NCBI RefSeq assembly: GCF_016097555.1
Contig: NC_054702.1
Span: 107,848,628 to 107,912,627 of the forward strand
Reading direction: 5' to 3'
Source of the DNA: Gigantopelta aegis
Taxonomy: Eukaryota; Mollusca; Gastropoda; Neomphalida; Peltospiridae
Length of the DNA stretch: 64,000 nt
Shown: in pieces, positions 1 to 64,000 of the stretch
Numbering within the stretch: the stretch's first letter is position 1
How the letters are laid out: each line of letters starts with the position of its first letter
Program-made: the position numbers and the translations under genes
The notes under the pieces: model-generated
What the model saw: only the letters and a program-made list of their open reading frames with translations
What the model was told of the DNA's origin: nothing
The model's database searches: none

Positions 1-239
1 TTGATAAGCAGACTTGTACATTCTGCATTCCTTTGATTATTTCTTTTTCTTCTTGGATTTTTTCTTGCTCAAGATTTGTAATACTCCTGTTTATCTACAT
101 CCATTTCATAGCTATTTTTCCATCCAGACTATATAGGTTTCTAATTTTCTATACGGTTTACCCCAGTCAGGTGTTGTATTAATAGCATAAAATAATATAT
201 TACAGAACTGAAGCCACTTTAACAATAATTTATTTTAAA

Positions 240-562
240 GGAAGGAAATGTTTTAATAACACACTCAACACATTTTATTTTCAGTTATAATATGGCGTCA
301 GACATATGGTTATGGACCACACAGATATTGAGAGAGGAAACCCGCTGTCGCCACTTCATAAGCTACTCTTTTCAATTAGCAGCAAGGGATCTTTTATATG
401 CACCATCCCACAGACAGGAGAGCACATACCACGGCCTTTGATATACCAGTTGTGGTGCATTGGCTGGAATGAGAGATAACCCAATGGGCCCACTGACGAG
501 GATCGATCCCAAACCGACCGCACATCAAGCGAGCTCTTTACCACTGGCCTACGTCCCGCCCC
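240..562 (-). mobile_element. tRNA-derived SINE, family B (GGGACGTAGG head)
   Basis: Minus strand: GGGCGGGACGTAGGCCAGTG then a B-box-like GGGATCGATCC, CCCATTGGGTTAT, and the same body as family A (AAAAGATCCCTTGCTGCTAA, GCGACAGCGGGTTTCCTC). Tail TTTATTTTAAAGGAAGGAAA region at 230-270. Confidence 0.8.
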
Positions 563-566
563 TTGG

Positions 567-1137
567 TTAATATGAAGTTAATAATTATACATTGTACTAT
601 GTATATAGGACCCATAAAAATAGGTAATTAAGTAATCTACTTCAAACCTACATTTACCTACAAGTTAGTACATTCAAATACTATTATGACACTATATTAT
701 GGTAATTTATCAGCTGTCATTAAACTCAAAATCACCCTCAGGCTCAACACGTCAATTCAGGATATGATCCCCTTTCAGAAGGCATCGAAATAAGCAGTGT
801 GTATGGTAATCCATGTACAGAATATGCAGACCTGGTAACCCATAGGTTATGACACAATTATATTTCTATTATTATTATTACTACTATAAAATCCATTCAC
901 ATAGATACTTTGTATTCACTCGTGTCACTGTTCTCATTGTACTGAAACTGTATACATACAAGTGTATTTAAATAACACCCAGTGTGCACATGACAGACAT
1001 GCACAACAGCTTGCTCTGAATGTGCACGTAAACCCCCATGACATGACATGACGTGATGAACATTTAGGTGGAGTTTATGTTTAATAAGATTTTGAGAAAA
1101 ACAAGGTACTGTTCATGACTTTCTTGACATGTCACGA
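567..1137. other. AT-rich stretch, no gene seen
   Basis: Only a short ACAACAGCTTGCTCTGAATG near 1000-1040, shared with 7055-7090, stands out; it belongs to a dispersed repeat. Confidence 0.5.
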
Positions 1138-1290
1138 CTGGTATATCAAAGGCTGTGGTATGTGCTATCCTGTCTGTGGGATGGTGCTAAAAAAGATCCC
1201 TTGGTCAGAAGTATCAATTGTATGTCATCCAATAGCCGATGATTAATAAATCAATGTGTTCTAGTGGTGTCACAAGGCAAAACAAACTTC
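1138..1290 (+). mobile_element. SINE body fragment (family B/D type)
   Basis: GGTATATCAAAGGCTGTGGT, then AAAAGATCCC and a tail CCAATAGCCGATGATTAAT and TCTAGTGGTGTC. The head is missing. Confidence 0.65.
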
Positions 1291-1510
1291 TTGACATGTG
1301 GTAACCCCCTGGTAACCTGAATGACCGTTCTTAACTTACAATGTATTTCGATTCCTGCTGCAGGTACATCTGATCTGTCAAACGGTCTAGTCCAGTCTAT
1401 CCCTCACACTTGCATTCTCCCATCCCTAGTTATGCAAGACAGGTCCATTCCATGTCATCAGGCCATACAGAATAAATCTGTCTTGTATAGGCCATAACAT
1501 CACTGCGTTT

Positions 1511-2123
1511 ACCGGCCTCAGTGGCATCGTGGTTAGGCCATCGGTCTACAGGCTGGTAGGTACTGGGTTCAGATCCCAGTCGAGGCATGGGATTTTTAAT
1601 CCAGATACCAGAGCCCTCAAAAGTATCCGGTCTCCGGCGGCAAATCGCCGCCTGAAACAGCTTTTGCCGCCGCCTACTTTTCGTTGATGGTAAAAAAAAA
1701 AAAGTGCTTTCTCTTCTTTAATTTCTTCGATTTTTCAAATGTTTCTAGGGGAGGGCCCCCAGACCCCCCGCTTTGCCCCCTGCTATCATCACTGTTGTAG
1801 CCTGCTACTTCTTAAACTATTGAGGGCGCTGAGATACCGACTGCAAACCCCAAGCAAGGCTCAATGGGTAGGTGTAAACCACTTGCACCGACCAGTGATC
1901 CATAACTGGTTCAACAAAGGCCATGGTTTGTGCTATCCTGCCTGTGGGAAGCGCAAATAAAAGATCCCTTGCTGCTAATCGGAAAGAGTAGCCCATGTAG
2001 TGGTTACAGTAGGTTTCCTCTCAAAATCTGTGTGGTCCTTAACCAACATATCTGACGCCATATAAACCGTAAATAAAATGTGTTGAGTGCGTCATTAAAT
2101 AAAATATTTCTTTCTTTCTTTCA
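1511..2123 (+). mobile_element. tRNA-derived SINE, family A (copy A1)
   Basis: Head ACCGGCCTCAGTGGCATCGT and GGGTTCAGATCCCAG (A- and B-box-like), then body AAGATCCCTTGCTGCTAATC and tail GTCATTAAATAAAATATTTC. Split by the hAT-like MITE at 1609-1831. Confidence 0.8.
1609..1831. mobile_element. hAT-like MITE nested in SINE A1
   Basis: 223 bp with ends CAGAGCCCTCAA and TTGAGGGCGCTG, the CAG..CTG pattern of hAT elements. AGATAC is duplicated on both sides (1603-1608, 1832-1837) and the SINE sequence resumes exactly after it. Confidence 0.7.
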
Positions 2124-2994
2124 TTGTGTTTAACATGGGGAGTATTATGTCATTGGTAATATATGACTCATATTAATGCGAGTTAGTTAGTTTTACATCG
2201 ATATTTCAGAGGCGTCAAGGAATTTGACACTGGGTCAGCGGAGAGGGTGGGTATGTGATGGACTGCAGAGGTGTTCCTGCTTTGAACATTTTCAAAGATA
2301 TTTACTTTCCGATAATATTGTCAGAATATTAAACAGAAAGAACACTAAAATATGTACCAGCATGTACTGTTCACATGATACCTAGCTCACCTAGAATTTT
2401 CCAAAAGTTGTCAGTCGCGATTCCTTATAAATTGCAAACTTGTATCACACTTGCGTTTGCAGTTAGCGAATGCAATGTCCACTAAACTTCCACAATTAGC
2501 AATAGTGGGAATTTTTATTTGTTTTTAAAAAAATTAAGACTTAAAAAAAATAATAACCTAAAAACAAAAACAAACAAACAAAATTGCCACCCCAGTTCCG
2601 CCGCCGCTGTATTTTGTTATTAAAACCTTTATTATAAAAGCTGTCTTGTTAATTTGTAGTGTTAAACTATATTTAACATGAAACAGACGTGGAAAATATG
2701 ACAGTGTAGTTTATTTATGATAAAATGGTCAAATAAAGAAGCTATATTTTCAGCAATCTTTGTTCTTGGAAAATAATGGTTTATTTATCAAATAGATGGG
2801 AGAAAAAGACTCCCATCATATGCGTTCATGTGGAATAGAAAAAGAACATCCGAGGTGGTGGCAATTTCGACCCATGGCTGCATGAAGACACCATCAACAA
2901 GCATAGTATTTTGTGGACTTACAGTTGACAAATATTGCCCAATACAATAACAATTGTAGTATTTCATAGATTAAAAGTTGTACATATTTTGGCA
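2124..2994. other. AT-rich stretch, no gene seen
   Basis: No open frame with family resemblance and no clear repeat apart from A-rich runs at 2520-2585. Confidence 0.5.
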
Positions 2995-3084
2995 CAATAA
3001 TAATAACCAGGAAGAAATATGATTCTCATCACAATATAATTATATTGTGATGAGAATCATATTTCTTTCTGGTTATTATTATTC
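2995..3084. repeat. Perfectly abutting 45-bp palindrome
   Basis: Left arm AATAATAACCAGGAAGAAAT onward and its inverse meet with no loop at 3039/3040; about one mismatch. Could extrude as a cruciform or be a miniature palindromic element. Confidence 0.7.
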
Positions 3085-3150
3085 TTTGTTAAAACTGACC
3101 AACTCGCTTCTAAAATTGTGGGTCAGGCTACAAAAATCTTGTTTTAAAGA

Positions 3151-3535
3151 AAGAAAGAAATGTTTTATTTAACGACGCACTCAACACATTTTATTTACGG
3201 TTATATGGCGTCAGACATATGGTTATGGACCACACAGATTTTGAGAGGAAACCCGCTGTCGCCATTACATGGGCTACTCTTCCGATTGGCAGCAAGGGAT
3301 CTTTTATTTGCGCTTCCCACAGGCAGGATAGCACAAACCATGGCCTTTGTTGAACCAGTTATGGATCACTGGTCAGTGCAAGTGGTTTACACCTACCCAT
3401 TGAGCCTTGTGGAGCACTCACTCAGGGTTTGGAGTCGGTATCTGGATTAAAAATCCCATGCCTCGACTGGGATCCGAACCCAGTACCTACCAGCCTGTAG
3501 ACCGATGGCTTGCCACGATGCCAACGAGGCCGGTC
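3151..3535 (-). mobile_element. tRNA-derived SINE, family A (copy A2), with 13-bp target duplication
   Basis: Full-length on the minus strand. CTTGTTTTAAAGA occurs at 3138-3150 and 3536-3548, an exact 13-bp target-site duplication, which indicates a recent LINE-type insertion. Confidence 0.88.
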
Positions 3536-3571
3536 CTTGTTTTAAAGATGACTTTATATTGCATGAAGAGT

Positions 3572-3603
3572 GTGTGTGTGTATGTGTGAAGGTGTGTTTT
3601 GTG

Positions 3604-3641
<38 letters not shown>
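3572..3641. repeat. (TG)n microsatellite
   Basis: Interrupted TG repeat of about 70 bp following SINE A2. Confidence 0.9.
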
Positions 3642-3644
<3 letters not shown>

Positions 3645-4492
3645 TGACTTTGGTGTCAGCTGTTTTTATAAAACTGAGCTATAATCAAAACAAAACAGAT
3701 CTAAATGCAAATAGTTTACATCATCACTGACACATATTGCAGGCATGTGTGCAGAGGCAGGGTTTTGGGGGACGAACCCTTTCAAGCACAAAAACAAATG
3801 TTCAATATATTCAACCCTCCTATATAGCATGGGACCTTGGTGATTGGAGGTACTTAATAATTGTATTAGTATATTTTAAAAGTGCTTTGTAATTTTATTA
3901 TAATTATTAGTTGAAGAAACTTTTTAATTGTTACTTGAATAAACAATGCAGAAAAATCTACATATTTAATGCAATCAGAAGTACACACTTGCTCATCAGC
4001 TCATCAGCTCATCAGCTCATTGAACGAAAAATGTAATGCTACTGAGTCGTGTTATTTACTATTTTCAAGTACAGAAGTGCAAAATGTCACAAGAACAAAG
4101 TATATAGCTGCAAATTGCTTGATTGAATTTATGTTTTGAAGAAATAAATAAAAAAGAAACTGTTTTTATTTTTAAACATTACTGACTTGGCAGTCAGCAG
4201 CTTGCTACATGATGTTTAAAATACTGCTTGCAAGATAAGGTGGGACAAATTTCTTATCTAAATATTTTTTTAATATTTATTCAAATATAATAATCACTAT
4301 ACACATTGTAGTAATAGCCATATTTTTAATGTAAAACTGTATTGATCTACATGTATCCTAGTTTACGTTTTCAAATTTTAGCGCCTTATTTGCTTGCATG
4401 GAAAAATTATTGATGTGTGACCTCCGATTTTTACTGACATCATTTACTAATAGGTAAAAATAAACATGCACATACAGAAAACACAGTAAAAT
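3642..4492. other. AT-rich stretch, no gene seen
   Basis: A small direct repeat CTCATCAGCTCATCAGCTCA lies near 3993-4018. Nothing else recognised. Confidence 0.5.
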
Positions 4493-4672
4493 ATCCGACT
4501 GTTACCCCCTATTGTTAGTTTTAGAGTTAGGGTTAATTTAGAGTTAGGGTTAGGGTTAATTTAGAGTTAGGGTTAGTTTTAGGGTCAGGGTTAGTTTTAG
4601 GGTTAGGGTTAGTTTTAGGGTTAGGGTGAGGTTCCCCCTATACATATATCAATAAAATGGGGTAACAGGCGG
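4493..4672. mobile_element. Short TIR element with a TTAGGG-like core
   Basis: Inverted ends ATCCGACTGTTACCCCCTAT and the inverse of ATGGGGTAACAGGCGGAAAT. The core (4515-4630) is a degenerate array of TTAGGGTTAG and TTTTAGGG units. Confidence 0.6.
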
Positions 4673-5176
4673 AAATCTTTCCGAAAACACTTCGAAATAT
4701 ATTTTGGGCATGACTGCCATAAATTAAGAAAACCACAATGTGTTTTGACCTGTTTTGTTTCATGTGTAGAAAAACTAATTTTTAAGGTAAAATGTAACAA
4801 AGAATAGGATATACTTAAAATTTCTTAGCTACCTGACTGTCTACACATCTTACTGTGAGACATGGAACGTAAACAAACGGCATGACTTAATAAAGCCGAC
4901 TCAACAGGATATGAGTAGGCCTATTTAAACTTAATTTGCTCATCATAACCTAGACCACCATAATTAAATTCCTGTTTTTATTTTTTTATTTTACCTTCCA
5001 TCATTTTCATTACAGATTAAATGGTTTAATAAAAACTCTCTAATCCAGCACCCTGTCTAATTCAGCACCTTTTATAAAGTCCCACATAGCCGAACCCTGT
5101 TTATAGAACGTACACATATGCATGAAATATCTAGAGCCACATAGGCCTAACCGAATCATTGTAATCTTCAAAGTAC

Positions 5177-5360
5177 CTGCATCCGTGAGAGCTTTTGTTG
5201 TAAGAATCTTCGTTAACCCATTTCCCGTCAACCAAGCATCCACCCGCTTATTGCATTCAGCTTTCTGATTCGTGAATGTGGTGCGCAGATAAGACACATA
5301 GTAAAAAGACGTCAAATAACCAACTATCAGGGAAAATATAACCCAGACTGGCATCGACAT
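5177..5360 (-). CDS. Possible first coding exon of an unrecognised membrane protein
   Basis: Minus strand. ATG at 5360 with A at -3; 61 codons, then a consensus-like donor GCAG|GTACTT at 5176. Predicted start MSMPVWVIFSLIVGYLTSFY YVSYL is one hydrophobic segment, like a signal anchor, followed by a polar stretch with CNKRVDAWLTGNGLT. I do not recognise a family and found no convincing partner exon toward position 1, so it may be chance. The frame is open past the donor to 5040. Confidence 0.25.
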
Positions 5361-5617
5361 ACTGACAGTGCAATCATCATCCACCACAAGTGAACAGACT
5401 ACTGTCGGCTGTTTGTAAACACACGGACGGATGTAGATGATTACACTCGCTGTCAGTGACGATGGCTGTTATTTATACGACAGCCGTGTATTAAAGTTTA
5501 GCCAATTGAGACCTGGCAAACAATGTACATAAAATATATGGGATATTCTACACAAAGTGGTAATATTGACATGTATCTTTGAATGTATAAAAGGGTTTTT
5601 GGCGGATATTGAACCAA

Positions 5618-5801
5618 TCCTGTCCTGGACGGAGGAGCTGGCCCAGGACAGGCGTGCGCTACAACAGCTTGCTTTGAACGTTGCTCTTGAATAGTTGAAC
5701 AGAATTGAACCAACAAACCCACCGACCCAACCCCGTTATCTGCACACTCGGTCGATGTTTTCGTACATATTTTGTGTCTCCTTCTGGCCTGTACATTCAT
5801 A

Positions 5802-5835
<34 letters not shown>

Positions 5836-5980
5836 TTATTATTATTATTATTGATATTGATATTGATACTGATATTATTATTGATATTATTATGTGTTGT
5901 TGTTGTTGTTGTTTTCTCATTCTTATCTGTTTGCTGACACCAGATTGTTTGGTATTGGGCAATAAATTGAATTGAATATG
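5618..5980 (+). mobile_element. Probable non-LTR retrotransposon 3' end
   Basis: TCCTGGACGGAGGAGCTGGC onward translates SWTEELAQDRRALQQLALNV ALE and a stop, like the C-terminus of a LINE reverse-transcriptase ORF. Ends with GGCAATAAATTGAATTGAAT. A related stretch is at 7027-7110 and a shorter one near 990-1050. Confidence 0.4.
5803..5913. repeat. (TTA)n, (TGATAT)n and (TTG)n microsatellites
   Basis: ATTATT run, then TTGATATTGATAC units, then GTTGTTGTTG. Followed by TTGGGCAATAAATTGAATTG, a typical non-LTR retrotransposon 3' end. Confidence 0.85.
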
Positions 5981-5989
5981 TGTTCGTAC

Positions 5990-7369
5990 GAATCCATGAT
6001 GTTACGCCCCCAGCCAGTTCGCCCCCGGTCAGTTCGCCCCCAGTTTGACCTGTTCGCCCCCAGTTTGACCTGTTCGCCCCATGTACCAGTTCGCCCCCAA
6101 GACGATTCGCCCCCAACTGTTTGTCTGTTCGCCTCCAAATATTTGTCAGTTCGCCCCCAATTAGTTGTTACTTTTAAACAATTATTGTACTGTTTCTTTA
6201 GAGGATGTTAAAGTGTGTTCGTGTGTTGTGTGTGTTTCTTTTCTTAGAGGGGAAGGGTTCTTGCCCTTCCACAATTTGGACTGATCATGAATCATAAGAA
6301 TTGTAATACGGGGTTATATTTTTTTCAGATGTAATTAAACGTAGGGTGCTGAATAAGCGTAAACACCGACATTTTTTCACAAATTCACAAACCACATCAT
6401 CACATTTATTAAAACATCCATTCTTGCCAGATATGATCTGTTTTAAGAAGAAATAAATAAAACAATGGTTAATCAGCTACATAACCTTGATGCTGATTGC
6501 ACCGGTCTCGGTGGCGTCGTGGCAGGCCATCGGTCTACAGGCTGGTAGGTACTGGGTTCGGATCCCAGTCGAGGCATGGGATTTTTAATCCAGATACCGA
6601 CTCCAAACCCTGAGTGAGTGCTCCGCAAGGCTCAATGGGTAGGTGTAAACCACTTGCACCGACCAGTGATCCATAACTGGTTCAACAAAGGCCATGGTTT
6701 GTGCTATCCTGCCTGTGGGAAGCGCAAATAAAAGATCCCTTGCTGCCTGTCGTAAAAAGAGTAGCCTATGTGGCGACAGCGGGTTTCCTCTAAAAACAGT
6801 GTCAGAATGACCATATGTTTGACGTCCAATAGCCGATGATAAGATAAAAAATCAATGTGCTCTAGCGGCGTCGTTAAATAAAAGAAACTTTTTTTTTTTG
6901 ATGCTGATTATGCATATTCGTCTAACACCTAAGAGGGTTTTGAACAGCAATTCGATATGGCCTCTTCTGGTGAGCATTATTCTAACTGAGGGATTATTGC
7001 GGGGGTTCTTTTGGCCACTAATTAGTAACCATGGACGGAGGCCCGTGACAGGCGTGCGCTACAACAGCTTGTTCTGAATGTGCACGTAAACCTCTATGAC
7101 CTGACCTGCCTAGCCTGGCATTCGTATTCAACACAGAACAAACACGTATGGATATATCAAAACAGAACTTTATTACACTCAGGCCGTTCCATGACCAATA
7201 TAAAAATTTCATGACTTTCCAGGCCAGGAACATGACCAGAACTGACTGGGGGCGAACTGGTACCTTTGTAGAGCCGAACTGGTTATGCACGTGGGGGCGA
7301 ACTGACATCCTATTTCGGGGCGAACAGACCTGGGGGCGAACTGGCTGAGGGGCGAAATGTCTGGTACCC
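5990..7369. mobile_element. TIR element with TTCGCCCCC motif arrays at both ends
   Basis: Flanked by an exact 8-bp duplication GTTCGTAC (5982-5989 and 7370-7377). The left end has about eight spaced TTCGCCCC motifs (AGCCAGTTCGCCCCC and so on); the right end is the inverse (GGGGGCGAACTGG). The outermost 40 bp align as imperfect inverted repeats. An 8-bp duplication suggests a hAT-like or similar integrase; no transposase is visible, so it is non-autonomous. SINE A3 is nested inside, giving about 0.97 kb of native sequence. Confidence 0.7.
6499..6897 (+). mobile_element. tRNA-derived SINE, family A (copy A3), with 12-bp target duplication
   Basis: Full-length; TTGATGCTGATT at 6487-6498 and 6898-6909. 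Head, B box (GGGTTCGGATCCCAG), shared body and a short poly-T/A tail are all present. Nested in the TIR element 5990-7369. Confidence 0.88.
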
Positions 7370-8288
7370 GTTCGTACTGCGTGTGACTGACAGTATTTAC
7401 AAATTACATTTAAAAGACAAAACATGTATTAATATTTCCTCCTGGTCTACTGTTCACCCGAATATACTAATGTCACAGAACTGTGATATGCATCATAACC
7501 GTTGTTAATTAAATACAATGTGACTGGGATAGGCTTAATGACGGCTATGAATGATGCTTTTACGCGTTCTGTTTTGTTACACCTCGTACGGTTGAATACA
7601 ACAGATGTGTGTAGGTTATCAGTTTCATTTATCACAATTTTGTGACCTTTGATTTCCAACTAACGTAACATATGTTCAAGACTTGGCTACTATATGATAT
7701 TCTGCTTTTATCATTTGGGACATGCTTGTATAATAAATAGGCAATACCACACGAGTGCCCGTCAAATACCGTATTAGTTATCTTTAAACAACGAGTTGTA
7801 AAATAAATGTAATGGACACGAATCAATGTAGTGTTCTATTTCTGATACATATATGTGGCACTATCGAGTGTTAATCGGTATATAATGGTATTTTATAATG
7901 TTTGTAATATGTTTTCTGAAACTAATTAAATTATTGTTATTTACAGGTAATCATTGTGTGTTATATTTACCATACAATGTCTGTTTCAGGTAATTTTAAA
8001 AATAATAATGCTCGTTTAGTTTAATTGTTTACTTTTATTACAGCTTCTTTATTCCAGGTGCTCTATTTCAGTCAGCTTGTGGCATGTTGATTTAAAAAAA
8101 AATTACAAGCATGAATCTTGCACAAGCACCTAACTTGCACTTGCATTCATGCGTTGCCTCTGTCCTTTGTTCTAAACTTTCAAGCTTGGGTCCACTGTAA
8201 GCTGGTATTCTGTCTTGGTGTTTCTGTCCAGCTTCTAGTTACGTAAGCCCCCTAATGTTCCACTGGGATGTATGCGGCCATTGGAACT

Positions 8289-8324
8289 GATGGAACGCTG
8301 GAACGCTGGAACGCTGGAACGCTT
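8289..8324. repeat. 8-bp tandem repeat TGGAACGC
   Basis: Four copies of TGGAACGC in a locally GC-richer region. Open frames here on both strands look like by-products. Confidence 0.8.
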
Positions 8325-9336
8325 CTCGTTTCGACAGTCTGCACCACCTGGATGGATTCTTTTTTAGCGAGATTCCTTGCCTCCACGTCATTTCTCCGTC
8401 TGACTGTCGACTTGTTTTTTTTCGTGACTTGTATGACGGCCATTCTGCAGAACGCCACGGTTGTTCGCGTTTAGTCTCTACATGTCCGAGCCGAGCCCGC
8501 CCCACTCTAAGAAGAAATAGGAAGCGGGGTCGGCCTCTACTACTCTTTTTCTAGACTTTACCTTGCTTTATAGTGATACCATCTCGTATCCTCCGGAGTC
8601 GGGCCCGTCCGCACCACTATACCAACCCATGACGACTGGACTATACCCTAGTCTGATACTCTCTCTCTCGTTCAGACGGATCCGGCTTCTCAAGATCTGT
8701 ATTTCAGCACAGCACTAAACCTTCAACGTCTATCGACTGTCAATCTAGGGGTTTTCTTGACGGGATGCAACCCATCTCGTCCCTTTAAGCTGTGCACCCA
8801 AACGGCCTTAACGAGGCCACTCGCGTGAACATATCGATCGGACTTTAAACTTTTAGATCTGCGTTCAAAATTTTATGTCGAAATTACTTCTTTTTTAAAA
8901 AATATTATTAAATAGTCCGATCCTCTCTTCTTTCTCTTATTTAGTTTTGGACTGTCCTTCTAAAATGCTCCAAATTATGTAAATATTCGGCCGAGCAGTC
9001 AATTCTTTTTATTTTTGGCTTGTAACATTTTTTTAATTATTATTTATTCTATTAACTTTTTTACTAATTGCTATTTTCAAAGTTCTGCCCATTTTCATTA
9101 AATTAAATTAAGTCTAATGTCTAAATGGTAATGTATTAATATTATGATTTCTTTTAACTAAATACTAATGGGTTTTAACGTTAAATTAATTATTGTATGA
9201 TAGTTAACTGAGAGTAAAATCTTTGCACAGTTTGCATTATCTCAGAATATAGTTTATTTTATGCTATTGCTATTAATATAATTATGTACTTTGTACGATA
9301 TTAGTGTGGTTTATTATTATTATTTTATTATTATTA

Positions 9337-9372
<36 letters not shown>

Positions 9373-9503
9373 GTTTTTGACTGCGTGTCAGTTACCGGCC
9401 AGGTGTTACAACCTTAGTTACACACACTTGGTATATACAGTATATGACTGTATTGTTATATGTATGTTTTTATGACGTCGTATTGAACTTTTAATTTGTG
9501 AAA

Positions 9504-9504
<1 letters not shown>

Positions 9505-9559
<55 letters not shown>
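9505..9559. repeat. (GT)n microsatellite
   Basis: Uninterrupted GT repeat of about 55 bp. Confidence 0.95.
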
Positions 9560-9561
<2 letters not shown>

Positions 9562-10693
9562 CTTGTAATGTCATGTACTGTATTCTTATTGTATTTTAAT
9601 TTATTGTTTTGATTCTTTCAGGGTTTTAAAAATACTTTATGTATAATGTTGAATAAAATGTCATTGTCCTGAACCCTGCAGCTGTTTGTTGTCTTTTCAG
9701 GAACAAACCTAATTATGTTCCATATATATATATATCCTATTGAGGACTTGCAGGGTAATGTAGGGAATTGGTTTGAATTTCATTATGGATCATCAGTTAT
9801 AATCTTTATTAAAATAATAATATTAAAACTTTGACCGGTTCAGCAAAAGCGGAACTGTCCGTGAATGTCAGACCGATAACATCTTGGGTTCAATTAAAAT
9901 ACGTGTATTTTGTATTTAAAAAAATTTCACTTTTTTGTAGGCAAAATAAGAAGCATTTCTTTCCACAAGTCTACCAACACACAATAATATGGTAACCAAG
10001 CTCCTCCCCTTTTTTTTTTTTTTTTTGAAGTGTGTGGTGCTGCGCGACCGCCCTCCTTTAATTTTCACCCCAGCGAGAACACTGTGCACAAACGATCAAC
10101 TTTCGATTACACAATTGGTTAGAAATATATGAACATAAGAAGGGTTTAAATCGTCGTGTTCACCCATCTCCGCAAGCCAATGTACCATTTCGTCTAACTA
10201 TTGCACACGAAATACAATGTAAAACGGTACCTTTGCTAGTGAAGATGGTGTTCACCAGGGTATCAGATCGTTTCGCCCCCATACCGGGTCGTTTCGCCCT
10301 CGTGTTTATGTAGGGAATACCTACATGTCGATTGTGAATGATGAATAAATGTGTTTACGTGACTCTAGTTGCAAATCAGATATAAGTTATCAATTTGTAA
10401 CCCTTTATCAATCATAAACACCATTTATATGAATATGTTACGTGCAATATTTTAAAGAACCACAGATTCGTTCACCAGGATTGACCCTACACATTGCTAA
10501 TTTTACCTTTAATAATTATTTATTATATTTTTTCTTTACGTTCACATAAAAACAGAAACCAACCCCAGCATACACGACATTCCATCATCTAAACTTGAGG
10601 AACGATTACAGCTAATATTTTCCTATACACTCGATTATTGATTTTTATAATCGACATCACATCGGACAGCCAAACTGATCAAATTTCAATTAT

Positions 10694-10955
10694 AACCGGT
10701 CTCAGTGGTGTCGTGGTTGAACCACTGGACATAAGGCTGGTAGGTACAGGGTTCGCAGCCCGGTACCGGCTCCCACCCAGAGCGAGATTTAACGACTCAA
10801 TGGGTAAGTGTAAAACTACTACACTCACTTTTCTCTCACTAACAACCAACCCACTCTCCTGGACAGGCAGCCCAAATAGTTGGGTGTGTGTGCCCAGGAC
10901 AGCATTCTTGAACCGTAATTGGATATAAGCATGAAAATAAGTTGAAATGAAAACG
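10694..10955 (+). mobile_element. tRNA-derived SINE, family C (copy C1)
   Basis: Head ACCGGTCTCAGTGGTGTCGT and GGGTTCGCAGCCCGG, middle CCTGGACAGGCAGCCC, tail AATTGGATATAAGCATGAAA then AAGTTGAAATGAAA. The body differs from families A, B and D. Confidence 0.8.
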
Positions 10956-12565
10956 AAGAAAAAAAAATCGATCACTGGAACATCACTGATGGCACTGACG
11001 TCAAATTCAAACGGAGGAAGCCACAACATGCGTGCCCCTCCCCCAGTTGAAAGGCGAATTAATAACGCCACCAGTCCCAGCTGTTGGTGACTGCCGCCGC
11101 CAGTGCTTCAAATATACCGGTAAACAGACTTGTATTCAAATTCTCTGTTTCTATTCAAGACTCCGGTTTCTATTGTATTGGATAAGCCTACTTGGTTCGT
11201 CCGAGTAGAAAAACCCATGACCCAGACAGTGATGAAGTAGGCCTATGTATATATAATTATATTGACAGACAGTACAAATAGCGGAGTGCGTGCCCAGAAC
11301 AGTGTGTTTAACCCATATTACTAGTATATAACTATTGCCCAAGTCTACCATCTAAACCAGTCGTGATTAAGCAAGTGTTAATTATTATTGTCCGTATTCA
11401 GTATGACCTTCCCTTGTTCCACAGAAGTAAGGAATGTTTGTTTACATAGGCGTACGGGCTCCCATTTTGTAGTGGGGAAGGCTGATTTGTATCCAAATTA
11501 AACAAAAATGCCAGAATCTGGATAATATTTATTCATATTAGCATTACTAATATAGCTATATAGGGTTGCAAACGAATCACTACACATTTCAGGCCATCTC
11601 ATTTTTGTTGAATATCTTTATAATTTTTGCCCGAATTTGAGGTCTCGCTCCAGCCATTTTAGACTGGCTATTTGGTTATTTCCCACATTTGGTCGATAAA
11701 GAATGCGAGAATACTCTCTTCTGCCATATAAAATACTACTCTTACCGACATCGCACCAAGGTAACATAAATAAACACTTTCACATACAGGACAGTACATC
11801 TCATGGCCCTAGTCGTAGGGGTACAGCATGCTTGGGACAGAGAAAAATTAACTAAAGGTGACTGACCATGCGACCCATCACCCTACTCAGATTCTTTATT
11901 AATCAATGGATCAAACAAATACTGTTTTGCCGCAAATAAATGTATATCTAACGAGCGATAATACATCCTTTTGACCGCCTTAGACAGCACTGACTCTCAG
12001 ATGGCATGCACTTGTGAATCACTATCAAAACAGTGATGACATCAGGTGTTCGCGAAAGTTGAGCATATCCTGACCCACAGGTGTCATCCATTATGAGTAC
12101 TGCCACCACAACTTTCAAGTTTGTAATTTTTTCTAAAACAGGGAAATATACATATGCAAAAGTTTCACCAAACAAATAAAAAGATGTGCAAATCTTCAAA
12201 ATATGGAATAATGTCAGTCATCATTTTGATGCATCTTATTTAGTAGATATATCCTCCAAATGTATACCATAAAACGTTTTGAATGCTCTCAGGATATGAC
12301 ATTGTTTGACATTTGCATACATTGAGCATGCCCTAAGGTATCTTAGAAGTTAGTAACCAAAAGCTGGATCAGAAAGTACTGCTCGATATAAAGAGAAAAT
12401 TGGCTACTAAATTTTTTAATTCTTCCCTTTTATCATAGTTTGGAGACTAATGTCGCTTTGAATGTCTATGCTTAGGGAGAGGTATATAAAAATGATAACC
12501 TTCAGACGGTTCTTTTAACTCTCTAAATCATTGGAACGTAATCGGTAATCATGCTATCAATGAAA
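10956..12565. other. Non-coding stretch, no gene seen
   Basis: An 83-codon minus-strand frame near 11948-12199 has no recognisable domain. Possible decayed element remnants only. Confidence 0.4.
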
Positions 12566-12824
12566 GAAAAAAAGAAATGTTTTATTTAACGACGCACTCA
12601 ACACATTTTATTTACGGTTATATGGCGTCAGACATATGGTTAAGGACCACACAGATCACTGGTCGGTGCAAGTGGTTTACACCTACCCGTTGAGCCTTTC
12701 GGAGCACTCACTCAGGGTTTGGAGTCGGTATCTGGATTAAAAATCCCATGCCACGACTTGGATCCGAACCCAGTACCTACCAGCCTGTAGACCGATGGCC
12801 TAACCACGACACCACCGAGGCCGG
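12566..12824 (-). mobile_element. tRNA-derived SINE, family A (copy A4), body deleted
   Basis: Minus strand. Tail and tRNA-like head are present but the middle body is missing (joined at ACCACACAGATCACTGG). Flanked by near-equal ATGCTATCAATGAA / ATGCTATCATTGAA. Confidence 0.8.
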
Positions 12825-13237
12825 TATGCTATCATTGAATGAAATAAGATCACCAATATAGCGGAAAGTAAAGTTAAACTTTTTAGCTAGATTCCTCTAT
12901 TTTGATTTAACCAGATTAGTATGAACGTCTGATTCATATGCATAGAGAAACAAATCGGCGAGTAGTGAAACACATGTTAAATTGGTGTTCATGGGATTCC
13001 TTTTCCTGTCAATATACCCTATTCTCAAATTTGATATATATGATGTCAGTGAGGTCCAACATATCACATATATGTGTCTGTCTTTGGTATAATTTAGTCT
13101 GGATTCACTATTGGTATTTACGAATAAACAGAATACGGTTAGAGGACACAACCGACTTTTAAAAGGTCATCTTAGCACTAAGATCCATGGAAGATAGTTA
13201 TGTATTTATATCTTCGTTCATCGTTCTGAAGTCTGGC

Positions 13238-13508
13238 ACCGGCCTCGGTGGCGTCGTGGTTAAGCCATCGGACATAAGGCTGGTAGGTACAGGGTTCGCA
13301 GCCCTGTACCGGCTGCCACCCAGAGTGAGTTTTAACGACTCAGTGGGTAGGTGTAAGGCCACTACAATATCTTCTCGCTCACTAACAACTAACAATTAAC
13401 AACTAGCCCCCTGTCCTGGACAGCCAGCCTAGATCGTTGAGGTGTGTGCCCAGGAAAGCATGCTTGAACCTTAATTGGATATAAGCACGAAAATAAGTTG
13501 AAATGAAT
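13238..13508 (+). mobile_element. tRNA-derived SINE, family C (copy C2)
   Basis: Full-length: ACCGGCCTCGGTGGCGTCGT head, GGGTTCGCAGCCC, CCTGTCCTGGACAGCC, tail GGATATAAGCACGAAAATAA. Confidence 0.82.
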
Positions 13509-14191
13509 GGTTTCTGGCTTGAGCAGGAGATCTGATGATTGTCAGAACCAGTGTACCACAACAACTTGCTCTGATTAACTACACGCGACGACTCTTTATC
13601 GCCGTGTATATAGGTAGATCCTTTTGGACGATAAAACAAAACAAAAACGCACACGGTTACCGAATGTATAGCCATTCCCACCTAGTTCACTTGAAAAACT
13701 GCTGTGCATTATTATCGATAGCTTAGGCTTTTCTTTAAAGGAAATCAGTTTTTGTAAACCAGCTCACAAAACACCAACTTAATAACTGCATACTAATTAT
13801 TTGCTGTATACATTTGTAAATTTAAAGTTGTTTTTTTTGTTTGTTTGTTTTTTTTATTTCATTTCACCATCTATGTTCAGTTTCTTGTTTGTTATAATTA
13901 TATCCAATCAGACCAACCGATAAACATTATTAGTAATTATTGCTAACTTTTATTCTTCCGGGCATAAAAGTGTAATTTGTAAAACGAATTATGACAAAAA
14001 TACATTGTACTAATTCCATTAGTACCATCTAATAATTTAGTTATATACTCTGAAATAATAATATTTTATATCAATTGCAGAAATCTGTCCATATAAATGT
14101 CTTTTATCACTAAATTACTTCATTTATTTTCACAGTAAATTATTTTTGTTTCGATAATATAATATGTTTCATTTTAGGTTATCGCCACAAC

Positions 14192-14204
14192 ATGGTAGAC
14201 GCGG
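14192..14204 (+). CDS. TBCE: TBCE coding exon 1 (13 nt, proposed start)
   Basis: ATGGTAGACGCGG followed by GTACGA. It joins in phase 1 to exon 2 to read [11 protein letters not shown], about the right length before the CAP-Gly domain. The ATG context (acaacATGG) is good. An acceptor-like tttcattttag ends at 14177, so a 5'UTR intron may lie upstream. Chosen because it restores frame and family length; a transcript would settle it. Confidence 0.55.
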
Positions 14205-17200
14205 GTACGAGCTTTTATTATTTGGGTTGTAATTATTTAATTATTGAGTAAATTAAACATTTGATGTTGTTTCATAATATATCGCCAAAACTAATTGATA
14301 TTAATATTACAATGAGTTGTATATTGTTTCATTGTACAAGTACAGCAAAACAAAAATCGTAATACTCATTATACTGGAATATCAAAAGTGAAACTTTCAC
14401 TGAAAGTTCGAAGCGCTTCGTCGCCTTCGAAGTCATGACTCCAGTCGTGGTTAACTTCAGTGTCCTCTTTCATTCATTTATACTTATTTTCGTGCTTATA
14501 TCCAATTAAGATTCAAGCACGCTGTCCTGGGCACACACACCTCATCAATCTGGGTTGTCTGTCCAGTACAGTGGTTATTGAGAGAGTAGTGTAGTGGTCT
14601 TTACTCAAAGACTTGAAAGAGTCATTAAAAGTCGCTCTGGCCTGATGCTTATAAAACTTAAAGTCTAGACTTTAATAAAGTCCACACTTTAACGTAATGC
14701 TATTTCAATGGCGTTGCCATGACATTAAAGTCTGAACTTTATTAAAGTCTAGACTTTAAGGTTTATAAGCACGGGGCCAGGTACATACCAGCCTTATGTC
14801 TGATGGCTTAACCACGACACCAGTGAGGCCAGTTATGTCTTCAAACAATATTCTGTTGATATGTGTCATATGTTAATGTTACCAGGGTGCTCTTATGCAG
14901 GGTTGAAAATTAGCAGTCGTCCGGTCACCACAGGCGACCTTTATTGGCTAATGGGGACCATTGATTTTACGGTTTGTCGAGTATAGTACCAGTTAAAAAA
15001 GAAAAGCACTGAAACTAAATCAAATGTGACAAAAGATGCCGCATCTATTTTGACAGTGCCAGACTCAGTTTCTGTGGTTTAGGGTCTGTCGAGTATAGTA
15101 CCAGTTAAAAGTTAAAAAAGAAACGCACTATTAAGTATCTGAATCTCAGCACCATCAGGCATGATTGAAAATGCAAGTATATTACCAGCAATAAGTGTGT
15201 TCCAACTAGGTCATTGAACTCTGTTGATTCATTGCAGGGACCACTGGATTGCATGGGGGTGACAGCTTATACATTGTTGAACCATTGCTAATGCCGCTAT
15301 TGTGTAGTATGAATGTCTTATTTTTGTAAAATGTTCAACATACATTCCTACTAGTCACGTGAAGTGTTATGGTTGGCCTGATGATGAGATATTTGTAGAT
15401 ATACATATATGTAGAGAGAGATTGTTCCAATAGTTTAATCAAATTTCCTCTTTAATTTATATTGATAAAATATACTACCCTTTTCTTGTGCCGAGTGGCC
15501 TAATCAAAAAGAAAATAACTATACTGATTTACTTGGGTTTGAAAGGAAGGCATTCGGTCTTGGTAACAGATTTCCAAATACAAATGATGCCATTATTAAA
15601 AAAAATATTTTTAATTGTATATTGCATTAAATATATTCTGACACTTTGATGTAATATAATTAAAAGATAAAGATTGAACTGGCAGGTCACAGCGGATTGA
15701 CTATGCTGTATAATATATAAATTGTCATCCTCTTACAACCCCATTGTCCTTAATCGTGAACATGTTATTCACATGTTAACTGTTGCATCACTCACTTTCA
15801 GTCAATGAATACCGCCATTGGTATAAATGAATCTTACAGAATATTGGCAAATGAAACAAATAACCAATGCATCATTCAGATTTAATTACAATCCAGAGTT
15901 GCAAACATGTTATGGAAAATGTTGTGGACATTATTTTTCCACAGCATGTTTTGTGCTGTGGTAATTTTCTTAATTGAATGGGTTGGAATTTGTCCAGCAT
16001 TCTTAAAACGGAAACATCATATATCTAGTTTACGTTATGTTAAGCATATGCAAGGTGAAGTCATTGGAATACTGATGGCATTCAAATTTGAAATTAACTG
16101 CCACCAAATTAAATCACACATTTTTGGAGGGGGTGGGGGATGATGCCCCAAAAAATATACTGTACAGTATTATAAAATAAATTGACTTGAACAGGACAGC
16201 AGCTATGGAAACAACACCACCGTATATTTTTTCGGGCAATATTTAAAACCTTTTTTGTATTTGTGTGTAAAAAGTGTATTTGCCTAATGTATGTTTTTAT
16301 TGTATCTCTAAGCAGATCTCATTCGTGATGATGGCACTAGAATTGGAATAAACGACAGAATTAAAAGTAACAATTATTTTGGAACGGTCAAATTTATCGG
16401 AGAAGTTGAATCCACAGAAGGTTTGACATTTGATATTCTCTTTCTTTTTAAAATATTTACATGGGTTGAAATTATTTATTTTTCATGTTATGTTTTGGTT
16501 GTAAATTTATACACGGACAGATGCTTGATTTTGTTAACAGGTGAGTGCTATTTAGAAAGAGGACACTTATAGTTATAATAGTATTTTAAAGTCTACTGCC
16601 TAATATTATATTTAACAATCTTTGCCAGAAATACCATGCTAGCCAGGATATTGCATCCTACCTACTAAACAAATAAATTGGTTACAAACATTTGTTAAAT
16701 ATTGGATTTTAGAGCATTTCTACATTTGGAGATCTATGTATGCACACACACACACACACACACACACACCCCTTAAATGATGACGACGGCAATATACATG
16801 TTAATATTCCAGAATGGGTTTCACCTGTTGGGATGTTTTCCATCAATCCAATGAACCAAGGCCTCATTCCATAAAATGATCTTAGCCCTACTGTTATAAA
16901 TACCTACTATCATCATACATACCTACTATCGTCACAATTTCCTGCGATTGCCAGCTACTTCCACGATGCAGGGTAGTATACTATCATCATAAATACCTAC
17001 TATCGTCGTCATTTTCTGCGATTGCCAGCTTCTTCCACGATGCAGGGTAGTTTACTATCATCATAAATACCTACTATCATCACAATTTCCTGTGATTGCC
17101 AGCTTCTTCCACGATGCAGGGTAGTTTACTATCATCATAAATACCTACTATCGTCACCATTTCCTTTGATTGCCAGCCTTTTCCACAATGCAGAGAAGTT

Positions 17201-20200
17201 TACTATCATCATAAATACCTACCATTGTCACCATTTCCTTCGATTGCCAGCCTCTTCCATGATGCAGAGTAGTTTACTATCATCATAAATACCTACTATC
17301 GTCACAATTTCCTGCGATTGCCAGCCTCTTCCATGATGCAGAGTAGTTTACTATTGTCATAAATACCTACTATCGTCATCATTTACTGCGATTGTCAGCC
17401 TCTTTCACGATGCAGGGTAGTTTACTATCATCATAACTACTATCGTCACAATTTCCTGCGATTGCCAGCCTCTTCCACGATGCAGGGTAGTTTACTATTG
17501 TCATAAATACCTACTATCGTCATCATTTACTGCGATCGTCAGCCTCTTCCACAATGCAGAGTAGGTTACTGTCATCACAAGTACCTACTATCGTCACAAT
17601 TTCCTGTGATTGCCAGTCTCTTCCACATTGCAGAGTAGTTTACTACTGTGAAACTTGTCTAAACCGGATACCCTTGGGATCAAGTAAAAAGTCCAGTTTT
17701 AAGAGGTATCCGGTTTAGAGAGGTTCTCTTATGTACAGATACAGTAGAATCTCGTTGGCTCAACATTGGAAGGTTCGATCAAACAGCAATGCTCAAACCA
17801 AAAACGAAGTCCCGAGTTTTTTGTTCAGTAAACCCATATATTAACTGATGATAGGTCGAACACGTCCAGGGTTGACTATAAGCCTTCACTCGAACTAAAT
17901 TATTGGTCCCGTCTGTGTCATTAGCTATATTTCCCTTGAACTGGTGATACATCAAATATCAAATGGAAAACCACTGAAAAGGACCAACAATTGCCGCGCT
18001 TGCGCAGTTGGTTATTACAACCTGTGGATTATAATTATTTAGGTGGAACGAGCTACAGATGAATCAGAGAATCGCAACAATAGGCATGCAATCCTTTCGT
18101 TGCCATACCTGTCATGTTGTGTGTTAAGCGGCTCTCGGTAATAATCTTTCAAGTGCTGCTAGTGTTACGGTACCTGTTTGATGAACCATGATACCAATCA
18201 AACAATTAGTGCACAAAATGGCCTTGGCGTGAAGCCTTATTCTGAACACGTCTACAAGACCAGTTTTAAATAAAACGATGGGCGAGTTACACAGCTGTCA
18301 TTACTTCAGCAACCACACATTTAATTGAATCCCACAATCGGTGTAATTTGTAATAAATCCTTTCACTCTGATATTTTGCTATATAACACATTGATGAAAT
18401 TTTTAAGTTTGCAGTTATCCAAATAATATTTATCTAATTCAACTTTCTAACTGATGTTACGGAAATATCCAATGTTGTCCGAATGGCTCTGTTGAACTAC
18501 CTGATGGGTCGAACACTTTCTCGAGCACAAACGGGGTTCGAGCCAACGGGATTCAACTGTATTTAAAAAGGGGCCGCAAAACATGTCCGCTTTTGAGGGA
18601 ATTCCGGTTTACAGAGGGTCCAGTTTTGAGAGGTTTCACTGTATCATCATAAATTACAGTGAAAATTTACAGATAATATCAGGCAGTTGTATGCCACTAA
18701 TGTAGTTATATGATCTTCTTTTTTTTAAGAAGGTTATGAACTCGTTTATGTTAAAATGAATGTAATATACGCAAAATACCGTTTATGAAACTCGGCGTTT
18801 CTTATTAAATCTTAAAAATGTGTTGAACACTGGGAGATAACTCTTGTGACTTATGTATTTTGGCAGTTAATGTGAATTATCACCTTGTAAATAAACTGGC
18901 AAAGTTACTTTGCGGATGTCTGCTACCATTGAATACATGCAAGATGTTCCAGATAGTCTGTAACTAATGTAATATTTAAATTATTCACATTGAAGATTTT
19001 AATTGTAAGAGAAGCACTTGCGACTACCATAATGTTGCTTTGTAGAACGGTTGTAAAGTTTACCTCTGCCAGCTGTAAAATTCACCTTTTAGTGACTATA
19101 AATAACCTTCCTGTCTTTGATCTTCGGTGACAGGTTTACCTACGTTTTGAAACCCTACAAACTTTAAAAAAAAAACATTTGTTAAGTATTGTTTTTATCT
19201 CCGCTTCTGAGAAGTAATCATCATATCCATTATAAATGGTTACTCTAGTATTCCTTACTACATTATTCCACACCTGTTCAACCAAAATCAGTCATTAAAT
19301 GTAGTAGCATCAAATGTAACATTTTGTCAAATTTTCAACTACACACAGCAGTCAAGGTTATATTTATCAGCTGCATGATATAAAGTGGACATGGACATAG
19401 TACTGAGTAAATATAACTTCCAATGTTTACTATGTTGGCAATTGCATATTAAATATTTGATTCTCAAATGTTTTAGGACTTTGGTTGGGTGTTGAATGGG
19501 ATGATCCACAACGGGGAAGACATAATGGCATTCATAATGGAAAGCAGTACTTCACAACAAAGTAAGTACTTACGGTAATGATCTAAAATATTTAATGTCA
19601 GTATGTACAAATGTAGGCATAGTGCAGTAGAAGATTCAGACCTGTTCTAGCAGCCACCTGTATTAAGTAGCAGTTCTACCTGTGTTATTAAGCAACATTT
19701 GTATTCTCCAAAATCATCTATGATCTAATATAGTATTAATTAAACAACTACCTGTCTTAAAAGGCTATTTTTTGTTTACTCTCATTGGTTGCAAGTGTCT
19801 AAAATACCATATCAGACTTTCTGCCAGAAAATAATTTGAGGATACACAGTAAATGCAAAACAGATCATAAGTGCCCCATCCAAATGATTATGGGTTTGAG
19901 ATATTTTGAAATTGGACGTCACAGTTCATGTACATAGACAAATTTTAAACAGCAGTTCTCTTAAAGGGACAGACTGTAGTTTTTAAACACTAAGGCTTAT
20001 TTTTCACCTAAACCCTAGTTTCAACCCGTAACAATGGACACTAAGTTTGGTTAATTTACAAACCTGTAACAAATTTGGATACAATAGTCTGTGACGTTGA
20101 AATACACTTAAAAATAGACAATAATCATTACTTCTCAGACGTACATGCGTTTTTATAAAATGAATAATGCATTATTTGGTATTAAAAACACCAGGATGAC

Positions 20201-23200
20201 CAGAAACACTTCGGTTGTATGGAAATGGATAATGTAAATAAAATAAAAGTAATGTTTCATTTCAGTGATCATAAATGGCTCTAATAGTGATAAATATGCC
20301 TTAATGTTTAAACACTAGGGTATGTCTTTCTAAAAATTGTGAAAATGCATCCATTAATTTCCAACATTTTAGGGTATGTAATTTTACTCTTCATACCCAC
20401 TGGCAAAATTCCTATATATGTATGATAATGGGTATGTAATGAAAGTATTGGATACTAATGGGTATAAAGTGAAAGTATTGTGATAATTAATTTTGTAAAT
20501 TTCACGCAGACATGCTACATCCGGATCCTTTGTTCGTCCAAAGAAGGTTGAGCTTGGTGTGACATGCTTTGCGGCACTGAAGGACAAATACGGACGGATA
20601 AATGAAAAGAATGCTGGAGTTGATGTTGAGGAACTCTATGTCACAGGTTCTAACAACCAAATCACTGTTGTTGAAATGGTTGGGGCAGAAAAAATCAACA
20701 TCAAACAAAGGTAGTGACATTATTTCATAGTATCGCAGTTAGGTAACAACATTTGAAAAGTTAGTAAAAACCACATTTACTACAAAGACACCAAACATAT
20801 CTAAACTGCTGTGCTTCTTTATACTGAATGTTCTTCAAATGTAATCTGTCACTATTGTTAGTACTAAAGTCAGTCATTTGTTTTTCAATAAATTATGGTA
20901 CATGTTTAAAAAAACACATTAAAAAAAAATTGCTTTGTTTTGATGAATAGTGGACAAAATGTAGGTTTGCATTTTTATTTTCCTAGCAGGACTTATTAAT
21001 TAAAAGACTGGTATATCTAAGGTCTATGGGAAAGTCAGTATAAAAGATCTCTTGCTACTTTATGGAAGGAGTAGCCTTTGTAGGAGTAGTATTTGTGGCA
21101 GGTGCGGGTTTCCTCTCTTTGCCAAATGTTAGAATAACCATGACATTGCTTGATCTGGGGATAATAAATATTAAAAAAAAAAAAAGTAATGAAAAAAAAT
21201 AAAATAATAATAACCATGTTAGTAGAGGTGCTCAGTATAAATACCGCAGTATAAATATTGAACGATACGTATCATGATATTTTAATAGCGTACTGGTATA
21301 TTGTGCTTATAGTCACACAAAAACTACCACTTTAAGAAAAGAAACAATAGCATCACTTGTTCCAAACAAATCTTGAATGACTGGATTATAATTTTATTAA
21401 GATATACAAAATGTAAAATTAGAGCACTTTATACATTTTACTAATTGACAATTGGTCTTCGCAATATTGTCGTGGTATTGCAATATATTACAATAGGAAC
21501 ATTTTAGCATTATCCATCACTATACGTTAGTTGTAGTTTAAAATGTGCTGAGGTGTTAACAAATATATTTCTTTCCTTTTTGTAAATCTAATTGACTGAC
21601 TAACCTAAGTGGATTTTTAGATCTATTTTTTATCAGATTGCTTGTGTGTATTTTTGATTTGTTGATCTCTGCTTACAGTAAACTAGAAAATCTGACCGAT
21701 GTGATGTTAACAGATACAGGTGTATATGGTGCTGGACCACAGAATGACCTGGAGAAATTCACACCAAATATACGAGAACTGGATATCTCGAAAAATCTAA
21801 TATCCTCATGGATCGAAATAGTAGAGATTTGCAAACAGCTTGAGTATTTAAAACTTCTTGATTTAAGGTATGGCTTGTACTCTGTTAGTTTAACACATCC
21901 AGATCAAAGTAAATTTTAGGTTAATGTTAATTTTTACAACATACAAAATAAATAATATATTACTACCATATTTTTATATACACAAAGAATTATATAAATA
22001 TTAGACATTTAATGTTGGTATGGATAACAAAATGTATGTGGATGAGTGATATTGGAAGAAGTGGAAAGTTGTTTTTATTTTATAAGCAATTAATTATTAT
22101 TAATATTTTTTTATAAATAATGTCTTTGTGTAACTATAGTAACCCATATAAAGTAGACATTCACAACTAATAGTGTGTAATTTTATTGTGGGGTGATGAG
22201 GTTTATTTGTATGTTGGTTAAAATCTCACAGTTTGTGGATGATTGTTTTCGTTCATATCCCGATGAATGTAAAAGAAATATCAAACAATCCTTAAATAAG
22301 TGTTAGTAGGATATAGACTGGTATATCAAAGGTTGTGGTTTGTGCTGACCTGTCAGTGGGAAAGCGCATACAAGAGATCCCTTGCTACTAATGGAAAAGT
22401 GTAGCAGGTTTCTACTCTAAGACTATATATCAGAATTACCAAATGTATGACATCCAATAGCTGGTGGGTGATTGATAAATCAATGTGCTCTAGTCGTGTC
22501 ATTAAAAAAAAAAAACCTAACTTTTTTGGTATAGACAGATGATTGTTATATTACAGAGTGGTCTGTATATGACAGGTTCTTCTGTACGTGGTATACTATT
22601 GTTTTTAAATTAGCATTACTGTTTAGTAATTATATTGAAATTGCTATATTAGTATTGCCTAGTTTCACAGTAGTTATGTCAGTAGTCAGTTATTACAAAC
22701 CTGTGCTGGTATATTGTTCTGTTTCTTATTTCAGTGAAAATTATCTACAGATCCCAGAAAATCCTCATACTCTTCAGAATTCATTCTTAAAAATTAAAGT
22801 TTTGTGTCTAAACAAAATGAACTACACGTGGCAGCAGGTAAGTTCTTTTGTTTCAAAAAGACTTTTGACTTTAACACTTCTCGTTCTAGCCAGTGCACTG
22901 CACCTTGACGGGTATATCAAAGGATTTGGTATGTGCTATCCCATCTACGGGACGGTGCATGGAAAAGATCACTTGCCACTAATGGAAAATGTAGCGGATT
23001 TCCTCTGTGTCAGAATTTATTTGACACCCAATAGCCAATAAAGAGAAAACTTATGTTTTTTTACTATTAAACAGATGCTTTATATAAATTTTATTGAGTC
23101 CCAAACATTATAAATAGGTAATTTGTTAGTGCTAACTAAAGACGGGCTTTAGCATATAAATAATAAAGAACACTCACTCTTGATTTGTATGAAATGGGAT

Positions 23201-26200
23201 AGGAAGTGAAAAATAAGATGCCTGTTCACATAGCTGATCTTGGTGATATTTCTTAAATACACAATAATACCCACATTTACAGGGTGTTTACTATGTCTGA
23301 AATAAAGTTGAATTTAATTAATTGTTTATTCAAGAATATGATTAGTTATGGAGCCATTTTATTGCTGCATTTTTAGGCCTAATCTAGACTTGAAAAAGAC
23401 TTCTCCCTTTCTGGGAAAAAATGAAGATATTTCATTAAAAAAAATATGCTAAGTGGACATTTACTTTTCAGTTCGAATCATATTTACTTCCAGTAACAAA
23501 AGTTAAGTGAAACAATTGAATATTTTCATTAACACATGACAGTATTATGTAATTCATAATTAATGTGTTGTTGTGTTAAAGTGAAAGTAATAATGAGTAT
23601 TTTCTGGCATTACCGAAATGAATCTGGTCGCTGCAAATGTGGCACGGCATGCATTAATGTACAGTATCATGCCAAAGTTAAACAATAGACCAACATGGTG
23701 TTTAGTAAGGTATGACATCTGTCTTGACATCTCTTGTTTTTGAAATCAGATTAGGACCAACATATTTTAGTGTCTTCGACTTCTCAGTAATAATTCTATT
23801 GCTTGAGCCATCTTTTGGTGGAAAAAAAAGACCATTTTGACAGCTAGATTAAGGCCTATTAAGCTAGATTATCTGGCTAATACAAAATGTAATTTAGCTT
23901 CGCATTCACCAAAATCCATTGAATTCCTGTTAAACTCTCTATTTATTTGAACTTATATTCATATTATTGATATTTATAATATTGATAATTAAATTATAAT
24001 TGTTTTCTGTAATTTCTTGCAGATTCTGCAATGTAGTTCTATGTTCCCGTCACTAAAGCAGCTACACATGCATTCCAACTGTCTGTGTCGCCTCTCAGCT
24101 CCAAGCACTGAGCTGCAGAAAGTTGTTTTGTTGAACCTCGAGTGTAACGACATCTCACAGTGGGATGAGATTCTCAAACTGGCTGATTTACCCAAGTCAG
24201 TTCATTATTTAAAAATCATTACATACATTTATTAATACCCAAGTCAACTCATTATTTAAAAATCATTACATACATTTATTAATACCCAAGTCAGTTCATT
24301 ATTTAAAAATCATTACATACATTTATTAATACCCAAGTCAGTTCATTATTTAAAAATCATTACATTTATTAATACCCAAGTCAGTACATTATTTAAAAAT
24401 CATTACATACATTTATTAATACCCAAGTCAGTTCATTATTTAAAAATCATTACATACATTTATTAATACCCAAGTCAGTTCATTATTTAAAAATCATTAC
24501 ATACATTTATTAATACCCAAGTCAGTACATTATTTAAAAATCATTACATTTATTAATACCCAAGTCAGTTCATTATTTAAAAATCATTACATTTATTAAT
24601 ACCCAAGTCAGTTCATTATTTAAAAATCATTACATACATTTATTAATACCCAAGTCAGTTCATTATTTAAAAATCATTACATACATTTATTAATACCCAA
24701 GTCAGTTCATTATTTAAAAATCATTACATACATTTATTAATACCCAAGTCAATTCATTATTTAAAAATCATTACATACATTTATTAATACCCAAGTCAAC
24801 TCATTATTTAAAAATCATTACATACATTTATTAATACCCAAGTCAGTTCATTATTTAAAAATCATTACATACATTTATTAATACCCAAGTCAGTTCATTA
24901 TTTAAAAATCATTACATACATTTATTAATACCCTAGTCACTACATTATTTAAAAAAAGCCATTACATACATTTATTAATACCCAAGTCAGTTCATTATTT
25001 AAAAAATCATTACATACATTTATTAATACCCAAGTCAGTTCATTATTTAAAAAAAGCCATTACATACATTTATTAATACCCAAGTCAGTTCATTATTTTA
25101 AAAAAAAATATATTTCACGAGGGACATAAATTTGATAATAACTGGTACCGAGTTTGTTATTCTATTTATTACCCCAACTATAGGGTGGAGTTTTTTTAAG
25201 CCTTTTTTTTTTTTCAATATAGTCTATATCAGCTACACTTCCATGTATATAGAAACAACGTAAACTATTTTACTGTTATGGGTATTGCTTTAACATTGTA
25301 TTTTATTCACGGTTCACAGATAATTTTCAAAACCAAAGTTCTATATATTCTGTAAAAAAAATCTATAATGAGTTGCATAAAACTACCATTTTATTACAAG
25401 TTTAACACTGAAACCAGAAAGACGTAAACGCAAACGCTTTAAACTATGTGACGTCATTGTGTATGCTTTGCCAAATCGTGATGACGTCATATTTAGTATC
25501 CGACACGGTGATTGGTTTGTTGGTGTCAAATCTTCCAATAGTAGTGTACGTTAAACCAATGCATGATATGATTTTGATTTTCCCCGTTATGAGTGCTTGT
25601 TGGGGTAATTAATTCATTTATACCCACTTCATTTCATTATTTAACCTTCTGACTACTAGATTAATTTTTGACAAAATCCTTGTTGTGTGTGTACAAGTTT
25701 ATAACTTTTTTGTTTGTTAAGTATGCTTAATATTTGTTACGAAAGTTCATCTTTTTATCACTGACATGTGCAATATTTTATTTTTCAGTCTTAAGACACT
25801 TATTATCAGTGATAATAATATAGAAAAGATTTATTTTCCAAATGTCGCTAAGAACGGGAAGACGACTATGTTTAGGAGTTTGGAGCTCCTCCTGGTGAAC
25901 AACAACAGAATCAGCGAGGTGAGACCTGCCGAAATTACTGTATGATACACTTCCTTCTGTTTGATACCCATTGTTTTAGTTACTCGTTACAAAAACCCAT
26001 TTATAACATTACGGCTGTTCCAGGAATTATGACATAGGAAGCGTAGGAGACAGCTGAATTTTATGAGTTATGGGTATGTAGCTTGTTTGTTTAATGCAGT
26101 AATACCAGAGTTGTTTTATTTTATGTGTCAGTGGTGTAAATATCAGTATAATTTCAGTCTGACTAAATATACTTCATTTCATTTTCTTAGAAAAAGATTT

Positions 26201-29200
26201 AATTTTAATTATCTGTGTATTTTTACTTACGTATATTGACGTTTAAAATAAAATAAACTATACAGGGCTTGAAATTGTATTATAGAAAACCAACAACTGG
26301 TACCATGAAATATCATGAAGTTCAGCATCAAAACATCACAATATACTTCGCAATACATGCAAAGTGTTTGTACGGTGATTTCTAAATTGGTTCTTTTTTA
26401 TTAGCCACAATATTTATCAAATTATTCAAATTTTATGTATGTAAAGTTTCTTTTGGACAGTATAGAATAGTTTAGTTCATTTAAGGATTGAAGCATTTTG
26501 GCATTGTATTTCTGAGCTCCATCCCATGTCTTAATGTGTTACGGCTATTTCCAGTGGTCAAGCATTAATGAGCTGAACAAGTTGTACAGCCTGACTGAAG
26601 TCCAGCTAAGAGGCAATCCACTTATGAGCACGAACAGTGATGAGACCGTTCGCCAGCTCTTAATTGCCAAGATCGGTGGGCTGCAAACTTGCCAAAAGAC
26701 ACAGGTACAGTATATCTTATAATAAATGCTGCTTCATAAAATACTATTGCATCCAGACAGATACACACTAAATGCATCATTTTATAGTGGCATTTTGTTG
26801 TGTGTTTATTCTTGATGGTGTTAAGAGTTTTTTTAAATATGTGTTAATACAGTGATTGCTTTTTTTCTGCTTAGGTACTTTTTGGCATTAATTTTATTCA
26901 CATTTACAATATGTAAATCCACTAAAAACTTATATAACCATCAATTCAGTTTTCACATATGGATGTTATTTTGTTAGTTTAGTTTACGTCACTTTGTTAG
27001 ATGATTCCTACTAAGTGTTTGCATATTTAGCCTTATTTGATTTTTGATATTAAATTTGTCTAAATAAACTACAACTATTATATAAATCTAATTTGAAATC
27101 TGGAATTTGATGTGGTCTTTCAAGACAAATTGACCTACCGTATATCTTCGCCTGTAAGTCGATCTCGGCTATAAGTCGAGTCCCTAATTTCAAGCCCTGA
27201 AAACGTATTTTTTTATTGACCCGTTTATAAGTCGACCCATGAAAAACTAATTATAAATATTGAAATATTTCTTATTTTCAGCACATGAGAACAATAATAT
27301 TTGAACAAAAGAAAATTATTTTACAAACTTCGGTTTTCACGCTTTGTACATCGCAATATAATCAGACTATTCCAATCAACCTATCATTATTACATAGCAT
27401 CAAAACGAAATATTCCCTTAGTAGAGAGTTAAAGCTGTTTGACTGTTACTGTATAGTACTGTACAGATGGTTTTGTGCACAGACAACAACTTTATTTATA
27501 AACACTGACAACAGATCACTACGATAAAACTGAAAGTATCACGTTTTGCCGCCATATTAATACATGTAAGGAGGATAACTCTGGAAAGTACACTGGTTTT
27601 TGTACCAAATGATGTGTGTCCCTATTGCTCTAGATAGTGAACTGCAGAGATCAGTCTATTTTAAGGGAAAGCTCAGTAATATTCATGAAGTTAATCACCG
27701 CCAAAACATTGTTTGAACAACCATTAATGCCAGTGACCAGATTTCAAAATAAACTCAGGCAACAGGTAGTTAGTATTGTTTACATTTTTACTATTAGTGA
27801 TGACTGTTAATTTAACTAAGTGGACTGTTGGCTTGGCATGTGAGTGAGATCGTACGCCTTTTCGCATAACTAAAACCGTTCTAATGCCAAAAAAAAAAAG
27901 GTTATAAAAAATAAATGTGTCAAATTAACATATTTGAGTATAAATACATGGCATACTTCAACAATAAAACATGTATAATAATCCCCAAAACTAATATTTT
28001 TTGGTAAAATTTTTTTACCCTCTTATAAGTCGACCCCCCAAGTTATAAAATAATTTTTGGGTGAAAAAAATTTGACTTATAGGCGAAGATATACGGTATA
28101 TTTTTAGCCATATTTGATGAATCAGAAATATGTTTTAGTAAATTGTACCTGTTAAACAAATCCAATTTGAAATCTGCAACTTAATACTATTTCCAAATAC
28201 AGAATAACCAACCCTTTAACTTGATGCAATATCTACTTTCTCCATTTATTATCGGTTCATATTGTTGTAGGTGTTGGCAAAAGAAAGACGTGGTGCTGAG
28301 ATTGACTACCTGAAACGTTTCGGTCCTGACTGGGTGAAGGCTGGTGGGAATGAAGACTCAGCGAAAAACAATGTTAGTCCAGAGTTTCTGCAGCAACATC
28401 CTAGATACATGGAACTCATACAGAGTAAGTTCAGTTTTATAACTTGACAAATGAACAACATCCTAGATAAATGGAACTCATACAGAGTAAGTTCAGCTTT
28501 ATAACTTGACAACTGAACAACATCCTAGATACATGGAACTAGTCCAGAGTAAGTTAAGCTTTAAAACGTGACAACTGAACAACATCCTAGATACATGGAA
28601 CTCGTACAGAGTAAGTTCAGCTTTATAACTTGACAACTGAACAACATCCTTGATACATGGAACTCGTACAGAGTAAGTTCAGCTTTATAACTTGACAACT
28701 GAACAACATCCTTGATACATGGAACTCATACAGAGTAAGTTCAGCTTTATAACGTGACAACTGAACAACATCCTTGATACATGGAACTCATACAGAGTAA
28801 GTTCAGCTTTATAACTTGACAACTGAACAACATCCTTGATACATGGAACTAGTACAGAGTAAGTTCAGCTTTATAACGTGACAACTGAACAACATCCTAA
28901 ATACATGGAACTCGTACAGAGTAAATTCAGCTTTATAACTTGACAACTGAACAACATCCTAAATACATGGAACAATTGCACATCTTTAGTGTTAGTTTTT
29001 TTGACTGGTGTTCATATTTAGTTTGTTATCGCAATATTGAAAAGAAAACGAAAAAAAAAAAAGTCTAAATTTGTGGAAACATTATTGATGATATAATTTG
29101 CACATGGGTTCAATGTTGGACTACCGGCCTCGGTGGCGTAGTGGTTAAGCCATCGGACTACAGGCTGGTAGGTACAGGTTCGCTGCCCGGTACCGGCTCC

Positions 29201-32200
29201 AACCCAGAGCGAGTTCTTAAGGGCTCAATGGGTAGGTGTAAGGCCACTACACCCTCTTCTCTCTCACTAACTACTAACCAACTAACAATTAACCTACTGT
29301 CCTGGACAGACAGCCCAGATAGCTGAGGTGTGTGCCCAGGACAGCGTGCTTGAACCTTAATTGGATATAAGCACGAAAATAAGTTGAAATGAAATGAAAT
29401 GTTGGACTTTATTGTTTAATGAATTATGAAGATTTTTAAAGGATACATTTGCCGAAAATAACTGTCAGTTAAAAATCAGTGATGATGTTTTCTGATTGTA
29501 AAGCTGGATGGATAACAGTTAATGGTACATTTGGGATTGATCAAAAGGCAATGTCTGTAAGATCTATCTTGTATTTTCATACACTTTAGAACCAGTCATT
29601 AAATAATATCTGCTCTAATGGGCACAGTGTTTTTCATAATCGGTGAAAGTTATTACTGTAAACTGGATTAATATGTTTGTTTTTTTCTGCAATGAAAATA
29701 ATGCATACATATAAAGTTTATGACTTGAATGTGGGTGGGGACGATGTAAAATATATACACACACATCTCCCTCCCCCTCCCCACCCCATTTACAGTATTC
29801 AATTACAAATTGTTTTATAAAATTTAAGAACATTTCTAAAACTTGATAATTTTAAAACTGTGCAATGTGCTCATGTTATAATTTCTATATATTAATTCCA
29901 GAACTGGGTGCTCCAGAAGAATCTGAAATGAAACCAGAATCAACCAAACTGAAGGATCATCTTGTACGTTTCCTTTTCTAATCTCATTCACAAAGGATTT
30001 CTACTCCGTAAAGCTTTGAATACACTCAGTGGTTTTGTTTATTCATTTCTATGTTTGTAACAATGGTTACTGGTGATTTAATACAGGAGCTTATTGTGTA
30101 GGTTTGTTCAAATTAACATACTACTTAGGATAACTAATTTAAGGAATTTATTATTTGTTACCAATTTGTTTGGTATTGTGGTTTCAAGTTGTTATGTTCA
30201 ACAATTTATTGCATTAAATGTATGAGCAGTAACATTTCATTTTCATGACAAGTTTGTACCTGATTTTTATTTTTTAAATTCTTTAATCATGATTACTGTA
30301 TTTTCTAAATAGGTTGGTTTACATTTACCTTATATATACATCAATGTGGTCAGTTTTTTAATTGAGAAATATTTTGTTTGTAATAAATCCTTAACAAGAA
30401 ACAGATATAAAAATCACCTGTCCTGATCATCCCGACAAAGGGACTGTTCAGAAGAAATTACCACGTGAGTATCACATTGTGCAGTCATGTTAGTTCATAG
30501 TGTCTGGCTTTTCTTAGCTTTTGTAAACTTTCACACCAGTGAAATATCACCTATAGTCCTTCCCACAGGAAACACCTTTTTGTCATACTTTGGAATTTAC
30601 TACAAGTTATTTATTTTTGAAACGAATGTTTTTTAAATTGTACACAAATATAGTAATTTTTATTTTTTATTTCCAAAACACTTAATTTCAGTTTGGCATA
30701 AGAAGAAAAGTATTTACTTAAAACATTTTTGTAGGATGGGACGGATTATAACTGTAGATTTAGTTATTCACAAAGTGTGTATCATTAAAGCTAAAATTCC
30801 ACATGCAATTCCCACCTGGTATTCATTAACAGTGTGCCAAACCAGGATTGCAATTCACAGACTTCATAAGTGTCTGTTGCAATATGTAGTCAATGTTTTT
30901 CTAGTAAAAGAAGGAAAAAGTAGAGAAATATTTGTTTAATGACACATCAGCCAATTTTTAACTATCATAATGATAACTCTACCAAAAATGAGCAAAAATG
31001 ATGAGTTAGCACATACCATGTAATTTGGCACACGGGAATAACCATGAGTCCACCAAGGATAATCAATCCTACAATCTATTGCATCTCAGGCTTTCTACAG
31101 GGTGTGACGTAGCCCACCTGATGCACAGTCTGTAATCAATCCACACTGGTAGCCCATTGGGCTATTTTTCGTTCCAGCCAGTGTACAAGGTTCGCACATG
31201 CTTAAAAAGGCCCTAAATTTAAAGGGTTGCCCTAAAAAGTCCCTATTTTGATGATCTAGCTCTAAAAAGCCCTATATTTGACGGGCAAGTTCACTAAAGA
31301 CCCTAAATTGGGCCATATAAGCCCTGAAATTGATAGACATTTTTCTTCTTCCGGAAACATTAAATAAATTGCCAAAAATACATCGATATCTACATTCATT
31401 TGTTGATCTCAATGCTCGCTCGGACATTGGTGTGTGAATAATGCCAAAATGATAACAACGATTCATTCTTAAAACATGTTCGGTCAATGTTCGGTATTGT
31501 TCGTAGAAGGATTCATTCGTAACTTTCGGGGAGCACATGATTGGTCATTCTAAAACGAAACACGTTTCATTGGTCATTGCAAATGGTGGACAGCATAGTT
31601 TTAGTCCCTAAATTTTACTTATATTGACCCTAAAAGTCCCTAAAAAGCCCTTAAATTTAGGTTTGAAATTTCTGTATGAACCATGGTGTACCATGACTGA
31701 TATATTAAAGGTTGTGGTATGTGCTATCCTGTCTGACAGATGATGCATATAAAAGATCCCTTGCAACTAATGGAAAAATATACCAGGTATCCTCTCTAAG
31801 ACTATGTCAAAATTACCAAATGTTTGACATCCAGTAACCAATGATTAATAAATTAATGTGCTCTAGTGGTGTTGTTAAACAAAACAAACTCTTTAACAAT
31901 CCTAGAATCTATTGCATCTCAGGCTTTTTACGATCAAGTAAATCCCACCCACCCTTCAATAATATAAAATATAGTTGATTTAAAGATGTGATAATATTTA
32001 CCATAGCTAATATGCTATGGTGCTCAAATTAAAAAACCACAAGTACAATTTAAACCATTGTTTTATCATTAAATTAAGTGCATATGTAATAAGTGTAAGT
32101 TTGAATATGTCATTTTACCTAAAGTTTAGTTTAAGTCTGCTGTATGGTACAAAGTTAGTGTTATTAGATTCCCCTGTAATTCCAACATAAACTATTTTCT

Positions 32201-35200
32201 AGCAGATCTCTGAGAATCGAAAACCCATTTATGGGTTACACAAAACAAATTCAGGTAACCTCATTTCTGTGTCACTCACTATGACCATGTAACTGATATC
32301 ACTCCCTATGACCATGTAAACGATATCACTCACTATGACCATGTAACTGATATCACAAATATAATGGGTTATACAAAACAAGACTTGTGCAAGTGTTGTG
32401 CGATAAAATCAGCATTCTCGCAATTTTCAAATCTCTGTCTAGTGTGGAATTTTATTTCTAATATATTTTTGATATTTTTGGCAAATAGAATATTTTACAT
32501 TTCAGCATTGACTTTTGTTTCAGAGACAATGACAGTTCAAAAAGTGAAGGCTCTAGCTAAAAGATTATTCAAAATCCATGCAGCAGATGTCACTGTGTCG
32601 TATGTTAGTCACAGGGTGAGTTTTTATGTAGTTCTTTGAGAATGTGCAAGACGAAAAATACTGATTCTTAGTGTTTCTTCTTCTTTTTTCTTCTTTTTAG
32701 TCTATCCATTTACTATTGGGGTTTTGTTTGTTGCACGATAATGTGAGTTATTATTTGAACAATGTGAAAAATTAAGAGTTAATATGACTTTTGCTTTTGA
32801 ATTTAAGTCTCCTAGATATATCATTTCTGTTAGGTTAATATTTATTTCCAATCAGTATTGTATCGGTGAAGACCTTTTTAAACAGTATTAACTGAAATAC
32901 ATATGCAGCTGTGTCATAATATAGGCTTTATAAGTTAACAAGATGGTCATTCAAATAATATTTCTTTTCACATTACCTGTCCTCAAACAAGGGCACCTCT
33001 CTCCTCCTTGCTTGTCTCCCTCCCCCCCCCCCCCCCCCCCCCCCCACGCAAGTGGTCTGGTCCGAACATCCCAACAGCCAATGGGATGGCCTAAATTCTT
33101 CTACTGCATACTGCTCTCTAGTTCCGGTCACATGACTGTAACTTCCTTCTTTTTCTCTTCGCTAAAGGGTCTGGACGTCCTTTTGCTTGCTCTGTTTTGG
33201 AGTCAAATTTTTTTTTTTTATAAGACCTTTCGTTTTGTATTCGTGTTTGGGTGAAATGTTTTTCACCTTCATTTTCGTTAGCTTTCGTTAGCTTTCGTAT
33301 TTCGCTTGACTTTCCAAGCGTTTAATTACATGAAATGTTTATATCGTCGTGTCTTTATTTACCAGCTTTGTGTTTGTGTTATGATTGGTTTTTCTTTCTT
33401 TTCACAAATTGAAAAATTATTATTATCATGTCTGATAATGTTCAGCGACTAGTTCGAGCGTGTTTACGCTGCAAGAAGTTTACTGCCGGCGGCGACCCTC
33501 ACGACTTATGTCCGGGTTGTCGTGTTCCGTGTGGCCTCACTTTAAGATGCGACCTTTGTTCGGGGTTGTCTGATGTCGAGTTCGCGGCTTACCTGAAGGT
33601 GGTGTCAGCGAGGACCAAGAAGGTGGAATCATCGCCTTCGACTGCTGACTCTGTGGCGGAAGTGTTACATTCAATTCTACCAACCATGCTGAAAGAAACA
33701 ATGGCATCAATGGCGATCTTACCCAAACCGGCGGGTTCGGGGTCAGGTCCAGTTCCAGTCCCCTCTTAGGGGGTGCGGCTTCTTCAGCTCCACCGATACC
33801 TAAGACTTCAGATGACAGGCCTGCGGTCTCGACGCAGCCCTCTAAGAAGCCGGCTCATGCAGATAGACGTTCTACGGACTCCAAGGCGGGGAAGTCATCT
33901 TCGGCGCATCGGAGCCGGGACCGTAGCCGTTCCCCATGACCTGCACGGCTCCCTACGGGTTCCATGGATCGTCAGCGCCGACCTTTGATTGATGTGACTT
34001 CCAGGGCCTCCGAGGGTTCTCGACGGGACCGTGGACGGTCCGGTTCACCGGTGGCTTCCATTTCAGCAGATCGATTGGCCTGTGCTCGAGTGCTCCGAGA
34101 CTTTGGGGATGCAGCGCCTACAGCAGTTTCTATCATTGATGAACCTGACTCTACTGACCATATGACTATGAGGGATTGCTTGGCGGCCGTCTATGACATG
34201 TTGCCGTCCTTGCCACATCCACCAACGCCGTCCAAGAAGGGACCAACACCGATGATAGTGACTGATGTCCCTCCGGAAGATGTGGTTATTCGTTCCTTGG
34301 CAGCCGGTACACTCATATCCGACGTGGCGACAAATTTAGACCGCACCTTTAAAGAGACAGCGTCCTTTGTCGCCTTCCCGTCTTGGAATCACCGTATGTA
34401 TCCGGTGTTTGACATGCTGTTTAAATATGGGGCTCCGTCTTTGGATGAAGATGTTCACCGTCTTGGGAAGTCTTGACGGACAAACAGGTCCAAGCCATGG
34501 ATACTGCCCAGAGACGTTGCTTGTTTGTGTTGTCTTACTTGAACGTTTTTCTTGCTGCGATGGCCACCCAGGCAAAAGATGCACAGTGCTACGCGCTGTT
34601 TTAACAATCGGCGCAGATGCTGGCTTTCCTGACGTCTTCGGTTACCTCTATGTCATCAATGTTGATGCAGTACCGTCGCCAGGCTTATCTGAAAAAGTCA
34701 ACCTTGGATTTCCAGCATAAGAAGGAGCTGTTAGCTCAACCGTGGTCCGCAACAAAGCTGTTTGCAGGCAAGGTTTCTGACGTGGTTACGGCCAGTGATA
34801 AAGACCAACAGTCGACAGCAACTGTCAAAGTTTTACAACTTATTTCGATGTTGGAATCCACGAAGCGAAAGTCTACGTTCACTGCACAACCACCATCTAA
34901 GCACTGGAGAGGTTCCTTTCGAGGTCAACCTTTCTGGACAAACAACCATCCGGTCCTCCCGCTCGGACCCAGGGGAAGCCTGGCCGACGTTGACGCCAGC
35001 CAACCAATCTTCAGATTGTCTCAACCTACGCCCGCCCCTGATTTTGAACCAGAACAACGACTCGGTTTTGACGCTTCTGGTGTGCAACACACCGGTCGAA
35101 ATATCCATGGTCAGAAGTCGACTTCGCCATTATTGGCGAAACTGGAAGACACTTTGCCAAGATCCGTCCATTGACCACTTCACCTCGAGAACCGCGGCAT

Positions 35201-38200
35201 TCTGTATGACAAGTCAAGGTCCTACAGGAGTCCGTCAACAAACTGGTGGAGAAGGGAGCCGTTCGCAGCATTTCGGAAGCAAGCCTAACACCCGGCTTTT
35301 ATTCGGACATCTTCCTCGTGCCGAAGAAAGAGTCACCGGAGCTGCGAATGATCCACAACTTGGCGTTTTTCAACGACCACTACCTGCTTCCTCCTCCGTC
35401 CTTCAAGATGTTAACGTGGCGAGATGTCTTTGCCGTGATCAAACCGGGGGATTGGCTTGCCTCGCTAGATCTCAAGGATGCCTACCTTCACGTTCCGATG
35501 CATGCCGATTGTCATCGCTACCTCCGGTTCGTACTACAGGGTCGGCATTACGAATGGACAGTCCTGCCCTTTGGGATATCCATAGCGCCATGGCTGTTCA
35601 CCAGAATCACGACTCCGATGTCCCGCTTCCTGCATCGCAGAGGTATATCGTTTTACCCGTACCTCGATGATTGCCTGATGAAGTGCCAGAGCAAGACAGG
35701 GCTTACTGCACATGTTGCCTTCATCATGGATTTTCTCAAGCATCTGGGTCGGATTATCAACATCGGCAAATCTCGACTGGCTCCCACGCAGTCTCTACAG
35801 TTCATAGGCGCTTGGCTTCGACCCGACCTGGTCTTCGTTCAAGTCCCTCTAGACCATTGGGAGAAGATCCAGACTATGATTGCCTTAGCCCTCACCGCTC
35901 CAATGACCTTCCACGGTTGGCAGAGTCTCCTGGGTCTCCTCACTTCCGCCCAGATTTGACACTCAGAGGTCGTCTCCAGTTGCGGCGCTTGCAGATGTTT
36001 CTCAACCCGTTTGTTTGTTTCAACAATCCGGACTTGATCATCTCGCTCCTGGGCAATCTACGCTCCAGCCTGCGGTGGTGGCAGCTCCGATCGAACGTCT
36101 TAGACGGTGTCTCTATGCGGCCCTTCCTAGCCACTCATCACCTGTTTGTCGATGCGTCACTGGAAGGTTGGGGAGCCCATCTCAGCAACCAGACTACTTC
36201 AGGGCTGTGGTCTCCTGGCGAACTTGGACTCCACATCAAACTGCTAGAGTTGTTGGCAGTCTACTACGCTATTCTTCATTGGCGACAGATGTTGACAGGG
36301 GCCTCTCTCATGGTGGCCACAGACAGTACCACCGCGGCGGCTTATATCAACCGTCAGGGCGGAACCCACTCCAGCAGTCTGCTGCAGTTGACTTATCGTC
36401 TCTACAAGCTGGTCGACGAGATTCCGCTGCAACTTCGGTCTCGCCATATTCCAGGGGTTTCCAATGTACTAGCCGACACGCTGTCACGGCCGTCGTCTCC
36501 ACAGCTGACAGAATGGATGCCAAATCCCGAAGCGTTTAGATGGGTGTGCGACAGACTTTGGACACCAAACATTGATCTCTTCGCCACACGATTCAACCAT
36601 CAGCTGAGGGTTTACGTGTCTCCGGTGCCAGATCCCGAAGCTCTGGATCTCGACGCCTTGGCTATCAGCTGGGAACAGATGGACGCGTACGCTTTTCCTC
36701 CACCAATCCTCCTTCCAAGGGTGCTTCAGAGGTTTCAGCTGTACCATTGTCGCCTGTTGCTCATTGCTCCGATGTGGCCATCCAGCATGTGGTATCCAGA
36801 TCTAATACGTCTTGCCGATCCACATCCTTTACCACTGCCAGACTGGGATCATCTGTTGCTGCATCCCACGTCAAGACTATACCATCCACGTTCGCAGTTG
36901 TTCCAACTGCACGCATGGACTTTATCTCCAAGAGTTTGAGGAAGAAATGTTTTTCTTCGCAGTCCACGGCGGCCATTTTGAAAGCGCACAGATCAACTAC
37001 TACTGCGGCTTACAACGTTAGATGGCTTTGCTTTCACCGATGGTCTACCATCGCTGGGTATGTTTCGGTCATCTCTACTGTTCATGATGTCGCTACTGGA
37101 ACGAAGTTATCGGGTATTCCTGAGATCCATAAGATGATCAAAGGGTTTCGTCTTGAGGATCAAGTACATCGGTTTCGGCCACCAAGATGGGACCTGAATC
37201 TGGTGTTACGAGCATTATCGACCGCACCTTATGAGCCGATCGAATCCTCTTCCCTGCAAGACTTGATGTGGAAGACGGTGTTTTTACTCAGTTTTGCCAC
37301 GGCTGCCCGTGTCCCAGAACTCCATGCTCTCGATGTGGACTTGGTATGTTTTCACCGAGATCGTCGTGCGGTCAACTTGGGGTTACTCATGAACTTTGTT
37401 GCAAAGAATCAGTTACCAGACCAAGCACCTCGTTCGTATGTTGTGCAGGCCCTCTCCTCTATTGTTGGTCCAGCGGACGTTGAGGACTTGGCGTTGTGCC
37501 CTGTCAGAGCCCTGCACCAGTACATCGAGAGGGCCAGATCTTTTCGACAACATCGCAAGAGACTTTTCCTCTCCTGTAACCAGAGTCGGTTGAGGGATAT
37601 TATCAAGAACACGGTGGCCACCTGGATCCGGTCTTCTATCCTGACTGCCTATCAGAAGGAGGGTTTACCTGCTCCATCTGCTACTAATCCGCATGAACTC
37701 TGTGCCTTGGCTGCCACGATGTCCCTGCACTGCAACACACCCATTCAGCACATTATCACTGGTTGTTTCTGGGCTACGGACTCCATCTTCGCCAACTATT
37801 ATCTGAGGGATATCTCCACAGAAGACGCTGAAGGGTTCCATCATCTGGGTCCGGTTGTTGCTGCACAGACTCTGTTGAATACAAGCCGTCCTCATCGCCG
37901 TTGATGTCTGTCTGATTCTGGGCTGCATACCGAGATGTCCATCGAATCGACAGGTGAGGATTGCTTAGACTTTTGTTCTTTTGCACAGTTCACGCACTGG
38001 TGCCGGAACTTTTGTCTCGATAACCTTTACCCTGCACTGCATGTGATTATTTTTGTCGTTATTGAACTAACAGTTCTTTGGTGTACTAGACAGAAAACAC
38101 TCGGGGGTCTTGTTCTGTTCAATGTTCTGACGGATGCACCTCATTAGGTTGTCGCTTGTTATTACTAACACTTCAATACGTGAGGGTTACCTAACACCTG

Positions 38201-39107
38201 CATCCCTGGTGGCTACGTCTTCCCACCCTGTCAGAACCAGCATGAGATGTGGCTACCGCCTCCTGGTCCTTTGTTCTAGGAGCCGCACCTGCCACTGCTG
38301 ACAGATGCCACCATTTTGGTTGTTATTACTAACATTACCTGCATTGGTCTGTGACGGGCATCCCTAGGAGGAGAGTTTACCAAGGTTGGCTTTATTCTTC
38401 CACTAGTCAGCCTCTTTCCGGTTTGGGGAGTTATCACAAGCATCTACGGATCTCGGCACCCACCACCATCTGTTGAATGCTGCCCTTGTTTGAGGACAGG
38501 TAATGTGAAAAGAAATGGAGAAAACTTGGAGTGTTTTCTCTTTTATAGATACATTACCTGTCCTCAAGATTTTATCCCGCCCGGGCCTCCCCGCTTCCTG
38601 TTCTCCGTGCGATGCGCTCAGGGAAAAAGAAGGAAGTTACAGTCATGTGACCGGAACTAGAGATCAGTATGCAGTAGAAGAATTTAGGCCATTCCATTGG
38701 CTGTTGGGATGTTCGGACCAGACCACTTGCGTGGGGGGGAGGTGCCCTTGTTTGAGGACAGGTAAAGTATCTATAAAAGAGAAAACACTCCAAGTTTTCT
38801 CCAATGTGTATTCTGTGTGCATGCATGTTACATGTAAAGCAGTCATTTATATATAAATTAATGTGGATTTTTTTTATCAGTTTATTTTTATAGTATGAAG
38901 TTGTATTCAAGTTGTGCATTGTGAGATTAGTTTTGTTCTTTCAGATGTCAAACTAAGTTTTACTATCACATAACATTGTCCTGATAATAAAATGTTATAT
39001 TTGTTTTGTTTCAGATGGAGGGGCCAGAAATAGAGCTGGATAATGAATTAAAACAGTTGTATTTTTACTCTATAGAGAATGATGACATCCTTCAAGTGAA
39101 GTGGTGA
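14192..39107 (+). CDS. TBCE: Tubulin-specific chaperone E (tubulin folding cofactor E), 14 coding exons
   Basis: TBCE binds alpha-tubulin in the cytosol and, with cofactors C, D and B, assembles and dissociates alpha/beta-tubulin heterodimers. Exons I joined at GT-AG borders: 14192-14204, 16316-16420, 19477-19561, 20510-20710, 21679-21867, 22735-22837, 24023-24195, 25789-25918, 26555-26704, 28271-28424, 29902-29967, 30405-30464, 32524-32615, 39015-39107. They total 1614 nt, 537 codons plus stop, close to about 527 in human TBCE. Domain order fits the family: CAP-Gly about residues 9-82 (WLGVEWDDP, then GRHNG where the CAP-Gly signature is GKNDG), leucine-rich repeats about 135-385 ([26 protein letters not shown]), a linker with [13 protein letters not shown], and a ubiquitin-like domain about 455-537 ending LQVKW. 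The 13-nt first coding exon is the least certain part. Introns carry many mobile elements; the last holds a DIRS element and two begin with junction-copying minisatellites. Confidence 0.95.
14470..14832 (-). mobile_element. tRNA-derived SINE, family C (copy C4), interrupted
   Basis: Minus strand in TBCE intron 1; tail at 14470-14520 and head near 14780-14832. The palindromic MITE 14639-14778 is inserted at the middle. Confidence 0.75.
14639..14778. mobile_element. Palindromic MITE inside SINE C4
   Basis: Two arms of about 43 bp (GGCCTGATGCTTATAAAACT and the inverse of GTTTATAAGCACGGGGCC) built around repeated AAAGTCTAGACTTT palindromes. They interrupt a minus-strand SINE. Confidence 0.6.
16316..16420 (+). 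CDS. TBCE: TBCE coding exon 2 (first half of CAP-Gly)
   Basis: Acceptor ctctaagcag, donor GTTTGA. Encodes [15 protein letters not shown] through [15 protein letters not shown], the first strands of the CAP-Gly fold. The donor is weak at +3 to +5, but the join to exon 3 (G+GA, Gly) gives the expected [10 protein letters not shown]. Confidence 0.9.
16743..16769. repeat. (CA)n microsatellite
   Basis: CA repeat of about 27 bp in TBCE intron 2. Confidence 0.9.
16897..17643 (+). repeat. 74-bp minisatellite in TBCE intron 2
   Basis: About ten units with a 74-bp period (checked at CCACGA 16961, 17035, 17109, 17183). Unit contains ACCTACTATCGTCACAATTT and TTCCACGATGCAGGGTAGTT. Confidence 0.9.
17646..18641. 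mobile_element. pogo/Tigger-like element (outer)
   Basis: Flanked by TA. Ends CTGTGAAACTTGTCTAAACC and the reverse complement of GAGAGGTTTCACTG, with the CCGGA motif typical of this MITE class. It sits in the last unit of the 74-bp minisatellite and is itself interrupted by a second element at 17742-18559. Confidence 0.6.
17742..18559. mobile_element. pogo/Tigger-like element nested in the outer element
   Basis: Flanked by TA. Inverted ends CAGTAGAATCTCGTTGGCTC and GAGCCAACGGGATTCAACTG. 818 bp with no transposase frame seen, so non-autonomous. Confidence 0.65.
19477..19561 (+). CDS. TBCE: TBCE coding exon 3 (CAP-Gly core)
   Basis: Acceptor atgttttag, donor GTAAGT. Encodes [17 protein letters not shown] and then GKQYFTT, the diagnostic part of the CAP-Gly domain. 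The GKNDG signature reads GRHNG here (human TBCE has GKHDG). Confidence 0.95.
19962..20334. mobile_element. MITE with ends TTAAAGGGACA
   Basis: Left end CTTAAAGGGACAGACTGTAG then TTTTTAAACACTAAGGC; right end is the imperfect inverse (GCCTTAATGTTTAAACACTA then GGGTATGTCTTTC). About 370 bp in the TBCE intron before exon 4. Confidence 0.55.
20510..20710 (+). CDS. TBCE: TBCE coding exon 4 (end of CAP-Gly and linker)
   Basis: Acceptor ttcacgcag, donor GTAGTG. Encodes [16 protein letters not shown] (matches the GGSFIRPNKV block of human TBCE) and a linker up to KINIKQ. It joins to exon 5 through a split Ser codon (AG+T). Confidence 0.95.
21005..21180 (+). mobile_element. SINE body fragment in TBCE intron
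   Basis: GACTGGTATATCTAAGGTCT, AAAAGATCTCTTGCTAC and GGTGCGGGTTTCCTCTC: decayed common body, head missing. Confidence 0.6.
21679..21867 (+). CDS. TBCE: TBCE coding exon 5 (leucine-rich repeats)
   Basis: Acceptor tctgcttacag, donor GTATGG. Encodes [17 protein letters not shown] and [15 protein letters not shown], matching NIRKVDLSKNLLSSW of human TBCE. Ends in phase 2. Confidence 0.95.
22315..22515 (+). mobile_element. SINE body fragment in TBCE intron
   Basis: GACTGGTATATCAAAGGTTG, AAGAGATCCCTTGCTACTAA and CAATGTGCTCTAGTCGTGTC; head missing, poly-A end. Confidence 0.7.
22735..22837 (+). CDS. TBCE: TBCE coding exon 6 (leucine-rich repeats)
   Basis: Acceptor cttatttcag, donor GTAAGT. Encodes [13 protein letters not shown] and [15 protein letters not shown], continuing the LRR register (human: LKVLVLNQTGITWAE). 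A SINE tail lies about 70 bp into the following intron. Confidence 0.95.
22905..23060 (+). mobile_element. SINE body fragment just after TBCE exon 6
   Basis: GACGGGTATATCAAAGGATT, GGACGGTGCATGGAAAAGAT and CACCCAATAGCCAATAAAG; begins about 70 bp after the exon. Confidence 0.65.
24023..24195 (+). CDS. TBCE: TBCE coding exon 7 (leucine-rich repeats)
   Basis: Acceptor atttcttgcag, donor CCCAA|GTCAGT. Encodes [19 protein letters not shown] through LADLPN (last codon split). Its 3' junction is the first unit of a 47-bp minisatellite, so look-alike donors recur across the next 0.9 kb. Confidence 0.95.
24191..25110 (+). repeat. 47-bp minisatellite starting at the TBCE exon 7 donor
   Basis: About 20 units of CCCAAGTCAGTTCATTATTT followed by AAAAATCATTACATACATTT and ATTAATA; some units lack ACAT (43 bp). 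The first CCCAAGTCAG is the real exon/intron junction (exon ends 24195). Nearly all units keep CCCAAGTCA. Confidence 0.95.
25115..25625. mobile_element. Probable MITE with two CRE-like palindromes
   Basis: Imperfect inverted ends around ATTTATTACCCCAACTA and TTGGGGTAATTAATTCA. Contains GTGACGTCA near 25449 and TGACGTCA near 25482, plus ATTGGTTTG. Lies in the TBCE intron before exon 8. Borders approximate. Confidence 0.35.
25789..25918 (+). CDS. TBCE: TBCE coding exon 8 (leucine-rich repeats)
   Basis: Acceptor tatttttcag, donor GTGAGA. Encodes [18 protein letters not shown] and [14 protein letters not shown]; human TBCE has LEQLILSDTGISSLHFPD and YLVVNDNQISQ. Confidence 0.95.
26555..26704 (+). 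CDS. TBCE: TBCE coding exon 9 (last LRR)
   Basis: Acceptor ctatttccag, donor GTACAG. Encodes [20 protein letters not shown] then NPLMSTN and [14 protein letters not shown], matching the NPLTKED and ARLLIIASIGQLKTL blocks of human TBCE. Confidence 0.95.
27138..28096. mobile_element. TIR element with ends CCGTATATCTTCGCCT
   Basis: 959 bp flanked by TA. Left end CCGTATATCTTCGCCTGTAA then GTCGA; the right end is its inverse (GACTTATAGGCGAAGATATA then CGG). Internal ATAAGTCGAC motifs occur near both ends. No transposase seen. Lies in the TBCE intron between exons 9 and 10. Confidence 0.65.
28271..28424 (+). CDS. TBCE: TBCE coding exon 10 (linker)
   Basis: Acceptor tattgttgtag, donor GTAAGT. Encodes [20 protein letters not shown] through [13 protein letters not shown]; human has ERRRAELDYRKAFG and TAHPRYQFL. 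The end of this exon plus donor is repeated eight more times downstream with a 62-bp period. Confidence 0.95.
28397..28980 (+). repeat. 62-bp minisatellite copying the TBCE exon 10 end and donor
   Basis: Nine donor-bearing units with a strict 62-bp period (CAGAG at 28421, 28483, 28545, 28607, 28669, 28731, 28793, 28855, 28917) plus a partial unit. Each has AACAACATCCTAGATACATG, GAACT and CAGAGTAAGTTCAG, that is about 27 bp of exon and the GTAAGT donor. Confidence 0.95.
29123..29397 (+). mobile_element. tRNA-derived SINE, family C (copy C3), with 11-bp target duplication
   Basis: AATGTTGGACT at 29112-29122 and 29398-29408. Full-length with ACCGGCCTCGGTGGCGTAGT head and the GCACGAAAATAAGTTGAAAT tail. 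In the TBCE intron before exon 11. Confidence 0.88.
29902..29967 (+). CDS. TBCE: TBCE coding exon 11 (start of ubiquitin-like domain)
   Basis: Acceptor ttaattccag. Encodes [20 protein letters not shown] and then LV. I place the donor at GTTTCC after GTAC because it keeps frame and spacing (HLVHIKI against human QLLTLKI). The better-looking GTACGT four bases upstream would shift the frame. Confidence 0.8.
30405..30464 (+). CDS. TBCE: TBCE coding exon 12 (ubiquitin-like domain)
   Basis: Acceptor aagaaacag, donor GTGAGT. Encodes [19 protein letters not shown], the first strands of the ubiquitin-like fold. Confidence 0.85.
31030..31895 (+). mobile_element. SINE (family B type), split by a TIR element
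   Basis: AGCCCATTGGGCTATTTTTC and TTCCAGCCAGTG before the insertion 31197-31685; GACTGATATATTAAAGGTTG, AAAAGATCCCTTGCAACTAA and GCTCTAGTGGTGTTG after it. The 5' part is decayed, so the left border is approximate. Confidence 0.65.
31197..31685. mobile_element. TIR element inserted into a SINE
   Basis: Ends AAGGTTCGCACATG and the inverse TATGAACCATG; subterminal CCCTAAA/TTTAGGG-type motifs at both ends (AAGGCCCTAAATTT, AAGCCCTTAAATTTAG). GTGTAC flanks it on both sides (31191-31196, 31686-31691), splitting a SINE between GCCAGTG and the GACTG that follows. Confidence 0.55.
32273..32355 (+). repeat. Three 27-bp units in TBCE intron
   Basis: CACTCACTATGACCATGTAA then CTGATAT, three times (ATGACC at 32281, 32308, 32335). 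Confidence 0.85.
32524..32615 (+). CDS. TBCE: TBCE coding exon 13 (ubiquitin-like domain)
   Basis: Acceptor cttttgtttcag, donor GTGAGT. Encodes [17 protein letters not shown] and TVSYVSHR; human has SMTIQKVKGLLSRLLKV and LLLSYES. Confidence 0.95.
32961..33157 (+). repeat. Left inverted terminal repeat of the DIRS element
   Basis: Begins TTTCTTTTCACATTACCTGT and reads TCAAACAAGGGCACCTC shortly after. It contains a long poly-C run and matches the reverse complement of 38618-38803 apart from the outermost bases and the poly-C length. Confidence 0.85.
38482..38576. repeat. Internal complementary region of the DIRS element
   Basis: Contains the reverse complement of the left outer edge (GGTAATGTGAAAAGAAA) joined directly to the reverse complement of the right outer edge (TGGAGAAAACTTGGAGTG). 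This is the template that DIRS elements use to rebuild their ends. It also fixes the element borders at 32961 and 38803. Confidence 0.85.
38618..38803 (-). repeat. Right inverted terminal repeat of the DIRS element
   Basis: Reverse-complement partner of the left repeat (GCCCTTGTTTGAGGACAGG on the + strand), with its own distinct outer edge ending GTTTTCTCCA. Confidence 0.85.
39015..39107 (+). CDS. TBCE: TBCE coding exon 14 and stop
   Basis: Acceptor tttgtttcag. Encodes [19 protein letters not shown] then [11 protein letters not shown] and TGA. Human TBCE ends [20 protein letters not shown] then CLLVRW. This exon lies 6.4 kb from exon 13 because of the DIRS element. Confidence 0.96.
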   Translation: MEGPEIELDNELKQLYFYSIENDDILQVKW

Positions 39108-39631
39108 TTTTAAAAGGACATGTAGACAATCTAATGTTAATGTGTGATCCAAGAACCTAGTGAATCAGTGTAGAGATTAAATCCTTGCATGGAACTGAAT
39201 GGCTTGACATGATATGGCAGGAATCATTAACAGTGTTAATGCAGTTGTAATACAATTTTCTAATATTTTTTTAAAAGTGCTTATACTTTAAAGTACTGTG
39301 CACAAAACTGCTTTCCAAACCAAGACTTTGACTTTAGTAGAAACAACTCTATGCCACTTAGCACTGGAAGTGTATGATTGTGAATTGTATCATCATCAAA
39401 ACAATGGACGGACGCCCAGTCTGACTGATAGAACATTGTGTTGAAAAAATATTGATATAGACAATATATCTAAGAAAGAATGTGTTTTTTATGCAAATGT
39501 AACAAATCTGATCCCTGATGATTCAGTGCTAGCAAATACAGTTCAAGGAGCTGTTAAAAATTTATTGTTGACTTTTGATTAAAAACATTTGGTATGAAAT
39601 TAAAATATTTGGCATATCTTTTTTTATTGAC
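39108..39631 (+). other. TBCE 3' UTR with candidate poly(A) signals
   Basis: Non-coding sequence after the TBCE stop. ATTAAA at 39578-39583 is a candidate poly(A) signal; AATAAA at 39901-39906 and 39963-39968 are alternatives beyond an inserted MITE. No transcript evidence is visible. Confidence 0.4.
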
Positions 39632-39810
39632 CAGGCGCGGATTTAGTGGGGGGCCCAAGGGGGCCCGGGCCCCCCCTATTTTTGGGGTCAAGTTATTATT
39701 ATTTTACTCAGATGCGAGGAAATCGTGTTTCAGGCCACTTAAATTTCAAAATTTCGCGGGGGAGCATGCCCTCAGGCCCCCCCTATTTAAAAATCCTGGA
39801 TCCGCGCCTG
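39632..39810. mobile_element. 179-bp MITE after TBCE
   Basis: Inverted ends CAGGCGCGGATTTAG and CTGGATCCGCGCCTG, flanked by TTGAC on both sides (39627-39631, 39811-39815). Lies just beyond a candidate poly(A) signal of TBCE. Confidence 0.7.
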
Positions 39811-40010
39811 TTGACTGTGATATTTGGGTATTTATTTAATTTTCCTTTGGGTGGGGCAAGTGTGGTGTAAATTTCGTAATATTAAATGGAAATTATATAT
39901 AATAAATATGTCATTCTGTTTATCTTCTGTATGTACTATCTACCGGTATGCAGAACTGCTATAATAAACATCATTTTATGAAGAATCTAGACACTGTTTT
40001 CTGTAACATA

Positions 40011-40900
40011 TGTTACAGTTAATCTGTATAATCAGGTAATACGTATATTACCTGATTTTTTCAGCTAATATGTATATTACCTGTTTCACTCAGGTAATAT
40101 GTATATTAGCTGAAAAAATCAGGTAATATACATATTACCTGAAATATACTTCACTAATTTATACAGATAACCTGAAACATGCAGAATGGTATTGACAAGT
40201 CTTTAGATCAATGTAGACCCAAGGTCTCAGTTCAAAACAAGTCTTTTGATCAATGTAGTCCACGTTCTCAGTTCAAAACAAGTCTTTTGATCAATGTAGT
40301 CCAAGTTCTCCTTGATTGGTCACAATACCTTTGATGTACCTGTTCATTGTTAAATCATTTCATAGACAATGTTACAGTTAATCTGTATAATCCACCACTG
40401 CTGTTTTAACTAATCCTATCTGTAGAGCACAATAAAGCCACCCAGGCACCCAAGAAATCACCGCGTCAGTTTTACTTGCTTAAGAAATATGAACTACTGC
40501 AGTGTGGGGACGTTCAGAAAGAAGCCAAACCAGGAACATCCACTGTACTTCGCTACTATCGAGGAGACCTTTGACATCATCAAGCACGCCCACATCGCTT
40601 CTGGTCATGGAGGACAAAACAAGATGATCAAGGAGATCAACAAGAAGTACGCCAACATCACCCAGGATGCTATTACCTTGTTCAAGTCCATGTGCATCGA
40701 GTGCCAGAGAAAACGTTTGGCACCGATGTGAAGGTACGATTGATATCATCCAGCCTCCCCCAAGATGTCATTGCAAGGTTGCAAACTGAAGACAACCTCC
40801 TGTCTGCAGTATCCCATCCAAAACCCAGTCGAGCAATCCAGCGAGGAAGCAGAACCTGTACCAGTCTCACCCATCTCTGTACGTCAGGAGGAAATTAGGC

Positions 40901-40931
<31 letters not shown>

Positions 40932-41848
40932 TGCCAGAGATGCCCAGTTCCAGCAGGCAGAGAGAATGGTCAAACGAAGTCGCATTTTGTTTTCTAGTGT
41001 GCAGATCGGAAGCAATGTGACAGTGCCCATTCCTTCAGAGGACGTGCAGATCCTAGGAACATCATCGGAGTTGTGACAGAGTACAGTGACAACGAGTTGT
41101 ACACAATTGCTGTAAAAGGAGGAATATTGGATCGAAAGTACTCTAGAAACCAATTCGATGTGTGCTACGACCTTGTATTCACCCGATGATGTCTGTACAG
41201 ATAAGGATATTTCCCTGCGTCAAGCTGTGCAACTGAGTCGAGATGCGGTGGACAAGGTTTCACAAGATGTAACTGTGTTGGAAGTAAGAGGTGTCGGACA
41301 AATCGATGTAAATGCTTCAAAGCCAGATTAGTGTGCAATTCCCGCTGCCATTCCAGCCTGCCATGCATAAACAAGAACTGTTGTTGCTGAGAACTTTGAC
41401 TACATTGATCAATAGACTTGTTTTGAACTGAGAACTTTGACTACATTGATCAATAGACTTGTTTTGAACTGAGAACTTTGACTACATTGATCAATAGAAT
41501 TGTTTTGAACTGAGAACTTTGACTACATTGATCAATAGACTTGTTTTTAACTGAAAACTTGGATTACATTGATCAAAATATCTTGTTGTTTGTTCTGCAG
41601 TAGTGTGTGTGTTGTGTGTTGCAAATGGTATGTGTTTTGAGCCAATAAAGATTGCCAGCATATTATTGTTTATTCATTCAGTCAAATAACAACCTTGTCA
41701 ATACCATTCTGCACATTTCAGGTAATCTGTATAAATTAGTGAAGTATATTTCATATACATATTACCTGAGTGAAACGGGTAATATACATATTAGCTGAAC
41801 AAATCAGGTAATATACATATTACCTGATTATACAGATTAACTGTAACA
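40011..41848 (+). mobile_element. Ginger/KRBA2-like DNA transposon, internally deleted
   Basis: 1.84 kb with long inverted ends: TGTTACAGTTAATCTGTATA at the left and its reverse complement at the right, then matching blocks of AGGTAATAT-type palindromic motifs. Inside each end are tandem copies of a roughly 44-60 bp unit (40197-40315, three; 41385-41575, five). Left flank CATA and right flank TATA may be a 4-bp target duplication. A second copy of the terminal motif occurs at 40370. The coding remnant resembles integrase-like transposases of the Ginger2/KRBA2 group. Confidence 0.75.
40455..41392 (+). pseudogene. Ginger/KRBA2-like transposase remnant
   Basis: Starts PRQFYLLKKYELLQCGDV, shifts frame near 40515, then reads YFATIEETFDIIKHAHIASG, HGGQNKMIKEINKKYANIT and CIECQRKR, an H2C2 integrase zinc-binding domain. 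The next codons, in another frame, are FGTDVKVRLISSSLPQDVIA, which in relatives lies after the catalytic DDE core. The core (about 150 residues) is therefore deleted. Downstream are AERMVKRSRI after a GA microsatellite, NIIGVVTEYSDNELYTIAVK, and a Cys-rich tail (RCNCVGSKRCRTNRCKCF, NSRCHSSLPC) up to TGA. Not able to transpose itself. Confidence 0.75.
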
Positions 41849-42216
41849 TATATACCAACAATTATCCTTATTTATATAGTTTACTTTACTAATTATAGGT
41901 ATTTTAGGTTTCCCAATTTAAAATTTTCAATTGAGCCTTTTTCATTGGATGATACATGTATACCAGTAGACATAATGGTTGTCACTGTGGAGCAATCAAT
42001 CACAAGTCTCAAAAGTGACAGTGGGTGATCTCTCACATGGATACTACTAAACGGTTAAGAATCATGTTTTTTAACAAAAGATGGCAAATACTACATTTTA
42101 TGTGACCTAGTTTGGCCACATGTGGGTGATTATTGTTAATTATTAAATATAAAGGTGTGTGTGTGTGTGTATATATATTATATATGTGATCAAAATAACA
42201 GCTTTAAATGAGAATA

Positions 42217-42680
42217 CAGTCCGACCTCGTTACAACAACCATCGTTACTACAACATTTACACCATTCGTCCACAAATTCTCTGGAACAAATGTACATCAA
42301 TGTTATTCTGTTCATTACACCAGAATTCACACCTTCCAACACTGACAGAACAAATTTGGAACACATGCATCCAAAGTCTGAAAACATCTCTTTACATCAA
42401 CATTACATAATCACAGATGCCATAGCACATAAACACAGCCATCTGGCACCATTGATCACGTTGCGAGCCGACAATGTCACATGATGTCCAAGTTACCAAT
42501 GTATGCTAAATCTGTAGACCTGTATTGCTTTTAAACATGAGCCTTTAGTCAATCAATTTAAGGATTAACTTCAAACAATCAAGTCTTCTGTTTTGAAGAT
42601 ATTTTGTAAACGAAGTAGGTACCAATAATAGTCTAACTAAGGAATGATTAGACCGACAGTGAATGCGCCTTGGTCAGTGG

Positions 42681-42713
<33 letters not shown>

Positions 42714-43090
42714 GCGGCAGGGGGACCATAACCCACAATCAAACCTTTTTTTAAAACTATTAAATTTTATAACATCATACATACATATATACATATATAA
42801 TATGGGTTGCCCCCCAATAAAAAATCTGTGGCCTTGATTAATATAATTAATAATATTTTTAAACGCATATGTAGATGTACATGTATGTGTTATTGTTTTT
42901 AATAATAATGGCAATACATTAGTTATTTAAATGCTATTCAGTCTTCATTTAATATTAATTAGTATTTTTTCTTATGTCATTTTGGCAAAGGATATAACCA
43001 ATGACAAATTAATTCGATACAACGGCAATTTCGATACAAACTACAAAGTGACCCAGGGACGAACATGGTCGTTGTAACAAGGTCTGACTG
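42217..43090. mobile_element. pogo/Tigger-like element
   Basis: 874 bp flanked by TA. Ends CAGTCCGACCTCGTTACAAC and the inverse of GTTGTAACAAGGTCTGACTG. Contains a run of about 30 G (42686-42713). Related to the element at 57760-58244, whose internal sequence it shares in reverse (CATCAATGTTATTCTGTTCA here). Confidence 0.65.
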
Positions 43091-43141
43091 TATAAGGGAG
43101 GGAATAGCCAATGCATGGTTGCACTAACCTGCCCCAATCAA

Positions 43142-43400
43142 GTAAGTTTGTTTGTTTAATGACACCTCTGGAGCATATTGATTTATTAATCATCGGCTAT
43201 TGGATGTCAAACATTTGGTAATTTTGACACGTAGTCATCAGAGGAAACCCACTACATTTTTTCCATTAGTGGCAAGGCATTTTTTATATGCACTTTCCCA
43301 CAGATAGGAAAGCACATACCACGACCTTTGACCAGTTGTTGTGCACTGGTTGGAATGGGAATTTTGTTATCAGTTGAATAGATCTACCGAGGTGGTTTGG
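43142..43400 (-). mobile_element. tRNA-derived SINE, family D, minus strand
   Basis: Reverse complement reads CAAAGGTCGTGGTATGTGCT, then ATATAAAAAATGCCTTGCC and GGGTTTCCTCTGATGACTAC; the head (ACCACCTCGGTAGATCTATT) is partial. Confidence 0.75.
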
Positions 43401-44149
43401 CTTAATAAGATCATAAGATAATGAAGATCCTAGACTCCGTTCAGCCAGACCAAGCAGAAAAACGTCTGCTAGACCAGCTTCATAGTAAATCAAGTGGTCA
43501 CGTTGGGAACCAATCAAATAGTCTGCAAACATTAGTGAAATGTTTGCTTGTTGAACTTGGGGATGGTCGCAAGATAAGGAAGATCAGCACTTTTACATTG
43601 TGCAAACTGAGCTCGGTGCCCAGTCCTTTTGGAGGAAATTTTGCAGAGAGACCCATTAATCTAAAGATTAATATATAAATAGACAAGAAAGGAATATTTA
43701 TTTAGTGACACCTCAGCACAGTTTAAACTATGGCTGGTTATTTTAACTCTTATTCGAAACAGACTGTAAATATGCTGACCTCACATGTACTATTCCTACT
43801 GAAGAAGTAGCAAAGGATATTTTATATTCACTTTCCCATAGGCAGTATAATACATAACATACCATGGGCAAGAATTTATACAGAGGACCGTCTTCACTGG
43901 CAAGCAAAAAAAAATTGGGGGGTCGAATTGTTCTCCCCTAGAAAATAAATGTTTTTAAATCATTTTGGGGGGGGCAGTCAGTTCTGCAAATCATCATACC
44001 TCGGGTTACTACTCCACTAATGAGCCACAGCCTGCCCCATTTCAAGCTAAGTACTTGATACTACAAGAGTAACTTTGACCTTGCACTGGAGAGATGGGGA
44101 ACACTTTATTATTTCAAGGACTTGACAAAATGTTAGTCTATATTTAAAA
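43401..44149. other. Intergenic stretch with decayed SINE traces
   Basis: 43690-43870 resembles a very decayed minus-strand SINE body (GGATATTTTATATTCACTTT). G- and C-rich runs at 43915-43980. No gene seen. Confidence 0.4.
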
Positions 44150-44431
44150 TTTCTGAGGTACAGGTATACCTCCTAGTTTCTGAGGTACAGATATATCTCC
44201 TAGTTTCTGAGGTATGGGTATACCTCATAGTTTCTGAGGTACGGGTATACCTCATAGTTTCTGAGGTACGGGTATACCTCATAGTTTCTGAGGTACAGGT
44301 ATACCTCATAGTTTCTGAGGTACAGGTATACCTCATAGTTTCTGAGGTATAGGTATACCTCATAGTTTCTGGGGTACAGGTATACCTTATAGTTCCTGAG
44401 GTGCAGGTATACCTCATAGTTTCTGAGGTAC
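44150..44431 (+). repeat. 27-bp minisatellite
   Basis: About ten units of TTTCTGAGGTACAGGTATAC CTCATAG type. Each unit carries the palindrome GAGGTAxxGGTATACCTC. Open frames through it are by-products of the period. Confidence 0.92.
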
Positions 44432-45070
44432 ATGCATTGAAATACCGGTGCATTTGGAGGTACCGGGTATTACAAATGAACACCTGAATGACCAGAAAAT
44501 ACATTGGATATGCCAAAATTTTAAAGTTAATAAGTTGAAGTAAAGTGTAATTTAGCAGTAATAAAGCTATAAAAGTAAGAAATAGGTTATACTGTTATAG
44601 TTCATAATAAAGGTCACTGTTTCCACTGTGAAAGTTGTCAACACAACAAATGTTATCACATATAGACTTGGGTTGTAGATCAACAATACCGGGATTAGTA
44701 AACAGATCTGTTTGCATACTGATCTGAAGATTAGTGTTGTATTTACCACCATCTCACCACCAAGCATAGACATCTGAAGTGGGACTAAAGTTAAAAGGTT
44801 AATTAATATATAACTGGTCTCTCCAATAGGCCTATCTGGCACCTTCCACTAAATATATTTATACACATGTCAAGTTCATACATAAATCTTGTTGGAAAAT
44901 GCAAATCATAGCATAATTATACTACCAGTAAGCTAGATATTGCAGCTCTGTTACGTTTACGAATGAATGATAATAAGGGTCAAACTTATGAAGCATGTTT
45001 TTCTTAAAGGCAGGTGTTTAAGAATTGTAAATGCATGTAGTTGCAGGTGTGCAAGTCAGAAAGATGCTTC

Positions 45071-46268
45071 TTAAAGGAGGGGCAATTAAGGCACTTGGCC
45101 TGGTATGCATATTCAATGATATATAATGCACATTATTGCTTAATATCAACAAGTATAATTGTATAGTTAATTAATAAAATGGTTAAATGTGATGGCTATT
45201 ATATATAACGGGCGCAGCCATTTTGTACCATCCCAGTGAATACGCCCTCTGGCGAGCTGGTGGTTACGTAATACCTAACGTGTCATGTCAGGAATTAGTC
45301 TTCGAACTGAAGAAACAAAATATACCTGATTTTTGCGGATGCATCGCAATGTTCTGTAATAATATCCACCCTAGTAAGCCAGCATCAATTATATATTATT
45401 TTTCAATATAAAATAAACCACCATTGTTAAAGTGTTGAAATAACTGTATTATGTTTCGTACATAAATTAACCCATGTACTGAAACAATAATCAGAGCGTT
45501 TTCTTGGTTAATTGATCTTTTCTTTCCGTGACCTGTACCTGTGGTTCCTGACTGGCAAGTGTATATTTAGACAGTCCCCAGACACTGTGTCTAGACACAC
45601 TAAAAAGACATGCCTCTTTTATGAAGAACACAGGGTATGGTGTGATAACAGCATGGATACACCTCAAATCGTAATGGACATTACCAACCCCCCTGTTTTA
45701 TTGCTGTAATTCTGTAAAACCCTTCATTAAGTAGACTTTCCCATCTAAAATCACAAACTGATCAATTACGTCGTCCCAAAGAAAAAAAAAGTATCACTTG
45801 GGTATCGTGAGTGGTCGTTTTTGCTCGAAAGTGCCCTACCAATAGGCCTAATAGCATACATTTTTTCTTTGGATTTTAATTTTTTTTAAATACTATAACT
45901 CCATTTCATTCTATTGATGCAACCTGAAATATATTTAGTTAAATAATTTATTATACTATCAAGTCATTTATGTTGTCTTAAAAGTCAGGTTGATGAAAGC
46001 GAAGCGCCTTGTCGTAAATTAGAGCGTTTGTTTACACTGTGCATAGAGGAGATGGACGAAGTTGACTTCACTTTGCCCCAAGCTATACCACCGGACGTGA
46101 CAAAAACGAAACAAAATGGCTGCCCCCAGTTAGCAGGAATAATCATGTTTTTTTATTAACTCTAAAATTACGCGTTTTTCATTTGTTAAAGTGTCAGTAT
46201 GTCTTGGTGGTCCAGGTATGCATCTTTCCATCACATAAGGCTCTTGTTTGAGGTGACCCTACCTTTAA
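45071..46268 (+). mobile_element. TTAA-bounded non-autonomous element, copy 1
   Basis: Begins TTAAAGGAGGGGCAA and ends GACCCTACCTTTAA, so it is bounded by TTAA with short inverted termini (AGGWRGGG-type), as in piggyBac-like insertions. Contains a 62-codon frame with ELVFELKKQNIPDFC and NNIHPSKPASIIYYFSI. A related inverted copy is at 60725-61792. No transposase motif seen. Confidence 0.65.
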
Positions 46269-46439
46269 ATTTGGCCCTAAATGATGGATGTGGGTTAGTC
46301 ACAGGCTACTTTAAAATATTTCTCACTGAATTTTTTTTTTTATGTTGATGTAATGTAATGTACCATTTCACTCTATAGCTTGCCAAATGTTTACTTGTCA
46401 ATTTCAAAACTGCTAGCAAAATTCATTATTGCTATGTTT

Positions 46440-46512
46440 GTTACTGTTGACTATTTTGTGGGGTGTTTTTTGGGGGGTGGGGGGGGGGTTGGGAGGGGGT
46501 GGGGGAGGTGTG
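46440..46512. repeat. G-rich tract with quadruplex potential
   Basis: Several runs of 4-10 G separated by short T or A spacers (GGGGTG, GGGGGGTGGGG, GGGAGGGGGTGGGGG), about 0.9 kb before the SLC46-like start codon. Confidence 0.7.
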
Positions 46513-47341
46513 GAATGGGAAAATAATTACTGTGCAGGTTGAGATATGTCTAACAATCCTTCAAAGGAGTGAAAATCCTCTTGACAAACTAAGGATTTGT
46601 CTTGTGAAGTGGCAGTCCTCTCAGTCACGAAGTACCCAAGAGTGATTCATAACAAGTCACAACCTTCACAAAACATTAATTGCCTTGGACTTTGCATTTT
46701 ATAGAGATAAAGCATATGTGAATGGTTTTGTTTACATTTAACAGTTTAAACATCAAAAAAACAAAAACAAAAAAAAACAAAAAACCCCACATTTTAATAA
46801 TTTATCATAATCGCATCATCATCAATGGCATTATCATCATCATCATTATTATTATTATTATCGATGATGATGCTGATGATAATAGTAGTAATGATGTAAT
46901 TGGTACACCTTTTTTTTTTTTTTTACTTGGCCCTAATGCTTCACCGTACGTCAGTACAAACGCAACCTTTTACGACAGAGTAATGTCCCTTGAATTGAGT
47001 AAGCTGGCACCGTCTGTCATTTGGTTTTTAAATAAGTAGGTAGGCTGCAGCATAAGTTAGGATTCGATGTCATGCAATAACTGATATCGATTTGAAACTG
47101 CTAAATAGAATATTGAAGTTATGACGTAAGCATGTATCGTGCTTACTCTTTTTTAAATGGTAATTATTTCAATCTGCATGGCAGGGGTTGAAATATTTAG
47201 CCATTGTTAGCCATTCTCGATAACGCTCGGCGAGACAGTTGTCTGGGTCGTTCCCACCTCGATAAAGAGTTGAAAACTGATAATGTGTTTTCTACTTTCA
47301 ACGATATTTCTAAGGTGATAGTTATCTGCCAAAGGACTGAC

Positions 47342-48206
47342 ATGGCTATTCATTACACTATACACATTGGAGGATATGCCTTTGACACTAGCCTCATCAC
47401 TATTGAGCCAGTACTGTTCTTGTACATGGTGGCATCATATCTTAACTTCCCAATCCTACAGGCTCTCATGTATGAGAAGGTGTGCACTGACAAGTACAAC
47501 TCGTCCTTCTGTCATCAGTTGAAAAATGCTACATTTCAAGACGAACACAAGACCGAAGACACATACCTCCAGTCAGAGACATCTTTCTGGATTCTCAAGA
47601 GCAACATAGCATTAATGATTCCATCCTGTTTTACTGTTTTATTCTTCACTGGGACATGGGGTGACAAGGTTGGGAGGAAACTTCCAATCATTTTGCCTAT
47701 TATTGGATGTCTGGTTTACACAGTGGGAAATCTGATCAGCTCTGTTTATATGACAATCTCCATCAACTGTCTGATGATTGGTATTGTTGTGAATGGTCTG
47801 TGTGGTGGGTACATTGGTGTACTGATGGCTGTGTACAGCTACGTCACTCATGTAGCCACTGACCAGAACAAGACCATTAGAGTTGCAATCTTGGAAGCGA
47901 TGACCTCCCTTGCAGGGACACTTGGTGTTTTTGTGTCAGGAATCATGCTGGAAAAGACGAGTTACGTTTTTGTTTTTTCTTTCAACTGCATTGTATTGTT
48001 CATTGCCTTGTTGTATTCTGTGTTGTGGGTGGAAGATATCAGTGCAGACAATCCAGGGCGTGGTGATAAAGGAATCTTTCGATACTGGTTTCGTGATTCC
48101 CTTGTGGAGACCTGGAATTGTGTCAGAACACCAAGATCTGAGAAAAAGGTTCTGTATGTGTCACTGATGATGATTACAATGGTGATTTTGATGGCTGGAA
48201 CATCAG
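47342..48206 (+). CDS. SLC46-like exon 1 (N-terminal half)
   Basis: Encodes helices 1-6, the cytosolic loop and the start of helix 7 (YVSLMMITMVILMAGTSG). Donor CATCAG|GTATGT, phase 1. The reading frame is open from TTG at 47204, but the first ATG is 47342. An acceptor-like gcatggcag ends at 47184, so an upstream UTR exon is possible. Confidence 0.93.
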
Positions 48207-51200
48207 GTATGTACATATCAAATTGTTATACAATAGCACTGCCCCAAATAGCATCAATCAAGTGGTTACATAATTCATGGTTACTAGGAGCATATACAGG
48301 AATTTTAGCAGGGTCTCTAGACTGGCGAACAAATAGTAGAGGTGAGTTGAGTCATACTTTCCCAGAAAATATATTGAGAAAAAGAAAAAAATTGGCTTGA
48401 GCAGGGAGGGGTTTTGTCCATGCACGGTTACACCAGTATTGGTTAATGAGTAACAGACTACCGATGGCCAACGCAAGTGAGCAGCAGTGTCCAAATGAAA
48501 TCATGGTGGATCAACAATGAAACCACTGAAGATTCACCACTGAACCACAAGTAGTATATGCTATCTATATTCTAGTACCATTTTGTGAATCTGTATAAAT
48601 AATGCGAATGAGAATTTGTGACAGATGTGTTAAACAATATAATCACCAGTCTGTTTTGTTTGTATATCATTTCAGGGGTCGAAATAGGAAGTAAAATATG
48701 TCCTGCTAATGAAAATATATGACCTGTTGGGAACAGTATTGGGTGAGGGAAGATTTGGTATAATGTGTGAAATGTATTTTTGAGCATTATGAAATTAACA
48801 TGTGGTAACATAGGGCTTCTAGATTATGGTAGCCCCACTCCCATGGCTAGTGATATTCAATGTTGGGCTAGTAAATAAATACTATTGCCATGCCGGACGG
48901 CTAGTGATATTTTTGTGTGAAGTGTTGCAGTTAAGTCTATTTTGTAAATATGAATATCCTACCCCAATCCCAACCTCCCAATCTTAGTGTTTTTAAGCTC
49001 CATCTTCTTCTTTAGGTGATATATTTGATTATTACTAAGTAACATTGTATTAACTTAAAGTAAAGTAAGGCTAGTGAATTTTTAATTGTGACTAGTAAAT
49101 TTTAAAATTACTGGTCCCATGGCTAGTGGATTTTATAAAAATTCTAGAACCCTGCTGGTAACAGAATCATATACACCGTGAAACCGGATCACACTGGGAA
49201 TCGATTTAGACAAGATCCGTAGTTTAGAGGAGCACATTTTAGAATTTTGAAAAATCAAGGCCATGAAACTTTGCCAGTTTTGCCAGGATTCCGGTTTATT
49301 TAGGGTCCCCCATTGGGCTATTTCTCGCTCCAGCCAGTGCACCACGATTGGTATATCAAAGGTTGTGGGATGGTGCATATAAAAGATCCCTTGCTGCTAA
49401 TCGAAAAGAGTAGCTCATGAAGTGGCGACAGTGGGTTTCCTCTCTCAATATCTGTGTGGTCCTTAACCATATGTGCGACGCCATAAAACCGTAAATGAAA
49501 TGTGTTGAGTCGTTAAATAAAACATTTCATTCCTTCCTTGTTCAGGGTTCAGTTCATGTATGTATATGTCTAGTCGTCCATCAATATTTTAACAAAGTTT
49601 AAATAACTTAAAAATATAATACAAACAAAGAAAACAGATAGTCACATGAATAAGCCATTGTTTCCATGCTGTTCAATGTTTTGTAATTTTAGGTCGTACA
49701 AAGTATTTCGCATGGGTGTGAGACTTTAATGGATTTTATACTTTTGTCAATGAGTGCTAATAAATTATGATATCACAAGACACGAAGTGGGTATTCTTTT
49801 TATCATCCATTATCATTCTTTTCATTTGCAACAGTTGTAAACAATGTCAGTAATGTGGGTTGAATGTCAGCGGTAGACTTGTTAACTAGCAGAACGGCAG
49901 TGGCGTGACGTCACTAATGGTAGGTTTAGCGCTGAAACAAACACAGTGACGTAACAAAACATTGTCTTGTGATTAAAATTTGACCAATCAAATTATAGTG
50001 CCAGCGATATCTCCTACCAAAGCCTTTAATGGATGATAATATCTGATATTTACAAAGTTTTAAAACATATATGAGCTGTCACATGCGAAAACCTACAACT
50101 TAGCATGATGTCAGAAATCGAGTAAACACGGCTCAAAGTTTGACGTCACATGTAAACGCGGAAGTAAAAGTTGACATTCTGTTTGCGTCGTTTGTTTTGA
50201 AAGATTTAGAAGATGACATCTTCTTCTTTACATGAAGATCGGTTTGAAGTAAACATATATCTGTATGTACAATAGTGTTTGGTTACTACTTTGTACCTGA
50301 GAACATTGGTCGAGATCGTTAGCGATACCATCAGTACTTTGATACACATTTACAAGCATAGGGAGAAGTCCTATATATCGATATGGTATGCATGTATTAC
50401 ACGTTTTTATAACATACATGATTATACATAACATAAAATTCAGTAACCAATCCAGAGTGGTAGACCCATGCAACCCAATATGATCCTAATTTGATGTTTG
50501 GTCTAACTTATGAATATTGTATGTAACTTCAGGCCTGTAGCCAGCATGATTAGTTTGTGTGTGGGGGGTGGGGTGGTGGATCGATATTTCATGTAAATGG
50601 AACTCATCAAACGCGAGCGCCATAGGTGCAGAGCCGTAGATGGGGGGGGTGGGGGGGATCCCTAGATTTATATATATATACATACATTGGTACGACTGAA
50701 AACAATTGGTTTCTTGTCGTGGCTCTGTGACCAGGCCATTTTACATGCATACCACAACTTAATGCAACTTATTAACATATATTTTGCAACAAAGGTTTGT
50801 GTATTATTCTCGAGTGTAACCGGTATCATTGACTGACAAGGGGTCGAGAATAATACACAAACTTTTGTTGCGAAATATACGTTAACAAGTTGCATTAAGT
50901 TGTGGTATGCATGTGAAATGGCCTGGTCACAGAGCCATGACAAGAAACCATTTGTTTTCAGTCGTACCAATGTATTTATAATAAATGATGCATGGCATAC
51001 TTCTCACATCCCACAAACAGGATAGCATACACGACATCCTTTGATGGATCATTGGATGGGACGGGAAATAATCAAACGGGCCCACTGAGGAGGATCGAAC
51101 CTTCAGCAAATGGAACCTCAGACAAATGTTCTTGCTACGTTATCCCCGTCATTTGAGGACAAGGACTTTTATATGTAAAATCTGATTTGTTTTTCATTTG

Positions 51201-52060
51201 AGCGCAATTCTCAATCCTGCGTGGGGGGATTGTCCGATACCCCGATCCCCCCCCCCCCCCCCCCCCCCCAGCCACGGGCCTGACATGGTACTTAATATGT
51301 TTGCTTCAAACATTCAAACAAAGTACCTTATGACTGCGCATAATAAACCCTCACGAGTTTATAATAAAGAGACCATCCTGAGTTTGTAGCTATATTATCA
51401 AGCTGTCGGCTAGTCTAATCTGTTATAAGTAAAACTTACATCTTTCTTAGGTTAAATAATCTTGCTTCAAATTTAAATAGCTGTATATGTAATATAGTTA
51501 CATTTCTGACCATTCTCAGGTCAGTAGCAACCGAGAAGTCGGAGGGGGACTATAGCGCCACTTTTATAAACCTGGTTTAAAATATGGCTTTTGCCCCCCT
51601 CCCCCCCAATTAGACTGTGTCCCTCCACTACAGATTGTGCCCCCCCTCCCCCAACTCCAGATATAGTTCTTACGGGCCTGATTCTAATATTTTATATACC
51701 ATAGCTCAAATTTCATATGTATCATTTAATTTTATTCCAAATACCAAACAAAATTTTAAATAACTTGGTGAAAAGAAATCTTGACAAGAATTCTGAATGT
51801 ATTTATCTGTATAATGCTTTATAAATATTTAATACAATAAATATCTGCAAACATACATGTGCGCACACATTAATATTATTTCAGCCCATATCCGATATTT
51901 ATTGCATAAGAATCCGAACCGATGGTTTGTCAGGCGTTAACAAGCAAATATTTTTTATTTCGTGATAAGCAATAATTCAAAAAAAAATTGGGTTCCTTAC
52001 TGATAGAATAATTAATCATGGAGTTTTTTACATTCCTTTTGCATGGCCTCCCATTGTCTA

Positions 52061-52098
<38 letters not shown>

Positions 52099-55000
52099 CT
52101 TGTCCACAGGGTCCACAGGGTCTATTTTTGCAAGATCTCGCGTTAGTTCACGCTTTGCGTCCTCGAGTTACCCCGCAACGGGCACATGCGCAGTGGAATG
52201 GGATAAAAAGTTACCATCTTGAAAGTGGCCTGGGGCTTAAATACGGAAAATCCCGGTATAGAGTATTATTTTATTTAATGTCCAAAATTAAATAAAAAAA
52301 TTATTTTATAAAATAAATAAATCTTCAGCCGTCATTTTCATATATTTTCACACTCATTTCTCACTGTATTATATTATAGAAACATATGCCATGTAGAAAT
52401 TTGTATTTTCTGTTTTATTTTCTACAAACGGTATTTTAAAACATGGCTGCAATAAAGATCGAACTGAACACAGTTTAATTCTTAGTTAATATTATGCAGA
52501 AGGTAAACATCAAAATCCACTTGTTATTGATTTAGACTGTCAGCCATTTAAAAAAAAGAAAGAAAGAATAGTGATTTTCATTGCACAGGTTTTTTTTAGA
52601 GACTGTTGGGTCTCTTTTGTTTGGCCTCACCAAATAATCGCTTTCAGTATGTAGACAAAAATGACATGAATCATCGTGTCTAAATTTTAATTAAAATAGT
52701 GACTTCTGATTTTAATATTTCATGGAACTATATTTTGTTTAAAGTTATATTGTTTTATTATTAGAAAAAATTAAAATATTTTATTGTGTTTGTTTCAGAG
52801 AACTTTGAATTAAACTTTTATATCTCACATATAGTTTGCAAAATGTATAAAAATCAACTTATTGTACATTTGAATTTGTTTCATTCAGTCATGGTGTTTT
52901 AGTGTCATTTCTGGTTTGTTGTATAGTACCCATTTTCTTTGTTGTCTTTCTATATTTAGCTCTACCTTGCCTGCTCATGGCCAACGTCACTGTCACTATT
53001 AGTCTTTATCTTATTTTCTCAGCAGCATGCTTCTTATATGAATACGTTGTTTTCTAGCACTATTAGGAAAATAAATTAATTTTTCATCTTATAATTATCA
53101 TTTTGATTTTTGTGTATTACTAAATTAATAAAAAAAGTTTATTTAAATAAGTATGCATATTAAACATATCAAAGTAAAGTACAGGAGTTATACATAAAAG
53201 AAGACATCACCAATGTCAAAGCATACTTACCTGGTACGGGAGGTTACCATGATCCGCAAGGTGGTCCTCCCAGGGTGAGGCCTTTCCATTGCACTCCGGT
53301 TGGGCTGACCCCTGCGATCGCCCCAAATGTGGGCGACTCGAGTATGTAATTTTTTAGTGTGGGGGTCTGCGTTCGCGCTAACCCCTGAAATTCAATTTTA
53401 AAAAAAGTTTTAATAATTCATTCCTTCATTTATGTGTGAAAACATTATACATGAAAGTTTTTTTTCAAATGTATTTAATAAATAATAAAATGCTTGATCA
53501 ACATGTTACATATTTTCCAAAAGTCAAACTTCTTTTCCTACTGAATATACTTGTGTTGTGTGAAAATAAATCTAATTTCATGCTCTGAAAAAAAAAAGTA
53601 TGTATGTTTCAAATTTAATTATAAGCATTGTCTGGGGTTTTTTTTATGTTCATCTTGTTATCAAAAAATTATAATAATCTGCAAACGTATGTGTGAACGG
53701 CCCCGGTTAATGTTAAAGAGATAACAGATAATCTTTAATAATGTTTACTGATATAATGCATTTTATATTAATCATTTGATAAATATACTGCTCAACATAT
53801 ATTTTGAACCATGAAGATAAGTAAAATTTTGTTTTGTTTAACGAAACTATGCATGCTTATTGGCATGTGGTTCTGTAATAACCTTCACCTATGATCACAG
53901 AAAATAAGTCTTCAGAGTTGTGCTGATCCTATGCCTTGAAGATAATTTTCCCTCTCTCTAAATTGAAGGTTTCTTGCAATGTTCGATTCATCATTCATTT
54001 TGTACATTAGTATTATTTGGTGATTAGTGGCGAACACATTAAAGCTAGAAGATCTGGAATTAATGATCCTTAACAAACTTTGGCTCAGTCGGTTGAGTGC
54101 TCACGTAAGGTGCTTATGTTACAGGATTGAACCACCTCGATGTATCCATTCAGCTGATAGTTTTTTTTCACATTCCAACTAGTCAAAGGCCATGGTATGT
54201 GCTTTCCTGTCTTTGGGAAAGTGCATATAAAAGAATCCTTGCTGTATTAGGAAAAATGTAGGGGGTTTCCTGTGATGACTACATGTCAGAATTACTCAAT
54301 GTTTCACATCTAATAGCCGATGATTAATTGATCAGTGTGCTCTGGTAGTGTCGTTAAACAAAACAAACTTTAACTTTAACAAACTTTGAGTAGTGTACAG
54401 TAGTTTTTAAAATTTGTTGTTGAATTATTTTTGTCAATTTGTCTGGGGTTTTTATTATCCACTGATACTTAAATATTAATAATTATGTTTAATTTTTAAT
54501 CTTTGAAATATTTTATTTTTAAATTTTAATACATAAATTGTTTCATTTTAAAATTATACATGTAAATGCAGATCATTTCAACTTATTTTCGTGCTTATAG
54601 CCAATTAAGGTTCAAGCCCGCTATCCTGGGCAGACACCTCAGCTATCAGGGCTGTCTCTCCAGGGCAGTGGGTTAGTTGTTAGTTGTTATTGAGAGAAAA
54701 AAGTGTGTAGTTGTTTTACATCTATCCATTGAGTCATTAAAACTTGTGCTGGGTGGGAGCCAGTACTGGGTTGCAAACCCTGTACCTACCAGCCTTATGT
54801 CCGATGGCTTAACCACTACACCACCGATGCTGGTAAAAAATGCAGATCTATTGTCTCCGAAATGCTACAACATACTGCAAAGAGATCTGTATTACATTAA
54901 GCAGCCATCTGTCTTCACAGGCCATCTTATATTCTCTCGTTTCTAGAATGGTCTACATATCTTTAAAAATCGCTTGAGGTGGCTACTATGTATACAGGTG

Positions 55001-58000
55001 TGTCTGACTTGTTTAAAAATATAACTTAAGCAAAATACATATGTATATACAGTGTAACAACAAATATTTGAAATATAGAATAGCCATAAATGAATTTATT
55101 TGTTTTCTAATTATATTGGATAAGTTCACAAATTAAACAAAATATAAAACCCATATATATATATGTATTAATTTACTGCATCATGTACTAGTACCTCAAA
55201 ATCTTTACAAGACTGAGTCCACGTGGTTCGTACTGGTAGCCATGTAAATTACTTCAGACAGGTTTTCTTTGTTTGTGTTCTATATTTAGCTCTCGCGCGT
55301 CACTGTATACGACAAACAGCAGTTAATCCCCTTTGTGATGGCTAGTATATTTCACATTGAGGTTTTTATTTTCATTAATACCATTGCACCTGTTGCTCTA
55401 CTAACAAATATGTTCTCATCAATAATATGGAAAAGTATTTATTTATGCTATTATGCATTAAGAAACATATTTGTTCCTTAATGAATTAATGAAACAAGAA
55501 GATCTGGGTAATTATGCATATGCGGACACATCCAGATGAAATGGCAAATTGTTTTAATAAAAGAAGACATCACCAATGTCAAAGCATACTTACCTGGTAC
55601 GGGAGGTTACCATGATCCGCAAGGTGGTCCTCCCAGGGCGAGGCCTTTCCATTGCACTCCGGTTGGGCTGACCCCTGCGATCGCCCCAAATGTGGGCGAC
55701 TCGAGTACACAATTTTTTAGTGTGGGGGTCTGCGTTCGCGCTAACCCCTGAAATTCAATTTTAAAAAAAGTTTTTATAAATCATTACTTACCAGTATGTA
55801 TAAAAACATTGTTTTTTTAAATTTAATAAATGGTTACAATATTATAAAATGCTTGCTCAACATGTTACATATTTATCAAAGGTTGAAGTTCTTTACCTGA
55901 GAAATATATACTTACAAATCTAGATCTAAGTTCATGCTTGGAAAAATGTTTTGTGTCACTACTTACAGGGGTATGCTGTATTTACTGAAATAACCTTTAT
56001 GAGTAATTTATATTTCTGTTGAAATTAATAAATTGAGAAATAGTTTTTCTAATTTGCTGTTGGATTATTGTTTTGTGGTTGTTGTTTTGTTGTTGTTTTT
56101 TGCGTTTTACTATCTATTGATATTTCTTATGTTTAATTTTTAATGTTTAAAATAATAATAAAAAAATTAAATAATTTTTACATGTATATTTTCAGGTGTG
56201 ATGTTTAATTTGATCCTGTATTTTGTACATTCTTTGATATAAAAGTTGTACTGTATGTGTATACAGATCTACTTGTTTTATGTACATACAGGCCTACTGT
56301 TACTGTTTTCCTAAATGATCTAACATAGTACAAAGCAGCTACCTGTCTTAACAAGCCATCTGACTATTCTCCCAAATTATCAAGTACAGTGGCCTGTATT
56401 AAGCAATGACCCGTCCATACCTTTAAAGATCACTTACTTAAGTTGACTGTTTGAAACAGATTTGACTCCTTGGTTTATATGTAACTTAAGCAAGATTCAT
56501 ATGTGTATTGCTATGCATCAACAAATATATGAATTATAAAATAATCATAAATGTATTTTTCTTCTAATTATATTGTATTTTATAATATAAAACCCATATT
56601 TTGTTTTATAAAACCCATATGTTGATTTACTGCACCATGTACCTCAAAATCTATTCAAGACTGAGTCCCTATGATTCCTACTGGTAGCCATGTAAATTAC
56701 TTCAGACAGGTTTTCTTTGTTTGTGTTCTATATTTAGCTCTCGCGCGTCACTGTATACGACAAACAGCAGTTAATCCCCTTTGTGATGGCTAGTATATTT
56801 CACATTGAGGTTTTTATTTTCATTAATACCATTGCACCTGTTGCTCTACTAACAAATATGTTCTCATCAATAATATGGAAAAGTATTTATTTATGTTATT
56901 ATGCATTAAGAAACATATTTGTTCCTTAATGAATTAATGAAACAAGAAGATCTGGGTAATTATGCATATGCGGACACATCCAGATGAAATGGCAAATTGT
57001 TTTAATAAAAGAAGACATCACCAATGTCAAAGCATACTTACCTGGTACGGGAGGTTACCATGATCCGCAAGGTGGTCCTCCCAGGGCGAGGCCTTTCCAT
57101 TGCACTCCGGTTGGGTTGACCCCTGCGATCGCCCCAAATGTGGGCGACTCGAGTACACAATTTTTTAGTGTGGGGGTCTGCGTTCGCGCTAACCCCTGAA
57201 ATTCAATTTTAAAAAAGCTTAAATAATTTAAATTAAATTTGCATGTATCTACATGTAAAATATTATCAGTACATTTTAAAAGTACTGTAAGTATAGAATA
57301 TAACAAATAATTGTTGTTTCATACTCTGGTGTCCCTACCTGTGGTGATAATATTTTACTTCAAACCCTGGTGCCCCATCCTTAAAGCTAAAAGTAATGGC
57401 AAATACAGTCAATATATCATTGATTCACTTCTAGTAAAACAATCTATATTCCTTCTGATTATTTTTAAAAGATGCAGTCATGACTCTTCTTACAGTTTTA
57501 ATTATAATGAAATCACTTTTGTTTATGAATGTCTAATTTGTATGTAATTAATGGACTAGTGCAGTTAATGAATTTAAGATCACATCAAAACATATAATAC
57601 ATAAAATACAAATTTATGATACTACCTTTTCTAACCATTTCTTTTAGTATGCAAATGGTAAATGTGTGGGTTTTTTTTTTTTTTTTTATCAAAACCACCA
57701 AAATGTAATCTCATGAAAATAAAGAATTTCACAGAAGTATACTAACACTGGTACATGTAGTTAGACCTCATTACAACAACCATGTACGTTCCTGGGTCAC
57801 TTTGTCGTTATATCGAAATTGCTGGTGTATCGAATTGTCATGAGTTATCTCCATTGCCAAAATAACGTAACAAAAAATACTAATTAATACTAACTGGTTA
57901 ACTAAAGGCTTATTTGCAAAAGAAATACATGTCTACAGATTTTGCAGACATTGGTAGCTCGGACAGCATGTGACATGGTCAGTTCACTACAAGATCAAGG

Positions 58001-61000
58001 ATTGTAAGTGACTGTGTGTGTACTGCTAACGTGCTACTGTATCTGTGATTATGTAATGTCGTTGTAAAGAGGTGTTTTCAAACGTCGGATGCACATTTGT
58101 TACTAATTTGCTCTGTCTGTGTCGGAAGGTGTGAATTCCAGTGTAATGAACTGAATAACACTGATGTGCGTTTGTTCCCGACAATTTTTGGTCGGATGGT
58201 GTAAATGTCATAGTAACAACGGTCGTGGTATCAAGGTCTGACTGTATATATCTGTAAGATCAAAACATTTGGCTACGTTGAATACAGATGCACAGTGTGG
58301 GTCTGGAATCTCTTTTATTCATGAATTACTTTGTGGGGCAGATCCAGTTATCAGTTATTTGTCGGGGGGGGGGGGGGGGGTGCTGTCTAGGTGGTCTATT
58401 GGCAGGAAATTTTAACATATTGATGGCTTTAGAACGCCTGAAACACAATTTCCTCACATTTGATTTTTTTTTAATGCCATTTTTGAATGATGTTCATGGG
58501 GATGTCTTTACACCTCTAGGACCCCACCTGAATCTGCTACTAACTTTCACAATGTTTTCTCTCTTTTTATTATAGGTGAAATGGATATTTTGTATTTGTA
58601 TACAAAAAGAGCTCCACTAAGCTGGACTCAGACAACATATGGCTACTACAAAGGACTTGAAAACTTCTCTCGAAGTCTTCTCTTATTGACTCTTCTCCCG
58701 ATTCTGAAGAAAAAAATGTCAATGAGAGACACCACTGTGTCTCTGGGAGGAATGATATCGAAGACCATTGCCTTCATTGTGATTGGGGTAGCATCGAAAA
58801 CATGGATGGTTTTTATTGGTAATTGGTTTTTATCTTTATCGTCACTGAGTGACTGATAACACTTTTATTTCACTGATATTTTAAGATATTTCACTAAATG
58901 TTATATAATAATGTGGTTTATTTCATATCACGTTCTGGGGTATTTGTGTTTAATCAAGTGAGATTTGTTTTATTGCAGTGGTACTGCTGTCCATGTTTCA
59001 AGGTTTTCCATCGTCAGGTGTGCGTTCACTCATGTCTGGCATGGTGGAGAAGAATGAACAAGGTAATTTTTCAGAAAGAGCTAATTATTATATTATTATT
59101 ATAATTATCAATACTTCAGCTTCTTAATTAATATACCTTGCATTTGAAAAGATGGAAAAAATACTTTAAAATATAAAATAATGATAAATAATTATATACT
59201 AAAAGGCAAAAGTTATTGTGTCACACAAAAGACAGATGATTGATGATAAGTTTTTACTGCCGTATATGAAACGTTATAACATGGAAAGAAAAATGTCCGA
59301 AGGTATAAAAACTAGCAATAGTCCATGAAAAGGGCGCACCTGCCATATGCAAATGAGCCACATCACTAGAGTGGGTCCAGAGCGAAGTTCATACAGTCAG
59401 TAGCAAGTGTGTCCACCTTGAGCATTGATACAGGCCTAGCACCGTTGTCTCATTTAAGCTACTAAACGCTGAAGAAAGGGATGGTATAGTCTGTGAAGGT
59501 TTCTGGCTGGATCCATGTGTCTTGGCGAGGGGTTGTCACGGGTGGTCAGCCGCTACGGGGACGGTCCCTAACCTGGTTGTTTTGTTGATATCATTGCCAT
59601 AAGTGCCATATGGTGTTTCTGTGGACGTTGAATTGACCTGCAACGTCACGCTGCGAGGTTCCAGATTCAAGCATCCCTATGACTCGCCATCTGTCATTTT
59701 CACTGAGGTGTGGCATGACGAAATTGCATCAAACAGTTCACTAATGGTGTTTTTCTGACTTCTGAAGGCTGCACAAAGTGGCAATGATGTGCGACTGAAT
59801 GTCTGGCCTTTTATGGTGAACAATGGACAGCATTTCTCCCGAATAGTCCATGTTTCTTGCACAAAGCATGCAATCGCTGCAACAACTGCTTGGTTGCATT
59901 TCTTTGAGTTGTTTCATGCACATTTTCTCTGGTTTACATCCATAAATCCATTCACAAATTTATTACTCCAAACAATCCATGTCAGAATAACTTGCTTTTG
60001 AGTATAAATATTTTATAGATAATGTTTTTTGGGGTTTTTTTTGCTAGATTAGTTTCGCATGTTAACAATAATATAAGAAACATTATGAATTATAATAATT
60101 TAATAATAATAATCATGTATACTTTGTATGTTACACACAATGTAAATTGTCTGTGTTTATGCTTCTAACAGCTAGCTTATTGTTTTGCAGGTCGACTGTT
60201 CAGCATTCTAGCAGTGGCAGAAAATATAGCTGCCCTCCTGGCCTCGCTGATGTTCAATGAGTTGTATCCTGCCACCCTTCATATCATGCCTGGCTTCTGC
60301 TTCCTTCTCGCTGCTGGAATAACGGTTATTGGCTTCTGTATTGTACTGTAAGTAACTATTAAGGGTATAAGCTGGATCCCATCTCACCTAACCCCCCTCC
60401 CTAAAAAAAATATAATAATAACATGTTTTGTTTTAAAAAGTCAGACATTTGGCAGATTTGGTCAGAAACTGTAATCATATTTAAGTTCAAATTGCAAAAG
60501 ATATCATAATTAAATTAAGGCTTATTAATTAATTGCATTTATTTGATTTTTGTATTAGCTTTTTGGTTATTTACTTAATAAAATATATTCACAAAATTCA
60601 ATTTTAATATTTTGTTTTGGTGAATGAAACTTTATTTTCTGACTATTGAAATAACTGTTGTTTATTGCAACTTGAAATCTGACAAGCAAAGCTTATTTTT
60701 CCACTACCAAATACATTTTTAGCCTTAAAGGTAGGGTCAACTCAAACAAGAGCCTTATGTGTTGGAAAGATGCATACCTGGACCACCAACACATACTGAC
60801 ACTTTAAAAATTTTGTGACGACCGGAGGTATAGCTTGGAGCGAAGCGATGTCAGCTCTGTCCATCTCCTCTATGCACAGTGTAAACAAATGCTCTAAATA
60901 TCAACAAGGCGCTTCTCTTTCATCAACCTGACTTGTAAAACAACATAAATGACTTGATAGTGTAATAAACTACTTACCTAAATATATTTTATTTTGCATC

Positions 61001-62533
61001 AATAGAATGAAATGGAGTTATAGTATTTTTATTTTTTTTTAAATCCAAAGAAAAAATGCATATTATTAGGCCTATTGGTAGAATACGTTCGAGCAAAAAC
61101 GACCACTCACGATACCCAGTTTTGTTATTTTAGATGGGAAAGTCTACTTAATCAAGGGTTTTACAGAATTACTTAGAGTTATAAAGCAGGACGGCTGATA
61201 ATGCCCATTACGATTTGAGGGGTATTCGTGCGATTACCACACAATACCCTGTGATCTTAATAAAAGAAGCATGTCTTTTTAGTGTGTCTAGACACTGTCT
61301 GGGGACAGTCTAAATATACACCTGCCAATCAGGAACCACAGGTACAGGCCACGGAAAGAAAAGACCAATTAACCAAGAAAACACTCCGATTATTATTTCA
61401 GTACATGGATTAATTTATGTACAAAACATAATACAGTTATTTCAACACTTTGACAATGGTGGTGTATTTTTGTATTGAAAAATAATATATAATTGTTGCT
61501 GGCTTACTGGGATGGATATTATTACAGAACATTGTGATGCATTCGCAAAAATCAGGTATGTTTTGTTTCTTCAGTTCAAAGACTAATTCCTGACATGACA
61601 CCAGCTCGCCAGAGTGTGTATTCACTGGGATGGTACAAAATGGCTGCACCCATTATATCTAATTAGCCATCACAGTTAACCATTTTATTAATTAACTATA
61701 CGATTATACTTGTTGATATTAAGCAATAATGTGCATTATATATCATTGAATATGCATACCAGGCCAAATGCCTTAATTGTCCCCTCCTTTAACTTAGATT
61801 GTGCATTGTATTGTAGCTTAAGCTGTACTAAAATGTTGTTTTTTTCGCAATGGAAAAACTGTATCATTTAAAGTAACTGCTTGTATAAAAATCTGTCCTG
61901 GATCAGGCTATCCAGAGACGGGATCCAGGGTGGACATGCTAAAAACCTTAGTGGTACAGGAGCATGTTGAAATATATCGGACTCGAGCTTGTATAAAAAT
62001 CTGTCCTGGATCAGGCTATCCAGAGACGGGATCCAGGGTGGACATGCTAAAAACCTTAGTGGTACAGGAGCATGTTGAAATATATCGGACTCGAGCTTGT
62101 ATAAAAATCTGTCCTGGATCAGGCTATCCAGAGACGGGATCCAGGGTGGACATGCTAAAAACCTTAGTGGTACAGGAGCATGTTGAAATATATCGGACTC
62201 GAGCTTGTATAAAAATCTGTCCTGGATCAGGCTATCCAGAGACGGGATCCAGGGTGGACATGCTAAAAACCTTAGTGGTACAGGAGCATGTTGAAATATA
62301 TCGGACTCGAGCTTGTATAAAAATCTGTCCTGGATCAGGCTATCCAGAGACGGGATCCAGGGTGGACATGCTAAAAACCTTAGTGGTACAGGAGCATGTT
62401 GAAATATATCGGACTCGAGCTTGTATAAAATTGACATGTTGTTTTGTTTTCCAGGTATCTCCACTTTGATATGAGAGGATCACAGGTGTACACCAACCTT
62501 CAGGAACAGGAAACCACTGAAGCTAATGCATGA
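47342..62533 (+). CDS. SLC46-family major facilitator transporter (proton-coupled folate transporter-like), 5 coding exons
   Basis: Likely a proton-coupled membrane carrier of the SLC46 family (A1 carries folate; A2 and A3 act on other small solutes, partly in lysosomes); which member and substrate cannot be told. Exons 47342-48206, 58576-58818, 58979-59062, 60191-60347 and 62455-62533 join at GT-AG borders to 1428 nt, 475 codons plus stop (family usually about 450-480). Visible features: ITIEPVLFLYMVASYL (first helix, family-typical), YNSSF and NAT glycosylation sites in the first outer loop, the MFS motif A as GDKVGRK at about residues 107-113, a central cytosolic loop, and YLYTKRAPLSWTQTTYGYYK of the second half. 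The start is the first ATG in the open frame, with context gacATGG. The 10.4 kb first intron carries three U1 genes; the last intron carries a 108-bp array and a mobile element. Confidence 0.93.
48810..49154. mobile_element. hAT-like MITE in SLC46-like intron 1
   Basis: 345 bp. Ends ATAGGGCTTCTAGA and the inverse of TCTAGAACCCTG, subterminal CCATGGCTAGTG motifs on both sides, and flanks GTGGTAAC / CTGGTAAC (7 of 8 bp equal), which suits the 8-bp duplication of hAT elements. Confidence 0.6.
49306..49536 (+). mobile_element. SINE (family B type), head truncated
   Basis: CCCATTGGGCTATTTCTCGC, AAAAGATCCCTTGCTGCTAA, GTGGCGACAGTGGGTTTCC and a GTTAAATAAAACATTTCATT tail. In SLC46-like intron 1. Confidence 0.75.
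50683..50974. repeat. Long foldback hairpin
   Basis: Two arms of about 130 bp, nearly identical when inverted (TACATTGGTACGACTGAAAA at the left, its inverse at the right), with a loop of about 30 bp near 50814-50845. Ends abut a minus-strand SINE tail. May be a foldback element. Confidence 0.75.
50984..51150 (-). mobile_element. SINE (family B type) fragment, minus strand
   Basis: Reverse complement reads CCAATGATCCATCAAAGGAT, then GTGTATGCTATCCTGTTTGT and GGGATGTGAGAAGTATGCC; the head side has GGTTCGATCCTCCTCAGTGG. Confidence 0.65.
51151..52950. other. SLC46-like intron 1: low-complexity and unclassified repeats
   Basis: Poly-C runs at 51250-51269 and about 52063-52096, C-rich GCCCCCCTCCCCC blocks at 51590-51660, and a CpG-containing stretch at 52130-52260. 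TCTATATTTAGCTCT near 52951-52965 recurs upstream of U1 copies 2 and 3 (55279-55293, 56727-56741). Confidence 0.4.
53153..53160 (+). promoter_or_regulatory. PSE-like ATGCATAT upstream of U1 copy 1
   Basis: ATGCATAT at -70 to -63, where metazoan snRNA proximal sequence elements lie. It is shared with copies 2 and 3 at nearly the same distance, although most of the surrounding promoter of copy 1 has diverged. Function inferred from position and conservation. Confidence 0.45.
53194..53222 (+). promoter_or_regulatory. Conserved TATA-like block before U1 copy 1
   Basis: ATAAAAGAAGACATCACC and the bases after it up to position -1 are the same in all three U1 copies, while the DNA between this block and the octamer differs. 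The ATAAAA sits near -30. Equivalent blocks: 55557-55585 and 57005-57033. Confidence 0.4.
53223..53387 (+). ncRNA. U1 spliceosomal snRNA, copy 1
   Basis: 165 nt, human U1 being 164. The 5' end ATACTTACCTGG is the exact complement of the 5' splice site consensus. Stem-loop II carries CCATTGCAC for U1A binding, AATTTTTTAG is the Sm site, and the 3' hairpin GTCTGCGTTCGCGC ends with CCCCTG. It differs from copy 2 at four positions (one after stem-loop I, three just before the Sm site). Stem-loop I has GATCCGCAAGG where most animals have GATCAYGAAGG for U1-70K. Lies in intron 1 of the SLC46-like gene, same strand. Confidence 0.97.
53388..53407 (+). terminator. 3'-box-like sequence after U1 copy 1
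   Basis: AAATTCAATTTTAAAAAA directly follows the RNA in all three copies (also 55751-55768 and 57199-57216). Its position fits the snRNA 3' processing signal (3' box). It is not a close match to the vertebrate consensus, so the role is inferred. Confidence 0.35.
54083..54376 (+). mobile_element. tRNA-derived SINE, family D (TTAGCTCAGTC-type head)
   Basis: TAACAAACTTTG occurs at 54071-54082 and 54377-54388. Head GCTCAGTCGGTTGAGTGCTC and ACAGGATTGAACC, body CAAAGGCCATGGTATGTGCT, tail GATGATTAATTGATC. Between U1 copies 1 and 2. Confidence 0.85.
54575..54837 (-). mobile_element. tRNA-derived SINE, family C (copy C5), between U1 copies 1 and 2
   Basis: Minus strand. AAATGCAGATC at 54564-54574 and 54838-54848. 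Its target site corresponds to ACAGATCTACT upstream of U1 copy 3, so it inserted after the U1 duplication. Confidence 0.87.
55514..55521 (+). promoter_or_regulatory. PSE-like ATGCATAT upstream of U1 copy 2
   Basis: Same octamer at -72 to -65. The only other strong match to copy 1 in the proximal promoter is the block at -31 to -1 (ATAAAAGAAGACATCACC and onward). Confidence 0.45.
55586..55750 (+). ncRNA. U1 spliceosomal snRNA, copy 2
   Basis: 165 nt with an intact 5' splice-site-pairing end, U1A loop, stem-loop III, Sm site and 3' hairpin. Together with 355 bp upstream and 18 bp downstream it is almost identical to copy 3 (offset exactly 1448 bp), whereas the sequence outside that block is much more diverged. 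Confidence 0.97.
56962..56969 (+). promoter_or_regulatory. PSE-like ATGCATAT upstream of U1 copy 3
   Basis: Same octamer at -72 to -65, inside the block that is nearly identical to copy 2. Confidence 0.45.
57034..57198 (+). ncRNA. U1 spliceosomal snRNA, copy 3
   Basis: 165 nt, all U1 landmarks present. Within the RNA it differs from copy 2 only at one base after stem-loop II (GGGTTGACC for GGGCTGACC), outside the protein-binding loops. No sign of a pseudogene: ends and Sm site are intact. Confidence 0.96.
57760..58244. mobile_element. pogo/Tigger-like element, shorter relative
   Basis: About 485 bp flanked by TA. Ends GTTAGACCTCATTACAAC and the inverse of GGTATCAAGGTCTGACTG; internal sequence matches parts of 42217-43090. 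Lies between U1 copy 3 and SLC46-like exon 2. Confidence 0.6.
58576..58818 (+). CDS. SLC46-like exon 2
   Basis: Acceptor tttattatag, donor GTAATT, phase 1 to phase 1. Encodes GEMDILYLYTKRAPLSWTQT through SKTIAFIVIGVASKTW, the region around helices 8-9. Confidence 0.92.
58979..59062 (+). CDS. SLC46-like exon 3
   Basis: Acceptor tttattgcag, donor GTAATT, phase 1 to phase 1. Encodes VVLLSMFQGFPSSGVRSLMS and GMVEKNEQG, the helix 10 region with the conserved S-R-S-L-S-like stretch of the family. Confidence 0.92.
59209..60002 (-). mobile_element. Tc1/mariner element, internally deleted
   Basis: 794 bp flanked by TA. Imperfect inverted ends (CTAAAAGGCAAAAGTTATTG against CTCAAAAGCAAGTTATTCTG). On the minus strand at about 59480-59700 is the helix-turn-helix start of a Tc1-like transposase: IGMLESGTSQRDVAGQFNVH, then RNTIWHLW, QNNQVRDRPRSG and TTPRQD. 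It carries stop codons and lacks the catalytic core. Lies in SLC46-like intron 3. Confidence 0.75.
60191..60347 (+). CDS. SLC46-like exon 4
   Basis: Acceptor attgttttgcag, donor CT|GTAAGT. Encodes RLFSILAVAENIAALLASLM and FNELYPATLHIMPGFCFLLA, helices 11-12. The GKLF/GRLF-S-A-E-N block is typical for SLC46 proteins. Confidence 0.93.
60725..61792 (-). mobile_element. TTAA-bounded non-autonomous element, copy 2 (in SLC46-like intron 4)
   Basis: Reverse-oriented relative of 45071-46268 along its whole length (about 130 bp shorter), again with TTAA at both ends. The minus strand keeps a frame with SCQELVFELKKQNIPDFCEC, close to that of copy 1. Confidence 0.65.
61880..62430 (+). repeat. 108-bp tandem array next to the last SLC46-like exon
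   Basis: Five complete units (61880, 61988, 62096, 62204, 62312) and a 10-bp start of a sixth at 62420. I see no differences between units. The unit begins CTTGTATAAAAATCTGTCCT. Because 108 is a multiple of three, a stop-free frame runs through the array on both strands. Confidence 0.97.
62455..62533 (+). CDS. SLC46-like exon 5 and stop
   Basis: Acceptor tttgttttccag. Encodes the cytosolic tail YLHFDMRGSQVYTNLQEQET then TEANA and TGA. The exon follows a 108-bp tandem array by about 24-35 bp, so the array lies next to the polypyrimidine tract and probable branch site. Confidence 0.88.
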
Positions 62534-63307
62534 GCATTCCAAAAATAACTGAACTCTGCCTTTAGCGCACACTGATAGGAAGTCATGTTTCTTTTTATTA
62601 ATCTTTCTTATTGCCTCAAATATTGAGATGAAATTTATGTGAAGCTTCATCATGCAGAGATACAGATTAAGCTTTTCCTTTATGGTCTTCGAACTTAGGA
62701 GATATGAAAATTGGTTGCTCGGTAGCAGACTTTTGTTTCTTTAGTAGTATTTTTAGAATGCTTGTTCATACCCACCCTTTTTATATTTTCATGTACAAAA
62801 TAATTATGAAACCTAATTTTTTTAACCAAGGTTAAAATTATTCATTTTTTATACTACAGAATTTGTTTCATTTTAAGTTATTTATTAACTGCCTGTATTA
62901 TCTTCAGTGTTTTTACATCTCCACATTTTTCACCATTATACAAGCACTCAAAATGTCACAGTAGTCATCACCAGCACAGCTAAAACAACCATTACCACCA
63001 CCATAAAGTATTAATAATGTATTAATTAAAAGAAATCCATATTTTGCATTAAAAAACAAAACAACAAAAAAAACCCAACTATTTGATGTACTGGTACAAA
63101 TTACCTTTATAGGAAGTGGGAGAGTTGTATCACTTAAAGAATCTTTGAATATCAGTTGTGGAATATTTCCAGAAAAAAAGAAGAAATACCTGCTATAATA
63201 AATTATTAGCCATAATGATGTAAAAGTGGCAGCAATGTGTTTTGTTATGTTTAACCTTTTTGCATTTTTACTCATTTAGCAGGGTATTCTAGAACAAAAA
63301 TGGCAAT
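62534..63307 (+). other. 3' flank of the SLC46-like gene
   Basis: Probable 3' UTR, AT-rich. Candidate poly(A) signals: ATTAAA at 63025-63030 and AATAAA at 63197-63202. No open frame of interest. Confidence 0.4.
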
Positions 63308-63662
63308 AAGGCCAAACAAAATAAAAGGTTGGTCTCTGGCTAGACCAAAGTTCCAGAATTGATGCAGCAATGGGCATTTTTGGGTTTTGTTTAACTTTAT
63401 TTTTGTTTAAAGCATGGATTGCACAGAAAAGGTGAGTATATTTGATACCGAAATAAGGGACATATTTAAATTGAAATCAGAATGCACATCCTAGTCCATA
63501 CGTGATGCAATTTTGGCTCCATATGAGGTTATTATGTCGTAGCAAGAAAAGCCCGGCAAAAATCAACATCATACCACAGTGGGGGGAGATGTGTGATGCG
63601 TGAGGGTCAAAATCACCGCGCACGCTGACCAGAGACCAGAATTTTATTTTGTTTGGCCTAAG
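63308..63662. mobile_element. TIR element after the SLC46-like gene
   Basis: Ends AAGGCCAAACAAAATAAAA and the inverse TTTTATTTTGTTTGGCCTAA, with subterminal GGTCTCTGG / CCAGAGACC. About 355 bp, no coding content. Confidence 0.6.
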
Positions 63663-63769
63663 CATGTTAGTCCTATTTTGTCTTTTTTAACTTGATTTTT
63701 ATGCTTATATTCAATTATGGACCTGCGCACACATCTCAGCTGTCTGAGTGGTTACTTGTTAATGTTTTG

Positions 63770-64000
63770 GGGGAGCGGGATTTAGCTCAGTCCATTGAGT
63801 GCATTGCTTGGGGTGTTTGCATCGCAGGACCGAACCACGTCAGTGGATCCATTCAACAGATTGGGGGTTTTCTAATGTTTTCCCCACAACTAGTCAAAGG
63901 CCATGGTATGTGCTTTCCTGTCTGTGGGAAAGTTCATATAAAAGATCCCTTGCTACATTAGGAAAAATGTTGTGGGTTTCCTCTGATGACTACGTATAAA
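63770..64000 (+). mobile_element. tRNA-derived SINE, family D, cut by the window end
   Basis: Head GGGAGCGGGATTTAGCTCAG and GTTTGCATCGCAGGACCGAA, then CAAAGGCCATGGTATGTGCT and AAGATCCCTTGCTACATTAG. A family C tail fragment lies just before it (63690-63730). Confidence 0.8.

Follow-up and report, generated by a model that had tools for sequence, protein, structure and literature searches.

The question raised by this locus is how a single gene comes to carry two minisatellites that each begin at a 5′ splice junction and repeat it, and which of the many resulting donor copies would be used. The locus lies in a 64,000-nt stretch of the Gigantopelta aegis genome (the window). Its identity as TBCE, proposed in the first-pass annotation, was confirmed by Pfam domains (CAP-Gly and LRR) in the predicted protein and by alignment to human TBCE (9m1k; E = 7.5e-119, model residues 10–500 aligned). 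The gene model is partial (502 residues) and a start exon was not found in it; the exon numbers 7 and 10 presuppose one further exon upstream of the model. The features are given below (window positions; ^ marks the exon–intron junction).

24023..24195, + strand: exon 7 (LRR region), an open frame with acceptor TTGCAG that ends ...GATTTACCCAA, with a gapless human alignment at the junction
24189..25104, + strand: array 1, a 47-bp minisatellite (TRF: period 47, 19.6 copies, 94% matches)
24196..24201, + strand: first donor GTCAGT, putative authentic donor of exon 7, the choice that agrees with human TBCE
24233..24235, + strand: in-frame TAA of array 1, read when a downstream donor is used (donor 2 tested)
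24243..25089, + strand: 19 downstream donor copies of array 1, with CAAGTCAGT intact in 15 of the 19
25789..25918, + strand: exon 8, from the gene model and the human TBCE alignment
28271..28424, + strand: exon 10, ending ...CATACAGA, from the gene model and the human TBCE alignment
28394..28973, + strand: array 2, a 62-bp minisatellite (TRF: period 62, 9.4 copies, 94% matches)
28425..28430, + strand: first donor GTAAGT, putative authentic donor of exon 10, the choice that agrees with human TBCE
28445..28447, + strand: in-frame TGA of array 2, read when a downstream donor is used (position counted on the sequence)
29902..29967, + strand: exon 11; the position of its donor (TAC^GTTTCC) follows from the reading frame and the human alignment only

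Array 1 starts 7 bp inside exon 7, and its unit consists of 7 bp of exon (TACCCAA) and 40 bp of intron. The donor sequence CCC(A/T)A^GTCA is present in 20 copies; CAAGTCAGT is kept in 16 of these and has decayed in four (units 2, 13, 14 and 17). Unit lengths vary, i.e. three units are 43 bp and three toward the right end are 48–50 bp. Substitutions in this array fall at donor positions +5 to +7, plus position −2 in one unit. Selection against decoys was considered as a reading of these substitutions and rejected, as array 2 differs (one of 12 variable columns is in the donor 9-mer); the pattern is taken as chance.

Array 2 starts 31 bp inside exon 10, and its unit is made up of 31 bp of exon and 31 bp of intron. 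The 62-bp length given in the first-pass annotation is therefore correct, but its estimate of about 27 bp for the exonic part is not. Nine copies of the donor CAGA^GTAA are found; AGAGTAAGT is kept in eight, and unit 9 reads GTAAAT. The exonic part of the unit encodes conserved TBCE residues, so the copies derive from the exon. Two intron bases are common to units 2–9 and absent from unit 1, which fits growth of the array behind an untouched authentic junction.

TRF and the donor counts agree that both arrays start at, and copy, the 5′ splice junction, as had been claimed, and the earlier figures of about 20 units and nine donors stand at 20 (16 intact) and nine (eight intact). Both arrays display the properties of minisatellites: head-to-tail units, many copies and point differences between units. 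They begin at exon–intron junctions with the donors in register and the first copy at the exon end, as in the IFI6-type arrangement described below. Dispersal of the kind seen with a mobile element or dispersed satellite was not found, the units being private to the locus save for one weak partial match. Genome matches to the array-1 double unit (at least 13) comprise 10 in array 1 and three (77%–79%) at C4:16044325-16044496, these counts being lower bounds; all nine matches to the array-2 unit, also a lower bound, are within array 2 itself.

The first donor is required in both arrays for alignment to human TBCE. Junctions 7/8 (LADLPN-LKTLI) and 10/11 show zero residues gained or missing relative to the human protein, and the acceptors of the gene model (before 25789 and before 29902) are outside both arrays. 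The first donor thus appears to be used in both introns, judging from this homology. The later donors tested in either array lead to an early stop. With donors 2, 3 and 9 of array 2, translation reaches a stop 436 residues into the partial model, so that the in-frame stop predicted at first pass is seen in the translations. Array 1 likewise gives a stop after a downstream donor, a point absent from that annotation; since the TAA precedes donor 2, this also holds for later donors. So early a stop should lead to nonsense-mediated decay, and not to a stable truncated protein. Both first donors are weak, with scores of 4.5 (array 1) and 4.6 (array 2), each at about the 9th percentile among 69 donors of the genome, and both have A at −1. 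In mammals, according to the available text of PMC6002489, when two donors are comparable the intron-proximal one is preferred, a preference described there as unexplained. This is the opposite of what TBCE needs.

The genome is heavy in tandem arrays, and these two are probably minisatellites with a unit that by chance covers a 5′ splice site. A local tandem duplication across the exon end would leave the upstream exon and the first donor intact, and the copies (exon tail, donor and intron start) would fall within the intron. With the copies confined to the intron and the first donor intact, such a duplication would be nearly harmless. The array may then have expanded, presumably by slippage, or by unequal exchange. 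The spliceosome would take the first, exon-defined donor; choice of a later copy would result in an in-frame stop and probably in nonsense-mediated decay. Donor-spanning minisatellites may thus be tolerated because they leave the first donor and upstream exon unharmed and because splicing errors run into stop codons. Tolerance of decoys, one of the explanations offered at first pass, fits best, with use of the first donor suggested by protein homology.

The same genome (1.15 Gb) was examined at donors that had not been picked for arrays. The sample comprised 73 donors, from 53 myosin-head exons and 20 lectin-like exons. It was drawn from 80 myosin matches (53 taken) and 47 non-seed lectin matches (20 taken), with chromosome contigs and better matches first. 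The donor was the best-scoring site near the match end, and some are uncertain (e.g. L055, L070, L096 and L106). Donor-spanning tandem duplications were found at 6/73 donors (95% interval 3%–17%) in a gapped test, at each of three thresholds:

L054: 36-bp unit, 6.2 copies
L057: 93-bp unit, 2 copies
L076: irregular
L078: 80-bp unit, 3.3 copies, the copy number limited by the end of the fetched sequence
L095: 98-bp unit, 2 copies
L137: 85-bp unit, 2 copies, the GT of the second copy lost

Ungapped tests gave 5/73 or 4/73. Among the myosin donors 4/53 were spanned; 13 of these 53 loci have only about 100 bases downstream, so that long units could be missed. Arrays that adjoin a donor without copying it (L091, which is CT-rich, L098 and L101) were left out of the counts. 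When the four arrays within the TBCE span are placed at random, the probability that two are at donors is 0.003. Given the rate at the donors of other genes, however, two donor arrays in TBCE are far less remarkable: the probability of at least two arrayed donors among its 12 is 0.26 at the 6/73 rate and 0.05 at the window rate.

The first-pass annotation had suggested a shared mechanism at splice junctions. A mutational process could target 5′ splice junctions (e.g. breaks linked to R-loops or pausing, or end-joining at donors), which would make donors more frequent starting points of arrays than other positions. Two arrays in one gene are in its favor, as is break repair, which the available text of PMC7138796 proposes for small donor duplications in stwintrons. 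In the gapped test, control positions were repeated at 73/2500 in the window (2.9%) and 49/1500 in TBCE introns (3.3%), and the donors are in mild excess over both (P = 0.02 and P = 0.03). However, myosin intron positions are repeated equally often (19/180, 10.6%, from only 20 loci and so not independent) and the donors show no excess over these (P = 0.80). The verdict on a donor excess thus depends on the control chosen. Arrays of period at least 15 occupy 4.6% of the window (the two TBCE arrays excluded) and 10.4% of the myosin intron flanks.

Other tests also speak against targeting. The strict ungapped test gives 2/73 for donors versus 13/180 for myosin positions and 71/3886 for window positions, and in an ungapped test 304/2100 positions were repeated in 14 other loci, which are array-rich and so bias this figure upward. 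Acceptors are affected too: 2/40 myosin acceptors (L123 and L128) are spanned in the gapped test, 1/40 at the strictest threshold, compared with 4/53 myosin donors (P = 0.70). None of the 13 TBCE acceptors is spanned in the gapped test. At two further acceptors (L083 and L092) arrays end just before the AG. Two arrays in one gene do not establish a special process at junctions, and we consider it unlikely.

Genome-wide patterns of three donors were also counted. CAGGTAAGT triplets at 55–85 bp spacing number 484 versus 205 for the reversed control, a single array holding 69 of 100 places among the matches listed. AGGTRAGT triplets at 24–54 bp spacing are not commoner than their reversed control (4231 versus 4500), a further point against targeting. 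Large arrays make up most of the counts in such comparisons with a reversed pattern, and little weight is given to them. As a finder of exon-linked arrays the patterns were abandoned, as they do not separate these from other arrays. Fourteen pattern-derived regions were taken and 12 examined as donor arrays; L052 and L053, which are low-complexity arrays, served as background only. L041 and L042 have a 47-bp unit (5.0 and 27.1 copies) at the ends of lectin-like exons, where “lectin-like” is based on sub-threshold Pfam Lectin_C matches (E = 0.0057 and 0.099) and on reading of the exon. L043 and L050 are presumably arrays grown from SINE tails, and in L051 no array was seen. In the seven regions L040 and L044–L049 no exon was confirmed, with Pfam searches of upstream frames covering L040, L047 and L049 among these (and otherwise L041 and L042 only).

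The observations that stand against tolerated minisatellite growth are the mild donor excess over the window and TBCE introns, the 0.003 placement probability, the CAGGTAAGT triplet counts and the mammalian intron-proximal preference.

The arrays could instead be functional, i.e. many weak donors may jointly recruit U1 to a junction whose own donor is weak, or poison choice may lower TBCE expression via decay. The weakness of both first donors and the stops after later donors are consistent with this. At other loci, however, donors within arrays can resemble the consensus (L078, AGGGTGAGT; L041 and L042, AAGGTGAGT). As these are stronger, the idea that arrays go with weak donors was dropped. 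Moreover, the four array-1 donors noted above have decayed, and 18 of 20 lectin-like paralogues have no donor-spanning copy (these include L055 and L070, which have no clear donor). A function for the arrays therefore seems improbable. Assembly errors are a known risk with tandem arrays, but false expansion of a short repeat is very hard to credit here, as distinct unit variants occur in irregular order, no second copy was found in the genome searches, and arrays of the same type are present at several unrelated genes.

Tolerated growth of minisatellites has a human parallel. IFI6 (6-16) has a minisatellite whose units act as donors, and the TBCE units, from their sequence, carry donors as well. 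The human units are reportedly much shorter and located at the exon end. According to the available text of PMC4526556, two of the downstream units serve as donors there (the original paper is also cited in PMC2572611). TBCE differs in that later donors give stops and two arrays are present in one gene.

Three other systems are comparable, as far as the available parts of the sources describe them. In PMC4974935 there is also tandem duplication, across an intron–exon boundary or of an AGGT-containing exon segment, and fission yeast genes with multiple 24-bp duplicates are reported. That duplication makes a new intron, whereas in the model for TBCE the existing intron would only grow and the old acceptor be used. 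In Lipomyces stwintrons (PMC7138796) a donor element is likewise duplicated beside the original donor; unlike the TBCE units, these are duplications of 4–7 nt, with a new internal acceptor and two-step excision. Earthworm metallothionein genes (PMC12783039) also have minisatellite blocks within an intron (the first), but donor-containing repeats are not described in the available text. A literature search, with thin coverage of subscription journals, yielded no genome-wide survey of donor-spanning arrays.

The available text of PMC6002489 presents it as unknown how a cell picks one among equal 5′ splice sites. It is conceivable, though rather doubtful, that a sizeable share of donors in this genome (6/73, which would mean thousands across the genome for a representative sample) heads donor-spanning copies, that the spliceosome reliably takes the exon-proximal copy, and that donors may be preferred seeds. 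Use of the exon-proximal first copy in Gigantopelta aegis, if true, would be contrary to the mammalian intron-proximal preference. With 9 to 27 donors that are nearly identical, such arrays at recognisable exon ends are a natural test of donor choice; use of a wrong donor in TBCE would be revealed by a stop, and RNA-seq of one animal would show the choice at many loci. The arrays also illustrate how splice junctions can be copied repeatedly in place, which supplies material from which alternative donors and new introns can arise.

In the window, positions 107848628–107912627 of C4, TBCE was pieced together from twelve exons between positions 16316 and 32615 and a last exon at about 39015–39107 (ends counted by hand). 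The predicted protein displays a CAP-Gly domain and LRRs (Pfam), and human TBCE aligns with residues 10–500 of the 502-residue partial model (E = 7.5e-119). An exon search of the window did not find the start exon; exon numbers 7 and 10 are those of the first-pass annotation and presuppose one further upstream exon. The last intron, from the exon end at 32615 to the last exon, has overlapping open reading frames at 33413–37904, with what we take to be reverse-transcriptase-like and recombinase-like stretches.

Tandem repeat detection shows two arrays in TBCE whose units span a donor (5′ splice site):

24189–25104, array 1, at the exon 7 donor; unit of 47 bp, made up of 7 exonic and 40 intronic bp
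28394–28973, array 2, at the exon 10 donor; unit of 62 bp, half exonic and half intronic (31 bp each)

Array 1 has 20 donor copies, CAAGTCAGT in 16 of them, in agreement with the 47-bp array of about 20 units first annotated here. The nine donors annotated for array 2 are also present (AGAGTAAGT in eight), however the exonic part of the unit is 31 bp and not about 27 bp; a tenth unit is a partial exon tail without a donor. By its sequence, exon 10 is the source of the array 2 copies, because the exon-derived portion of the unit codes for residues conserved in TBCE. Unit 1 differs from all eight other units at two intron positions, thus units 2–9 have a later common ancestor. The divergent end of array 1 is the right end (units 17–20). 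In the 1.149 Gb assembly (5216 contigs), the 62-mer has nine matches, all inside array 2, and a double 47-mer has 13, ten inside array 1 and three (77%–79%) at one other place. Neither unit looks dispersed in the genome.

Splicing from donor 1, the first copy, gives TBCE in both arrays, with zero residues gained or lost at either junction in an alignment with the human protein. Under conceptual splicing from donor 2 of array 1, the partial model meets a stop after 297 residues. From donors 2, 3 or 9 of array 2 a stop follows after 436 residues, as had been proposed for the downstream donors of this array. The stop in each array precedes the second donor and therefore applies to all later donors. 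We infer that cells use donor 1 in both arrays. The array 1 and 2 donors are weak: they score 4.5 and 4.6, near the 9th percentile among 69 donors from the same genome, and both have A at −1. The exon 11 donor TAC|GTTTCC (position 29967), which fits the human alignment, has the lowest score of the 69 (−3.3) and may be mis-assigned or unusual.

A genome-wide search for three AGGTRAGT spaced 24–54 bp gave 4231 matches versus 4500 in the reversed control. Triplets of CAGGTAAGT at 55–85 bp spacing gave 484 versus 205, and one array makes up 69 of the 100 matches listed. The triplet patterns yielded two neighbouring lectin-like genes, L041 and L042 (Pfam Lectin_C matches below the cut-off), with 47-bp units of 40 bp of exon and 7 bp of intron, both arrays starting from the exon end:

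L041, 3982–4218, reverse strand of the fetched locus; 5.0 copies
L042, 4839–6113, reverse strand of the fetched locus; 27.1 copies

The two paralogues carry the same donor-spanning array with 37 kb between them. A genome search found 49 similar lectin-like exons, these two counted. Donors not picked for arrays were sampled from the other 47 lectin-like exons (20 fetched) and from 80 myosin-head matches (53 exon donors fetched). Donor-spanning duplications are present in 2 of 20 and 4 of 53, respectively:

L054, lectin-like donor; 36 bp × 6.2
L057, lectin-like donor; 93 bp × 2
L076, myosin donor; irregular, exon-tail copies with GTAAAT
L078, myosin donor; 80 bp, at least 3.3 copies within the fetched sequence, about 23 bp exonic
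L095, myosin donor; 98 bp × 2
L137, myosin donor; 85 bp × 2, second GT lost

At three myosin donors (L091, L098, L101) an array adjoins the donor without covering it. Directly behind the L057 duplication is an element similar to one at window positions 29120–29400, in the intron 3′ of array 2, which is presumably a tRNA-derived SINE-like element.

If the four arrays within the TBCE span are placed at random, with up to 31 exonic bases allowed, two of them start at a donor with P = 0.003; other genes are a better yardstick. A gapped test, a uniform check for a tandem duplication spanning a position, found the same 6 of 73 sampled donors spanned at three thresholds, and 2 of 12 TBCE donors. At the lowest threshold it was positive at 73 of 2500 window positions outside both arrays (2.9%), 49 of 1500 TBCE intron positions (3.3%) and 19 of 180 myosin intron positions (10.6%, drawn from only 20 loci). 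The donors are mildly enriched relative to window and TBCE intron positions (P = 0.02 and 0.03) and not relative to the myosin intron positions from those 20 loci (P = 0.80).

Earlier ungapped tests gave, at the loosest setting, 5 of 73 donors, 131/5000 window positions (P = 0.04) and 304/2100 positions in 14 array-rich loci (P = 0.99). Stricter settings gave 4 of 73 donors (P = 0.10–0.12 versus the window). The strictest gave 2 of 73 donors, 71/3886 window, 103/3677 TBCE intron, 616/6886 other-locus and 13/180 myosin intron positions. Coverage by arrays with a period of at least 15 is 4.6% in the window minus arrays 1 and 2 (2849 of 62504 bases), 10.4% in myosin intron flanks (892 of 8600), 8.6% in fetched lectin sequences (744 of 8670) and 19% in array-rich loci (21411 of 112489). 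By these controls together, tandem arrays may or may not favour donors. Two or more arrays among the 12 TBCE donors have P = 0.26 at the 6/73 rate and 0.05 at the window rate.

Two of 40 myosin acceptors are spanned: L123, by a duplication of about 86 bp that still counts at the strictest threshold, and L128, by a divergent one of about 72 bp that does not. Each duplication results in a decoy acceptor upstream of the myosin exon. The acceptor rate does not differ from that of the myosin donors (4 of 53, P = 0.70). At acceptors L083 and L092 an array stops just 5′ of the acceptor. The gapped test found no spanned acceptor among 13 in TBCE.

Elsewhere in the window, 41-bp tandem units at 40195–40310 and 41387–41576 look mutually reverse-complementary and palindromic AT-rich arrays flank both blocks; the region (40030–41827) may be a transposon whose repeat blocks are inverted. 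An array of a 108-bp unit at 61879–62430 (5.1 copies, 100% identical) has an open reading frame on each strand (215 and 203 aa) and is either very young or duplicated in assembly.

The IFI6/6-16 minisatellite, reported to provide multiple splice donors, is the direct precedent. Tandem duplication over intron-exon boundaries has been described as a route of intron gain (PMC4974935). Donor duplication has been proposed as a step towards stwintrons (PMC7138796), and decay of mis-spliced RNA as a permissive factor for new introns (PMC2809761). When comparable donors compete, the intron-proximal one is reported to win for unknown reasons (PMC6002489). TBCE in contrast needs the exon-proximal first donor, and the arrays are therefore worth an RNA test.

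Array growth would likely proceed by slippage or unequal exchange. By its geometry, a tandem duplication across a donor leaves the upstream exon and first donor unchanged and places the copies within the intron, and is thus mild. Wrong donor choice in TBCE would lead to a stop, and decay would be expected to remove such RNA. This explains why donor-spanning arrays can be common in a repeat-rich genome. The L041/L042 pair provides material for the study of array growth.
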